The notes under the pieces: generated by a model
Seen by the model: the letters and a program-made list of their open reading frames with translations, nothing else
What the model was told of the DNA's origin: nothing
Databases searched by the model: none
Source: a virus
DNA length: 42,045 nt
Strand: one strand, 5' to 3'
Virus record (IMG/VR): IMGVR_UViG_3300032731_000277
Span: 1-42,045 of that record
Part shown: positions 1-42,045 of the stretch, piece by piece
Layout of the letters: each line of letters starts with the position of its first letter
Numbering within the stretch: the stretch's first letter is position 1
Program-made: the position numbers and the translations under genes

Positions 1-232
1 CGTCGTCCCGATGCCGACGTTGCCGTCGCCTTTAATCGTCATTACAGCTGAACCAGCACCATCAATAACTGTCTTTGGTGTGAAATACAAATCTGAGCTA
101 ATATTCCACGAGATATTTCCATTAGCACCTGTATTAAAAGCGGTGAAAGCACCACCAGTACCTTCATCAGTTATTCCACCCACAACGTGTAATTTATCTT
201 TGGGAGTCGTCGTCCCGATGCCGACGTTGCCG
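1..232. repeat. 25-bp direct repeat in tail fibre gene
   Basis: Bases 1-25 and 208-232 are identical. They encode the repeated fibre motif GNVGIGTT. The window edge falls inside one copy, which fits an assembly or linearisation break at a repeat. Confidence 0.8.
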
Positions 233-462
233 CCATCCTGCACGAAGATGCCCGCCGTGCCCGCGTCATCGTAGAGCATGAGGCCCTGGGTGGCAGCAGC
301 TTTCACCATGTTCGTGGTGAGGGTGCTAGCGGCGACCGACGAGAGTATCGAGGCCGTCCCCGCCACCGCGATGTTCTGCGCGTTGATCGTGCTGTGCGTG
401 CCCGCCGCGTTGTGCTCTTGCACCCACTCAGTGTAACTCGGTTTTATTGATTTGATTGGCAT
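1..462 (-). CDS. Tail fibre protein, N-terminal part (runs off left edge)
   Basis: Open frame of 154 codons from ATG at 462-460, preceded by a G-rich ribosome site (GGGGGT), with no stop before base 1. The protein starts MPIKSIKPSYTEWVQEHNAAG and contains two copies of the motif GNVGIGTT, one continuing as TPKDKLHV. That motif is typical of phage tail fibres and surface-binding tail proteins. It is the last gene of a minus-strand structural run whose upstream neighbour stops at 473. The reading frame at base 1 is complete and matches the frame entering the right edge at 42045, so both pieces may be one gene of a circular genome. Confidence 0.75.
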   Translation of the reverse strand, partial: MPIKSIKPSYTEWVQEHNAAGTHSTINAQNIAVAGTASILSSVAASTLTTNMVKAAATQGLMLYDDAGTAGIFVQDGGNVGIGTTTPKDKLHVVGGITDEGTGGAFTAFNTGANGNISWNISSDLYFTPKTVIDGAGSAVMTIKGDGNVGIGTT

Positions 463-472
463 TATTTACCCC

Positions 473-1417
473 CTAACTCCACGCTTCGACTTCGACTTTG
501 AGTGTGCCTGCGTCAGCAGCAAGGCATAGCGTAGCCGCAGCCAGCTTTAGATTCTCTTTGTAGTACACCCCGCCAGCCTTTAGCGTGAAGTATGGCTCAA
601 CTGGCGTTGCGACCTTCCCCGCCGTCAGAGAATATCGTACATCATTGCCCGTCCTGCACTGGAATTGAAGTGCACGGCAGTTGGCAGGCAATGCACAGTA
701 GTATTCTGTATCAGCACTTACTATTGTGGCGTTCGTCAGCGTAAGCGCGGTTTGCTCTAGCGCGCCGACGGTGGACACGTCTACTGTGCCGATGTTGCGA
801 CCCGTGGCCGCCAGCAGGGTTGCGGTGGCGGACACCTGCCCGCCTGCTATCAGCGTTACGGTAGCAGACACTACGCCAATGATATTAGTGCCAGCGGGTA
901 ATACCCCAAAGGTCACAGATCCAATGACGTTCGTGCCTGCGGGTAACGCCTCTCCAAACTTGATGTCGCCGATGTAGGTGGCATCAACAGGCGAAGCCCC
1001 CGTCAAGATAAAGTGCTGTGCCCCACCCGTGAACGTGGGGGTGGCTCCACCGGTTGTCTTTACTGCCACCCCCAGCGTGCGGTCAATCATCATTGGGGTC
1101 ACGCCTGCTAAGGTCGTGATCTGTACTTCGTTCTGGTCTATGTCAACAGTGATGTCCAATGATGCCCCAGCCAAGATAAAGTGCTGCGCTCCACCCGTGA
1201 AGGTGGGGGTAGCTCCGCCGATGGTGGTGATCTGCCCAACTACCCCAGTCACATTGAGGGCGTCCCCAGTCATGCCTGGCGTCACCCCAGCGATAGTGCG
1301 TATTGCAACAGGTAAGTGAAGCGCCGTGCCGCTCGCGCCGCCTGGCGCGCCGAGGGGGATGCCGTTGGCCCAAAACTCGTTGAGAATAAAGCTGTCCGAT
1401 TTGTTGCTCATTGCCAT
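473..1417 (-). CDS. Repeat-containing virion surface protein, paralogue of 2202-3248
   Basis: 314 residues, start ATG at 1417 with upstream GGGGAAGAATCAC. The protein is beta-rich and repetitive. GGATPTFTGGAQHFIL occurs twice, encoded by near-identical DNA around 1007-1051 and 1175-1219, and related IAGVTP segments recur. The N-terminus (MAMSNKSDSFILNEFWANGIP) resembles the N-termini of the proteins at 2202-3248 and 3847-4512, and even the ribosome-site region matches that of 2202-3248, so duplication is likely. Role is inferred from position downstream of the capsid gene and next to a tail fibre: a decoration, head-fibre or tail protein. No catalytic motif is visible. Confidence 0.65.
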   Translation of the reverse strand: MAMSNKSDSFILNEFWANGIPLGAPGGASGTALHLPVAIRTIAGVTPGMTGDALNVTGVVGQITTIGGATPTFTGGAQHFILAGASLDITVDIDQNEVQITTLAGVTPMMIDRTLGVAVKTTGGATPTFTGGAQHFILTGASPVDATYIGDIKFGEALPAGTNVIGSVTFGVLPAGTNIIGVVSATVTLIAGGQVSATATLLAATGRNIGTVDVSTVGALEQTALTLTNATIVSADTEYYCALPANCRALQFQCRTGNDVRYSLTAGKVATPVEPYFTLKAGGVYYKENLKLAAATLCLAADAGTLKVEVEAWS

Positions 1418-1442
1418 GTGATTCTTCCCCTGATAGTCGTGC

Positions 1443-1772
1443 TTACGGTACTTGCGATAGCCACCACAGGTACAGTGCCAGTACTTCGGCCTGGGTAAGC
1501 AGGAATAGGGCTATGACCCACTTGTACACGTTGTCGTTGCCCGCAGGCCCGCGCTCGCCCCTCGGCCCTACAATGCTCTTGCCATTGAAGCCTGGCAGCC
1601 CTCTCTTGCCATCATTGCCTGGCGGCCCTACGATACTCTTGCCAGGCTCGCCACGCTCGCCCGTGCGCCCACGGCGGCCACGCGAGGCTCCGTAGGTTGC
1701 CGCAACCTGTGCTGCTGGTGCAGGCTTCACGCCGCCCGCTGGCTTTCGTGCGCTCGCTGCTTTCCGTGCCAT
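1443..1772 (-). CDS. Collagen-like protein with C-terminal membrane helix
   Basis: 109 residues. ATG at 1772-1770 is chosen because GGAGG lies just upstream; the frame stays open further upstream but that part reads across the end of the HNH gene. Residues 1-30 are basic and Ala/Pro-rich, about 32-80 are Gly-X-Y triplets (GERGEPGKS, then two GKSIVGP blocks), and about 83-105 form a hydrophobic helix (YKWVIALFLLTQAEVLALYLWW). Collagen triplets are common in phage fibres. A terminal transmembrane helix is unusual for a fibre and suggests membrane anchoring or a helix buried in the virion. Function unknown. Confidence 0.7.
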   Translation of the reverse strand: MARKAASARKPAGGVKPAPAAQVAATYGASRGRRGRTGERGEPGKSIVGPPGNDGKRGLPGFNGKSIVGPRGERGPAGNDNVYKWVIALFLLTQAEVLALYLWWLSQVP

Positions 1773-1782
1773 TTGTTCCTCC

Positions 1783-2202
1783 CTATGCGTCCCGGTGTTC
1801 TCTAATATGGCATGGGACACACAGAGTTGCCCCATTTTCAACTACGTATCTTAGCTCGATACTTTCTATCCACGGGACTATATGGTGGGCGTTTAAGTCT
1901 CTTCGCTTTGCACCACAGCCATTGAAGTAGCCACACCTACGGCAGATGAATCCATCCCTCTCAAAGACGGCGATGCGCCATTCTTTATAGGCCGAGTTTC
2001 GCCTTTCCTTGTCGCTATCCCCACCTTTCCACATGGGATTAAGCTCGCCCATCATCCTCTGCCTAGAGCACTCTCTATCCTCTAACGTCTGGATATAGAA
2101 CTGGTGGCCCTTTAGGGTGTCCCAATAGCACCGAGGTGAACAGAACCTATTGACAGTTTGTAGCCTCTTCGGGAACTCTGCCCCGCACGTTTCACATATC
2201 AT
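1783..2202 (-). CDS. HNH homing endonuclease
   Basis: 139 residues from ATG 2202-2200, overlapping the stop of the upstream gene as TGATG, which suggests translational coupling. N-terminal zinc finger (CETCGAEF, then FCSPRCYW), a NUMOD-like GELNPMWKGG segment near residue 55, and a C-terminal HNH motif with CRRCG, LNAHHIVPW, ENGATLC and CVPCHIREH. This is a free-standing nicking or homing nuclease inserted between two structural genes. Unlike four other nuclease genes here it has no structured leader. Confidence 0.85.
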   Translation of the reverse strand: MICETCGAEFPKRLQTVNRFCSPRCYWDTLKGHQFYIQTLEDRECSRQRMMGELNPMWKGGDSDKERRNSAYKEWRIAVFERDGFICRRCGYFNGCGAKRRDLNAHHIVPWIESIELRYVVENGATLCVPCHIREHRDA

Positions 2203-3248
2203 CAAGAATCTTCGTGCTCGTACCAGTCCATGTGCAGGCCCGCCTTGTTCGAGGCGGCGTCAGAGGTGAATTTGACAACGTACTGCGTGCTAGAATTTAG
2301 CACCCATTCCGACTCGCCGCGAGCCGCGCCAGAAAACCGGTTCTTCGCACCATAAGCGTACATACTGTATATAACTACGCCGCCACTCACAGCGCTCGCA
2401 TTGTAGATCACATTGTCGGAAGCAACAAAGCCAGCTTGTGCTTGATCCTCCAGCATACCAGAGCTACCCATAGTATCCTGACGCCTGCGATTGTAGATGG
2501 GGGTCTTTGTGCCAGTTTGGTTAGTCCAGCCCGGCCCCTCTATGATTTCCACATGGCCTCCAGTTAGCGTGGTGAAGTGCACGAACATATGCACCCTACT
2601 TGGAGTAGCCGCTGTTTTGAAACACAAAGCAAGGGTAGCGGCGGTTGCCATTGCGGTATCAGCTTTGCTTGTATGGAAACAAGTGCCATCGTGGATTTCG
2701 TGATGGGCGTTGTCTAGGGTGTATGGCACTTTGAACATCGTGTCAAACGCCATTTGCCGTGTGCTGTCACTGGGGTCTTGCACAATAATGTGCAGGCCCC
2801 CCGCCGTCATCGAGGGTGTAGCCGCCGCGATCATGCCAATGCTGATGTCATCCGTCTCGGCGTCGAGTGCAGACGCCAGCCAGACGTGCTGCACGCCTGA
2901 TGCGTTGGTCAGTATGGGGGTTCGGCCCGCTGGGCTGGCTGCTGTTGCGCCGTAGACTGACACGGCCAGCTTGTCGGCGTCGTCTATAAGTGGCGTGGCC
3001 CCGCCAATGGTGGTTATCTCTACCTCGTTCACATCCAGGTCTGCGGTAACGTCTATCTGGATGCTGGCGTTGGTCAGGATCATGTGCTGGGCGCCTGCCG
3101 TGAACGTAGGTGTAGCACCACCGATCATGGTAATCCTCGACGGCAATGAAACTGGCACGCCAGACGCCCCGCCCGCACCGCTGATGGGTATGCCGCCGGC
3201 CCACCACTGATTGAAGATTTTGTTTGGACTTAAATCTTTCATTGCCAT
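2202..3248 (-). CDS. Repeat-containing virion surface protein
   Basis: 348 residues, ATG at 3248 with upstream GGAGAAGAATCAA. Residues 1-22 (MAMKDLSPNKIFNQWWAGGIP) match the N-termini of 473-1417 and 3847-4512. Then come IGGATPTFTAGAQHMIL and related beta-repeat units. The C-terminal half, from about residue 160, is different in character, with aromatic-rich sheets (VHMFVHFTTLTGGHVEIIEG), and could be a receptor- or ligand-binding domain. Likely capsid decoration or tail protein by context and paralogy; the precise role is unknown. Confidence 0.65.
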   Translation of the reverse strand: MAMKDLSPNKIFNQWWAGGIPISGAGGASGVPVSLPSRITMIGGATPTFTAGAQHMILTNASIQIDVTADLDVNEVEITTIGGATPLIDDADKLAVSVYGATAASPAGRTPILTNASGVQHVWLASALDAETDDISIGMIAAATPSMTAGGLHIIVQDPSDSTRQMAFDTMFKVPYTLDNAHHEIHDGTCFHTSKADTAMATAATLALCFKTAATPSRVHMFVHFTTLTGGHVEIIEGPGWTNQTGTKTPIYNRRRQDTMGSSGMLEDQAQAGFVASDNVIYNASAVSGGVVIYSMYAYGAKNRFSGAARGESEWVLNSSTQYVVKFTSDAASNKAGLHMDWYEHEDS

Positions 3249-3267
3249 TTGATTCTTCTCCTACACG

Positions 3268-3780
3268 CTATACTTTGCCAAGATGCTGTCCCCTGACGAA
3301 TTGCGCGATGAGCCGATTCGCTTCCGCTTGCGCCCTCTGAGACTCATAGTAGACCCCGGCAACAACCTCAGGAATTACGTTCTTCACTCCACCTATCAAG
3401 GTATGCCTAAAACCCTGCCACGTCACGTCCACAGTGGCGTTGGGGTAGATGTCCACCTTCGGGCACTCTCGGAGGATGCGCTTGAAGTGCTCGCGCTTGT
3501 TTTCTGCCTTCCGCCTCTCCTTCTCCGCCTTCTTCGCTGCCGCCGCCTCGCGCTCCACCTCAAGATCGCCAGCAACGGCCTGCACCCTGGCCTCGAACTC
3601 TTTCTCTAGCTGGGCGCGGATGCGATCCTCAATGGATAGTTCTTGCAGCTTGTCGTTCCACCGAGAGATGGTGCTGCCGTCTACATCGAAGTGCTCAGCG
3701 TAGAAGGCTTGCGTTTCGCCAGGATGCTCCTCTTTGTACTGGCGGTAGCGTTCTAGTTTCTCTCGAAACGCCTGTCTCAT
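3268..3780 (-). CDS. Helix-turn-helix and coiled-coil protein in the capsid cluster
   Basis: 170 residues from ATG 3780, AAGGAGG upstream. Residues about 10-48 look like a helix-turn-helix (GETQAFYAEHFDVDGSTISRW). Residues about 50-105 are a charged coiled coil (AAAAKKAEKERRKAEN). The C-terminus (ATVDVTWQGFRHTLIGGVKN, then VIPEVVAGVY) resembles short domains found in phage capsid-adjacent proteins. It could be a head accessory protein that borrowed a DNA-binding fold, or a regulator. It sits between two genes sharing a common N-terminal tag. Confidence 0.6.
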   Translation of the reverse strand: MRQAFREKLERYRQYKEEHPGETQAFYAEHFDVDGSTISRWNDKLQELSIEDRIRAQLEKEFEARVQAVAGDLEVEREAAAAKKAEKERRKAENKREHFKRILRECPKVDIYPNATVDVTWQGFRHTLIGGVKNVIPEVVAGVYYESQRAQAEANRLIAQFVRGQHLGKV

Positions 3781-3813
3781 CACGACCTCCTTGGTTACTT
3801 TTGGTGTTCGGGC

Positions 3814-3839
3814 GGGGAGCCCCCCTGCGAGGGCTCCCC
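3814..3839 (-). other. GC-rich RNA hairpin after the 3847-4512 gene
   Basis: Perfect 9-bp stem (3814-3822 with 3831-3839) with an 8-nt loop, starting 7 nt after the upstream stop codon in the direction of transcription. No U tract follows, so it is not a standard intrinsic terminator. It may be an mRNA processing or 3'-end stabilising hairpin. Confidence 0.6.
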
Positions 3840-3846
3840 AGTTACC

Positions 3847-4512
3847 CTAGTTCTGCTCAATCAGCAGCTTGGCCTTGATGTTGCCAGCAGCAGCAGGATT
3901 GAACGCTGCGTCTGCCCTGATTCTAGCATACAGACTCGTTCCCGTTCCACATACAAAGGGGATAGCTGTCGGAACGAACTGAACAGAACAGCTTGCCGCT
4001 AGTCCTAACCACGCCTTTGAGGCGTTGGCTTCGTGCGCACTTGATGTGCTAGTGCCAGCCATGATGGTGCCAGCGAAGTTTTTAACATCGGCGGTAGCCA
4101 TCTTGAACGTGGCGTTGTCTAACCCGTGAGTTGTGCCAGGGGGAAGGGTAAACAGAATCATCGTGAAGTCTGGCTTCTCCTGGATCGCATCTTCTGTGAA
4201 GAGCGCACCACGTATAACGCCATTCCCACCGGCGACCCGTGCGGCATCCCTAAACTCGATCCCCCCGTAAGCTGCGGCCCCGCTACCAGCGCCGTCGAGC
4301 GCGGCGTAGGCCGTGATGCTGAAGGCTATCGTAGCCGAAGAGTAGACGAGCTTCTGGCCTACTTCGCCGAGGTGTGTCTCGCCCGCGTCAATCGTGGACA
4401 CTATCACGTCGCCGAGGTAGGTGCCGTCGGTGTTAGCGTTCTTGAGCGCTGGGAGGCCGTTTTCCTCCCAGTCGTTGAAGATTTTTCGAGGACTTGCAGT
4501 TGTCATTGACAT
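3847..4512 (-). CDS. Structural protein of a widespread phage family (unnamed)
   Basis: 221 residues, ATG 4512, GGAGGAAAGAAC upstream. After the shared N-terminal tag (SPRKIFNDWEENGLPAL) the protein has a beta-rich body with recognisable landmarks of a common but uncharacterised phage protein found beside capsid genes: GGNGVIRGALFTEDA, KPDFTMILFTLPPGT, LDNATFKMATADVKNFAGTI, and C-terminal GTSLYARIRAD. Family members are usually annotated as hypothetical or structural. Located directly downstream of the major capsid gene, so a head decoration or head-tail role is likely. Confidence 0.7.
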   Translation of the reverse strand: MSMTTASPRKIFNDWEENGLPALKNANTDGTYLGDVIVSTIDAGETHLGEVGQKLVYSSATIAFSITAYAALDGAGSGAAAYGGIEFRDAARVAGGNGVIRGALFTEDAIQEKPDFTMILFTLPPGTTHGLDNATFKMATADVKNFAGTIMAGTSTSSAHEANASKAWLGLAASCSVQFVPTAIPFVCGTGTSLYARIRADAAFNPAAAGNIKAKLLIEQN

Positions 4513-4614
4513 TGTTCTTTCCTCCGTATGGGGGTTGTGCCCCGTCCCACGTTCCCCCCGTTATTTTTGATTTTAAGCCCAGAGGTAGTACTAGGGATGG
4601 GCTCTGTTCAGTTG

Positions 4615-4642
4615 GGGGGAGGCCCAATTAAGGGCCTCCCCC
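4615..4642 (-). other. Strong hairpin downstream of the capsid gene
   Basis: Perfect 11-bp stem (4615-4625 with 4632-4642) and a 6-nt loop between the capsid stop (4677) and the next start (4512). Neither strand carries a clear U tract after the stem. Attenuation, RNase processing or stabilisation of the abundant capsid mRNA are all possible. Confidence 0.65.
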
Positions 4643-4676
4643 GTGCTTACTTCTTGTCTCTCGCTAACGAAACTTG

Positions 4677-5073
4677 CTACGCACTCAGTGAGTACGATGT
4701 GTTATGTTCCACGCGCACCATGTTGTTCTGGTCGAGTATCTTGCACACGTGCGCTGCCTTCCACCCGTTCCTCCACGACTGTTCCAGGGGGTCGGTATGG
4801 CCGCCAGGCGGCACGAAGTAGGTCTTGGCTGAGTGGGCGTCCAACTCTGTGATGCCGTATGCGTTTGCACCGATGACCAGGGTGCCATACACGTCAGAGC
4901 CACTCAAGCCTGCACTACTCCATATCTGCGCGTTGGTGGATTCTACGAACCGAACTCCCAGGTACGTCCCCAGTTCGCCTGTAAAGACAGGGTTGCCCTG
5001 CCCACGATCACCGGCAAACTGGAAAGCATCCAGGAGGTCGCCGTCGCCAAACATATCGGCCACCGTGTCCATT
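4677..5073 (-). CDS. Major capsid protein, exon 2 (N4-gp56 family)
   Basis: Encodes the C-terminal 132 codons of the capsid protein. The frame (GDGDLLDAFQFAG, NPVFTGELGTYLGVRFVEST, DVYGTLVIGANAYGI, then GWKAAHVCKILDQNNMVRVEH) matches the C-terminal half of N4-gp56-type major capsid proteins. There is no ribosome site or sensible start at its 5' end, and the open frame extends upstream into intron sequence to 5150. The splice acceptor is placed after G5074 because introns of this class end in G and this restores frame with exon 1, giving HPDIIMDTVADMFGDGD. Exact acceptor position is inferred. Confidence 0.8.
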
Positions 5074-5139
5074 CTGTTGCTTGATAACCGCACCAACCTT
5101 ACAATTTTCAGATTCATGCCCCAAAAGGGCATTTTAGAC

Positions 5140-5168
5140 TTGACATACACCCCACTTTGTGGTATAAT
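5140..5168 (+). promoter_or_regulatory. Sigma-70 promoter of the antisense intron endonuclease
   Basis: TTGACA at 5140-5145, 17-bp spacer ending CTTTGTGG, TATAAT at 5163-5168. Both hexamers match consensus and TGG gives an extended -10. It belongs to the seven-member promoter family of this genome and lies 20 nt before the endonuclease start, inside the intron. Confidence 0.9.
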
Positions 5169-5187
5169 ATAGGTAGGAGGTGCAAAG

Positions 5188-5688
5188 ATGGAACTGCGAG
5201 ATATTCATGGCAGCCCCATAGACCCTATATGGGCCGCTGAGTTTCGGGGATTTTTCTGGGCCGATGGCTATATGGGAATCCACCAGGTGCACCGCAAATA
5301 CAGGGGTAAGCGAATCACCCATTTGCGGCCATCCCTGAAAATCAGCCAGCGCAATGATAATCGAGCCATCTTGGAAGCTTTCCAGGCCCGGCTAGGGGGG
5401 TATATCACCACCAACCCAGGTCGCCAAGTACGCGACATAAGGGGCAATGCCCGCTTCACGCGCCCCATGGCCTGCTGGGAAGTCCACACCACAGAGGGTG
5501 TCCGTAGAGCAATCAGCCTCCTATGCGATGGTATTCTGCCCCATAACAAACAGGCTCAGCTAAAGGTAATGCAAGAATACCTCTCCATGCGCCATGCCCC
5601 AGGGCATAAGTATACATCTGAGGAAAAGGAACGCATGGAAGCACTCCGCCAAGAAATGGTATCTCTACATCAATATGTCAATTCTTAA
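5188..5688 (+). CDS. LAGLIDADG homing endonuclease, antisense in the capsid intron
   Basis: 166 residues, ATG 5188 with AGGAGG at 5175-5180. Residues 17-29 (AEFRGFFWADGYM) are a single LAGLIDADG motif, the helix that forms the dimer interface and supplies the catalytic acidic residue. Length and single motif fit a homodimeric enzyme like I-CreI. The following basic beta segments (KYRGKRITHLRPSLKISQRN) are typical DNA-contact strands. It is encoded on the opposite strand from the capsid gene and intron, with its own promoter, so it can be expressed independently of late capsid transcription. Expected role: cutting intron-less capsid alleles to spread the intron. Confidence 0.9.
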   Translation: MELRDIHGSPIDPIWAAEFRGFFWADGYMGIHQVHRKYRGKRITHLRPSLKISQRNDNRAILEAFQARLGGYITTNPGRQVRDIRGNARFTRPMACWEVHTTEGVRRAISLLCDGILPHNKQAQLKVMQEYLSMRHAPGHKYTSEEKERMEALRQEMVSLHQYVNS

Positions 5689-5880
5689 TGTGCGGCGGCC
5701 AAGTCATTTCTGCTTGGCTCTACGTGTCGCCACGTAGCTCGGACTGTCGCTCCGTCTCAGAGAGACGCTCTCCGCTCAGTCTCTACACCCGCCTTTCGGC
5801 TTGGCTCGCGGTTGTCTCCGAAGAGATATTCCCCGAATTCAGGAGAGTTTTTCCACATAACCTCGCGGCTATGGGCCCCG

Positions 5881-6437
5881 ATTATGTCAGGGTGTACGAT
5901 AGCAACGAACTTGCCCCCACTATGCGCCTTGGAGTTGGCCCGCTTCAGCGTTCGCACTGCCTCACGGATTTCGGCGGCGTCGAAGAACATGCCACTTGCA
6001 ACGTACCCACGACTAGCTGCTGTGCCAGCGAACATCACGTTAGTACCGGCTATCATAACCGCACGGTCTACGATGTCCAACGTCAGGCCCAGGTTCTCGC
6101 CGAGCAGTTGCGCCACCTCAGTCAGCGTGTTGTCAATGGTCTGGGTTGCAACGATGTCAGAACCATCCACAACGGTGCCGTATTGCGAGACCGTCGCAGC
6201 TATCGCCGAGACAGTCAGCGTGGTCGCGCTCGGAGGAGTACCTTCGGTCAAAGCGGTCGTCGCAGCGGGGAGGGAAGCAAACTTCCTGAAATTGATGTGG
6301 ACTCCCTCGTGCGGCGGGATGTTACGCTGTTGTCCAAATTGTCCGTGGACGAGCTCCGGCAACGCCCGCTCCAACAGCTTCATGTCGTAGTACGCCTTGG
6401 TTTCGTTAGTGAGAGTACCCATAGTATAGACTGCCAT
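5881..6437 (-). CDS. Major capsid protein, exon 1 (N4-gp56 family)
   Basis: Encodes the first 185 codons plus two bases, ATG 6437 with GAGGTGAGAG upstream. Family landmarks: LTNETKAYYDMKLLERALPEL near the start, INFRKFASLPAATTALTEGTPP, AATVSQYGTVVDGSD, EIREAVRTLKR and FVAIVHPD. The open frame continues to 5757, but that tail reads through the intron core and does not resemble the family. Splicing at T5881 joins HPDI to exon 2 and yields a 317-residue protein of normal length. Forms the icosahedral shell; the scaffold-like gene lies immediately upstream. Confidence 0.85.
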
Positions 6438-6471
6438 GTTCTCTCACCTCTTATTTAGTTTTTTTGTTTGC

Positions 6472-7320
6472 CTAGTAGTCCTGCTCCATATCCCACACGC
6501 GCCTTGCGGTTTCCTTCAGCCTGCCAGCCAGCCGTGGGTCAGACTTCATCAGTTGTTGTACCTTCAGAATCTTCTGCCCCATGTCTGCCTCAGATAAGGT
6601 CTTGAAGTAGTGCATGAGATGCTCCGATATGATGGACTCTTCGCTGCCTGGTATCAGGCTGCTTACACTCCAAGCTGCTGGCACCATAGCCGCGCCTCCT
6701 CCAGTCACATCGAGTTCGCCCGCTGCTTGCTGGGCCTCTAGGACTTGTCGCCTCTGCTGTTCTGTGGTGGCCTTTGCCGTGCCAAGTTGATCTTCCTTCC
6801 AAAGAACAAGGGCCTGTTTCAGAAACTCGTCGGGGGAAGCCGCGTTGCGTGCTTCTTGCAGCCTTGGGTCATAAGGGTTCATCCCCAGGGGCTCGCACAT
6901 CTGGCGGATAGACCGCTCTTTCTGGTACTCCGACTCCCGCTGTGCGTCGCGCTCCCTGTACTGTGCTACCTGTGATTTGAGTTCCTGGACTTCCAGGTCT
7001 CCCCGCGTCTTTGTGCGAAGGGCTTCTACGTCCCCTGGCTCCGCGCCGTGCTCCTGCAAAGCCTGTTCGTAGGGGGTTAAAAGCTTACCAACCCGATCTT
7101 GCCACCGCCGATCTATGCGGGCTTCGGCTTTATCTACGAGAGACTGTGATTGTCGCAAAGCGCGTTCTTCGCCTTCGCGGGCCGCTCTCTCAGTTGCCTC
7201 TGTGATTAAAGCCTGTACTTTCTCTTCCGTTAGTCCCCCGCTCGGTGCTGCTGCTGCTGGCGCCGCGACAACCGTTTCCTGATTGCCTTCGTTTGCTTCC
7301 AAGCGATCTTCGTCGGCCAT
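6472..7320 (-). CDS. Scaffolding-like protein
   Basis: 282 residues, ATG 7320, GAGGAG upstream. Acidic Ala-rich N-terminus, then long charged helices predicted as coiled coil (about residues 30-160: EEKVQALITEATERAAREGE, ELKSQVAQYRERDAQRESE). The C-terminal region is helical (SDPRLAGRLKETARRVWDME). This composition and the position directly upstream of the major capsid gene are classic for a phage scaffold or capsid assembly protein. No sequence signature proves it. Confidence 0.65.
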   Translation of the reverse strand: MADEDRLEANEGNQETVVAAPAAAAPSGGLTEEKVQALITEATERAAREGEERALRQSQSLVDKAEARIDRRWQDRVGKLLTPYEQALQEHGAEPGDVEALRTKTRGDLEVQELKSQVAQYRERDAQRESEYQKERSIRQMCEPLGMNPYDPRLQEARNAASPDEFLKQALVLWKEDQLGTAKATTEQQRRQVLEAQQAAGELDVTGGGAAMVPAAWSVSSLIPGSEESIISEHLMHYFKTLSEADMGQKILKVQQLMKSDPRLAGRLKETARRVWDMEQDY

Positions 7321-7362
7321 GATTAACTACTCCTCTCTATCATCCTATTTTTCTCCTTGTAA

Positions 7363-7436
7363 GGTGAACAGTGGGACTCGAACCCACAACCACCCGCCCC
7401 ACAAACGGGTGCGCTACCAATTGCGCCATGCCCACC
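7363..7436 (-). tRNA. tRNA-His (GTG)
   Basis: Complete cloverleaf: 7-bp acceptor GTGGGCA/TGTTCAC, D stem GCGC/GCGC, anticodon stem CCCGT/GCGGG with loop TTGTGGG (anticodon GTG), T arm GTGGG TTCGAGT CCCAC. The encoded extra 5' G (G-1) opposite C73 is the hallmark of tRNA-His. No CCA is encoded. It lies between the scaffold and giant virion protein genes. Confidence 0.93.
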
Positions 7437-7506
7437 ATGCGCCGCTGATAAGGCTCAGCGGCAAAGCCTTGAGGGGCCGCCTACTGTAAAGCAGAAGGCT
7501 CACAAG

Positions 7507-7579
7507 TGGAGAAGGGCGGACTCGAACCGCCGACCCGCTGCGTGCAAAACAGCCGCTCTCCCGCCTGAGCTACTCCCCC
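7507..7579 (-). tRNA. tRNA-Ala (TGC)
   Basis: Acceptor GGGGGAG/CTTCTCC, D stem GCTC/GAGC, anticodon stem GCTGT/GCAGC with loop TTTGCAC (anticodon TGC), T arm GGCGG TTCGAGT CCGCC, discriminator A, no encoded CCA. Spacing from tRNA-His is 70 nt; that spacer holds a perfect 8-bp hairpin at 7441-7462. Confidence 0.93.
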
Positions 7580-7585
7580 ACGCTC

Positions 7586-10500
7586 TTACCAACTTCGATA
7601 CCATCTCAAGTTCGGCGTCCACGGCCTGTCGTCGTAGCCCCGACGCTGCGGCTCCGCTGCGCCCAGGCTGGCGCGTAGTTGCCCCAGGAGTTCAGGGTCT
7701 TGGGTGCGTAACCAAGCTGCTAACTCTGGGTTGCCGGCCAGGAACCACTCTCGCTGCGATGCGTCCAGAAGTAGCCAGCTTTGTATCAGTTCCAGTAGGT
7801 CAGCCCCGCCCGTGAAGCTGGCGGCGAAGTCGTTCCACGTCACAGCTTCGGCTTCGCGCTGCTCTTCCTTGGTGGGGGCTCTACCTCTTGGGGCGCCCAC
7901 GCCTCGTTGACCACCACCGTCCTCGCGTGGCTGCCAGGCAGGGCTATAATATTTGGTGTATAAAGGGTGCTCTTGCCTGAATTGATCATGGGCGTCCCAA
8001 TAGGTCTGCAACCGCTCCGATGGCTCTACCCGCCTACCCTCTTCCCTAGCCGCAAAGTAAGCCGATTGCTCCTCATAAATGCTGGCCCCAAGTCCTGGCT
8101 CATTGTACACCCACCGCCGGAATTCATCATGTTCTCGTTCGGCAGTGGCCCATTCCTGGGGCGTCCCCTGTGGCACATGCTCGTCTGTGTAAACCTCAAT
8201 GGCTTCCAGTGCGGCCTTGGGGTTCTCCCCCGTAGACAGGAACGCACTGACTTCTGGTAGTGCGTCTATGGCCTTACGGTATACGCCAGGCGGCAGAGCA
8301 GTCCGTGTGTCCCAAACATCGTTGCCCTCTTCGCGTGCGGCTGCCGTGTCTGGGCGCTGCACCTCTTGCGCCTCTATCACACCCATGATAGTCTGCCCAC
8401 CTAGCTCCGCACGTATCTCGTCGGGCGTCCAGCGGCCAGGGTACTCCATCATTATGAGCGGCAGCAGCGAGTCAACGTCCATCTCCATAGGCCGCGTCAT
8501 CACCGTGTCGCGTGCATCGGCGCGCAGTGATCCCAGTGACACGCCCCAGAGTCCCTTGAACTTGGCAGAGAGCCTGTCCCAGTATTGCTTCTCGTAGGCT
8601 TCCTTGCTCGACCACGCGCTCCCGCCGCTGTACTCGTAGAGGGCGTCCTTGAGGTCGTAGTCGGCGCCAGCCAGGTACTCTACCAGAATATCTATGCCAG
8701 CCTCGATGTTAGTCGCGGGGTCTAGTAATTCGTCAGAACTAGGCCGCCCCTCAAATACCTCGCCTGGTATCACCTGCATTAAGCCCGTGGCCTGCGACCT
8801 AGAGTTGTACGCTTCAGGGTTGCCCCCACTCTCAACGTCTATCATTGTAGCGACGATCCTGGGGTCTATCTCGGCAGGTTCAGCAGCCGCCTCGATCAGG
8901 TCTGACCATTGTGAAATGCGCTCAGCGACATTCTCCCAGTCAGCTTCCCCTGCAAGCTGTGACACCTGTGCCCACTGAGCTTCTTCCCAAAAGGGTGATT
9001 CGATGTGCTTCTTCCAGGTATAGTGAGCAGCACTAGCAATGGTATGATGGGATTTGTCATACTCCTCCACCGCCTCTGGGGTTGCAAGGTGTGGAAAATT
9101 GCTGAGGGTTTCCGCTCCCCAGAGTTCCAGGGCCGTCGCTCTCAGGCCAGCCTCCCACTCGCGCACAGCGCTCGAGTATTCCTCGTAGGTCTTGTATACT
9201 CTTTCCCCCTCTTCTACCTCCCCAACTGTGGCGTAGTAGTCTGGCTTCGTCTCGTCAAGCTGGCGCAGTAATGCTTGCTGGGTCTGATCCTTCAGGTACT
9301 CTATCGGTCGGTCAGTCGAAGGCGTTATGCTGGCATTGGGGTACTTCGCATTGATAGCCGTTATGTCATCAAAGTAGTCGCCCCAGATTTGGTTCAGGGC
9401 ATCCCTATCATGGGGGATGGCAAGATCAGCTATGCGCCCGTCACGCTCGGCGCGGGCGGCCTCGCCCTCGTCGAAGTAGGCCGACCGATCCTGCTCAACT
9501 TGCCACTCTTCTTCAGTCTCCCAGGGCAGGTCGGGGTAGTCGGGGTTGGCCTCGTAGAAGTCATTGATGGCAGACTTCTCGTCCTTCATGGTAGCCCCGT
9601 GCCGCTTGGCCCAAGTCCACATCTCCTGGGAGCCCATTGTGGTCGGGTCGCCACCCGTGCGCTCCACGTCGGCCTTCACCGCTTCCCGCAACTCAGCCGA
9701 CATGCCCATGCGCTCGTCTTCTTCGGCCGTGAACTCCTTCACGGGTAGCCCCAGGATTGCCATGAGTGCGAGGAAGCCCCCTTTGTTGCGGGCCTTTTCC
9801 CTCGCCGTGTCCCAGTTGGCCTCCTCGCCGCGCACGATCTGCGCTCTGACTTCCTTCTGCGTTTGCCACTCCAGGAACTTGTTTGGCTCTAGCCCCATCT
9901 TCTCTCGCCACCACGAGGAGGGGGTCATGTCTGTGTCAAATACGGCCCGCGCAATAGACTCGTAGGAGGACAGGTCAAACGGATACCAGTCGTCTCCCAG
10001 TACCCCCGCAGCGCCCAGCACGGTCTCGTTCCAGGGCCAGGTACGATAACCCATCTGGGAGCCGATAGTCCAGATAGACTCCGGAGAGGTCGGATCGTCC
10101 ATAGCCTCTTTAAGATTGCTGGCCTGGTAGGGCGTGCCGCCTGGTATCTGCTGCATGAAGGACATGTAGCGATAGAAGTCAGCATAGAGTGCCGAGTCTG
10201 GCGCAAAGCCCACCTTCTCCAGAAGCTCTGAGGGAATGGGAAGGCGCGTGCTGTACTGCAGGCGCGCTGGCAAGCCCTCGTTGGCCGCAGCCTGGAACGC
10301 CCGCGCCTTAGCAGCGGTGGCGGGGATCATGGGCTTCAGGGCAAACGTCCGCGCCCAGTAGGGGATGTTGTAGGCGGGCCAGTCCCAGAAGGTAACGAGG
10401 TCGTGCATCCACCCGCTCAGCACGTTTCTTTCGGTGTAGTTACCCAGGGCCTTGTTGACCTTGAGCGACGCCTTGATCGGTGCGTCGTCCAGCGTGCTCC

Positions 10501-13312
10501 GCATCATCTTCTTGGCTTCATCGGCATAGTTGCGGATGGCGCGGAGGGCTTCGGGCGATTGCTCAATCGTCTCGCCAGCGCGGGCCAGGTCGTCGGTGGC
10601 CGACGTGCGCCAGTTGGCGAACTCGTCTAGAATGGGCTGGGCAATACGCTCCGCGTCATCAGCAGGTGCGAACTGCGCCACCGTCGGCGCTGCTTCGGGC
10701 ACAGCCGCAGCGGGGGGCCTAACGCCCTCTGCCCTTTGCGTCGCCATATACAATTGCCGCTCAAGTGAGGCTACGCGCTCGGTATCGCCCGCTTCCTGGG
10801 CAGCCGCGAGCTTCTGTGTTACCCAGGCAATGTCTTCGGCGGGTTCAATCAGTTCGACGGGCACAATCCAGGACGGCAGTTCGATGTCCTTGTTGAAGCC
10901 CTCACCCCACAAGTAGTTCCAATACAGCCGCGCACTCTCGCCGCCCGTCTCCGTTTTTGCAGCAGACCAAAGCAGCCCCTCATCAATGCCCAAGTCCCTG
11001 TTGATCTTCTTCAAGGCATTGCGGGCGTGCTTCGGGTTGATGCCGACTTCTTTGGCGAGTTGCCCAGTGAGTTCGTGGCTCAGATCGGGGCGGAAGCCGA
11101 TAAGCTCCTCGCCGCCTTCTTCAAAGACTGCACTGGGGCCACCTACGTCATCAAAGGAGTTGAAGGGCGTCCAATCTCCAGACTGCCCCACCTCTCTCAC
11201 GTACTGGGTGGCCTCGTCTACCGTGCTGGTACTTACGTTGTCAAATACCGCCGCAACCTCTTCGGGAGTCGTGGCCTTCTCTAGCCCCTCCCTAACAACC
11301 TTCCGTGCCTCATCGTGGATGCGGCCAGCGTCGTCGGCGAAGCTGCGGGCGCTGGTGACGGGCACCTTTTTCTTGGCATAGCGCATGACGGCTTCGTACA
11401 CATTCTCTGCGTTGGGATGGGAGATGCTGCGTATGTCGCGTGCAATGAGCGCCCTGGTTGCATCATCCACTGGCCCCAACAAATCGTCTATCAGGCGCAG
11501 CGCGTCGTCCCTGCCGCCGCGTGCCAGGCCAGCGAACTCATGTATGTAGAGGCGGGTGCGGGCTACACCCTCCATCCTTCCACCCTTACTCATTATCGCG
11601 GTCACTGGCTTGCCAGGCAGCCCCATGACGCGCTCGTGCATGGATATGTCACTCAGGCCAGTGATGGACTTGGAGAACCCCGCCGCGACCTGGGCGGGCA
11701 CGTCGCCATAGGTTGCTATGTGCTTCTCTAGGTTGGGGCCTAGCCTAAACCACGGGCCAACGCCCTCGATTGCCAGCTTCAGGGAGTTGTCAGCGTAGTT
11801 GTAGACCAACCACGCGGGGCGCGTCCCCAGCCAGTGCTCGACGAGAACCTGCTGCGCACCGCTTATAAAAGTGCGCTGAGCACTTGGATTGTATCCTACC
11901 GCCTTAGCCGCAGCCTTGGATATTGCCTGGGCAGTTGCCTCTACAGCCTCGCTGCGGGTCATGCCCTTCTGGATTACGTTGCTACCCTTGAGGCCGCTGC
12001 CCTTGATCAAATCTGCGACGGACTCCGCCTGCGCCGCCCCCCTGGGGCGTAGTTGGTCGGCGAACTTAGCTGAATCATCCAGGAAGCTGTCGAGGGTCTT
12101 CGCCATCGCCTTGGCGTCGTCCCCAGACTTATAGAGCACCTTGGCTATGTCTTCCGCGTCAAACCTGGCTACTTGGACGATGCTGCGCTTGGATAGCTCG
12201 AACAGTGGGGCAATGGGCTTAAACTTCTTTATGCCCTGGACTGCGCCACCTATCAGTTTGGTCAGGGGCTTGGTGAGTATGGGGGCAAAGACGAGCGGGT
12301 CAAACGCCAACTCACCTATAAGCTCTGCCTTGTCGTTCCGGTACTTCTGAGCCACTTCTAGCGCATCAGCCCCGGCCCTGACTTCCTCAAGGGCTTGCTC
12401 TTCCAGCTCGGGGGTTGCCATCCAGGTGTAGAAGGAATCAGAGAAATCAATCTTTTGCTTGGGCGTCATGTTGATTTCTCGTAGCAGCGCGGCCTTGCGC
12501 TCCCGCCGCTCGTAGACTTCCCTGGTATCGCCTGGGGCACCGGTTGGCACGTACACCGCCCCGCCAGCCTGGGGGCGTGCAGCGGTGCTTAGCGTCACGA
12601 AGCCCGCACTCTTCTTGAAAGCAATCGCGGCCTTATTAAAGGCTTCCAGTATGCCGCCGACAGCCTTCTCTACTGGCTTCTGTATTGGATCCGGCGTTAG
12701 CCCCCAGATATAGGCCGCCGCACCCACCGCCTTCCCAATGGCCTCTCTAGGCTCCATGCCCCGCGCCACCACCGCGCCAGGCGGAGGACGTACACCCGTT
12801 GGTAGGGGGGTGGGTTCAGGCAACTGAGGCAACTGCGCGCCACGCGCTATCACCGCGCCGGGAGGCGGTCGCACACCCTCTGGTAAGGGGGTAGGCTCTG
12901 GCAACCGAGGCGTTACGTCGCGCCCAATCACTGCGCCAGGCTGCGGTTCTCGCCCAGGCCATTGCTGCATAATCGTGGGCAACCAGGGGCGCTGAGGCGG
13001 CTGCTCCTTGACCATGCCCATACGCCTGAACTGCTCAAGCCTGTCTGGCGGGGGTGGCTCAGGCCATTGCTGCATAATCGTGGGCAACCAGGGCGCTGGC
13101 TCAGGCTGCACACGCACTTCTTCGGGTATCTGCCAGGGACTAGCCCAGTCCACGGGCTGCGGCGCCCACGGCTCCCGCGTGGGTAGTGGCTGGACGCCTG
13201 GCCCCCACATGATGCCACCCTGTGCGGCTTGCGCAAGGCGGCGCCTGGTCTCCTCTTCAATTGCTTGATCGTACCAGGGGCGGGTTGCGCCGCCACCGAT
13301 GTCAACTGCCAA
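7586..13312 (-). CDS. Giant internal virion protein with lytic transglycosylase domain
   Basis: 1908 residues, apparent TTG start at 13312-13310 with AAGGA 8 nt upstream. N-terminal 180 residues are proline-rich with repeats (PWLPTIMQQWP twice; a PEPTPLPEGVRPPPGAV-type unit about three times). The middle is long, helical and uncharacterised. Around residues 1480-1590 is a soluble-lytic-transglycosylase fold: DVESGGNPEAYNSRSQATGL with the likely catalytic Glu, then MQVIPG and a Tyr-rich helix. Such giant proteins are packed in podovirus heads and ejected to breach peptidoglycan and form the DNA channel. It lies between portal and capsid genes. Pro-Gly-Arg-rich C-terminal linkers follow the enzyme domain. 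Confidence 0.85.
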   Translation of the reverse strand: MAVDIGGGATRPWYDQAIEEETRRRLAQAAQGGIMWGPGVQPLPTREPWAPQPVDWASPWQIPEEVRVQPEPAPWLPTIMQQWPEPPPPDRLEQFRRMGMVKEQPPQRPWLPTIMQQWPGREPQPGAVIGRDVTPRLPEPTPLPEGVRPPPGAVIARGAQLPQLPEPTPLPTGVRPPPGAVVARGMEPREAIGKAVGAAAYIWGLTPDPIQKPVEKAVGGILEAFNKAAIAFKKSAGFVTLSTAARPQAGGAVYVPTGAPGDTREVYERRERKAALLREINMTPKQKIDFSDSFYTWMATPELEEQALEEVRAGADALEVAQKYRNDKAELIGELAFDPLVFAPILTKPLTKLIGGAVQGIKKFKPIAPLFELSKRSIVQVARFDAEDIAKVLYKSGDDAKAMAKTLDSFLDDSAKFADQLRPRGAAQAESVADLIKGSGLKGSNVIQKGMTRSEAVEATAQAISKAAAKAVGYNPSAQRTFISGAQQVLVEHWLGTRPAWLVYNYADNSLKLAIEGVGPWFRLGPNLEKHIATYGDVPAQVAAGFSKSITGLSDISMHERVMGLPGKPVTAIMSKGGRMEGVARTRLYIHEFAGLARGGRDDALRLIDDLLGPVDDATRALIARDIRSISHPNAENVYEAVMRYAKKKVPVTSARSFADDAGRIHDEARKVVREGLEKATTPEEVAAVFDNVSTSTVDEATQYVREVGQSGDWTPFNSFDDVGGPSAVFEEGGEELIGFRPDLSHELTGQLAKEVGINPKHARNALKKINRDLGIDEGLLWSAAKTETGGESARLYWNYLWGEGFNKDIELPSWIVPVELIEPAEDIAWVTQKLAAAQEAGDTERVASLERQLYMATQRAEGVRPPAAAVPEAAPTVAQFAPADDAERIAQPILDEFANWRTSATDDLARAGETIEQSPEALRAIRNYADEAKKMMRSTLDDAPIKASLKVNKALGNYTERNVLSGWMHDLVTFWDWPAYNIPYWARTFALKPMIPATAAKARAFQAAANEGLPARLQYSTRLPIPSELLEKVGFAPDSALYADFYRYMSFMQQIPGGTPYQASNLKEAMDDPTSPESIWTIGSQMGYRTWPWNETVLGAAGVLGDDWYPFDLSSYESIARAVFDTDMTPSSWWREKMGLEPNKFLEWQTQKEVRAQIVRGEEANWDTAREKARNKGGFLALMAILGLPVKEFTAEEDERMGMSAELREAVKADVERTGGDPTTMGSQEMWTWAKRHGATMKDEKSAINDFYEANPDYPDLPWETEEEWQVEQDRSAYFDEGEAARAERDGRIADLAIPHDRDALNQIWGDYFDDITAINAKYPNASITPSTDRPIEYLKDQTQQALLRQLDETKPDYYATVGEVEEGERVYKTYEEYSSAVREWEAGLRATALELWGAETLSNFPHLATPEAVEEYDKSHHTIASAAHYTWKKHIESPFWEEAQWAQVSQLAGEADWENVAERISQWSDLIEAAAEPAEIDPRIVATMIDVESGGNPEAYNSRSQATGLMQVIPGEVFEGRPSSDELLDPATNIEAGIDILVEYLAGADYDLKDALYEYSGGSAWSSKEAYEKQYWDRLSAKFKGLWGVSLGSLRADARDTVMTRPMEMDVDSLLPLIMMEYPGRWTPDEIRAELGGQTIMGVIEAQEVQRPDTAAAREEGNDVWDTRTALPPGVYRKAIDALPEVSAFLSTGENPKAALEAIEVYTDEHVPQGTPQEWATAEREHDEFRRWVYNEPGLGASIYEEQSAYFAAREEGRRVEPSERLQTYWDAHDQFRQEHPLYTKYYSPAWQPREDGGGQRGVGAPRGRAPTKEEQREAEAVTWNDFAASFTGGADLLELIQSWLLLDASQREWFLAGNPELAAWLRTQDPELLGQLRASLGAAEPQRRGYDDRPWTPNLRWYRSW
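12955..13093 (-). repeat. 34-bp direct repeat in the giant virion gene
   Basis: 12955-12988 and 13060-13093 are identical and encode PWLPTIMQQWP. A separate repeat of about 75 bp lies at about 12763-12912 and encodes the proline-rich GVRPPPGAV unit. Both are coding repeats in the disordered N-terminus. Confidence 0.75.
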
Positions 13313-13327
13313 TTACTGTTCCTTAGA

Positions 13328-14083
13328 TTAGGCCCAACTCCATCCCTGAGTCTCTGGTCGAGCTGCCGTTGGGTCGCCCCACTTGCGATTATACAAAAAC
13401 CATAGCCAAGGCTTCACACTCTCACTCAGCCCGCTAAACGCCTCCGCGCCCCACGCGGCGCCCCGCTCGCCCGTAGGCTGGTCTCGTGTCCAGTCGAGGG
13501 CACCGAATTGCCCCCACCGGCCACCAGGTCGCCAGCCAAGAGCGCGCAGCCACTCCTCGAGCTCTCCCCTGATCCCTTCGGGCATGGCGCGCCAGTCAGA
13601 CGGCCTGAGCTTTAGAAAGTCCCAGGGCCCCCCCCCCTCCTCCCTGATCGGACTCCACAGGTTGGCCCAGTCGCTAAACCCTGGGGGTATGGGCGGCGCA
13701 GCGGGCGGAGCAATGGGCGAGGGCGCTCCTGGCGGGCCTGGCCCAGGCGCAGTAGGCTGCCATGTTGGTTGAGGGGCAGTCCTGCCCATTGCTACGTCCA
13801 CCTGGGCAGCTATCTCAGCGTCCATAGACGGCCAGTATTGTGCTGGACTTCTTGTAGTAGGCTGTCTGCCTATGAATGACCGCGGAGACCAGGGCGTGGC
13901 GTAGGGGTTCACTTGCTGCGGCGTCAGCTTCGGCACTTCGCCCGCCAGGAGACGGTCACGGGCGGAGGTAGGCCGGCGTCTAGCCCCCGGTGGTATCCTA
14001 TAGGGGTTGCGCCAGTCTACTGGTTGTGTCCAAGATGGGCCGCGAGCACCGCCGCCGCCGTTCGCGCCTGCAATGAGGGCCAT
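13328..14083 (-). CDS. Proline-rich virion protein, partner of the giant protein
   Basis: 251 residues, ATG 14083, GGAGG 10 nt upstream. Gly/Pro-rich throughout, with a central proline stretch (about 110-135: TAPGPGPPGAPSPIAPPAAP). The C-terminal third is Trp-rich (SDWANLW, WDFLKLRPSDW, WLWFLYNRKW). Its N-terminal segment QPVDWRNPYRIPP resembles QPVDWASPWQIPEE in the giant protein, hinting at a shared binding motif or duplication. Position between portal and internal virion protein suggests a second ejected or neck protein. Family not recognised. Confidence 0.55.
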   Translation of the reverse strand: MALIAGANGGGGARGPSWTQPVDWRNPYRIPPGARRRPTSARDRLLAGEVPKLTPQQVNPYATPWSPRSFIGRQPTTRSPAQYWPSMDAEIAAQVDVAMGRTAPQPTWQPTAPGPGPPGAPSPIAPPAAPPIPPGFSDWANLWSPIREEGGGPWDFLKLRPSDWRAMPEGIRGELEEWLRALGWRPGGRWGQFGALDWTRDQPTGERGAAWGAEAFSGLSESVKPWLWFLYNRKWGDPTAARPETQGWSWA

Positions 14084-14107
14084 TCTACATTACCTCCATG
14101 CTTATAT

Positions 14108-16096
14108 CTAAAACATCCCAGCCAATTCAGGGGGCAGTGGCGGCCCCTGGGCGGGTATCTCTAACATTTTTCCAGCGACACGCCCATCCATTTCCTCGGG
14201 TCGCACAGGGGTAGGGCCGGCGCCGAGGAACGACGGAGGCAACTCAGCAGGCGACAGGCCCCCCATCGAGCCCTCCCCAGTTAAGGGCGGGCCGCCAGGG
14301 GGAGCCATGCCAGGCTGTCCACCAGCGGGCATAAGCTCTTGCGGAACCTGTCCAGCAGCCAGGGCCTCCTGGTACGCTTGATCCACCATCTGCTGTTGCT
14401 GCTGCTGTTGGTTCTTCAGTTCCTCCTCCGCCAGCTTCAGCATGACCGCTTCCTGATCCTCTTGCTCTTTCAGCATCCGCTTCTCAAGGTCTTTCTTCGC
14501 CTTGGCAACGTCAGCCTTGTTGTCGGCCATCCATTGCTCAATAAATATCTTTGCCAGCTCTTCTTGTATTTGCGGATTGGTCGCCATAAATTCCTGCAAC
14601 ACCCGCTCGGCCTCAACATCAGGATGCCTGAGCTTCAAGATTTCTTCCCTTATGTATCCGTCACTTGCCAGCGGCAATTGCGTCGTCGCGTGTGGCTCGC
14701 GCGCCATCTGCGCCGTGCGCCACTGCAACGCTTCGTCCTGTGGCAAGGTCGGCACGATTGAGACGCGGTTGCGGTAGTGCCCCGCCACGTCCTCGGACTT
14801 GATGACCAGCGGCGGGCCTGGCTTGTCGGTGGGGTGAATCTTGAAGCCTTCCTTTGCCAGCGGTGCGAATGTCTCTGTCAGGCGCAGGATGTGCTCATGC
14901 GTGCGGGCAATGGCAGTCTCGATCTCGTTGGCCTTCTCTGTGATCTTGGTCTTGGCTCCAGCCTGTAGCATGGCAATGCCGTAGCCCGCCTGCACCTCCC
15001 CTGGCTGCTGCCCCCACATGACGCGGGGGAGGCCAAAGAGGTCAATGCTTGCCTCGTACCACCCCATGAGCATGGTGACGAGGCCCTGGTTGGGCGTGGG
15101 GAGCAAGACGGTGACTTTGCTGCCAGGCGGAATTGGCTGTACCTGGTCTGGCGCGCTCGACATGATAAATGACTTACCGCTTACGGTCTCCACGAGAATC
15201 TGTGGGTAGTAGAACAATTCCGTTGCGGTCGTCACCTTGCCGATGAGGACGGCCTGCTGTTTGATGACATCTGCGATGGGGGCGAGGACGCTGCGGCCCA
15301 TCCATTTCCCGTCACTCAATGGCGACTTCTCACAGAAGGCGAATGAGTAAGGAATAAAGCCCATGCCATCTTCGCTCTTGTATTGGTGGGGATGAAGCCA
15401 CACCCAGTTGCCGGCCACCTTCAAGCCTTTAAGCTCATCGTCCCAGTATTCTACGACTTCTACTTCTTCTGTGTCCACGTACTCGCCGAAGTCGGGGGGT
15501 TTCCAGATTACGGCTTCCTTGTCCTTCTTCCTATCCCAGAGAGCACCAAGTTCGCGCTTCAGGTCGCCGACGTAGCGGTCGTACTTCTCTACTACGTACA
15601 GAGCACCCGTGTCACCAAAGACGGGGTAGACGTAGTGCGGATCGCGGTCGAGGATGCGGATGGGGTAGTGATAGGAGTCAACGTACTCAGGATAAAAGAG
15701 GGTCTTGAAGACGCCCCAGCCGCGAAACAGATACCAGAACACAAAGTTTGAATAGGCTCGGCGGTGGCTCTCGTACTCGCTGGCCCAGCGCACGGACGCC
15801 AGGTAGCGCTCCAGCTTTGTGCAAAGTGTCTGTTCCTTGGTCGTTGTGTCGAAGGGGAGGACGCTGGTAACAATGTCGAGGCCAACACCCAGGTACGCCT
15901 TAAACATCTTTAAAACTGCTTGTCCCGTCGGCACGTTCACAACTTGCAAGCCTGCGTCGCGTATATCTGGGTCTGTCGTGAATTCCGCTTTCCAGACCTC
16001 CTCTACAGCATCCTGGTCTCCATCCCTAGAAGCGTAGAGGTTGACTGCAAAGTCTACTTTCGACTCCACGTCCCTTATTATGCTACCTGAGCTCAT
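14108..16096 (-). CDS. Portal protein
   Basis: 662 residues, ATG 16096. Located between terminase and capsid genes as expected. Landmarks are the helical stem and clip region (YLFRGWGVFKTLFYPEY, ILDRDPHYVYPVFGDT), a wing with CEKSPLSDGKWMGRSVLAPI, and the crown-like Gln-rich helix (about residues 540-570, polyGln NQQQQQQQM). The last 90 residues are Pro/Gly-rich. The start codon directly abuts the stop of the upstream HNH gene (TAA ATG), so its ribosome site lies inside that nuclease gene. Forms the DNA entry and exit dodecamer. Confidence 0.8.
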   Translation of the reverse strand: MSSGSIIRDVESKVDFAVNLYASRDGDQDAVEEVWKAEFTTDPDIRDAGLQVVNVPTGQAVLKMFKAYLGVGLDIVTSVLPFDTTTKEQTLCTKLERYLASVRWASEYESHRRAYSNFVFWYLFRGWGVFKTLFYPEYVDSYHYPIRILDRDPHYVYPVFGDTGALYVVEKYDRYVGDLKRELGALWDRKKDKEAVIWKPPDFGEYVDTEEVEVVEYWDDELKGLKVAGNWVWLHPHQYKSEDGMGFIPYSFAFCEKSPLSDGKWMGRSVLAPIADVIKQQAVLIGKVTTATELFYYPQILVETVSGKSFIMSSAPDQVQPIPPGSKVTVLLPTPNQGLVTMLMGWYEASIDLFGLPRVMWGQQPGEVQAGYGIAMLQAGAKTKITEKANEIETAIARTHEHILRLTETFAPLAKEGFKIHPTDKPGPPLVIKSEDVAGHYRNRVSIVPTLPQDEALQWRTAQMAREPHATTQLPLASDGYIREEILKLRHPDVEAERVLQEFMATNPQIQEELAKIFIEQWMADNKADVAKAKKDLEKRMLKEQEDQEAVMLKLAEEELKNQQQQQQQMVDQAYQEALAAGQVPQELMPAGGQPGMAPPGGPPLTGEGSMGGLSPAELPPSFLGAGPTPVRPEEMDGRVAGKMLEIPAQGPPLPPELAGMF

Positions 16097-16699
16097 TTAC
16101 ATCACCCATGCTAGTGCTTGTGGTTGCGTTTGCAGCCAGACTTCTAGGGGCCTATCTCTCTTACCAGAATTACAGCTACGGCAAGCTACCACGAGATTGT
16201 CTTCTGAGTGTGGGCCGCCATTGAATAGGGCTACAACGTGATCTAGGGTTAGGTCTTCAGTGGCCCCGCAGTAGATACACCCATGCCCATCACGTTCATA
16301 GATCGCGGCCTCGTCTACTGAACCAACAGTGGCCCCTAACTTGCGGGCGTGGTAGCGCCGCCAGCTAGCACGGCGCTTGTCTTGATTGGCCTTAGCGTAG
16401 GCGGGGCCATACTCTGGATGGTTCGCCCGCCACCTCCGCGCGCTCTCGTTGACCGCTGCGCGGTTTTCGTCCTTCCACTCCCGATGATACTCCAGCCCGT
16501 GCTGACCATACCATCGCTTGTAGGCTGCCGCCATCTTGCCGGGGTTGGCCTTGTTCCAGCGTTTATTCCGCTCCAAGATTGCTTCGCGGTCTTCAAGGTA
16601 TCGCTGAGCGTGATAGCACTTCTTGCAAAGCCCCTTAGAGCAATGTCGCTTATTCCGCCCACACTCAGGGCAATGAATGTACCGCGTTGGTTTTGGCAT
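16097..16699 (-). CDS. Zinc-finger HNH homing endonuclease (cassette A)
   Basis: 200 residues, ATG 16699 with GGAGGTCAC. N-terminal zinc finger with Cys 10, 13, 25, 28 (CPECGRNK...GLCKKC), a long basic Trp/Arg/Asn helix repeat region (RWNKANPGK, RWYGQHGLE, RWRANHPEY), and HNH at about 138-178 (CIYCGATEDLTLDHVVALF, EDNLVVACRSCN). The zinc finger and linker recur in the nucleases at 25113-25625 and 22964-23386. It fits exactly between the stop of 16772-16969 and the portal start, preceded by the conserved leader RNA. Confidence 0.9.
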   Translation of the reverse strand: MPKPTRYIHCPECGRNKRHCSKGLCKKCYHAQRYLEDREAILERNKRWNKANPGKMAAAYKRWYGQHGLEYHREWKDENRAAVNESARRWRANHPEYGPAYAKANQDKRRASWRRYHARKLGATVGSVDEAAIYERDGHGCIYCGATEDLTLDHVVALFNGGPHSEDNLVVACRSCNSGKRDRPLEVWLQTQPQALAWVM

Positions 16700-16703
16700 G
16701 TGA

Positions 16704-16771
16704 CCTCCCTAATAGGTGCGGGTGGGGGATGATTAGGGCATCCCCCCAAGAGGTGTACAGCCTCTCCCCGC
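16704..16771 (-). promoter_or_regulatory. Structured leader RNA, copy A (pseudoknot on ribosome site)
   Basis: Outer helix GCGGG/CCCGC (16767-16771 with 16718-16722). Hairpin 1 is AGAGG/CCTCT. Hairpin 2 is GGGGGATG/CATCCCCC (16739-16746 with 16724-16731) with loop CCCTAAT (16732-16738). ATTAGGG at 16707-16713 is exactly complementary to that loop and overlaps the Shine-Dalgarno GGGAGG. It begins directly after the preceding TAA stop. Confidence 0.85.
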
Positions 16772-16969
16772 TTATCCTTGCCGCAAATGCTCACGGATAT
16801 CTAGTAAGTCTCTGAGGGCGGCCCGCAGTATGCTAAAGTATTCTTTCGAGTAGTGATCCCACCCCCAGATGCAGTCCACCACGATAGTTGATATATGCTT
16901 AATTGCGTCATCGACATTCTCTATAGCAGCGTCTCTGTGCTCATCTGCTGCCGTTATTACTCCCATCAT
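16772..16969 (-). CDS. Small acidic helical protein downstream of large terminase
   Basis: 65 residues, tandem ATG codons at 16969 and 16966 with AAAGGAGG upstream. All-helical, charged (EHRDAAIENVDDAIKHIS...RAALRDLLDIREHLRQG), no cysteines or membrane segment. It lies 9 nt after the terminase stop and is followed at once by the endonuclease cassette. Function not recognised; it may be a packaging accessory by position only. Confidence 0.65.
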   Translation of the reverse strand: MMGVITAADEHRDAAIENVDDAIKHISTIVVDCIWGWDHYSKEYFSILRAALRDLLDIREHLRQG

Positions 16970-16978
16970 CTACCTCCT

Positions 16979-18394
16979 TTATCCGTCCATTTTGAAAGCG
17001 CGTCTCCACAGTTCTTCCCTGGGCGTTTTCTGTACCCTGGGAACACTAGGCAACTTGATGATTCCGAATTTATCTATCAATCCGTAGCCCAGGGCTTTCA
17101 GGGCATCGCAGTCGCGGTTTACAGGCTCCTCGCCACCCAGCCGCTCCTCTGGCCGCTTCTTCCACTTGTGGTTGGTGAATTCGTAGGCCGTCATCTTGGC
17201 CTTCGGAGATAGCAGCAAGCGGGGCGTGCCAGTCTCGGGGTAAGGCATAAGGAATGACTTGATCCGCTCCCTCCCTACCTTCGGGGCTACCTGCTGGCTT
17301 CGGAGGGCTATGTCCCCCTCACTCCTCCAAACTTCTATCTGGCTTTTGGCGGCGTGATGCTGCCTTCCTGCGATGTCGACCACCCCACCTGTCTGAAAAC
17401 GCGAGGCTTTGCCGACGCGATCCCACCAGGGGCGTTTCTTGGCAATCTCAACTATCTCTTCCCCAATCAGCCCATGCTCGTAGATTTCATCTACAACAAA
17501 GACAAATGGGCCAGCCACCTGTATCGCCAGTACCGCATAGGCTGATTCGCCATACCCGGGATCCATCCACAACTCAACGGGCACTTTCGGGTCAAACTCT
17601 ACCCACGACTGCACGTGCAAGTGATGCTCAAATGTCGCAAACACCAACGTCGCCGGCTTCTGCGGCGTTGCGCCAAACCGACGCAGCCACTCCGCCTCGG
17701 TGTACACTGAGCGCAGGGACTTGATCTCCGGGTCGTCCTCCCCCCCTGGGAACCTGACCAGGTTGCTCCAGATGGGGATGCTGAAGCTCCGCCCCCCCTC
17801 GTCGTTCTCGCCTTTCCAACGCCGCCACATCTGCGACTGCCAGCCGGCGTCGTTTGGGAAGGTGCCGCTCAGTATTACACGCCCACGCTTTTCCGCAACA
17901 CGCCCTCGCGCCGCCAGGTACACGTCGTAGGGCAAGGTCTCAAACTCGACGCACAGCACTATGCCTGGGGCCTCCCCCCTGCGGCTGAGCGCCTGCCCGC
18001 CCTTCCTCTGCGTGCTAACGGTGATGATCTGCTTCAAATCACCACCTATGTTCAGGTTCAAGCTGCTGCGCTGCTGGCCGCTGGCCGGGCGCTTGACCTG
18101 GGTGACTATCTTGCTGCCAGTGACCTCGCCCAGTAGATGGAAGTAGTGGCTTAGATAGTCAAATTCAGGAAGGCACTGGTCGTAAGTCTCCCCGGCGATG
18201 TAGCAAAGTGACCAACGTGGGAAGCATCCAAAAGCCTCAAGGGCCGTGCAGAGGGACTTGCCGCCCCTCTCGCCTCCGCCGATGAGCAGGTGGCGCGCTT
18301 CGCACTCATGGACGGGCTGCTGGGCAGCAGTGGGGCTGTAACCGATTGCGTCAAAGAAAACCTTTTTGGATGCAAAGCTAGGCCAGTCGCTCAC
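16979..18394 (-). CDS. Terminase large subunit
   Basis: 471 residues. Walker A at 39-47 (GGGERGGKS), Walker B-like IVLCVE at 145-150 followed by acidic E150-F-E, and an RNase H-fold nuclease domain with D278 (WMDPGYGESAY), D340 (VVDIAGRQHH) and the RDCDALKALGYG segment at 427-438. This is the packaging motor ATPase and headful or site-specific nuclease. It is translated just upstream of the small protein and portal genes. GTPase-like replacements are absent; all key acidic residues are visible. Confidence 0.9.
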   Translation of the reverse strand: MSDWPSFASKKVFFDAIGYSPTAAQQPVHECEARHLLIGGGERGGKSLCTALEAFGCFPRWSLCYIAGETYDQCLPEFDYLSHYFHLLGEVTGSKIVTQVKRPASGQQRSSLNLNIGGDLKQIITVSTQRKGGQALSRRGEAPGIVLCVEFETLPYDVYLAARGRVAEKRGRVILSGTFPNDAGWQSQMWRRWKGENDEGGRSFSIPIWSNLVRFPGGEDDPEIKSLRSVYTEAEWLRRFGATPQKPATLVFATFEHHLHVQSWVEFDPKVPVELWMDPGYGESAYAVLAIQVAGPFVFVVDEIYEHGLIGEEIVEIAKKRPWWDRVGKASRFQTGGVVDIAGRQHHAAKSQIEVWRSEGDIALRSQQVAPKVGRERIKSFLMPYPETGTPRLLLSPKAKMTAYEFTNHKWKKRPEERLGGEEPVNRDCDALKALGYGLIDKFGIIKLPSVPRVQKTPREELWRRAFKMDG

Positions 18395-18414
18395 TCATCA
18401 CCTACCATCCAATC

Positions 18415-18735
18415 TCAGTGGGGCGTCGTCGTCGGCAAAGTCCAATTGATAGAACCAGGCGAGCCAAGCTTGACGCGCCCGCGCTTCAGCCGCGCGATTT
18501 CAGCCGCCGCCTTCTTGCCCGTCTCGGTCAGAACGTGGGTCGCCGACCCGTCCAGTTGCTCCAGGATGTCCTGTGCGTCTTCCCCGTACCCCAGCCATTG
18601 CAGCACCTCCGCCAGCACGCCCAGCGGGTGCTCGAAGGCGTACTCCTCACAGTCGTAGCCATCTTCACGCTCGCGGTAGATGTCCACGTTGTAGCCGTGG
18701 TTTTTACACTTGCTGATCTCTATGGCTTCTCTCAT
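18415..18735 (-). CDS. Hypothetical protein upstream of large terminase
   Basis: 106 residues, ATG 18735, GAAGGAGGAG upstream. N-terminus includes KCKNHGYNVDIYREREDGYDC, then a helical part (VLAEVLQWLGYGEDAQDILE) and a possible winged-helix-like C-terminus (HVLTETGKKAAAEIARLKRG). It lies 20 nt from the terminase start. A DNA-binding role is possible but not shown. Confidence 0.6.
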   Translation of the reverse strand: MREAIEISKCKNHGYNVDIYREREDGYDCEEYAFEHPLGVLAEVLQWLGYGEDAQDILEQLDGSATHVLTETGKKAAAEIARLKRGRVKLGSPGSINWTLPTTTPH

Positions 18736-18789
18736 GGCTCCTCCTTCGATTTCGTGACAGCAATGGTCACAAAGAATGACTCGCGTAAG

Positions 18790-19260
18790 TCACCGCCGCC
18801 CCCACGCCGCCACGATTGCGGCGCGCTGTTCGTTTATCACCCCCCAGTGAGTTCCCAGCGCAACTGTGGTTATGAGTTCGTATAGCGCCCCCTCAATGTC
18901 AGACTCTGGCTCAGGCTCCTCGTCAGGCGAGGCGTCGAGGGCGCGAAGGGCGTCGCCCAACACCCGCAGCCTTTCGGTAGCTACACTTTGCCCAGGTGCA
19001 ACAAGGTGTGGCTCAAGCACCGCACGCGCAGCCGCAGCAACGCGACGGAGGGCGCAAAGCTCGGCTTGCACGCAGGTTAGCTCCGCCCTATCGTCCTCTA
19101 GGTCACTCAATAACTTTTCTGTAACCAGTACGCTGTCTAGCTCGTCGAGGTCGCTAATCTCGGCCTCTGCCGCAAGGGCATGAAGGGCGGCGCGCTCGTC
19201 TGCCGACGGCGGCCTGTTCTGCCACAACCACGTCCATGCCACAATTATCCTCTTGCTCAT
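18790..19260 (-). CDS. Hypothetical helical protein
   Basis: 156 residues. ATG 19260 (MSKRIIVAWTWLW) is chosen because it overlaps the upstream stop (TGATG) with GGAGG just before. Mostly helical and acidic. It contains LRRVAAAARAVLE and later LGDALRALDASPDEE, a pattern also seen in 20003-20335 and 30174-30371. Function unknown. Confidence 0.6.
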   Translation of the reverse strand: MSKRIIVAWTWLWQNRPPSADERAALHALAAEAEISDLDELDSVLVTEKLLSDLEDDRAELTCVQAELCALRRVAAAARAVLEPHLVAPGQSVATERLRVLGDALRALDASPDEEPEPESDIEGALYELITTVALGTHWGVINEQRAAIVAAWGRR

Positions 19261-19460
19261 CACTCCTCCTTGTCTAATTCGTCCAGGGCAGCGTTTAGGA
19301 AACCAAGGCAAAGCTCCTCCTGCCCACAATCAACGCTCTCGTAAGCACGGGCAAACGCACGCGTAGCAGCGGCGACGGATTCGTACTGGCGGACTCTGCG
19401 CAGAAACCCTGCACACACGTCAGGCTCACCCTCTAATACCACCGTGACGTTATCCCCCAT
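19260..19460 (-). CDS. Small hypothetical protein
   Basis: 66 residues, ATG 19460 with AAGGAG 7 nt upstream. Sequence MGDNVTVVLEGEPDVCAGFL, helical thereafter (ATRAFARAYESVD), two further cysteines (DCGQEELCLG). It overlaps the upstream gene by 11 nt and the downstream gene by 1 nt, so translation is probably coupled. Not recognised. Confidence 0.55.
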   Translation of the reverse strand: MGDNVTVVLEGEPDVCAGFLRRVRQYESVAAATRAFARAYESVDCGQEELCLGFLNAALDELDKEE

Positions 19461-19635
19461 CACTCGCTCCTTCAACTTCTGTAGCCCCACACCCCACGCA
19501 CTGGTCCACGTCGTGCGAACGCCAGCGGGCGCAAAACGCGCAACGGATGCGGGCGGTGGAAAGCCCGTTCTGGTTAATATTCTTGAGCCGCATCCTGTCC
19601 AGGATTGCGGTCACTGCTACCTGGGTGTCTATCAT
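19450..19635 (-). CDS. Small zinc-ribbon protein
   Basis: 61 residues, ATG 19635 (AGGAGG 6 nt upstream; a GTG 3 nt earlier is possible). CAFC near residue 32 and CVGC near 47 form a zinc-knuckle pair. One of several cysteine-pair microproteins in this genome. Function unknown. Confidence 0.55.
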   Translation of the reverse strand: MIDTQVAVTAILDRMRLKNINQNGLSTARIRCAFCARWRSHDVDQCVGCGATEVEGASDGG

Positions 19636-19795
19636 CACTTGCCTCCTTATGTCACTCTTGGTAAATGGGCCAAAATAAAAGAGATAGCGGGTCGCTCACC
19701 ACCAACTCAAACTAAACAGCATACCCCGTCACCTTCTCCCCCCCCTCACACACACACACCACACGCACGCACGCCCACGCACCCGTCCGTCCGCG
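19636..19795. other. Non-coding low-complexity stretch
   Basis: No supported gene. It contains a simple (CA)n and ACGC-rich tract at about 19747-19785 and AT-richer sequence just upstream of the 19635 start. No TTGACA/TATAAT promoter is visible. Confidence 0.6.
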
Positions 19796-19903
19796 TCACC
19801 GCCTCACGTCCCACCACCACGACACAGCACCGAGCACCGCGCCCACGCCGAGGGCCAGCACGACCAACAACAACGCTGCCGCCATGTACTCAGCATCCAT
19901 CAT
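19796..19903 (-). CDS. 35-residue single-pass membrane microprotein
   Basis: Tandem ATG at 19903 and 19900, GGGAG 7 nt upstream. One hydrophobic helix (AALLLVVLALGVGAVLGAVSWW) ending in positively charged DVRR, giving N-out or C-in topology. It overlaps the preceding microprotein gene by 14 nt. Too short to assign; membrane location is the only clear property. Confidence 0.5.
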   Translation of the reverse strand: MMDAEYMAAALLLVVLALGVGAVLGAVSWWWDVRR

Positions 19904-20018
19904 GATCACGCTCCCACCACCGCCGATGCCACGCCACCCACCGCACCACGTACGCCACCACGTACGCCACGGCGAAGGCAACCGTCACTATGCCGATTGC
20001 TGTTAGGACTTCGGGCAT
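19890..20018 (-). CDS. 42-residue membrane microprotein
   Basis: ATG 20018 within the end of the upstream gene (16-nt overlap) with GAGGGA just before. MPEVLTAIGIVTVAFAVAYV then VAYVVRWVAWHRRWWERDHD: one membrane helix with a basic, Trp-rich C-terminal tail. It forms an overlapping pair with the 35-residue gene downstream. A toxic or lysis-modulating peptide is possible; no homology recognised. Confidence 0.5.
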   Translation of the reverse strand: MPEVLTAIGIVTVAFAVAYVVAYVVRWVAWHRRWWERDHDGC

Positions 20019-20335
20019 GGGTCCCTCACCCACACGCCGTCGCTCCCGTCCGCGCCGAGGCCGAGCGTCTCCCCGTCCAGCGCGTCGAGGGCGTCACACA
20101 GCGGGAAGAAGAGCAGGGCAGGCAACCAATAGACATCTGGACGCCCCACCTGCTCCTTACTCCTGGCCGACGCCCGCACCGCCCGCGCCGCGTCTGCCAC
20201 CGCACGGAGAGCTGCGAGCTCCACCGTGCCTGCTAGTTCCATCTTGCAAGACTTACAAAGACGCTTCCCCTCGCTGTCAGTATAGAATCCGTCCACATGA
20301 GCAAAGCATTGCGTGCATTTGACTGCCGTGTCCAT
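20003..20335 (-). CDS. Zinc-ribbon protein with AVADAARA motif
   Basis: 110 residues, ATG 20335 after GGAGGAGGAG. N-terminal zinc ribbon (CTQC, 18 residues, CKSC), then helix LRAVADAARAVRASA and LCDALDALDGE. The same helical motif appears in 30174-30371 and, weaker, 18790-19260. Possibly a small nucleic-acid-binding accessory protein; function unknown. Confidence 0.6.
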   Translation of the reverse strand: MDTAVKCTQCFAHVDGFYTDSEGKRLCKSCKMELAGTVELAALRAVADAARAVRASARSKEQVGRPDVYWLPALLFFPLCDALDALDGETLGLGADGSDGVWVRDPCPKS

Positions 20336-20426
20336 CACTCCTCCTCCTTCCCGACCGCTCCCAGTGCCCCAGGAGCGACGCTACACCAGAACCCACACAC
20401 CAACCCGTTTCCCGCCCGCAAGCGCG

Positions 20427-20642
20427 TTACGGAGCAGCCGGCTCATTCTTAGCAGCCGCCAGCAACGCCGCGCGTGCTTGCTCCAAGACAGTATCATAAT
20501 CCGTCTGCCCTTCCAGTGCCTCAATGTGGGGAGGCCAACCCTTGTACGGCTCATAGAACCGCTTCAGGTCGCGCTGGAGTTCACGCGCTAACGCCAGCAG
20601 CTCCTCCATCCAGAAGATTAGGCTTTCTAGGCTATCCTCCAT
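20427..20642 (-). CDS. Small helical hypothetical protein
   Basis: 71 residues, ATG 20642 with GGGGGAGAG upstream, overlapping the small-terminase candidate by 11 nt. Acidic helices (MEDSLESLIFWMEELLALAR, YDTVLEQARAALLAAAKNE). Its C-terminal AALLAAAK resembles the end of the upstream protein (AALLAAAKGES), suggesting a shared helix. Not recognised. Confidence 0.55.
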   Translation of the reverse strand: MEDSLESLIFWMEELLALARELQRDLKRFYEPYKGWPPHIEALEGQTDYDTVLEQARAALLAAAKNEPAAP

Positions 20643-21027
20643 CACTCTCCCCCTTCGCAGCCGCCAACAGCGCCGCCAGCGCGTCCGACACGCCGTGGGA
20701 TACCTCAACGCCCCTCGCCATACCGCTTCTGTCGAGGATTCCTTCCGCCGTGGCCCGCTGCGTCCGCTTATCGCGCGTTGTAAGCAGCTTCTCCAGCGTA
20801 AGCACCGCCTTGTCGCGTAGGCGGGACATCATTTCCTGCGAGCGCTTAATGTCACCCCGCCAGATGCTTTCAAGCTGCTCCACGAAGTACGGGTCTTTCT
20901 TCCACTCGCACACCGTTTGCGGCACAACGCCCGCCTCGCCCGCCGCTTCCGCGTCCGTGTCTGCCCAGGGGCGAAACGCTATGTATTTTAGCTGGGCGTG
21001 TGTGAGGTAGCGCCCCTTATTAGTCAT
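20632..21027 (-). CDS. Terminase small subunit candidate
   Basis: 131 residues, ATG 21027. N-terminal helix-turn-helix typical of small terminases and related DNA-recognition subunits (LTHAQLKYIAFRPW, then AAGEAGVVPQTVCEWKKDP, YFVEQLESIW), followed by a long helical oligomerisation region (EMMSRLRDKAVLTLEKLLTT, RATAEGILDRSG). Such proteins recognise phage DNA and load the large subunit. It lies about 2.2 kb upstream of the large subunit in the same orientation, separated by small genes. The upstream HNH cassette may have displaced its normal promoter; its ribosome site is weak. Confidence 0.65.
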   Translation of the reverse strand: MTNKGRYLTHAQLKYIAFRPWADTDAEAAGEAGVVPQTVCEWKKDPYFVEQLESIWRGDIKRSQEMMSRLRDKAVLTLEKLLTTRDKRTQRATAEGILDRSGMARGVEVSHGVSDALAALLAAAKGESDGG

Positions 21028-21054
21028 AATTCTTTCTCATTCAGATTGTGCAAG

Positions 21055-21663
21055 CTACACGGCTTCGAACACCACCCGCGCCCGCACCTGGTACGGCACG
21101 CCGCCAGCCGTGAACACCGTCAGCGCCTCGCGCTCCGCCCAATACTCCAGACGGGTTAGCTGAAAGTGAAATGCGCTAGACATAATCATAAGATTGGCAG
21201 GGTCGTTATTGTCCCTCGCCCCGTCAATATGGTGGACGTGCTCCTTGCTTTCAAGGGGCCGTCCCAAGCACTGCGCCGCTACCAGCCGATGCTCCTCAAC
21301 CGTACGCACCTTGTTTGTCATCTCCTCGGCCAGCGCCCGCTCCGCACCGCTGAGCTGAGATATAGAAATGCGCCGGTAGCCGTCACGGATATACCAATCC
21401 GGCGAGGCTGGGTGGTACTCACGCGCCACCTTGCGAGCAGCACACGACTGACAACGGGTGCTTTTGTACGTGCCCTGCAAGCCAGGCCGCAAACGGGCGG
21501 CCACTATCCGCCGCCATTGCTTGCAGTCAGGACATTGAACGCTAACACGCACGCGCTTGCGGCCCCGCTTACCCTCAAGCTTTTGGCTATCAAAGTCCAC
21601 GTATGGCCGCATGTGCCCAGCCACATCTTCAGATCGTAAGTACTTCGGGATTGGACTGCCCAT
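21055..21663 (-). CDS. HNH homing endonuclease with leader (cassette D)
   Basis: 202 residues from ATG 21663 (GAGGAGG 7 nt upstream). The longer open frame to 21792 only reads through the structured leader. Two CxxC pairs (CPDC, CQSC, about residues 50-80) form a zinc ribbon. The C-terminal HNH_3-type motif is EEHRLVAAQCLGRPL, HVHHIDGARDNNDPANL, with the paired histidines and Asn. It carries the same leader RNA as three other nucleases, though its body is not related to theirs. Confidence 0.88.
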   Translation of the reverse strand: MGSPIPKYLRSEDVAGHMRPYVDFDSQKLEGKRGRKRVRVSVQCPDCKQWRRIVAARLRPGLQGTYKSTRCQSCAARKVAREYHPASPDWYIRDGYRRISISQLSGAERALAEEMTNKVRTVEEHRLVAAQCLGRPLESKEHVHHIDGARDNNDPANLMIMSSAFHFQLTRLEYWAEREALTVFTAGGVPYQVRARVVFEAV

Positions 21664-21670
21664 TCTTCTA

Positions 21671-21738
21671 CCTCCTCGAAGATAGAGCGGGTGGGAGATG
21701 TCGAGGCATCCCCCCGAAGGTCGGCCGACCTTCCCCGC
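21671..21738 (-). promoter_or_regulatory. Structured leader RNA, copy D
   Basis: Outer helix GCGGG/CCCGC (21734-21738 with 21687-21691). Hairpin 1 is a palindromic AAGGTCGGCCGACCTT stem. Hairpin 2 is GGGGGATG/CATCTCCC with one G-U pair. Loop CCTCGA (21701-21706) is exactly complementary to TCGAGG (21674-21679) overlapping the GGAGG ribosome site. Loop and partner both differ from copies A, B and C, which is strong covariation. Confidence 0.85.
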
Positions 21739-21781
21739 TGATTTAGCTATGAAACTGGTGGTGTTTTGTAAGGTAAAACGC

Positions 21782-21810
21782 TTGACAAACACGCTCGTTT
21801 GTGGTATACT
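21782..21810 (+). promoter_or_regulatory. Promoter of the plus-strand small-gene operon
   Basis: TTGACA 21782-21787, 17-bp spacer ending CGTTTGTGG, TATACT 21805-21810. Extended -10 TGG. It lies 30 nt before the start at 21840, in the divergent gap opposite cassette D. Confidence 0.88.
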
Positions 21811-21839
21811 AAGTGTATCACAGTAGGATAAGGAGAGTT

Positions 21840-22160
21840 ATGGACAGGATTTGCAATGTGTGTGGTAAGAACATAGCTTGGAACGAGCCCGCCACGGTCA
21901 CGCCAGGATACAACAAGTGGGAAGGCGCAGGCGTTACATTCATCCCGCCCAAACTTACCTGCGACGACTGCCTGCATAAGCTCAAGCGGGACTACCTTGC
22001 CCCCGTCCGCCCCCGACGCCAGCGCGCCCGACAACGCCAGCCCCGACTAGCCGCCAGCCACCGGAATTATTGCAGAGTAAAGAAACAAATCAGCAGGCAG
22101 CCCGCCGCCGCAAAGCAAGCACAAGAAGGAGGTACAGATGATGGAAGCTCACGAGTTTGA
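21840..22160 (+). CDS. Small zinc-ribbon protein, first gene of plus operon
   Basis: 106 residues from ATG 21840 with AAGGAG 5 nt upstream; the frame extends to 21813 but that lies at the transcription start. CNVCGK at residues 5-10 and CDDC near 40 make a zinc ribbon. The C-terminal half is very basic (RPRRQRARQRQPRLAASHR), consistent with nucleic-acid binding. Possibly an early host-takeover protein. Its last 23 bases overlap the next gene. Confidence 0.7.
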   Translation: MDRICNVCGKNIAWNEPATVTPGYNKWEGAGVTFIPPKLTCDDCLHKLKRDYLAPVRPRRQRARQRQPRLAASHRNYCRVKKQISRQPAAAKQAQEGGTDDGSSRV

Positions 22161-22470
22161 GGTACAGCTAGATGAGACAGAAGTACACCGCTATACCTGG
22201 TACGTCCACGCCCGCACTGTGCAGGAGGCCACTGGCAAGGCCCAGGATGGAGACGGCAAGCTGGTATCGAGCAGGTTTCTCCACTCTACCGATGAGGAGT
22301 GCAGGGTACACACCGCCTTTTCTATCCCGCCAGGGCCAGCGCCAACCATGAAGGAGCTTGTCGAATCCATCGCCGCATCACGCAGAGCCCTGATCTTATC
22401 CTGGAAGCCCGCCAGCGGCTCCCATTCGCCCACCGCGCCCAGCCCGCCCCTACTTCCGCGCCCGTTGTGA
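22138..22470 (+). CDS. Hypothetical protein of plus operon
   Basis: 110 residues, ATG 22138 with AGGAGG. N-terminal beta-strand region (FEVQLDETEVHRYTWYVHA, ARTVQEATGKAQ) resembles small phage proteins of unknown role. The last 30 residues are Pro/Ser-rich and low quality. Another frame there reads a plausible CDDCGAEIIEVHCA ending at about 22510, so a frameshift near 22390 or an overlapping zinc-finger gene is possible. Confidence 0.55.
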   Translation: MMEAHEFEVQLDETEVHRYTWYVHARTVQEATGKAQDGDGKLVSSRFLHSTDEECRVHTAFSIPPGPAPTMKELVESIAASRRALILSWKPASGSHSPTAPSPPLLPRPL

Positions 22471-22554
22471 TGACTGTGGCGCAGAGATCATCGAAGTACA
22501 CTGTGCGTAGCACGACGCCGCCGAGAGGCGAGCACAGATAAGGGAGGTAAGACG

Positions 22555-22932
22555 ATGACTGAGAACAAGCACGCGCCCGGCCCGTGGCGCATCGGTGCAC
22601 CTTACGGCCACCTAACGACCAAGATTCTGGCACATGGCGGCACATATGTCGTCGGCACCGTGTTCACCCGCCGTTGGGATACTAGTCTATCCGTCAATGC
22701 CACCGTGCCAGACGCTCAAGGCGAAGCCAACGCCCGGCTCATCGCCGCTGCGCCTGCGCTGGTGATGGCTTGCGAGGCTGTAATGCGCCCCGATGGGCAT
22801 TACTTAGAGTGTCCATGCAGGGGCAGCGATGACATCTGGGGCCAGGGACACAAGCACATGCCCCGCAATCCAACTGTCGCTATTTGCAAGCAGCTACGCG
22901 CCGCCCTTGCTGCGGTGAAGTCAACCACATAG
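22555..22932 (+). CDS. Phage early protein of the HxPGPW...ANARLIAAAP family
   Basis: 125 residues, ATG 22555, GGGAGG upstream. Contains HAPGPWRIG near the start and GEANARLIAAAPALVMACEA around residues 60-80, a signature shared by many small phage proteins of unknown function. Cys-rich LECPCRG in the C-terminal half. The next element is the convergent nuclease cassette B. Confidence 0.75.
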   Translation: MTENKHAPGPWRIGAPYGHLTTKILAHGGTYVVGTVFTRRWDTSLSVNATVPDAQGEANARLIAAAPALVMACEAVMRPDGHYLECPCRGSDDIWGQGHKHMPRNPTVAICKQLRAALAAVKSTT

Positions 22933-22963
22933 CACTATCAACTCAGCCGCCTCATCAAGAGGC

Positions 22964-23386
22964 TTAGCATGCTTGCTGCTTGATGAACTCTATCTGCTCT
23001 GGCGTCAGCCCCTTGAACCACTCACCATGTGCCCGCTGGTCCCTGAAGCGGGCATGCAGTGCCCGCTCCACAAGTGAGGCGTGACCACATGGGCCAGACC
23101 ACACCAACTCAACGGCACAGGGGCTACCGCCCAAGCTCCTCACCCTTTGAACGGGGTTATGTGAGCGCCCTATCTTGTAGCGGCCTAGGTCTGGCGCATA
23201 CACCAAGTAAATGTGCTCTTGTTCCATCCGAGAGGACTCACGATAGCGACGATGATTACGCCGCCTTCCCTCTGGGTTGTCCTCCCGCCGTTGCCGATCA
23301 TAGCACGAATTACACAACCCGCCAGCTTTGTGCAGCCTGTTCTGGCTACACTCAGCGCAGTGAATCCAACGAAACTTGTTAGGCAT
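22964..23386 (-). CDS. Zinc-finger GIY-YIG-like (T5orf172) endonuclease (cassette B)
   Basis: 140 residues from ATG 23386 with GGGAGG 4 nt upstream. Zinc finger Cys 10, 13, 25, 28 (CAECSQNR...GLCNSCYDRQRREDNP) nearly identical in layout to the HNH nucleases at 16097 and 25113. It is followed not by HNH but by a T5orf172/GIY-YIG-type domain: IYLVYAPDLGRYKIGRSHNP (59-78), then ALHARFRDQRAHGEWF with the late Glu. It is inserted antisense within the plus operon. A domain-swapped relative of the HNH cassettes. Confidence 0.85.
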   Translation of the reverse strand: MPNKFRWIHCAECSQNRLHKAGGLCNSCYDRQRREDNPEGRRRNHRRYRESSRMEQEHIYLVYAPDLGRYKIGRSHNPVQRVRSLGGSPCAVELVWSGPCGHASLVERALHARFRDQRAHGEWFKGLTPEQIEFIKQQAC

Positions 23387-23390
23387 CAAA

Positions 23391-23460
23391 CCTCCCTAAT
23401 AGGTTATTGCGGTGGGGGGTGATTAGGGCACCCCCCCAAGAGCTAGCTAGGCTCTCCCGC
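23391..23460 (-). promoter_or_regulatory. Structured leader RNA, copy B
   Basis: Outer helix GCGG/CCGC, hairpin 1 GAGC/GCTC, hairpin 2 GGGGGGTG/CACCCCCC with loop CCCTAAT (23422-23428). ATTAGGG (23394-23400) is the exact complement and overlaps the ribosome site. Stem bases differ from copy A in compensated pairs (G-C for A-T in hairpin 2; GAGC/GCTC for GAGG/CCTC). Confidence 0.85.
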
Positions 23461-23497
23461 TTAGTAAGCTATAAAATAAAAAGGAGAAAGAATAAAA

Positions 23498-23857
23498 ATG
23501 ACAGACCCATACGACGTATTTTGCGAGCGAGACCGCATTGACGCCCTGCTCGACCGCCGCGAGCCGCCGCCGCCCACCGAGGCGCTGGAGATCATCGAGA
23601 AGGAGCTACAGAAGTTCTACTCCGACCACCCTGAGTGGCGGGAGGCGGTGCGCGTGCTGGAGCGCACGATCGAGCGGGAGGAGAGGCTGCGGGTGGCGGC
23701 GGAGGCGTTCTTTGCAGCCGATGGCATCAAGCCAGCACGGCCCCCGTGTCCAGAAGTCAAGGATGATAAGGAATGGAACAGGCAATATGTTCTCGCTGTT
23801 AAGGCCAAGATAGAGGCCGAGGACAAGCTACGCGCCGCATTGAGAGGAGGTGATTAA
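23498..23857 (+). CDS. Charged helical hypothetical protein
   Basis: 119 residues, ATG 23498 after AAGGAG. Rich in Glu and Arg, predicted helices (ERDRIDALLDRRE, EWREAVRVLERTIEREERL, AKIEAEDKLRAAL). No cofactor or metal motif. No clear promoter lies between it and the nuclease cassette, so it is probably read from the 21782 promoter. Confidence 0.65.
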   Translation: MTDPYDVFCERDRIDALLDRREPPPPTEALEIIEKELQKFYSDHPEWREAVRVLERTIEREERLRVAAEAFFAADGIKPARPPCPEVKDDKEWNRQYVLAVKAKIEAEDKLRAALRGGD

Positions 23858-23858
23858 C

Positions 23859-24065
23859 GTGACAAAGGACAAGCCCGACTACCTACAAGTAGCAAAGGAC
23901 GAGTTGGCCCTGAGTTTCCGAGTCCGAGGCCGCCACGATCCGTCGCCGCTGCTCGCAGCACACGCTGCGGCGCTGATCGCACAGGCCGAGACGCTTGAGG
24001 CGATACTCGCCCTACTTGAAACAAGCATCAGCCCCTCACTGGCCCGCACTGCTGGCTACATCTAG
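23859..24065 (+). CDS. Small helical hypothetical protein
   Basis: 68 residues, GTG start at 23859 with AGGAGG 8 nt upstream. The ribosome site lies inside the end of the previous gene. Helical, Ala/Leu-rich (LLAAHAAALIAQAETLEAIL). Last gene of the plus operon; function unknown. Confidence 0.55.
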   Translation: MTKDKPDYLQVAKDELALSFRVRGRHDPSPLLAAHAAALIAQAETLEAILALLETSISPSLARTAGYI

Positions 24066-24201
24066 CGCCCGACAAATTGTTAAGGAGGTGATGCCATACA
24101 CCCAAACAAGTCACAGGTTATAGGCTAGTAGAAGGGGGGTGAATGTCATGCAGGCCCCGTCGCAGAAGCATGCGGCGGGGCTCTGTGCTATCTCCGAACA
24201 T
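24066..24201. other. Intergenic gap with convergent hairpin
   Basis: Between convergent operons. 24154-24163 pairs with 24172-24181 (10-bp GC-rich stem, one G-U, 8-nt loop). There is no U tract, so terminator function is only possible. A 10-codon ORF with AAGGAGG at about 24089 is seen but not called a gene. Confidence 0.5.
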
Positions 24202-24771
24202 CTACCTCGGGATTACATGGACGTGGAAATCAGGCGACAGCTTACCATCACCCGTGCAGGCGCCAGGACGATACCAACTGGCTTCCTCGATTGCAATGGC
24301 ATACGTCACTACGCCTGTGGCAAGGGGAAGGATAACACGCCCGCTAGTCAGAGTCAACCATTCATCAGGGCCTGACCCGTCAGCCTCCACCCAGGTAGTG
24401 CCGGTGATGTTTTTGTAGAGATTCAAGCCCATGTGGAGAAAGGAGTAGCACCCCGCCAAGTTGCCCGCGTTTGTCAGGTAGACAAACGCCATTGCATCGC
24501 CAGTACCCGAAATGGGCTCCAAGTAGTAAAGGTCTCCGGCCTCCCCAGGCCCACCCACAGCGCCCCGATATGGTTTCCAGGATGGCAAGCTGGGATAGTT
24601 GTTCAGCCCAAGATAATCACCGAACGCCGTGACCTCCACAAAGGAGGCATCACCCCCGCCAGTGATACCAACAGTGACCGACGCCGAAATCGCCGCCACG
24701 ACGAAGCTGACGACAGCAGCTACAACCACAACCAAGAGCACTACTATGAAAAACTTTTTCTTTTTTCTCAA
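24202..24771 (-). CDS. Membrane-anchored beta-domain protein
   Basis: 189 residues with apparent TTG start at 24771 (weak AAGG upstream, 4 nt after the previous stop). Residues 1-6 are basic (LRKKKK in DNA frame, Met-initiated), 7-33 a long hydrophobic helix (FFIVVLLVVVVAAVVSFVV), then a Gly/aromatic beta domain (VEVTAFGDYLGLN, EAGDLYYLEPISG, VTYAIAIEEASWY). Layout is signal-anchor plus extracytoplasmic domain. It could be a superinfection or surface-modifying protein; family not recognised. Confidence 0.6.
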   Translation of the reverse strand: MRKKKKFFIVVLLVVVVAAVVSFVVAAISASVTVGITGGGDASFVEVTAFGDYLGLNNYPSLPSWKPYRGAVGGPGEAGDLYYLEPISGTGDAMAFVYLTNAGNLAGCYSFLHMGLNLYKNITGTTWVEADGSGPDEWLTLTSGRVILPLATGVVTYAIAIEEASWYRPGACTGDGKLSPDFHVHVIPR

Positions 24772-24775
24772 TGTG

Positions 24776-25120
24776 CTAAAACCTTCTAACGTCTATAAGT
24801 TTTCGGGGCCAATCAATTGTGAACGTGTTCTGATAAGACTCGATGAATCCCCAGTACCAAAGCACCCTGTATACTCGCGCCTTAAGCTGCCTCCACAAAT
24901 CCAACCACGACACGCCAGGCCAATCGCTGTAAACAAATCCTTCTGGCAGGATGACCAACCTGCGCCCATCCTTGAGCGTGATAAAACCTGGCTCCACCCC
25001 GTGCCCGCTACATGATCCACAAGTACCCACCACCTGCAATGCCTCGACTAGATCATAAATGCAGGCATCTATCTGGTGATACTCACCATCAATCAGGAGG
25101 AGTAACGTGTCGTCACACAT
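24776..25120 (-). CDS. Hypothetical protein downstream of cassette C
   Basis: 114 residues, ATG 25120 (MCDDTLLLLIDGEYHQ) overlapping the stop of the HNH gene by 8 nt. No good ribosome site is visible, as if the nuclease cassette replaced the original leader. CGSCSGHG near residue 40 is a half zinc site. Trp/Tyr-rich C-terminus (WLDLWRQLKARVYRVLWYWG). Not recognised. Confidence 0.55.
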   Translation of the reverse strand: MCDDTLLLLIDGEYHQIDACIYDLVEALQVVGTCGSCSGHGVEPGFITLKDGRRLVILPEGFVYSDWPGVSWLDLWRQLKARVYRVLWYWGFIESYQNTFTIDWPRKLIDVRRF

Positions 25121-25625
25121 CAACAAATTCCCCGTATGTCCTCGCCCCCTTGCTACTGTTACAACTGCGGCAGGCCACGGCCAGGTTGTCTTGGCAGTGC
25201 GGCCCACCCCTTGCAAGGGGAGTAAGGTGGTCTAGTGTCAAGTCCTGATCTGAAGTGCAGTAGATACACACCTCGTCACGTTCATAGATTGCTGCCTCGT
25301 CTACTGGGCCAATGGTGGCGCCGAGCTTGAGGGCGCGGCGGCGGCGCGACTGCTCTCGCACCTTGTCGGGATTAGCCTTACGCCATTGGCGGGCGCGGTC
25401 GCGCACTTCTGCCCGATGAGCCACGTACCGCTGGCGATTGCGCTCTTCCCTGCGCCCTGGATTGGCCTTGTCCCATTGGCGATTATGCTCTGTGCTGTAG
25501 CCTGGATTGTCTTCGCGCCGTTGGCGATCGTAACACAGCCTACATAGCCCCTTAGCATGGTGTAGCTTGTTCCTCCCGCACTCATCACAGTGTACCCGGC
25601 GGGACTTTCTCCTAATCTGTACCAT
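25113..25625 (-). CDS. Zinc-finger HNH homing endonuclease (cassette C)
   Basis: 170 residues from ATG 25625, GGAGG just upstream; the frame to 25673 is leader read-through. Zinc finger Cys 13, 16, 28, 31 (CDECGRNK...GLCRLCYDRQRRED), basic helix linker (RQWDKANPGRREERNRQRY), and HNH (ERDEVCIYCTSDQDLTLDHL, CQDNLAVACRSCNSSKG). Close paralogue of 16097-16699 and shares its zinc finger with 22964-23386. Confidence 0.9.
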   Translation of the reverse strand: MVQIRRKSRRVHCDECGRNKLHHAKGLCRLCYDRQRREDNPGYSTEHNRQWDKANPGRREERNRQRYVAHRAEVRDRARQWRKANPDKVREQSRRRRALKLGATIGPVDEAAIYERDEVCIYCTSDQDLTLDHLTPLARGGPHCQDNLAVACRSCNSSKGARTYGEFVDV

Positions 25626-25629
25626 TTGA

Positions 25630-25704
25630 CCTCCTAACAGGTTGGCATTGGCGGGTGGGGGATGGTTAGGCATCCCCCCAAGGGCTGATCAGGCCCTCCC
25701 CGCC
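25630..25704 (-). promoter_or_regulatory. Structured leader RNA, copy C
   Basis: Outer helix GGCGGG/CCCGCC (25699-25704 with 25650-25655), hairpin 1 AGGGC/GCCCT, hairpin 2 GGGGGATG/CATCCCCC with loop holding CCTAAC. GTTAGG (25633-25638), exact complement of the loop, overlaps the GGAGG ribosome site. The loop change T to C relative to copy A is matched by A to G in the partner. Confidence 0.85.
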
Positions 25705-25719
25705 TTTTGGGTTATCGTT

Positions 25720-25962
25720 TTAATTCAGCGAGCACGTCAGCGTGCCGTCGCTGCCGCTCACACCACACCAAATGTCCCAATGCTGATAGGGCGGAACATA
25801 CCATGAGGGGGCAGGGCGCCGAGGGTACGTGAGGTAGATGGGCCGGCGCTTCTCGCCAAACGTGTCATTAAGCACCTGCTGCAACTCCTGCGCCTGGTCT
25901 AGCGTCAGGAGCACCAGGCGATCCCCGATCTGAATGACGATCTTGTCAATCTTAACGGTCAT
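25720..25962 (-). CDS. Small hypothetical protein
   Basis: 80 residues, ATG 25962, AAGGAGAAGC upstream. N-terminal MTVKIDKIVIQIGDRLVLLT is a beta segment, followed by LDQAQELQQVLNDTFGE, a helix. This looks like a compact phage protein with an alpha/beta fold. C-terminal half aromatic and Pro-rich. Function unknown. Confidence 0.6.
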   Translation of the reverse strand: MTVKIDKIVIQIGDRLVLLTLDQAQELQQVLNDTFGEKRRPIYLTYPRRPAPSWYVPPYQHWDIWCGVSGSDGTLTCSLN

Positions 25963-25970
25963 GCTTCTCC

Positions 25971-26261
25971 TTATGTCCTGTCTAGTACCGTCCTGTAACG
26001 TGGCTCTTCGTAGGTGTAACCGTGCCGCTTCTGTAAAATCCTTAGCCCCCGTTCCCGCCACACCCAGTTATGAGCATACGCGTGACACGTAGTGCAGACC
26101 ACGCATCGGTTCTTTACCTCGAAGGCAAGATGTTTCCTGTTCTTGCCAAAGGACGAGCGGGGGATCAGTTCGTGGACGCTTTCACCCTGCCGTCCACAGA
26201 AAATGCAGAGTCCGCCGTCCCGCTCGACCACTTCTGCGCGCGTTGAAGCTTGGCTGTCCAT
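25971..26261 (-). CDS. Compact HNH endonuclease
   Basis: 96 residues, ATG 26261. CIFC, VHELIPRSSFG (first His), FEVKNRCVVCTTCHAYAHN (Asn, two zinc Cys, last His): a minimal HNH domain. It overlaps the upstream gene by 97 nt in another frame, and its ribosome site is poorly placed, so the start is uncertain. It lacks the leader RNA and zinc-finger module. Confidence 0.75.
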   Translation of the reverse strand: MDSQASTRAEVVERDGGLCIFCGRQGESVHELIPRSSFGKNRKHLAFEVKNRCVVCTTCHAYAHNWVWRERGLRILQKRHGYTYEEPRYRTVLDRT

Positions 26262-26416
26262 TGTAACTGGACTATCTCCCCCTCAATCCGCCTGATCTTG
26301 CTGATGATCGGGCCTGCCACCCCGTTCCAATCGTCGCAGTCACCCCTTGCAAGAGCGTCAAGCTCGGCGTAGCAGGCGTGCCACTGGCCGGCCAACTGCG
26401 ACTGCCTAAATTGCAT
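26165..26416 (-). CDS. Helical hypothetical protein, probably truncated by HNH gene
   Basis: 83 residues, ATG 26416 overlapping the GIY-YIG stop by 11 nt. Residues 1-60 are a convincing helical protein (WHACYAELDALARGD, SKIRRIEGEIVQLQW). The remainder (KWSSGTADSAFSVDGRVK) looks like frame-shifted reading of the HNH gene. The original C-terminus may have been lost. Confidence 0.5.
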   Translation of the reverse strand: MQFRQSQLAGQWHACYAELDALARGDCDDWNGVAGPIISKIRRIEGEIVQLQWTAKLQRAQKWSSGTADSAFSVDGRVKASTN

Positions 26417-27101
26417 ACAATTGCCAACCCTTGTAGCTACTCTTGTGCCCCAGGGCCACCTGACACATAGCCCCCCTGTTCCAGCCGCGCCCCTGACACA
26501 GCTTGCTCAAGTTACGGCCCAGTGGGATTATCTCCCCAGTTTCCCGATGGATAAAGGACGGGTATGGCCTAGCGACGGACGCGCCTATCTTGCGCTTCCA
26601 CTCATCGGAGAACTCCCGCCCCGTTAGGGCTTCGCTTATCTTTTGCTTTTTCTTTTCAGAGCATGGGTGGCCCAGCCCGTTCTGGTTGCCCATCATGGAG
26701 CGGCTGATTGCACTCTTGGCCGCCTCAGGCATCGCCCGCCCCTGGCTCGCCTCGCCTATCTTGCGCTTGTGCTCATCAGAGAGCGCTAGCCCTTGCATCG
26801 GAGCCTGAGCATCTCTCGCTATGTTGTACACCGAGGCAGGCATCTCAAAGTAACGATCAAGCCAGTATTGCTCACGCTCAAGCAATTGAGCCACATCGGC
26901 GACTTCCTCAATCACGCAGAACTCAAATGCCTCAGCCCCGTACTTGTGCCACGCCCGCTCCAGGTGCTCATTGTGGTGCTTCCGTCCCACTAGCTCCCGC
27001 CGATGCCTTGACCAGCGACGCTTGACATTGACCGCACTGCCCACATAAGCCGTGGCCTTGCCATCAAATAGGTTGACGATCTCGTAAACACCCTGCGTCA
27101 T
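26406..27101 (-). CDS. GIY-YIG homing endonuclease with NUMOD repeats
   Basis: 231 residues from ATG 27101, overlapping the upstream stop as ATGA. N-terminal GIY-YIG domain: GVYEIVNLFDGKATAYVGSA (4-23), RRWSRHR with catalytic Arg, LEREQYWLDRYF with Glu. Then NUMOD3 DNA-binding units (LSDEHKRKIGEASQGR, FSDEWKRKIGAS) and a C-terminal NUMOD1-like helix ending YKGWQLYAI. Paralogue of 33300-34091. Coupled translation replaces the leader RNA seen elsewhere. Confidence 0.9.
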   Translation of the reverse strand: MTQGVYEIVNLFDGKATAYVGSAVNVKRRWSRHRRELVGRKHHNEHLERAWHKYGAEAFEFCVIEEVADVAQLLEREQYWLDRYFEMPASVYNIARDAQAPMQGLALSDEHKRKIGEASQGRAMPEAAKSAISRSMMGNQNGLGHPCSEKKKQKISEALTGREFSDEWKRKIGASVARPYPSFIHRETGEIIPLGRNLSKLCQGRGWNRGAMCQVALGHKSSYKGWQLYAI

Positions 27102-27343
27102 ATTGCGTCCCTGATAGCCCTCAGCACACTTTGGAGCATTGAGCGGTACTGGGCAATGATGGCGAGCTCCGCCTTGAGTGAGTGATACCGCTCCACATAG
27201 CGAACAAGCGTTCGCTGCTCGTCCCCTATCTCTAACACCCAATCACAGAGATTGCCTAGCTCACGCTGGAGGCGGTCATAGTCCAGTTCGGCTAGTTCGT
27301 CACGGGTCATCAGCCGCCGTTCGTTGCGATCCTTGTCAGCCAT
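27098..27343 (-). CDS. Coiled-coil hypothetical protein
   Basis: 81 residues, ATG 27343, GGAG upstream, overlapping the previous stop (TGATG). Charged helices (ELDYDRLQRELGNLCDWV, HSLKAELAIIAQYRSMLQ). No motif. Followed by the GIY-YIG gene overlapping its stop. Confidence 0.6.
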   Translation of the reverse strand: MADKDRNERRLMTRDELAELDYDRLQRELGNLCDWVLEIGDEQRTLVRYVERYHSLKAELAIIAQYRSMLQSVLRAIRDAI

Positions 27344-27507
27344 CAGTCACCACGCTCCAGGTCTGCCTCTATCGCCTCGATCAGCATACCGATCTCATCG
27401 GCAAGAAGCTCCAGACTTTCTAGGGTCTGCTCTTGTGTGACGCTTGTATCTCCAAACAAGGCCTGGATCGCTTCCTTCGCTTGCTTATAGAGCCGTCCAT
27501 TCGCCAT
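27343..27507 (-). CDS. 54-residue acidic helical protein
   Basis: ATG 27507 with GAAGGAGG upstream; stop overlaps the next start by one base. Sequence begins MANGRLYKQAKEAIQALFGD and continues with acidic helices (LESLELLADEIGMLIEAI). Good ribosome site and tight coupling support it despite size. Function unknown. Confidence 0.65.
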   Translation of the reverse strand: MANGRLYKQAKEAIQALFGDTSVTQEQTLESLELLADEIGMLIEAIEADLERGD

Positions 27508-27591
27508 CGTGTGCCTCCTTCTAAAGATTTTATTTTATTTTCCTAAACTTTTTTTGCATCCCTACTCCCGTCCCCTAAACCGCCCCACCCT

Positions 27592-27861
27592 TTATTCCAC
27601 TATCGAATCAAGAGGATCATCGTAATACTCAGCCAGCACGATCTCCTCACTGTCCCTGAAAGTAACACCACCTGGCCGCCGCTCCCAGCGAACCGTTAGC
27701 TTGCGCAGAGCGGTAAGCCACGCCGGCCACTTGGTTGTGTCTGTCCCATATTCTTTCTCATGCTTATAGCAGAGCTTGCGCTGCTGATTAGCCAGCGGCT
27801 CAAAGCATATCGGGCACAAGTGACATGGCTGCCCGTTGTCCGTCTCTACCCATGATACCAC
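27592..27861 (-). CDS. Small zinc-binding hypothetical protein
   Basis: 89 residues, GTG start at 27861, 3 nt after the previous stop. HLCPICFEPLANQQRKLCYKH (residues about 14-34) is a zinc-finger-like cluster. Trp-rich middle, acidic C-terminus. The 84-nt gap downstream is AT-rich with no convincing promoter. Confidence 0.55.
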   Translation of the reverse strand: MVSWVETDNGQPCHLCPICFEPLANQQRKLCYKHEKEYGTDTTKWPAWLTALRKLTVRWERRPGGVTFRDSEEIVLAEYYDDPLDSIVE

Positions 27862-27864
27862 AAT

Positions 27865-28080
27865 TCACCCCACCCCCGCAACGTTTTGCGCGGCCAATTT
27901 CCGACGCATCTTTGCCTTGCCCCCCGCCAGCAGGCTATGCACATGCCGCTTTGAGACGCCCATGATGCCCCCTATCTCCTGCTCGCTGAAGCCCACGCAC
28001 TGCCAGGCTATGGCGCACTTCTCCGCCAGCCCCAGGGGCCGCAACAGTTCCACGCTTAGCTCACGCACCTCGATGCCCAT
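27865..28080 (-). CDS. Helix-turn-helix regulator (sigma region 4-like)
   Basis: 71 residues, ATG 28080, GAGGAGGTAG upstream. Residues about 30-62 (FSEQEIGGIMGVSKRHVHSL, then LAGGKAKMRRKL) form a clear helix-turn-helix like sigma-factor region 4 or LuxR-type regulators. The only obvious transcriptional regulator in the small-gene region; could control the shared promoter family. Inference only. Confidence 0.65.
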   Translation of the reverse strand: MGIEVRELSVELLRPLGLAEKCAIAWQCVGFSEQEIGGIMGVSKRHVHSLLAGGKAKMRRKLAAQNVAGVG

Positions 28081-28091
28081 GCCTACCTCCT

Positions 28092-28262
28092 CTACGGAAT
28101 CACCTGGAATGTGAGCCAGTCTCTAGCGAACTCCCAAAAGCCCACGTCCGTCCAGCCACACACCCTGCCAATCGCCAAGATCAGCAAGAAGCAAGGGAGC
28201 GTCGGCAATAGTACAAATAGCCAGAACAGCCCTGCCATTACACCTACACAGACTTTCTCCAT
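28092..28262 (-). CDS. Small membrane protein, holin candidate
   Basis: 56 residues, ATG 28262 with GGGAGG, 9 nt after the lysozyme stop. One long hydrophobic stretch (GVMAGLFWLFVLLPTLPCFL, then LILAIGRVCGW) with a central proline, possibly a helical hairpin, followed by an amphipathic tail. Location next to the endolysin suggests holin or antiholin; not proven. Confidence 0.55.
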   Translation of the reverse strand: MEKVCVGVMAGLFWLFVLLPTLPCFLLILAIGRVCGWTDVGFWEFARDWLTFQVIP

Positions 28263-28270
28263 CTACCTCC

Positions 28271-29140
28271 CTACCTCCCCAGCGCCATCAGCGCCTCACG
28301 GCTCCCGACGAACTCATTCAAATCCACATTGCCCTTGATCCCTGGCACAGAGCCAGTGCTAGAGTGCTGGTGGAAGTGGTATGTGTCCCAGCCAATGGGC
28401 ATAAGGGCGGTGGCGGCCCCCCAAAAGCCGTAATCGGCTACCCACAGGGGGTACTCATGCCAGCCAGGGGCCCAGCCTACGATAGAACCCCAGATGCTTT
28501 GTGCCGTGTACACAATCGGCTTACGCCCGTCGCCCGCTTTCAGTGCAAGCAACATCTCCTCAACGCCAGCCCCGATATTGCCGACGCCCTTGTTCAGCTC
28601 CACATCCAAAGAGAGGGGGAAGTCGGCCGCCCTATCTCCCATAGTGCTCAGGAAATGTTCGGCCTGGGCCGATGCAGATAGGTTGCCCCAGAACATGTGA
28701 TAGGCACTGACCAACAGCCCCGCCTTCTTCGCCCCGGCCCAATGGTCGGCAAATGAGGGATCGGTGTAGCTTGTCCCTTCTGTCGCCTTTATGATGACGA
28801 ACTCAACACCGCTCCGGGCTACGGCATCCCAGTCAATGGGAAGAGGTTGCCACATGCTCACGTCTATGCCCCTGATCGGGCCGCCCGTCATCTCGGCGGG
28901 CACGGCGCTGACCGGTAGCGGGGGTGGCTGGTACTCCTCAGCGGACACCACTGGCACTGACTCCTGCCTGTTGGTGTAGTAGCTCCCTTGGTCGGGGCAG
29001 TTCATCGCAAACACAACTAGCACCCCAAGCAGGATGATTACCCACATCGGCATAGGATACGTCTTCTTCAACGCCCGCCCCGCATCTGCGCCCACGGCAC
29101 GGGTCGCCTCGCCTAACGCTTGCTTCGTTTCGTTCCGCAT
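28271..29140 (-). CDS. GH25 lysozyme with N-terminal signal anchor (endolysin)
   Basis: 289 residues, ATG 29140 after AAGGAGG. Residues about 31-47 (PMWVIILLGVLVVFAMN) form a membrane anchor preceded by Lys/Arg. Residues 50-90 are a linker. 90-280 is a glycosyl hydrolase 25 domain: GIDVSMWQ (D93), SLDVEL (D179, E181 catalytic region), LWVADYG, and HQHSSTGSVPG...VDLNEF at the end. It cleaves the MurNAc-GlcNAc bond. A signal anchor implies export before lysis, as in SAR endolysins, although GH25 with an anchor is less usual. Confidence 0.9.
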   Translation of the reverse strand: MRNETKQALGEATRAVGADAGRALKKTYPMPMWVIILLGVLVVFAMNCPDQGSYYTNRQESVPVVSAEEYQPPPLPVSAVPAEMTGGPIRGIDVSMWQPLPIDWDAVARSGVEFVIIKATEGTSYTDPSFADHWAGAKKAGLLVSAYHMFWGNLSASAQAEHFLSTMGDRAADFPLSLDVELNKGVGNIGAGVEEMLLALKAGDGRKPIVYTAQSIWGSIVGWAPGWHEYPLWVADYGFWGAATALMPIGWDTYHFHQHSSTGSVPGIKGNVDLNEFVGSREALMALGR

Positions 29141-29150
29141 ACTTGCCTCC

Positions 29151-29330
29151 TTACAAGGTGAATGTGATGATAGCCCACTGGAACACGACCACCATGATAA
29201 CGTATGTGATGAGCGTGATAGTAAGCCACTCCTTAATCCCGTACCTGTGCTTATGGGCTGGCTTCGGCCTGTTTGTCTCGCTGAAGACCGCTGCCAACAG
29301 AAACAGCCCCACGTATATTGCTACACTCAT
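29151..29330 (-). CDS. Two-helix membrane protein, likely holin
   Basis: 59 residues, ATG 29330 with AAAGGAGG. Hydrophobic helix 1 (SVAIYVGLFLLAAVF), basic loop (RPKPAHKHRYGIKE), helix 2 (LTITLITYVIMVVVFQWAII). Two transmembrane segments in about 60 residues upstream of the endolysin match class II holins in topology. Overlaps the preceding gene by 80 nt. Confidence 0.65.
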   Translation of the reverse strand: MSVAIYVGLFLLAAVFSETNRPKPAHKHRYGIKEWLTITLITYVIMVVVFQWAIITFTL

Positions 29331-29424
29331 CACGTCCTCCTTTGATCTCCTTCACCACTGCATCAACGATCACGAGCAGCAGCGGCGTGAACAGGGCCAG
29401 CAGCAGCCCCTTCAAGATTCTCAT
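29251..29424 (-). CDS. Small membrane-anchored protein overlapping the holin candidate
   Basis: 57 residues, ATG 29424, AGGGG upstream. N-terminal helix MRILKGLLLALFTPLLLVIV then a charged soluble tail (KEIKGGRDECSN). The 80-nt overlap with the two-helix gene recalls overlapping lysis genes. Either an accessory lysis protein or partly spurious; the N-terminal part is convincing. Confidence 0.45.
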   Translation of the reverse strand: MRILKGLLLALFTPLLLVIVDAVVKEIKGGRDECSNIRGAVSVGSGLQRDKQAEASP

Positions 29425-29431
29425 TCTACCC

Positions 29432-29818
29432 CTACGTCTCCTTTTCCCACGCTGCATAGTACGCCGGCGGGTCTGTGAACGGAAGCTCCTCCTCGCCGTC
29501 CACCGCCGCCTGCGCTATGGGCACGTCACTGTCCCCGAACCAGGCGATGAAGTCGTCCAATTGCAGGATGACCAACGAACCCTGGTAGGCCGTGCCAGGA
29601 TTATGCCAAACCACGATGGGTAAGTGGCCTGGCTCCCTGTTTACAATCGCTTGGCTCATCCACCTCCGAATGTACGTCGGCATCTTGCGATTCTTGATCT
29701 CCACCGCCAACCAATCACTGCAACAGTCACTCTCGCCACGCCCGGTCGGGCCTCGGCGTGTGCCGCCCAGCATGGCACAGATTTTGCGCTCCGCCTTTTT
29801 CCACAGTGAGTCAGCCAC
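29432..29818 (-). CDS. PD-(D/E)XK nuclease, Holliday-resolvase-like
   Basis: 128 residues, GTG start 29818 with GGGGGA 6 nt upstream, overlapping the previous stop by 8 nt. KKAERKICAMLGGTRRGPTG, then ESDCCSDWLAVEIKNRK (D...ExK catalytic strand pair), WMSQAIVNREPGHLPIVVW, and a C-terminal LQLDDFIAWFGD. This layout matches small phage resolvase-like PD-(D/E)XK nucleases that may resolve branched DNA before packaging. Confidence 0.7.
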   Translation of the reverse strand: MADSLWKKAERKICAMLGGTRRGPTGRGESDCCSDWLAVEIKNRKMPTYIRRWMSQAIVNREPGHLPIVVWHNPGTAYQGSLVILQLDDFIAWFGDSDVPIAQAAVDGEEELPFTDPPAYYAAWEKET

Positions 29819-29999
29819 GGATAATCCCCCTCTCCTTGTCCCGCATAGTCTGTAGCAGCCTATCCACCCCGCCATAACATCTAGGGCACACGTCCCATGT
29901 ACGGTGCTTCCTCCAGTTCGGCATCCCCACCAGTATGATGGACGCATGGTTCTTGTCCGTGTCCTTGTCACACACGTCGCACTTAACTACTAATGCCAT
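29811..29999 (-). CDS. Small zinc-ribbon protein
   Basis: 62 residues, ATG 29999, AAGGAGGCACGAG upstream. CDVC near residue 8 and CPRC near 38 make a four-Cys ribbon. Resembles small phage proteins annotated only as zinc-binding. Overlaps neighbours at both ends, so part of a tightly packed operon. Confidence 0.65.
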   Translation of the reverse strand: MALVVKCDVCDKDTDKNHASIILVGMPNWRKHRTWDVCPRCYGGVDRLLQTMRDKERGIIRG

Positions 30000-30174
30000 C
30001 TCGTGCCTCCTTCACTGCCACCAATAGCCACTGCTGAATCTCCTGTAGCAACTGTAGCAGGGATACAGCCGACACTTCCACGGCATCATCCTCTATTTGC
30101 TCAATCGCACGAGACACCTTTGCCCGTAGCGTCCTTAGCACGGCAACCTGCCAGTCCGTAGTAGTGGCTCTCAT
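29983..30174 (-). CDS. Small helical hypothetical protein
   Basis: 63 residues, ATG 30174 with GGAGGAGGACTG; overlaps both neighbours. Helical (VAVLRTLRAKVSRAIEQIED, LLQLLQEIQQWLLVAVKEA). No motif. Confidence 0.6.
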   Translation of the reverse strand: MRATTTDWQVAVLRTLRAKVSRAIEQIEDDAVEVSAVSLLQLLQEIQQWLLVAVKEARDGISS

Positions 30175-30371
30175 CAGTCCTCCTCCCCGTCCAGCACGTC
30201 AAGGGCAGCAAACAGGCCCCGTATGCTGTCATGGCTATAGACCTGTATCCAGTGTATGCCAACAGGCGTTGCATCAGCCCGCAGCGCCCGCGCAGCGTCC
30301 GCCACCGCATCTAGTGCCTCCACGTGGTCAAGCAAGCGCCGAAGTGTATCCAGTAAGTCTTTGTATGTCAT
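30174..30371 (-). CDS. Small protein with AVADAARA motif
   Basis: 65 residues, ATG 30371 after GGAGGAGGAGTG. LDAVADAARALRAD and AALDVLDGEED echo 20003-20335 (AVADAARAVRAS...LDALDGE). Between the two motif halves sits a variable aromatic insert. Paralogous domain of unknown role. Confidence 0.6.
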   Translation of the reverse strand: MTYKDLLDTLRRLLDHVEALDAVADAARALRADATPVGIHWIQVYSHDSIRGLFAALDVLDGEED

Positions 30372-30577
30372 CACTCCTCCTCCCCATACACCTTCGTCGC
30401 CCCGCCACACCGGGCGCACGTCTCGAGCGCCGTGAAGCGGCGGCAGCGGGGGCATACTCTAATAATTGGCTCCCGCTCCTCCCCAGTCATAGACTCCCAG
30501 CACTCCTCACACCACATCGGGCCGGCGACGGGCTGCGTGGCGTCCGCTTCGCCGCAGCTCATGCAGTCAGTCATCAT
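30371..30577 (-). CDS. Zinc-ribbon protein with six cysteine pairs' worth of ligands
   Basis: 68 residues, ATG 30577, AAAAGGAG upstream. Cys pairs CMSC, CEEC, CPRC and CARC could form two zinc ribbons in tandem. Acidic overall. Likely a small nucleic-acid or protein-binding adaptor. Confidence 0.6.
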   Translation of the reverse strand: MMTDCMSCGEADATQPVAGPMWCEECWESMTGEEREPIIRVCPRCRRFTALETCARCGGATKVYGEEE

Positions 30578-30580
30578 GTG

Positions 30581-30739
30581 CTACTCCTTTTTCTTCAGCA
30601 GCGGCTTCACCTTCAAGCACACGGTGCAACGCCACCCACCCCTGCCGCTGAGTGCCTTGCGAGCCAGGTTATGCACTCGCTGGCCCTTGCCGTGCAACTT
30701 GTCCTGTGCCTCGTGCTTGCAACTGCATAGTAGAATCAT
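30581..30739 (-). CDS. Small zinc protein of a common phage family
   Basis: 52 residues, ATG 30739 with AAAAGGAGGCGAG. CSCKHEAQDKLHGKGQRVHN near the start and WRCTVC near residue 38. The CxC-H...DK.(Y/H)GKG.RVHN...CTVC pattern is recognised from many phage microproteins, always of unknown function. Good ribosome site. Confidence 0.75.
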   Translation of the reverse strand: MILLCSCKHEAQDKLHGKGQRVHNLARKALSGRGGWRCTVCLKVKPLLKKKE

Positions 30740-30780
30740 CACTCGCCTCCTTTTGCGCATCTCTGCGCCACTTTACTCCA

Positions 30781-30853
30781 GGCTGGCGGCAGGCATCGAA
30801 CCTGCACAGACCATATTACAAGTATGGTGCCCTGCCAATTAGGCGACGCCAGC
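30781..30853 (-). tRNA. tRNA-Thr (TGT)
   Basis: Acceptor GCTGGCG/CGCCAGC, D stem GCCT/GGGC, anticodon stem CCATA/TATGG with loop CTTGTAA (anticodon TGT), T arm GCAGG TTCGATG CCTGC, no CCA. Its first 15 nt overlap the end of the upstream protein gene, so processing of one RNA may cost the other. Confidence 0.93.
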
Positions 30854-31300
30854 ATCTTCCAAGAATCTTTGAGCACCGCTATCAAAATCAGGTGCCCTAA
30901 ACCGCTCCGAATGGCATAGCCCCCGCACTTCTGCCCTGCACTCTTCATAGGCTTTCAGATACCCTCGCTGATAGGCAAGCCCTGCCTGGTCGTGCTCCCG
31001 CTTAGCCTTGTGGATTCTCTCGATAGTTGCAGTAACACGCCCCTTCCAGACGTTCTTGAGCTTAATCAGGTCACGCCGCACAGCCAGCCACTTAAACACC
31101 CCGCGCCCCAGCAAGATGCCATAAGCTATCTGGGAGGGAACGCCATACTGCGCCAAGTCACGGACAATCAGGGTGGGCTTGTTCTGGCGGACACACCAGA
31201 TGTCACGAGGGTTCAATCGGTGAGCGTAGGGCAGCGCCAGCACCTCGGCGCGGACCGTGTCGTCAGCGACGTGCGTTACGATGGTGCCTCGTTGGATCAT
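30839..31300 (-). CDS. Phage protein of unknown function (CHSERFRAPDFD family)
   Basis: 153 residues, ATG 31300, GTAAGGAGGCCCC upstream. N-terminus resembles a small beta domain (GTIVTHVADDTVRAEVLALP). The C-terminal segment (AYEECRAEVRGLCHSERFRA, then PDFDSG) is a signature I recognise in many phage proteins without known function. Ends inside tRNA-Thr. Confidence 0.75.
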   Translation of the reverse strand: MIQRGTIVTHVADDTVRAEVLALPYAHRLNPRDIWCVRQNKPTLIVRDLAQYGVPSQIAYGILLGRGVFKWLAVRRDLIKLKNVWKGRVTATIERIHKAKREHDQAGLAYQRGYLKAYEECRAEVRGLCHSERFRAPDFDSGAQRFLEDAGVA

Positions 31301-31339
31301 GGGGCCTCCTTACTTTACATATTGAATCTAGTCTAAAGT

Positions 31340-31528
31340 TTAATCTTCCCTTATCCACCAGATGCCCCGGCAGCTTTCTGTTAGGACTAAACCCATTGCT
31401 TCAAGTTTTCCTGTTAGTCGCTTGACTCTAGCGGGTGATATGTCATACCAATGGATCTTCTTGCCTGGCCGGTGAAATGTAACAAAAGGGTGCTTAGCCA
31501 CTGGAGAAATGTGGATGCAGCTTATCAT
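31340..31528 (-). CDS. Small winged-helix-like protein
   Basis: 62 residues, ATG 31528 with TAAGGAGG 8 nt upstream and a consensus promoter just before it. The body (VKRLTGKLEAMGLVLTESCR, then GIWWI) looks like the recognition end of a winged helix, and HISPVAKHPFVTF is a beta part. Possible early DNA-binding regulator; weak evidence. Confidence 0.6.
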   Translation of the reverse strand: MISCIHISPVAKHPFVTFHRPGKKIHWYDISPARVKRLTGKLEAMGLVLTESCRGIWWIRED

Positions 31529-31555
31529 AGTTGACCTCCTTACCTTGATGCACCT

Positions 31556-31584
31556 ATTATACCACAAATCGCTCAAAATGTCAA
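31556..31584 (-). promoter_or_regulatory. Phage-family promoter (minus)
   Basis: TTGACA at 31579-31584, 17-bp spacer ending CGATTTGTGG, TATAAT at 31556-31561. The 24 bp from GCGATTTGTGG through the start region are identical to the plus-strand promoter at 38780, so one was copied from the other. Confidence 0.9.
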
Positions 31585-31585
31585 A

Positions 31586-32017
31586 TCAGCTTTGCACCCC
31601 TGGCGTCACGTACTTCGCCACGCGCCCCGCCGTGGTGCCGGAGGCGGCTCGCTTACGCTCCCGCATCAGACGACGGGAGTAGGCGTCCTTCAAGATGTTG
31701 GTCACGGCGTAGATGTTCACGTCCTTCTCCGTAACCCAGGCGGCGAACTGCCCATCGCGTGCCTTCGCCTCCACCATCTCCCACATGCCGTCTACGTCGC
31801 CCTTGCTGTGTTCCAGTAGCTCCCGTGCTTTCTTCTTGAGCCTGTGGTGGTACGATCGGTAATCGTAGTCCAGCCAGTTCGCCAGGAAGCGGGCCAGTTT
31901 ATCCTCTTGCGAGCTATACTTCGTTGGGTCTGCCATTGCCGCTGCGTCCATGCGCGCTGCGCCTGGGTGCGGGGTGAAGCTGGCGAAGAGGGCGTTGGCT
32001 TGGGACTCGTTCATCAT
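31586..32017 (-). CDS. Hypothetical early protein
   Basis: 143 residues, tandem ATG at 32017 and 32014 after AAGGAGACA. Mostly helical, basic and aromatic (LARFLANWLDYDYRSYHHRL, KKKARELLEHSKGD) with a basic C-terminus (RLMRERKRAASG). It has its own consensus promoter. The frame stays open upstream to 32341 but without a good start. Function unknown. Confidence 0.65.
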   Translation of the reverse strand: MMNESQANALFASFTPHPGAARMDAAAMADPTKYSSQEDKLARFLANWLDYDYRSYHHRLKKKARELLEHSKGDVDGMWEMVEAKARDGQFAAWVTEKDVNIYAVTNILKDAYSRRLMRERKRAASGTTAGRVAKYVTPGVQS

Positions 32018-32041
32018 TGTCTCCTTGATTTTGATGCTGTT

Positions 32042-32070
32042 ATTATACCATACTTCCCGTTTCTTGTCAA
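32042..32070 (-). promoter_or_regulatory. Phage-family promoter (minus)
   Basis: TTGACA 32065-32070, 17-bp spacer ending GTATGG, TATAAT 32042-32047. Slightly divergent spacer (GTATGG rather than TTGTGG) but the same architecture. Confidence 0.88.
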
Positions 32071-32428
32071 GCCCAGGGAGGAGTGCTCCCTTACAATCTC
32101 TGGGCTGGGGCGGGATGGTCATGCGGGCAGGGAGAGCAGGCGCACTCCACCCCTGGGAGGGAGTGGAGTGCACGCACATGCGGTATAGGGCTTCGAGTAT
32201 GCACGTTAGCCACACGTTAATCGCTGTAGTAACCAGGCTGGTCTCCGCCATCACCCCTGGTAGCCTTGCGGCTTTCGCTTTCACGTCGGACGGGTCTCTC
32301 AAGGTTTGCCAGTGTCGTGCCTGCTGCCTGCCCAGCCTCAACCACTAGTCCTCATCATCAGGACTCCTTCGGTCTTTCAGGATCATGTTCTATGTGGCCC
32401 TGGTTGGCAGGCTACAGGGCGTTAGTAG
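32071..32428. other. Non-coding region between promoter and tRNA-Tyr
   Basis: No supported gene. Two hairpins: 32142-32149 with 32164-32171 (8 bp) and a 6-bp hairpin at about 32347-32365. An open minus frame crosses it but lacks a credible start. It may hold an RNA or terminator; no U tract seen. Confidence 0.5.
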
Positions 32429-32518
32429 AGGGTGGGGTAGGAATTGAACCTACAATGTTTACCCCTTGGGAACAGCTTTACAGGCTGCCGCAACACAACC
32501 AATAGTTGCCTCCCACCC
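32429..32518 (-). tRNA. tRNA-Tyr (GTA), long variable arm
   Basis: Acceptor GGGTGGG/CCCACCC, D stem GCAAC/GTTGC, anticodon stem GCAGC/GCTGT with loop CTGTAAA (anticodon GTA), long variable arm with CCC/GGG stem as in bacterial tRNA-Tyr, T arm GTAGG TTCAATT CCTAC. The discriminator reads T rather than the usual A, which is odd. No CCA. Confidence 0.88.
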
Positions 32519-32539
32519 CTTCAATTGCAATCAGGCTAC

Positions 32540-32761
32540 CTACCCCCCGCCCGTCGTCGCCTGCTTGGCGGCGGGTGGCGGCTTTGGCAATGACATCCAG
32601 TGAGTAAGGCCGCCAAGTCCAAATCCATCACATCGTCTACACGTTGTTGCCCTGACAAACCCCTCTCCGTTGAAATACATCACACACATTTCCCCGTAAT
32701 ATGTAGAAGCAAGGAATTTGGTGCGATCTTTAGGGGCTGTATCAATTGATTCCCATGCCAT
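32540..32761 (-). CDS. DUF551-like phage protein
   Basis: 73 residues, ATG 32761 with GAGGAGAAGCC. MAWESIDTAPKDRTKFLAS and the final LTHWMSLPKPP are the hallmarks of DUF551-type phage proteins. A CRRCDG half zinc site lies between. Function of the family is unknown. Confidence 0.75.
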   Translation of the reverse strand: MAWESIDTAPKDRTKFLASTYYGEMCVMYFNGEGFVRATTCRRCDGFGLGGLTHWMSLPKPPPAAKQATTGGG

Positions 32762-33029
32762 TGGCTTCTCCTCTCTCTTTATCCAGCGTTCCATCTAGGT
32801 CTCGCCCGCCCGCCGTCGCCCGCGTCTGCGGCGGCGCGCCAGGCCACTCGGCCCAGGCGTACACATCCTCGGTGATAATATTGAAAACGTCAGACCATAC
32901 GCCGTCTCCATTATAATATGCCGTTTCTGTAAAACTGTGATCCTCGGAATGGAGGGCGACCAGATAGCGTATTTGGCAACCGCCTTCCGGCTCTGGCGGG
33001 TTCTCGTTATAATGCCATTCAATTGTCAT
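32742..33029 (-). CDS. DUF551-related phage protein
   Basis: 95 residues, ATG 33029 after [31 protein letters not shown], then YLVALHSEDHSFTETAYYNG and VYAWAEWPGAPP: a diverged relative of the next gene, which it overlaps by 20 nt. Function unknown. Confidence 0.65.
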   Translation of the reverse strand: MTIEWHYNENPPEPEGGCQIRYLVALHSEDHSFTETAYYNGDGVWSDVFNIITEDVYAWAEWPGAPPQTRATAGGRDLDGTLDKERGEANGMGIN

Positions 33030-33303
33030 GTCTCCTCCTTCGGCGAGGCAACATCTTCCACATCCCTCCCCCACACACAGGGCACACACCCTTGACGGCT
33101 GGGCGGCCATTCTTCATGGTGACCTCTTGGGCATCTTTGATTGTGCGCTTCTCCCTGCACCTAACGCAGTAGCCCGCCACCCCCAGCATCACCGCCACGC
33201 ACGCCGCGCACAGTTTCGCGTCGGCGGGCAGGTCGGCCACGTGTTCGGGCAGCCGCATCAACTCTCCGCAACGGGTGCAGGTGGTCTGGATTTGTCGAAT
33301 CAT
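33019..33303 (-). CDS. Zinc-ribbon protein with DUF5679-like domain
   Basis: 94 residues, ATG 33303 overlapping the GIY-YIG stop as ATGA. N-terminal CTRCGELM...CAAC zinc ribbon and a C-terminal [37 protein letters not shown], matching the DUF5679 pattern. Eight cysteines in four pairs: two zinc sites. Very basic end (PRRRRRH). Confidence 0.75.
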
Positions 33304-34091
33304 TTTGCCAACCCCTTTCGTTTTGCCCAGGCTCTCTTGATGGCCGCGCTCACCTTACGCTTGGTCTTATCGGTGTGCCTGCGCCCCTTGTTGGCCTCAC
33401 TGATTTTACGCCTGGTCTCCCCGGAAACCTTCTTGCCCTTGAGGGCCGCGCTAATCTTGCGCCTGGCCTCCTCAGAAACCGCGTGCCCCCTGTGGGCCTC
33501 ACTCATCTTGCGCTTGGTCTCTTCAGAATGTGTCTTGCCCTTGCGCGCCTCGCTCATATTGCGCCTGGCCTCAGCGGTGTGCTTCAATCCCAGGGTGTGC
33601 TGATTACCCATCACCGCCTCGCTGATTTTGCGCTTGGTCTCCTCGGAGAGTCGTTTGCCTTTGAGCCACGGAGACCCCTGCTTCTTTCTCGTCTCGCTGA
33701 TCTTGTGCTTGGTCTCCTCGGGGACAGACTTGCCCTTGTGAGCCTCACTGATTTTGCGTCTGTGCTCTTCAGATAGGACAGCCCCACGGCTGATGGGTGG
33801 AAGATCGGCATGTTTAGCCATGTTATATGTATTACCTACCTCAAATGCACAGTCAAGAAAGGATTGCTCCCGCTCTAGCAGATTCTCCCTATCTCCAACC
33901 TGCTCAAGCACACAAAACGAGAAGGCCCCCTCGCCATATTTGTTCCAGGCGGCCTGTAGGTGAGCATTGTCGTGCCCACCCTTGCGCAGCGCCAGTACAT
34001 GACGCCGCCACCTCTTCTTGATCTTCACAGAGCTTCCCACATACGCCGTAGCTCTGCCATCATACAGGTTGACGATTTCGTAGATTCCCAT
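33300..34091 (-). CDS. GIY-YIG homing endonuclease with an expanded NUMOD3 array
   Basis: 263 residues from ATG 34091, overlapping the upstream stop (TGATG); in-frame ATGs at 34100 and 34112 are alternatives. GIY-YIG domain [39 protein letters not shown]. Then about seven NUMOD3 units ([30 protein letters not shown], and so on), each a DNA-binding helix. Paralogue of 26406-27101, which has only about three units. Confidence 0.9.
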
Positions 34092-34216
34092 CACTGACAT
34101 CGTGTTATCCATTTCCAGACGTGGTCCCCGGCCCAATTACCCAAGAGCGTCCCGATCATGGCGAACACGCCGGGCCAGGCGAGCGCGTTGGCGGTGGCGA
34201 ATAGCTGGTCAAGCAT
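34091..34216 (-). CDS. 41-residue membrane microprotein
   Basis: ATG 34216 inside the end of the upstream gene, stop overlapping the GIY-YIG start. [20 protein letters not shown] then [16 protein letters not shown]: one weakly hydrophobic helix with Trp-rich C-terminus. Supported mainly by tight coupling on both sides. Confidence 0.45.
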
Positions 34217-34430
34217 CGGCGGCAACTACGATCTCAAAGTAAATGCTGCCGTCTTCAGCGAAAACAAATTGCGCTGCTGCGAACCCGAGGGCGTCACAGT
34301 TGGCGTCATACGTAGTGAATGTCCGGAAGAGATTGGGGAGTTCCAGAATCTGATCGGGCGCAAAATGGCCCAAGAATGTTGCCTCTGCGTCTTCTATATT
34401 CCTGACTCTAACTTCAATCGTGTACTTCAT
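34209..34430 (-). CDS. Small hypothetical beta protein
   Basis: 73 residues, ATG 34430 with GGAGGACTA. MKYTIEVRVRNIEDAEATFL, acidic, C-terminal [19 protein letters not shown]: an alternating beta pattern like a small ferredoxin-like fold. No motif. Confidence 0.65.
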   Translation of the reverse strand: MKYTIEVRVRNIEDAEATFLGHFAPDQILELPNLFRTFTTYDANCDALGFAAAQFVFAEDGSIYFEIVVAADA

Positions 34431-34491
34431 TAGTCCTCCTTTCCACGCCCACCGCGCACGCCAGCAACGCGAGCGCGGCGTAGGCGTTGGT

Positions 34492-35154
34492 CTAGAATGG
34501 GATTTCGTCTTCCCCGTTGATCTCCTTGGCCTCTACGCGGGCCACCAACTGATGCACGTACTGCTTGTGCATGGTGGGCTTGTAGCTGGCATGGCCCAGT
34601 TCCTTGAGGGCGTTCTTGACGTGGATGGCGTGCTTGTAGTGTGGCTCGAACCCGCGCAGCCCCAGTTCCACATTGGCATCCTCCATCAGCTTGGTGAGGC
34701 CACCTTCTGTGCCAGCGCCGTGGGCAGGCTCTCCACCCTTGGCGGGCGAGGGCTTGTTCTCCAGCCATGCCAGGAACTTATCGGCAGCAGCCAACAAGTG
34801 ATCTACGTTATGAGCCCCGTCGCCCAAGAACTGCCCAGCCGTTATCAAGGCAGTGCGTCGGTTCTTGATACCCTCGCCGTTGCCGTTCGCGTACCGCACG
34901 GGGGGCGGGGGCTGGACAAAAGATGTGGTCGGTTGAACACTTGTGGTAGTCGGGGGCGCGGGGGGCGGGACGTTGGAGAGGCGCTGCGGGGGCGCGACGG
35001 GGGTGGCCGTGGCCGTGGCGGTGTGGGTACAGTACAGCTTCTCGCCCGACTGCGGGTGCGTGCCGATCACCTTCGGGCAGTAGAAGCCGTCGGGGTCGTG
35101 CTTTGATACTTTCATGGCTGTCTGGTGTTCGGGACAAAGTGGTATGTTACTCAT
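34492..35154 (-). CDS. Zinc-finger protein with SSB-like C-terminal tip
   Basis: 220 residues, ATG 35154, GGAGGAGACC upstream. N-terminal zinc motif CPEHQTAMKVSKHDPDGFYC...YCTH, a Pro/Thr/Val-rich linker (about 45-85), a helical domain (TAGQFLGDGAHNVDHLLAAA), and a C-terminus EINGEDEIPF. The acidic DEIPF tip mimics the protein-interaction tail of bacterial single-stranded DNA-binding protein (consensus DDDIPF). No OB fold is apparent. Probably binds host or phage replication proteins; inferred from the tail. Confidence 0.65.
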   Translation of the reverse strand: MSNIPLCPEHQTAMKVSKHDPDGFYCPKVIGTHPQSGEKLYCTHTATATATPVAPPQRLSNVPPPAPPTTTSVQPTTSFVQPPPPVRYANGNGEGIKNRRTALITAGQFLGDGAHNVDHLLAAADKFLAWLENKPSPAKGGEPAHGAGTEGGLTKLMEDANVELGLRGFEPHYKHAIHVKNALKELGHASYKPTMHKQYVHQLVARVEAKEINGEDEIPF

Positions 35155-35635
35155 TGGTCTCCTCCTTTTTTATGTGTGCTTCAGTCACATCTAAGGGGTA
35201 CGCATCAACGGCTCGCTTGAAGCGCACCCAGTCACCACTCAGAAGTTGCTCACGGTACAACTCATCTGGCAGCGGGGGCATGGCCTCAATCCAATCCTCC
35301 ACAGAGGCAGGGCGCTCCACCCACCGTACTCCCAGCCCGTGCTCAAGCCTCTCCACCCGCTCATCCTGGGCAGCCAGCATCCCGTGCTGCTTCTCGATCA
35401 GCCCGTCACGGAAGCCCGCCAGCCGCTCCAGCTCCGCCACCCGCTCCGCCAGCGCGTCACGCTCCTGCTTAGCGTTCGCAAACTCAGTTGTCAGGTGCTC
35501 AACATAGTTGTCACGGTTTAGTGACACGTGCAGCGAGATCGCGTCGAGGCGGGTGGCGTGGGCGGCGTTGAGCTCGGCTTGCTCCTCGGTGAACTTCGTT
35601 ACGTTCTCCCTCCAGTGCTCCAATGCTCCCATCAT
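35147..35635 (-). CDS. Coiled-coil hypothetical protein
   Basis: 162 residues from ATG 35635 with AAGGAGG (the longer frame begins inside the promoter). Long helices with heptad pattern (ERDALAERVAELERLAG, AAQDERVERLEHG) and a more compact C-terminus (DELYREQLLSGDWVRFKRAV). First gene after a consensus promoter; its end overlaps the zinc-finger protein gene by 8 nt. Confidence 0.65.
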   Translation of the reverse strand: MMGALEHWRENVTKFTEEQAELNAAHATRLDAISLHVSLNRDNYVEHLTTEFANAKQERDALAERVAELERLAGFRDGLIEKQHGMLAAQDERVERLEHGLGVRWVERPASVEDWIEAMPPLPDELYREQLLSGDWVRFKRAVDAYPLDVTEAHIKKEETNE

Positions 35636-35662
35636 TTGTACCTCCTTGCCCATGATGACGTA

Positions 35663-35691
35663 ATTATACCACAAAACCCAAATCTTGTCAA
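35663..35691 (-). promoter_or_regulatory. Phage-family promoter (minus)
   Basis: TTGACA 35686-35691, 17-bp spacer ending GGTTTTGTGG, TATAAT 35663-35668, extended -10. Drives the operon from 35635 leftward. Confidence 0.9.
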
Positions 35692-35978
35692 GGCCAAAAC
35701 GCACTCGAACCTTACAAAATTCGGGCAATATTTCAAGGTGGGGATCAGGGGCGGTGAGCAAAGGAGGACTTGGCGCGTTCTAGTTGATGAGGCTAGAACC
35801 ACGTGTACCCAAATCGAAAAACTCTGCCGCCCCGTCACCCCATGATAAGATATACCCCTGCCCGCCGCACGGCTGACATCTGCCAACCCATCAGAACGAC
35901 GGGCAGGGCGCCCGCTTTACAGCGGGCATTGTGCGCGACCACCCCAGCCATTGGGGCTGGTTCAGCCGCGCAGTGGTG
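35692..35978 (-). other. Structured intergenic block
   Basis: No gene. Helices in order along transcription: TGCGCG/CGCGCA (35967-35972 with 35932-35937) enclosing an ACCA...CCCCA/TGGGG...TGGT hairpin; GCCCGC/GCGGGC (35910-35915 with 35922-35927); CTGCCCG/CGGGCAG (35858-35864 with 35900-35906) around a 35-nt loop; and a 7-bp hairpin GTTCTAG/CTAGAAC near 35778-35800. It could be a terminator region or a small structured RNA after the 35979 gene. Confidence 0.5.
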
Positions 35979-36263
35979 CTACTTCTTGCTCAGCAGCATC
36001 TTGTAGACGATGGTTGCCAAGCCGAACGCCGTCATCGCTGCCTTCAGTACGCTGGCCGTGCAAGCTGCGGGATCGCCCGCGATGCACGTTACCGCCAACT
36101 CTCCTGTGAGTAGCTGCGCCAGCACTGCCAATGCGAATGAGACGGCGAACGCTGTCCAAAGGGCGCGTTCATCCTCCAGTCCGCCAAACAGCTTCTTGAG
36201 CTGCTGGGTCAGGAAGGGGGCGATTAGCCCCGCTACGAATATTGCAAATGCTTCTGCTGTCAT
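35979..36263 (-). CDS. Membrane protein, holin-like
   Basis: 94 residues, ATG 36263 with GGGAGGTAAGGA. Three hydrophobic segments: AFAIFVAGLIAPFLTQQL, WTAFAVSFALAVLAQLL, KAAMTAFGLATIVYKML. Basic C-terminal end (LLSKK). Size, topology and charge fit phage holins or related pore formers, although it lies 7 kb from the endolysin. Confidence 0.6.
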   Translation of the reverse strand: MTAEAFAIFVAGLIAPFLTQQLKKLFGGLEDERALWTAFAVSFALAVLAQLLTGELAVTCIAGDPAACTASVLKAAMTAFGLATIVYKMLLSKK

Positions 36264-36275
36264 TCCTTACCTCCC

Positions 36276-37070
36276 TTACAGATTTACTTTGACCGTACCT
36301 TTGTCGGGCGTGATGTTCACGCACACGCCCCCGATTTCCGCCGGCGGATAGCCCGCCCGCACGCCGTAGGCTGCTCCGTCCAAGTACGTGCCCCCGATCA
36401 GGGCCACCCGCTGCTTGACCACGATGCGGTGCTTGGTGCAGGAGTAGGATGTGCCAGGCAGCCGATACCTGACGTGCAGGTGCCCCAGCAAGATGATGTC
36501 GGCGTCATAGGCTGCCAGTGCATCCCGCAGCTTGTTCATCTTCCCGCCAGGCTGTCGCCCCCCGCCCCAGCCGTGGAGCATGGCGATGCGGTAGCTGCGG
36601 GTGCTGCCACCCAACCTCTTGAACCGCAGGTTGATGAAGGCTCCATCGTAGCCGAGGTTGGGGATGTCAAGCTTGCTACAGATGTCGCCATGCGGGTCGT
36701 GGTGGTGCTCGCGGAGGATCGTCAGGCCGTGGTTGCCACCGATAGCACCGATGCACTTGTCGGCAATGGGCTGGAACAGCGCAATCGCGCGGCCACACTG
36801 CACCTTCGCAATGTTTGCCAGGTCAGCGACGGTGATCCAGCTTGCCACCTCCTTTGGCTCGAAGCGTCTGTCGGTGGGGTTGATGAACTCTGCCCAATCC
36901 CCCCCGAACGTCCAGGTAGCGAAGGGATCAGCCCGGATCCGTGCTATGTCCCGCCGCAGCGCCACCTCATCACACGCCCTCGAACCCAGGTGGGTGTCAG
37001 TGATGTGCCAGTGGTGGAACACGTCTGTGCGACTAGTGTACTCTATGCGGTGTTCTCTAAGCTGTAGCAT
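36276..37070 (-). CDS. Calcineurin-like metallophosphoesterase
   Basis: 264 residues, ATG 37070 with AAAGGAGG. All family motifs are present: DTH (25-27), GGD (56-58), GGNHG (111-115), HGWG (166-169) and GHLH (196-199). These residues bind two metal ions and hydrolyse phosphodiester or phosphomonoester bonds. Substrate unknown; phage members have been linked to nucleotide, RNA or DNA end processing. Own consensus promoter upstream. Confidence 0.88.
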   Translation of the reverse strand: MLQLREHRIEYTSRTDVFHHWHITDTHLGSRACDEVALRRDIARIRADPFATWTFGGDWAEFINPTDRRFEPKEVASWITVADLANIAKVQCGRAIALFQPIADKCIGAIGGNHGLTILREHHHDPHGDICSKLDIPNLGYDGAFINLRFKRLGGSTRSYRIAMLHGWGGGRQPGGKMNKLRDALAAYDADIILLGHLHVRYRLPGTSYSCTKHRIVVKQRVALIGGTYLDGAAYGVRAGYPPAEIGGVCVNITPDKGTVKVNL

Positions 37071-37096
37071 CACGCGCCTCCTTTACAAGATAGCAC

Positions 37097-37125
37097 ATTG
37101 TACCACAGAAAGGCTTTTTTGTCAA
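37097..37125 (-). promoter_or_regulatory. Phage-family promoter (minus)
   Basis: TTGACA 37120-37125, 17-bp spacer ending TTTCTGTGG, TACAAT 37097-37102. Sits directly after the stop of the 37128 gene and 27 nt before the phosphoesterase start. Confidence 0.85.
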
Positions 37126-37127
37126 AT

Positions 37128-37304
37128 TCACCCGCCGATGAAGACCTTGATTATCAGCGCCACCATGCCCCCGGCAATGAGCGTTACGCCCCACTTCACC
37201 CAGCGCATGTCGGCTTCCACTGTAGCTAATCGCTGCATCACCTCCCCTAATTCGTCGTTGATCGTTGCGATGTGTCCTGGAATGTTGAGCCACTTACGTA
37301 TCAT
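37128..37304 (-). CDS. XhlA-like coiled-coil membrane protein
   Basis: 58 residues, ATG 37304 with AAAGGGAATA. N-terminal amphipathic helix (HIATINDELGEVMQRLATVE, then ADMRWVKW) and C-terminal membrane helix (GVTLIAGGMVALIIKVFIGG). The pattern of a short coiled coil ending Arg-Trp-x-Lys-Trp before one membrane helix resembles hemolysin XhlA and other phage lysis accessory proteins. Confidence 0.6.
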   Translation of the reverse strand: MIRKWLNIPGHIATINDELGEVMQRLATVEADMRWVKWGVTLIAGGMVALIIKVFIGG

Positions 37305-37314
37305 TATTCCCTTT

Positions 37315-37857
37315 CTAGTTCCCGATGCCTATGAAGTTTGCCCAGCAGCTTGTGTTCTCGGACTGGCCGTTGTAGACACGCAAGACCTGCGTGGCCCCCG
37401 TGGTAGTGTAGGCCATGTCGCGTGGCTCCGCGATAAATGCTCCGTCTGCCGTGTGTGACCCCACCCCGTAGCTCACCGTCACGGCGTACAGGTTGTTGAA
37501 GGCTACGGGCCAGGCAGCGTAGGCCGAATGGGTCTCGTCAGACCCGCCTGTGTGTGACCAGGTGCTCGCCCCTGTAGCATACTGAATGTGCAACCCCGCC
37601 GTCTGTGCCCCCAGCACGTCTATGCCAGCAGCCAGCCCGTGGATGGTGTGCGTGGCCGCCTCGTGCGTGTCGAGGTCGGCTGCCCCCGCTGACGCTGCGA
37701 CGGTGGCGTCCCAGGCGAGGGAGGCTGCAAGGGAGGCGTCGTAGGCGAGGGAGGCTGCGGCGGCGACACCACTGACGTTGGCGATGACATCAATGCGGAG
37801 GAGGTTGTAGGCGGTGGCGGCGGCGAGGCCGCCCTTTGTTTGATTGCTTGATTCCAT
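37315..37857 (-). CDS. Tail fibre or receptor-binding tip protein
   Basis: 180 residues, ATG 37857. Ala-rich helix repeat (about 30-65: VAAAASLAYDASLAASLAWD) as in trimeric fibre stalks, then IHGLAAGIDVLG, and a C-terminal beta domain ending NTSCWANFIGIGN. Such a W-x-x-(I/F)GIG end is common in phage fibre tips. Part of the tail cluster. Confidence 0.65.
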   Translation of the reverse strand: MESSNQTKGGLAAATAYNLLRIDVIANVSGVAAAASLAYDASLAASLAWDATVAASAGAADLDTHEAATHTIHGLAAGIDVLGAQTAGLHIQYATGASTWSHTGGSDETHSAYAAWPVAFNNLYAVTVSYGVGSHTADGAFIAEPRDMAYTTTGATQVLRVYNGQSENTSCWANFIGIGN

Positions 37858-37860
37858 TGT

Positions 37861-38298
37861 CTAAGTCCTTATTGGTGTACCCAATTTGGTAGCTAGCGCG
37901 CGGTCGAGGTCGAGTAGGTCTTCGGCCCAGAAGTCAATGACCTCGTACCCCTGGCCCTGGAGGTAGATCATCTGTAGCATATCGCGGCTGCGGGCCTGGG
38001 GCATTTCATGGTACGGCCCCTGGACTCTGATGATTATGTTCCTGCCTGACAGCAAAAAGTCGACTCTCGCACCACCTAAAGTTCCAGCACCGCCACCGAA
38101 GGAGACCTGCTCAGTGAACGCAATGCCTCTCTTTTTTAATGCTCTGAAAACCTGCCACTCGTATGATGACATGTACGCGTAGGCCCAGGGCCTGGGTTCG
38201 GGGGGGGGCTTCTTACTAAAGGGCTTGGGCCTCAGCGCAATCCTTTTGCCCCGCAATCTTGCTCTGCCGCGCTTCGTAAGCCTGGACTTGATAGGCAT
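37861..38298 (-). CDS. PD-(D/E)XK-like nuclease in the tail cluster
   Basis: 145 residues, ATG 38298 overlapping the previous stop (TAATG). Very basic N-terminus (KRGRARLRGKRIALRPK), then ALKKRGIAFTEQVSFGGG, RVDFLLSGRNIIIRVQGPYH, and GQGYEVIDFWAEDLLDLDRA. The fold resembles VSR/DUF559-type nucleases with Asp in RVDFLL; the usual Glu-x-Asp is RVQ here, so activity is uncertain. Similar genes are frequent beside phage tail genes. Confidence 0.65.
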   Translation of the reverse strand: MPIKSRLTKRGRARLRGKRIALRPKPFSKKPPPEPRPWAYAYMSSYEWQVFRALKKRGIAFTEQVSFGGGAGTLGGARVDFLLSGRNIIIRVQGPYHEMPQARSRDMLQMIYLQGQGYEVIDFWAEDLLDLDRALATKLGTPIRT

Positions 38299-38765
38299 TA
38301 CGCCCTGCTCACCTCGTGCGTGATAGTCACCACCATTTCCTGTGCCGACGTTTTCAGCTTTGACGGAGTGACCACCAGGTGCGTTATGAGCGTGCCCGCA
38401 CCGCTCGCCGCTGCGTTGGCAAAACCTAGCTCCCGGATGGATCCGCTTGCCTGCGAGGTCGTAAAGTATGTCTTGTACACAAGGCTCTGATCCACGACAC
38501 TGGCGGAAGTGATTGCCTTCCTGAAATTTTCATGGTACATTGAGGTCTCGGTGCCGGGGAAGGCGCCCGTCCCGCTTCCCACCACCTGGTAGCCCAGCGC
38601 CGCCACGCTGCCCAGCCCAGCCAGCCTGTTGAGTATCACGTCCAGGCCGGCGTCGGTGAAGGCGTTGTGGCCGCGCCAGACATCCACCTCGCCAGTCTCT
38701 ACGTCTATGAGTTCGATCTGCGCGGCGGTGCGGATGACCGCTGCTTCGTACAAGGGTGCTGTCAT
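38298..38765 (-). CDS. Tail protein (unnamed)
   Basis: 155 residues, ATG 38765 with GAGGAAACACG. Beta-rich, with NAFTDAGLDVILNRLAGLG, LGYQVVGSGTGAFPGTETSM and VYKTYFTTSQASGSIRELGF. The pattern of an initial 'N.FTD.G...I' followed by a conserved central YxxVGxG is recognised in phage tail or baseplate proteins of unknown precise role. Confidence 0.6.
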   Translation of the reverse strand: MTAPLYEAAVIRTAAQIELIDVETGEVDVWRGHNAFTDAGLDVILNRLAGLGSVAALGYQVVGSGTGAFPGTETSMYHENFRKAITSASVVDQSLVYKTYFTTSQASGSIRELGFANAAASGAGTLITHLVVTPSKLKTSAQEMVVTITHEVSRA

Positions 38766-38779
38766 CGTGTTTCCTCGAT

Positions 38780-38808
38780 TTGACAAATTCTGCGATTTGT
38801 GGTATAAT
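38780..38808 (+). promoter_or_regulatory. Phage-family promoter (plus) for the moron-like gene
   Basis: TTGACA 38780-38785, 17-bp spacer ending CGATTTGTGG, TATAAT 38803-38808. Nearly identical to the promoter at 31556-31584. Divergent from the tail gene starting at 38765. Confidence 0.9.
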
Positions 38809-38837
38809 AGGTGCAACTTGAGTGAGGAGGCATGAAT

Positions 38838-39053
38838 ATGTCCGATAAGAAGTTTCTTATGGCATTAAAGCATAGAGAAATAACTCTCATGCACTATGAA
38901 CTTGATGCCCGTCGAGACGGAGACGAGGAGGGACTGGCAAGGGTGCAAGAATTGCTGGTCGCTTTGCGCGCTAACATCGCTACTCCCACTGCGCCCAATC
39001 CCAGTCAAACTCATCCCACCGCGCCAGCGTCCGATACAACGACGCGCTCGTAA
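38838..39053 (+). CDS. Moron-like plus-strand gene inside the tail cluster
   Basis: 71 residues from ATG 38838, 7 nt after GAGGAGG (an ATG at 38832 is too close). N-terminal half is a credible charged helix protein (SDKKFLMALKHREITLMHYE, EGLARVQELLVALRANIAT). The last 25 residues are Thr/Pro-rich and overlap the opposite-strand tail gene by 74 nt. Own consensus promoter and opposite orientation mark it as independently expressed. Confidence 0.65.
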   Translation: MSDKKFLMALKHREITLMHYELDARRDGDEEGLARVQELLVALRANIATPTAPNPSQTHPTAPASDTTTRS

Positions 39054-39477
39054 GCGTCTCGGCCACCGCCGCCACCTCCGTAGCCTGCACGTCCAGCACG
39101 GCGCGGGCGTCTGCGAACGTCAGGGTGTAGACGGGCTGGAAGCGGTCGTCGTCCTTGTAGGGGAAGGTGCGGCTCAGGCGGGTCATTATGACGTAGTGCC
39201 GATCCCCCCGGGTGTCAGTGTAGACCAGCGGCGCCACGTCGTTGACGCTGCTTAGAAGGAACTGCTCCTGGCTTTCATATCCGGTTGCCTCGGCGACTGT
39301 GGAGACCATCGTAAGTTGGTATGTGTCTTCCTCTCGGCTCGCCATCTTGAACGGCGCGGCCTGGGCGATGCGGGTTAGATAGACGGAGTGCGAGAGACCG
39401 TGGGCGCAGTAAACCACGGGCTGGGCGTCGTCGGCGATTGCGTCGAGAAACGAGCGTTGCTGGTCAGCGGTTGGCAT
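38980..39477 (-). CDS. Tail-associated hypothetical protein
   Basis: 165 residues, ATG 39477 with GGAGC 10 nt upstream. Alpha/beta composition (CAHGLSHSVYLTRIAQAAPF, REEDTYQLTMVSTVAEATGY), acidic Trp-rich C-terminus (RWDEFDWDWAQWE). Its 3' end is overlapped by the plus-strand moron-like gene. Function inferred only from location among tail genes. Confidence 0.6.
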   Translation of the reverse strand: MPTADQQRSFLDAIADDAQPVVYCAHGLSHSVYLTRIAQAAPFKMASREEDTYQLTMVSTVAEATGYESQEQFLLSSVNDVAPLVYTDTRGDRHYVIMTRLSRTFPYKDDDRFQPVYTLTFADARAVLDVQATEVAAVAETLTSASLYRTLARWDEFDWDWAQWE

Positions 39478-39496
39478 CCTTGCTAAGCTCCTTGAT

Positions 39497-40336
39497 CTAG
39501 GGTGCCGCTATGTCCGTACACACCATTTCAATGTGTGGGGCTGCCAGGTGTAGGTCACTATCAGCGTAAGTATCGTCATATTTCCCATCGCCCCAACCGC
39601 TGCCGACAAACTGCATGGCAATCTTAACTAGGCCGTTGCCATCTTGAAAGTACCAATCTTCAACGTGTAGCTTGTTAGCTGCCACTGCCTCTATGTAGCG
39701 CACCCTGAAAGTGTCGGCGGTGTAGCTACCACAGGTGTAGCTGCCCACATAGCGTATAGCCATATACCACCCATATTTAGTAGCACTACTTACGTCTGGG
39801 CGCTTGGCGAAATCGCCATAAGTGGCTGTATTCTGGAGGAAATGCACAGGGTGACGCCCAGAGGTATAGACTCTCTGATCCCACACATATTCCGTCCCAG
39901 TATCGCCATATCGTTTGCCGATGATATATGGCCCAAGCAAAAGTGCCCAGGGGCAAAGGGGAAAGGGGGTCACATAGCGCAGGCCGTTGGCGGGCGGATC
40001 ACCAGTCGCCGGAGCCACGGTCATCTCATGAGCTACAAAATGGCGAGCGAATAGCCATTCTCCAGCGTCGTAATCACAAGTTCGCCAGTCCTCTATGTAG
40101 AATACCAGGTCGCGATCAGTATTAGCGCGCCACGGCTCAGGGTCCCAGTACGCATTGATATGATCCTTGTCAAATTCCATGCGCCAGCAATAGTATCCCG
40201 CCACCCAGCGGGGGGCTTTTAGGCGCATATAAACCGTGTGGCTAGTTTCATGGTAGTTGTTCGTACAGGTATATGTGTATGTGTAGCCAGACTTGTCTGC
40301 AAAATCAAAGTAGTCTTTAAGGTCTATGGTTGCCAC
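39497..40336 (-). CDS. Aromatic-rich tail protein
   Basis: 279 residues, GTG start at 40336 overlapping the fibre stop by one base. Rich in Tyr and Trp (TYTYTCTNNYHETSHTVYM, WVAGYYCWRMEFDK, GWYMAIRYVGSYTCGSY) with an all-beta look of a carbohydrate-binding or receptor-binding domain. Several Cys pairs. Context: immediately downstream of a tail fibre. Family not recognised. Confidence 0.6.
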   Translation of the reverse strand: MATIDLKDYFDFADKSGYTYTYTCTNNYHETSHTVYMRLKAPRWVAGYYCWRMEFDKDHINAYWDPEPWRANTDRDLVFYIEDWRTCDYDAGEWLFARHFVAHEMTVAPATGDPPANGLRYVTPFPLCPWALLLGPYIIGKRYGDTGTEYVWDQRVYTSGRHPVHFLQNTATYGDFAKRPDVSSATKYGWYMAIRYVGSYTCGSYTADTFRVRYIEAVAANKLHVEDWYFQDGNGLVKIAMQFVGSGWGDGKYDDTYADSDLHLAAPHIEMVCTDIAAP

Positions 40337-42045
40337 TATATCCAGTACCCCATTATCTGTATGTAGAAGTGACCAGACACCGCCGAGACAATATAATTAA
40401 TATCACCATTGGCATCACACTCTACTATGCCATCATTTTCGTTCCAAACATTAGCAACTTGGCTGTAAACCCCCATGTATGTATTTGTTGTGCCCCCTTT
40501 TCGTAGGGCGATATATTTTCCAGCCGAGTTTTCATCTCTGAAGATAAGGCGCACACTAACAGCCTTGACGCTTGCCGGGATCCCAAATACTGTTGATGTA
40601 TCCAAGGTGGTTGCCGCAACATCGCCAGTTATCACATCGTTGTACGCAGCGCTGGTATAAAACCCCGGCGTGAATTGATACACCTGCGTCCCATCAACCT
40701 TATACCCACTCCCTGCATTGACGTAAGCGTCAATGCACAGCCCGCTTGCGGAAGCGGCCATCACCTGGGTATCACCAACGTAGGTGCGCCAGCAAGTAGC
40801 GGCGGTGTCGTAGTGGATGTAGGCATCGTCAAGGGCTGGGTCAAGCGGCAAGTAGTAATTCGCATGATACCCCGTCGCCGAAACGAGCGGGGGGCTGGCG
40901 CTGCCGATGAAGTGGGCATACCTGTTATTGGTGGTGTCATACTCCAGGTAGTCGTTCGTGTCGAACGTGATGCGCTTGTTCGCGCCGCCGACCGTTATGT
41001 CGCCTACGCTGGTAACGTTGGTAGTGCCCGCCCATGTGCTAAGCGCAGTGTTCTCAACGTTGTTCAGGCTCAGGTCAGTCTTAACCTCAGCGTAGCTTCT
41101 GCCCTCAATCGTATCAGCGTCGGTGAACTTGGCATAGTCGTCATCCACTGGTGTACCAGTTGTATCAACGGTGCCCGCCCCCGCCGCCGCTAGTTGCGTC
41201 AAGGTCTTCTCGGCAGTGTTGACATCTTTGAATACCAGGTCATCGCCCTTGAAGTGAACGTAGTGGCTCTGGTCAGGGTCGGAGAAGCCGCTGGCACTGA
41301 TGACTACATATTCTACGCCGGCGACATGATACTCCCACCAGTTATTAGCTTGGTCGTACCTGATGAAATCATTGTCGTCGAACCTGAAGTCTCTGGAATT
41401 CGTGCCCAGCGTTAGCCCGACGGCACTCACAATCAGGTGGTCTGTGTTTGCGCCAGTCTTTCCGCCGACCAGCTTTAGAGTGCCGCTAGCCTCTTCCATC
41501 CACACATCGTCTGGGCCAAGCGTCATACGACGCGCCAAGCCCGTCAGCGCGATGCCCGCCCCCGTGAAGCTATGCACCCCCACCCACGTCGGCGCGGTGG
41601 CAGCCGCCCACGAGTTCACGCCGTCCGAGACGAGAGCGTAGCCCACGCCTGCGACGGCGGGGGTGGCGCTGGCGTTGTCGTCCACGTACTTCTTGGTAGC
41701 CGCTTGCTGGTCTGTGGTTGGGTCAACTACCCCGCCCACCTGCTGGGTGTTAAACAGAAACTCAGCATCTGCTTCTTCGCTCAGGTCAGAAAGAACTTCT
41801 GCGTAGCTTCTGCCCACCACCCCCTTTGTAGTGAGCTTGGCATAGTCGTTCTCGGCAGCATCAGCATCGTCTATTTTGACAACGTTGGTGTCTGCAATAC
41901 CAGCGGTTACATCGAAACGCCTATCTGTGGTTAAGTCCCCCCCGCCCGCTATGTGAGACCCAGCCGTCAGGGTGATGCTCCTGCTGGCAGCTAGGGCCAC
42001 AAAGGTGTCTACCTCTGTCTCGGTGTAGAAACTCCCAGCCAGCAG
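40336..42045 (-). CDS. Tail fibre protein, C-terminal part (runs in from right edge)
   Basis: 569 codons open from base 42045; an internal GTG at 42000 is not a credible start because coding sequence (GSFYTETEVDTF) precedes it. Modular repeats: two related blocks with DYAKLT/DYAKFT and GRSYAEV, plus several beta-prism-like units (TLGPDDVWMEEASGTLKLVG, RITFDTNDYLEYDTTNNRY). C-terminal 110 residues are a different beta domain. Typical trimeric tail fibre. Its frame at 42045 matches that of the fibre leaving at base 1. Confidence 0.75.
   Translation of the reverse strand: MLAGSFYTETEVDTFVALAASRSITLTAGSHIAGGGDLTTDRRFDVTAGIADTNVVKIDDADAAENDYAKLTTKGVVGRSYAEVLSDLSEEADAEFLFNTQQVGGVVDPTTDQQAATKKYVDDNASATPAVAGVGYALVSDGVNSWAAATAPTWVGVHSFTGAGIALTGLARRMTLGPDDVWMEEASGTLKLVGGKTGANTDHLIVSAVGLTLGTNSRDFRFDDNDFIRYDQANNWWEYHVAGVEYVVISASGFSDPDQSHYVHFKGDDLVFKDVNTAEKTLTQLAAAGAGTVDTTGTPVDDDYAKFTDADTIEGRSYAEVKTDLSLNNVENTALSTWAGTTNVTSVGDITVGGANKRITFDTNDYLEYDTTNNRYAHFIGSASPPLVSATGYHANYYLPLDPALDDAYIHYDTAATCWRTYVGDTQVMAASASGLCIDAYVNAGSGYKVDGTQVYQFTPGFYTSAAYNDVITGDVAATTLDTSTVFGIPASVKAVSVRLIFRDENSAGKYIALRKGGTTNTYMGVYSQVANVWNENDGIVECDANGDINYIVSAVSGHFYIQIMGYWI

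Follow-up and report, generated by a model that had tools for sequence, protein, structure and literature searches.

How are homing endonuclease genes held in check once they have settled in a phage genome? Phages abound in free-standing homing endonucleases, which are mobile and toxic, and the T4 literature leaves open how most of these are restrained. RNA structure hides the ribosome binding site (RBS) of T4 I-TevI, I-TevII, I-TevIII and segB and of Aeh1 mobE, and late promoters in T4-type systems give transcripts that escape the RBS-hiding hairpins (PMC2988022). The control of most free-standing homing endonucleases is not obvious (PMC2988022). We analysed a whole IMG/VR virus record of 42 kb (42,045 nucleotides, hereafter the window), the minus strand of which carries four nuclease genes, each behind a leader of 70-80 nt.

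Four nuclease genes and their leaders in the window

The genes and leaders, with the helices P1 to P4, are as follows.

Gene A: 16097..16699, minus strand, zinc-finger and HNH endonuclease (PF01844), 200 aa
Leader A: 16700..16771, minus strand, P1 GCGGG/CCCGC (16771-16767 with 16722-16718)
Leader A P2: 16766-16748, minus strand, loop CTGTACA
Leader A P3: 16746-16724, minus strand, loop CCCTAAT (16738-16732)
Leader A P4 (SD hairpin): ACCT/AGGT (16717-16714 with 16706-16703), minus strand, loop ATTAGGG (16713-16707)
Gene D: 21055..21663, minus strand, HNH_3 endonuclease (PF13392), 202 aa
Leader D: 21664..21738, minus strand, P1 21738-21734/21691-21687
Leader D P2: 21733-21716, minus strand, palindromic centre TCGGCCGA
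Leader D P3: 21714-21693, minus strand, loop CCTCGA (21706-21701)
Leader D P4: minus strand, loop TCGAGG (21679-21674)
Gene B: 22964..23386, minus strand, zinc finger and T5orf172/MUG113 (GIY-YIG superfamily), 140 aa; alternative start possible (TTG at 23389)
Leader B: 23387..23460, minus strand, P1 GCGG/CCGC
Leader B P2: 23456-23438, minus strand, loop CTAGCTA
Leader B P3: 23436-23414, minus strand, loop CCCTAAT (23428-23422)
Leader B P4: AACCT/AGGTT, minus strand, loop ATTAGGG (23400-23394)
Gene C: 25113..25625, minus strand, zinc-finger and HNH endonuclease (PF01844/PF14279), 170 aa
Leader C: 25626..25704, minus strand, P1 GGCGGG/CCCGCC
Leader C P2: 25698-25680, minus strand, loop CTGATCA
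Leader C P3: 25678-25657, minus strand, loop CCTAAC (25670-25665)
Leader C P4: ACCT/AGGT, minus strand, loop GTTAGG (25638-25633)

The order of the helices was the same in each leader: P1 is an outer helix enclosing P2 and P3, and P4, which contains the Shine-Dalgarno (SD) sequence, follows after P1 closes. All four helices were part of the minimum free energy structure predicted by RNAfold in 4/4 leaders (-31.9 to -40.5 kcal/mol), with folding z-scores of -1.6 to -3.3 against dinucleotide shuffles. In every leader the P3 and P4 loops were exact reverse complements, over 7, 7, 6 and 6 bp (CCCTAAT/ATTAGGG in A and B, CCTAAC/GTTAGG in C and CCTCGA/TCGAGG in D), and one part of the SD (GGGAGG or AGGAGG) lay in the P4 loop, the rest in the 3' arm of P4.

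An initial annotation of this DNA had placed four such elements at these positions, and all four were present, on the minus strand. The complementarity that it had noted between the second hairpin loop and the ribosome-site sequence was exact in 4/4 copies. Its outer helix GCGGG/CCCGC was found in copy A but not in copy B (23391-23460), where the helix is a 4-bp GCGG/CCGC. It had also described a pseudoknot between loop and SD; the pairing stands, but its target is the P4 loop (e.g. ACCT[ATTAGGG]AGGT) and not a single strand. The P3-P4 contact is therefore a loop-loop kiss that fills both loops exactly, rather than a simple pseudoknot. Because the same N-terminal zinc-finger segment is encoded by genes A, B and C, which thus have a common 5' part, leaders A-C are not independent of each other; D, with its HNH_3 gene, is the independent witness within the window. 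The two GIY-YIG genes of the window carry no leader.

Copies in other viral contigs

Scans for close homologues in IMG/VR and GTDB genomes, using the whole protein A, TerL and a strict RNA pattern, returned nothing useful, and the only HNH relative (L005) had no leader. A pattern of the P3 hairpin only matched at least 118 stretches in IMG/VR. A generic descriptor, consisting of a hairpin, the exact complement of its loop within the loop of a second hairpin, an SD and a start codon, selected three contigs with two copies each, and the full sequences of these contigs yielded 16 copies. Additional contigs were brought in by further scans, the last with a different loop. Altogether, 13 viral contigs that were scanned in full held 43 copies that are distinct and non-redundant, and 14 more were found besides:

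Further copies: L154:1408, L219, L222, L223, L224, L229 (two), G023 (three), L217, L226, L155, L157

Descriptor matches in L028 and L051 were rejected as chance. Motifs linked to both an SD and an ORF numbered 46 in the fully scanned contigs, whereas none appeared in any of 10 dinucleotide shuffles; when structure alone was required, the figures were 58 and approximately 3. Dinucleotide shuffles were used as the structure control; reversed sequence keeps the hairpins (45 "hits") and tests only the polarity of SD and start codon.

Two covariance models were employed. R1 was built from the four window copies with nested pairs only and no loop-loop information; R2 was likewise nested-only, but was trained on copies selected by the kiss. 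No true copy was detected with R2 in T4, Aeh1 and nine other cultured phages. An R2 match in Aeh1 at 53753 (23 bits) was rejected as a terminator with a GAAA loop, lying before an SD and without a kiss. BLAST gave no true match for one leader against phages and plasmids, or for 14 joined leaders against cultured phages. The covariance-model search, as the initial annotation had proposed it, gave further copies in other viral contigs. Rfam had no match (none at the gathering cut-off for the window, at E<=10 for the four leaders or at E<=1 for related loci), in keeping with the remark in that annotation that no named motif fits.

Covariation and loop-loop complementarity

Because MAFFT misplaced P1 of B and D when the four window copies were aligned, pairs were counted on 31 copies with 7-nt loops. 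Paired cells amounted to 97.1% in these copies versus 73.9% in shuffles, and 18 of the 20 pairs changed on both sides. P3, the kiss and P4 all covaried, and no covariation measure was equalled in any of 500 shuffles. Had homologues lacked further covariation, the conserved RNA proposed in the initial annotation on the basis of compensated changes would have been refuted; instead, covariation outside the window was strong, with 129 double-changed cells versus 33 in shuffled and 7-16 in slid alignments. Covariation therefore establishes the structure.

All 43 copies, and the window copies in 4/4 cases, satisfied the family criterion, namely a P3 loop complementary to the loop of the SD hairpin 13-26 nt downstream, which also establishes the overlap with the SD; the start codon was absent in one. 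The complement was exact in 43/43 copies, with approximately 28 different loop sequences, versus 7% when the loops of different copies were compared, and it stopped exactly at the loop edges, again in 43/43. This perfect score is partly by construction, since most copies were found by requiring the loop-loop complement; a scan whose pattern already contains a loop together with its complement selects for the kiss beforehand and is no proof of it. A fair test thus requires models without loop-loop information. In three contigs whose selection had rested on the P3 hairpin alone, R1 gave 11 matches, and exact loop complements of 6-7 nt were present in 11/11, including G006:10218, which the descriptor had missed owing to the absent start codon. 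L154:1408, matched by R2 only, carries the exact 7-nt complement CCTTAGA/TCTAAGG.

Downstream genes and distribution among phages

Nuclease genes, as judged by Pfam and PHROGs, follow 41 of the 43 copies and comprise HNH, HNH_2, HNH_3, endonuclease VII, GIY-YIG with NUMOD3, T5orf172 and VRR-NUC types, some being HNH types recognised by PHROGs only. The remaining two copies lie before a 51-aa ORF and before no ORF, respectively. LAGLIDADG_3 and Vsr/DUF559 genes follow other copies, outside the 43. The carrier contigs form several groups without common structural genes, and only nuclease genes are common to the window and the other carrier contigs. For the carrier phages, the closest portal protein from a cultured phage was that of Tunturiibacter phage Tunturi_3 (35%). 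These data establish both the association with nuclease genes and the spread over unrelated phages. Since the leader overwhelmingly precedes nuclease genes of many unrelated folds, the description "portable control module" given earlier was right. Its tie to nuclease genes is not absolute; the leader also precedes the terminase large subunit gene in L217 and L226 (two homologous contigs whose P3 stems differ by compensated changes), an unknown 93-aa gene in L155 and a replication-type gene in L157. When nuclease domains in the fully scanned contigs were identified independently of the RNA, 24 of 42 carried the leader, so many nuclease domains are without it.

A proposed translational lock

We consider it very probable that the leader is a portable, cis-acting lock on the translation of phage homing endonuclease mRNAs, although repression is inferred and no expression, probing or ribosome data are available. 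The stable P3 would form first during transcription, before the SD is made, and the SD would emerge approximately 18 nt downstream within the weak P4, making up its loop and its 3' arm. The P3 loop, which always starts with C and in most copies with CC, would then act as an internal anti-SD and kiss the P4 loop across all 6-7 nt. Paired in its loop half and in its stem half, the SD would be shut off from the 30S subunit. Mean predicted energies were -13.8 kcal/mol for P3, -2.2 kcal/mol for P4 alone and -6.9 kcal/mol for the loop-loop duplex, implying that P3 is what makes the lock; without it, P4 would hardly block a ribosome. Because P3 precedes SD synthesis and the loops are closely spaced (13-26 nt, mostly 16-21 nt), the SD should be captured on emerging. 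Such a lock would need only P3, P4 and a start codon and would move with the gene, keeping the nuclease low wherever it is inserted, independently of context. Nuclease toxicity or timing as the selective reason is likewise an inference. The outer helix and the three-way junction with P2 do not belong to the core but are an elaboration that one other contig shares with the window.

In 13 of the 43 copies a sigma70-like promoter scored above the 95th percentile of the background (approximately 2 expected), and the predicted +1 was the first base of P3 in five of these, suggesting that P3-P4 may be the complete leader. Most copies are probably transcribed from an upstream operon, and these promoters suggest that some use their own, with the mRNA starting at P3.

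The kiss could instead be a regulated switch, opened or closed at a certain stage of infection by a phage or host factor, which may be an RNA-binding protein (possibly the zinc-finger domain of the nuclease itself), a small molecule, temperature or Mg2+. Two-hairpin kissing switches do exist (guanidine-II riboswitch, PMC9300104), T4 endonucleases are timed (PMC2988022), and the N-terminal zinc finger of the A-C proteins is encoded beside the leader. However, the copies have no unpaired base in common that would point to a ligand and no trigger was apparent, the linker between the loops varies, and the nuclease families have no common domain, which argues against one site for a ligand or protein in all copies. 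A ligand riboswitch was rejected for want of a conserved unpaired core, and a regulated switch of any kind appears unlikely, without being negligible. A less probable possibility is that the nuclease is turned on when upstream ribosomes, or transcript starts within the leader, remove P3. Late transcripts of T4 I-TevI are a precedent (PMC2988022), the nearest upstream ORF is on the same strand in 32/43 copies, and many of these ORFs end 18-80 nt before P3. At window copies B and D, however, the upstream genes are divergent (23498+ and 21840+), so coupling to them is impossible there (the ORF scan scored D as "same" strand through an ORF 31 nt away), and the five predicted starts mentioned above retain the whole P3.

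Two other readings carry very little weight. If the hairpins were DNA operators, recombination sites or ends of a homing cassette, with RNA folding incidental, the P2 palindromes would fit, being operator-like and lying within the -35/-10 spacer of promoter-bearing copies. P3 and P4 do not behave in this manner: G-U pairs are present in both, complementarity goes no further than the loop edges and takes in the SD, whose position ahead of the start codon is fixed, and polarity is fixed relative to the gene. For P3/P4 this reading is already disfavoured. Activation of translation by the kiss is just as improbable. The repZ/repA pseudoknots of IncI/IncB plasmids, in which pairing occurs upstream of the SD, activate translation and likewise have a 5' hairpin whose loop pairs near the SD; here, in contrast, the SD itself lies within the kissing helix and the P4 stem.

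Comparison with known systems

Control by a hidden RBS in homing endonuclease mRNAs is already known from T4 and Aeh1, where a cis RNA hides the SD of phage homing endonuclease genes, free-standing ones included. The present leaders resemble these in that an RNA structure, supported by prediction and covariation, pairs the SD of a homing endonuclease gene. The T4 and Aeh1 elements are individual long-range hairpins, whereas the present family is a conserved two-hairpin kiss before many nuclease folds in unrelated phages; it is not a single hairpin that loses its 5' arm in late transcripts. Escape by late transcripts was not supported where a promoter was recognisable, since the predicted +1 retains P3, although no 5'-end data exist. 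What is new is a conserved kissing-loop family that spans most homing-nuclease folds, is absent from Rfam and is not described in the papers retrieved. One RNA design before so many folds in unrelated phages suggests a general, gene-borne solution. Its covariance model may be of use in annotating orphan phage nucleases, and the kissing loop may serve as a compact, tunable expression lock.

The guanidine-II (mini-ykkC) riboswitch (RF01068) also consists of two small hairpins that kiss by their loops near an SD. Its ACGR loops are conserved and bind the ligand, whereas the present loops are fully variable, longer and heterocomplementary, and one contains the SD. No ACGR-type loop was present among the approximately 28 different loops, and the RF01068 model matched neither the window nor the leaders nor related loci. 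The T4 gene 32 leader pseudoknot likewise controls the translation of a phage mRNA through leader structure; it belongs to one gene, has no kiss with the SD and is gp32-specific, autoregulation being nucleated by the protein on an unstructured operator. HEARO/OMEGA RNAs of IscB adjoin HNH genes but are guide RNAs of approximately 200-300 nt, whereas the present leader measures 45-75 nt, covers the ribosome site and also precedes non-HNH nucleases. The HEARO Rfam model had no match in the window, the four leaders or related loci, and genes A and C showed only weak, sub-threshold similarity to the IscB HNH domain (NCBIfam, 43.5 versus a cut-off of 175 bits).

The upstream hairpin P2

The P2 loop contained a 6-nt palindrome in 4/4 window copies (TGTACA, TAGCTA, TGATCA and CGGCCG), a feature absent from the initial annotation. 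Such palindromes were present in the P2 loop of 14/32 copies versus 2.8% of background hairpins. In the window and in two G023 copies, P2 is part of a three-way junction; elsewhere it is separate and upstream. In most cases the palindrome has a half-base offset, which is unsuited to a plain DNA dyad and suits a self-kissing RNA loop; its location in the promoter spacer of promoter-bearing copies, on the other hand, suits an operator. The choice between these two is left open. A two-part RNA device, in which the SD is locked by the P3-P4 kiss and two mRNAs are paired by a P2 self-kiss, making nuclease translation dependent on mRNA concentration or copy number, is conceivable but doubtful; if true, a mobile gene would be carrying an RNA that homodimerises and senses dosage. 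The palindromic P2 loops have a 1+6+0 or 2+6+1 geometry, the latter being that of the HIV-1 dimerisation site.

Genes under the leader

The leader was found to be employed beyond homing nucleases, with copies preceding the gene for the terminase large subunit on other viral contigs:

L217, 10858, minus strand, leader before terminase large subunit
L218, 4555, plus strand, leader before terminase large subunit
L226, 3787, minus strand, leader before terminase large subunit

The terminase gene under the leader has a TTG start and occurs in two homologous contigs, between which P3 (the hairpin whose loop pairs with that of the SD-bearing hairpin P4) differs in compensatory fashion. The leader also precedes a gene for a VRR-NUC domain protein (L062, 1683-2171, plus strand), possibly a homing endonuclease type so far unrecognised.

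A complete leader in contig G006 (L132; 10218, minus strand; P3/P4 loops CCTTGAA/TTCAAGG) had no start codon behind it and is probably what is left where a nuclease gene has degenerated or disappeared. The leader was absent from both GIY-YIG genes of the window, the same phage that carries leaders A-D:

26406-27242, minus strand, GIY-YIG gene with NUMOD3
33300-34136, minus strand, GIY-YIG gene

P2 loops and promoters

The loop of P2, the hairpin upstream of P3, is a 6-nt palindrome in each window leader:

16760-16754, minus strand, leader A, TGTACA
23450-23444, minus strand, leader B, TAGCTA
25692-25686, minus strand, leader C, TGATCA
21728-21721, minus strand, leader D, CGGCCG

TAATTA, TTATAA, and TTGCAA were detected in G-contig copies. 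Such loops occurred in 14 of 32 copies, compared with 2.8% of background hairpins, and may represent an RNA dimer site or a DNA operator. Sigma70-like promoters lie directly 5' of P3 in G009, G013:9217, G016, G018:265, and G019:79548, each with an imperfect dyad within the -35/-10 spacer.

tRNA genes and a possible intron

Besides five leader-bearing nuclease genes, contig L154 contains a group I intron match (7195-7864, minus strand; 43.1 bits, E 8e-8) below the gathering cut-off of 50. Four phage-borne tRNA genes were identified on the window using Rfam:

7363-7435, minus strand, tRNA gene
7507-7579, minus strand, tRNA gene
30781-30853, minus strand, tRNA gene
32429-32518, minus strand, tRNA gene
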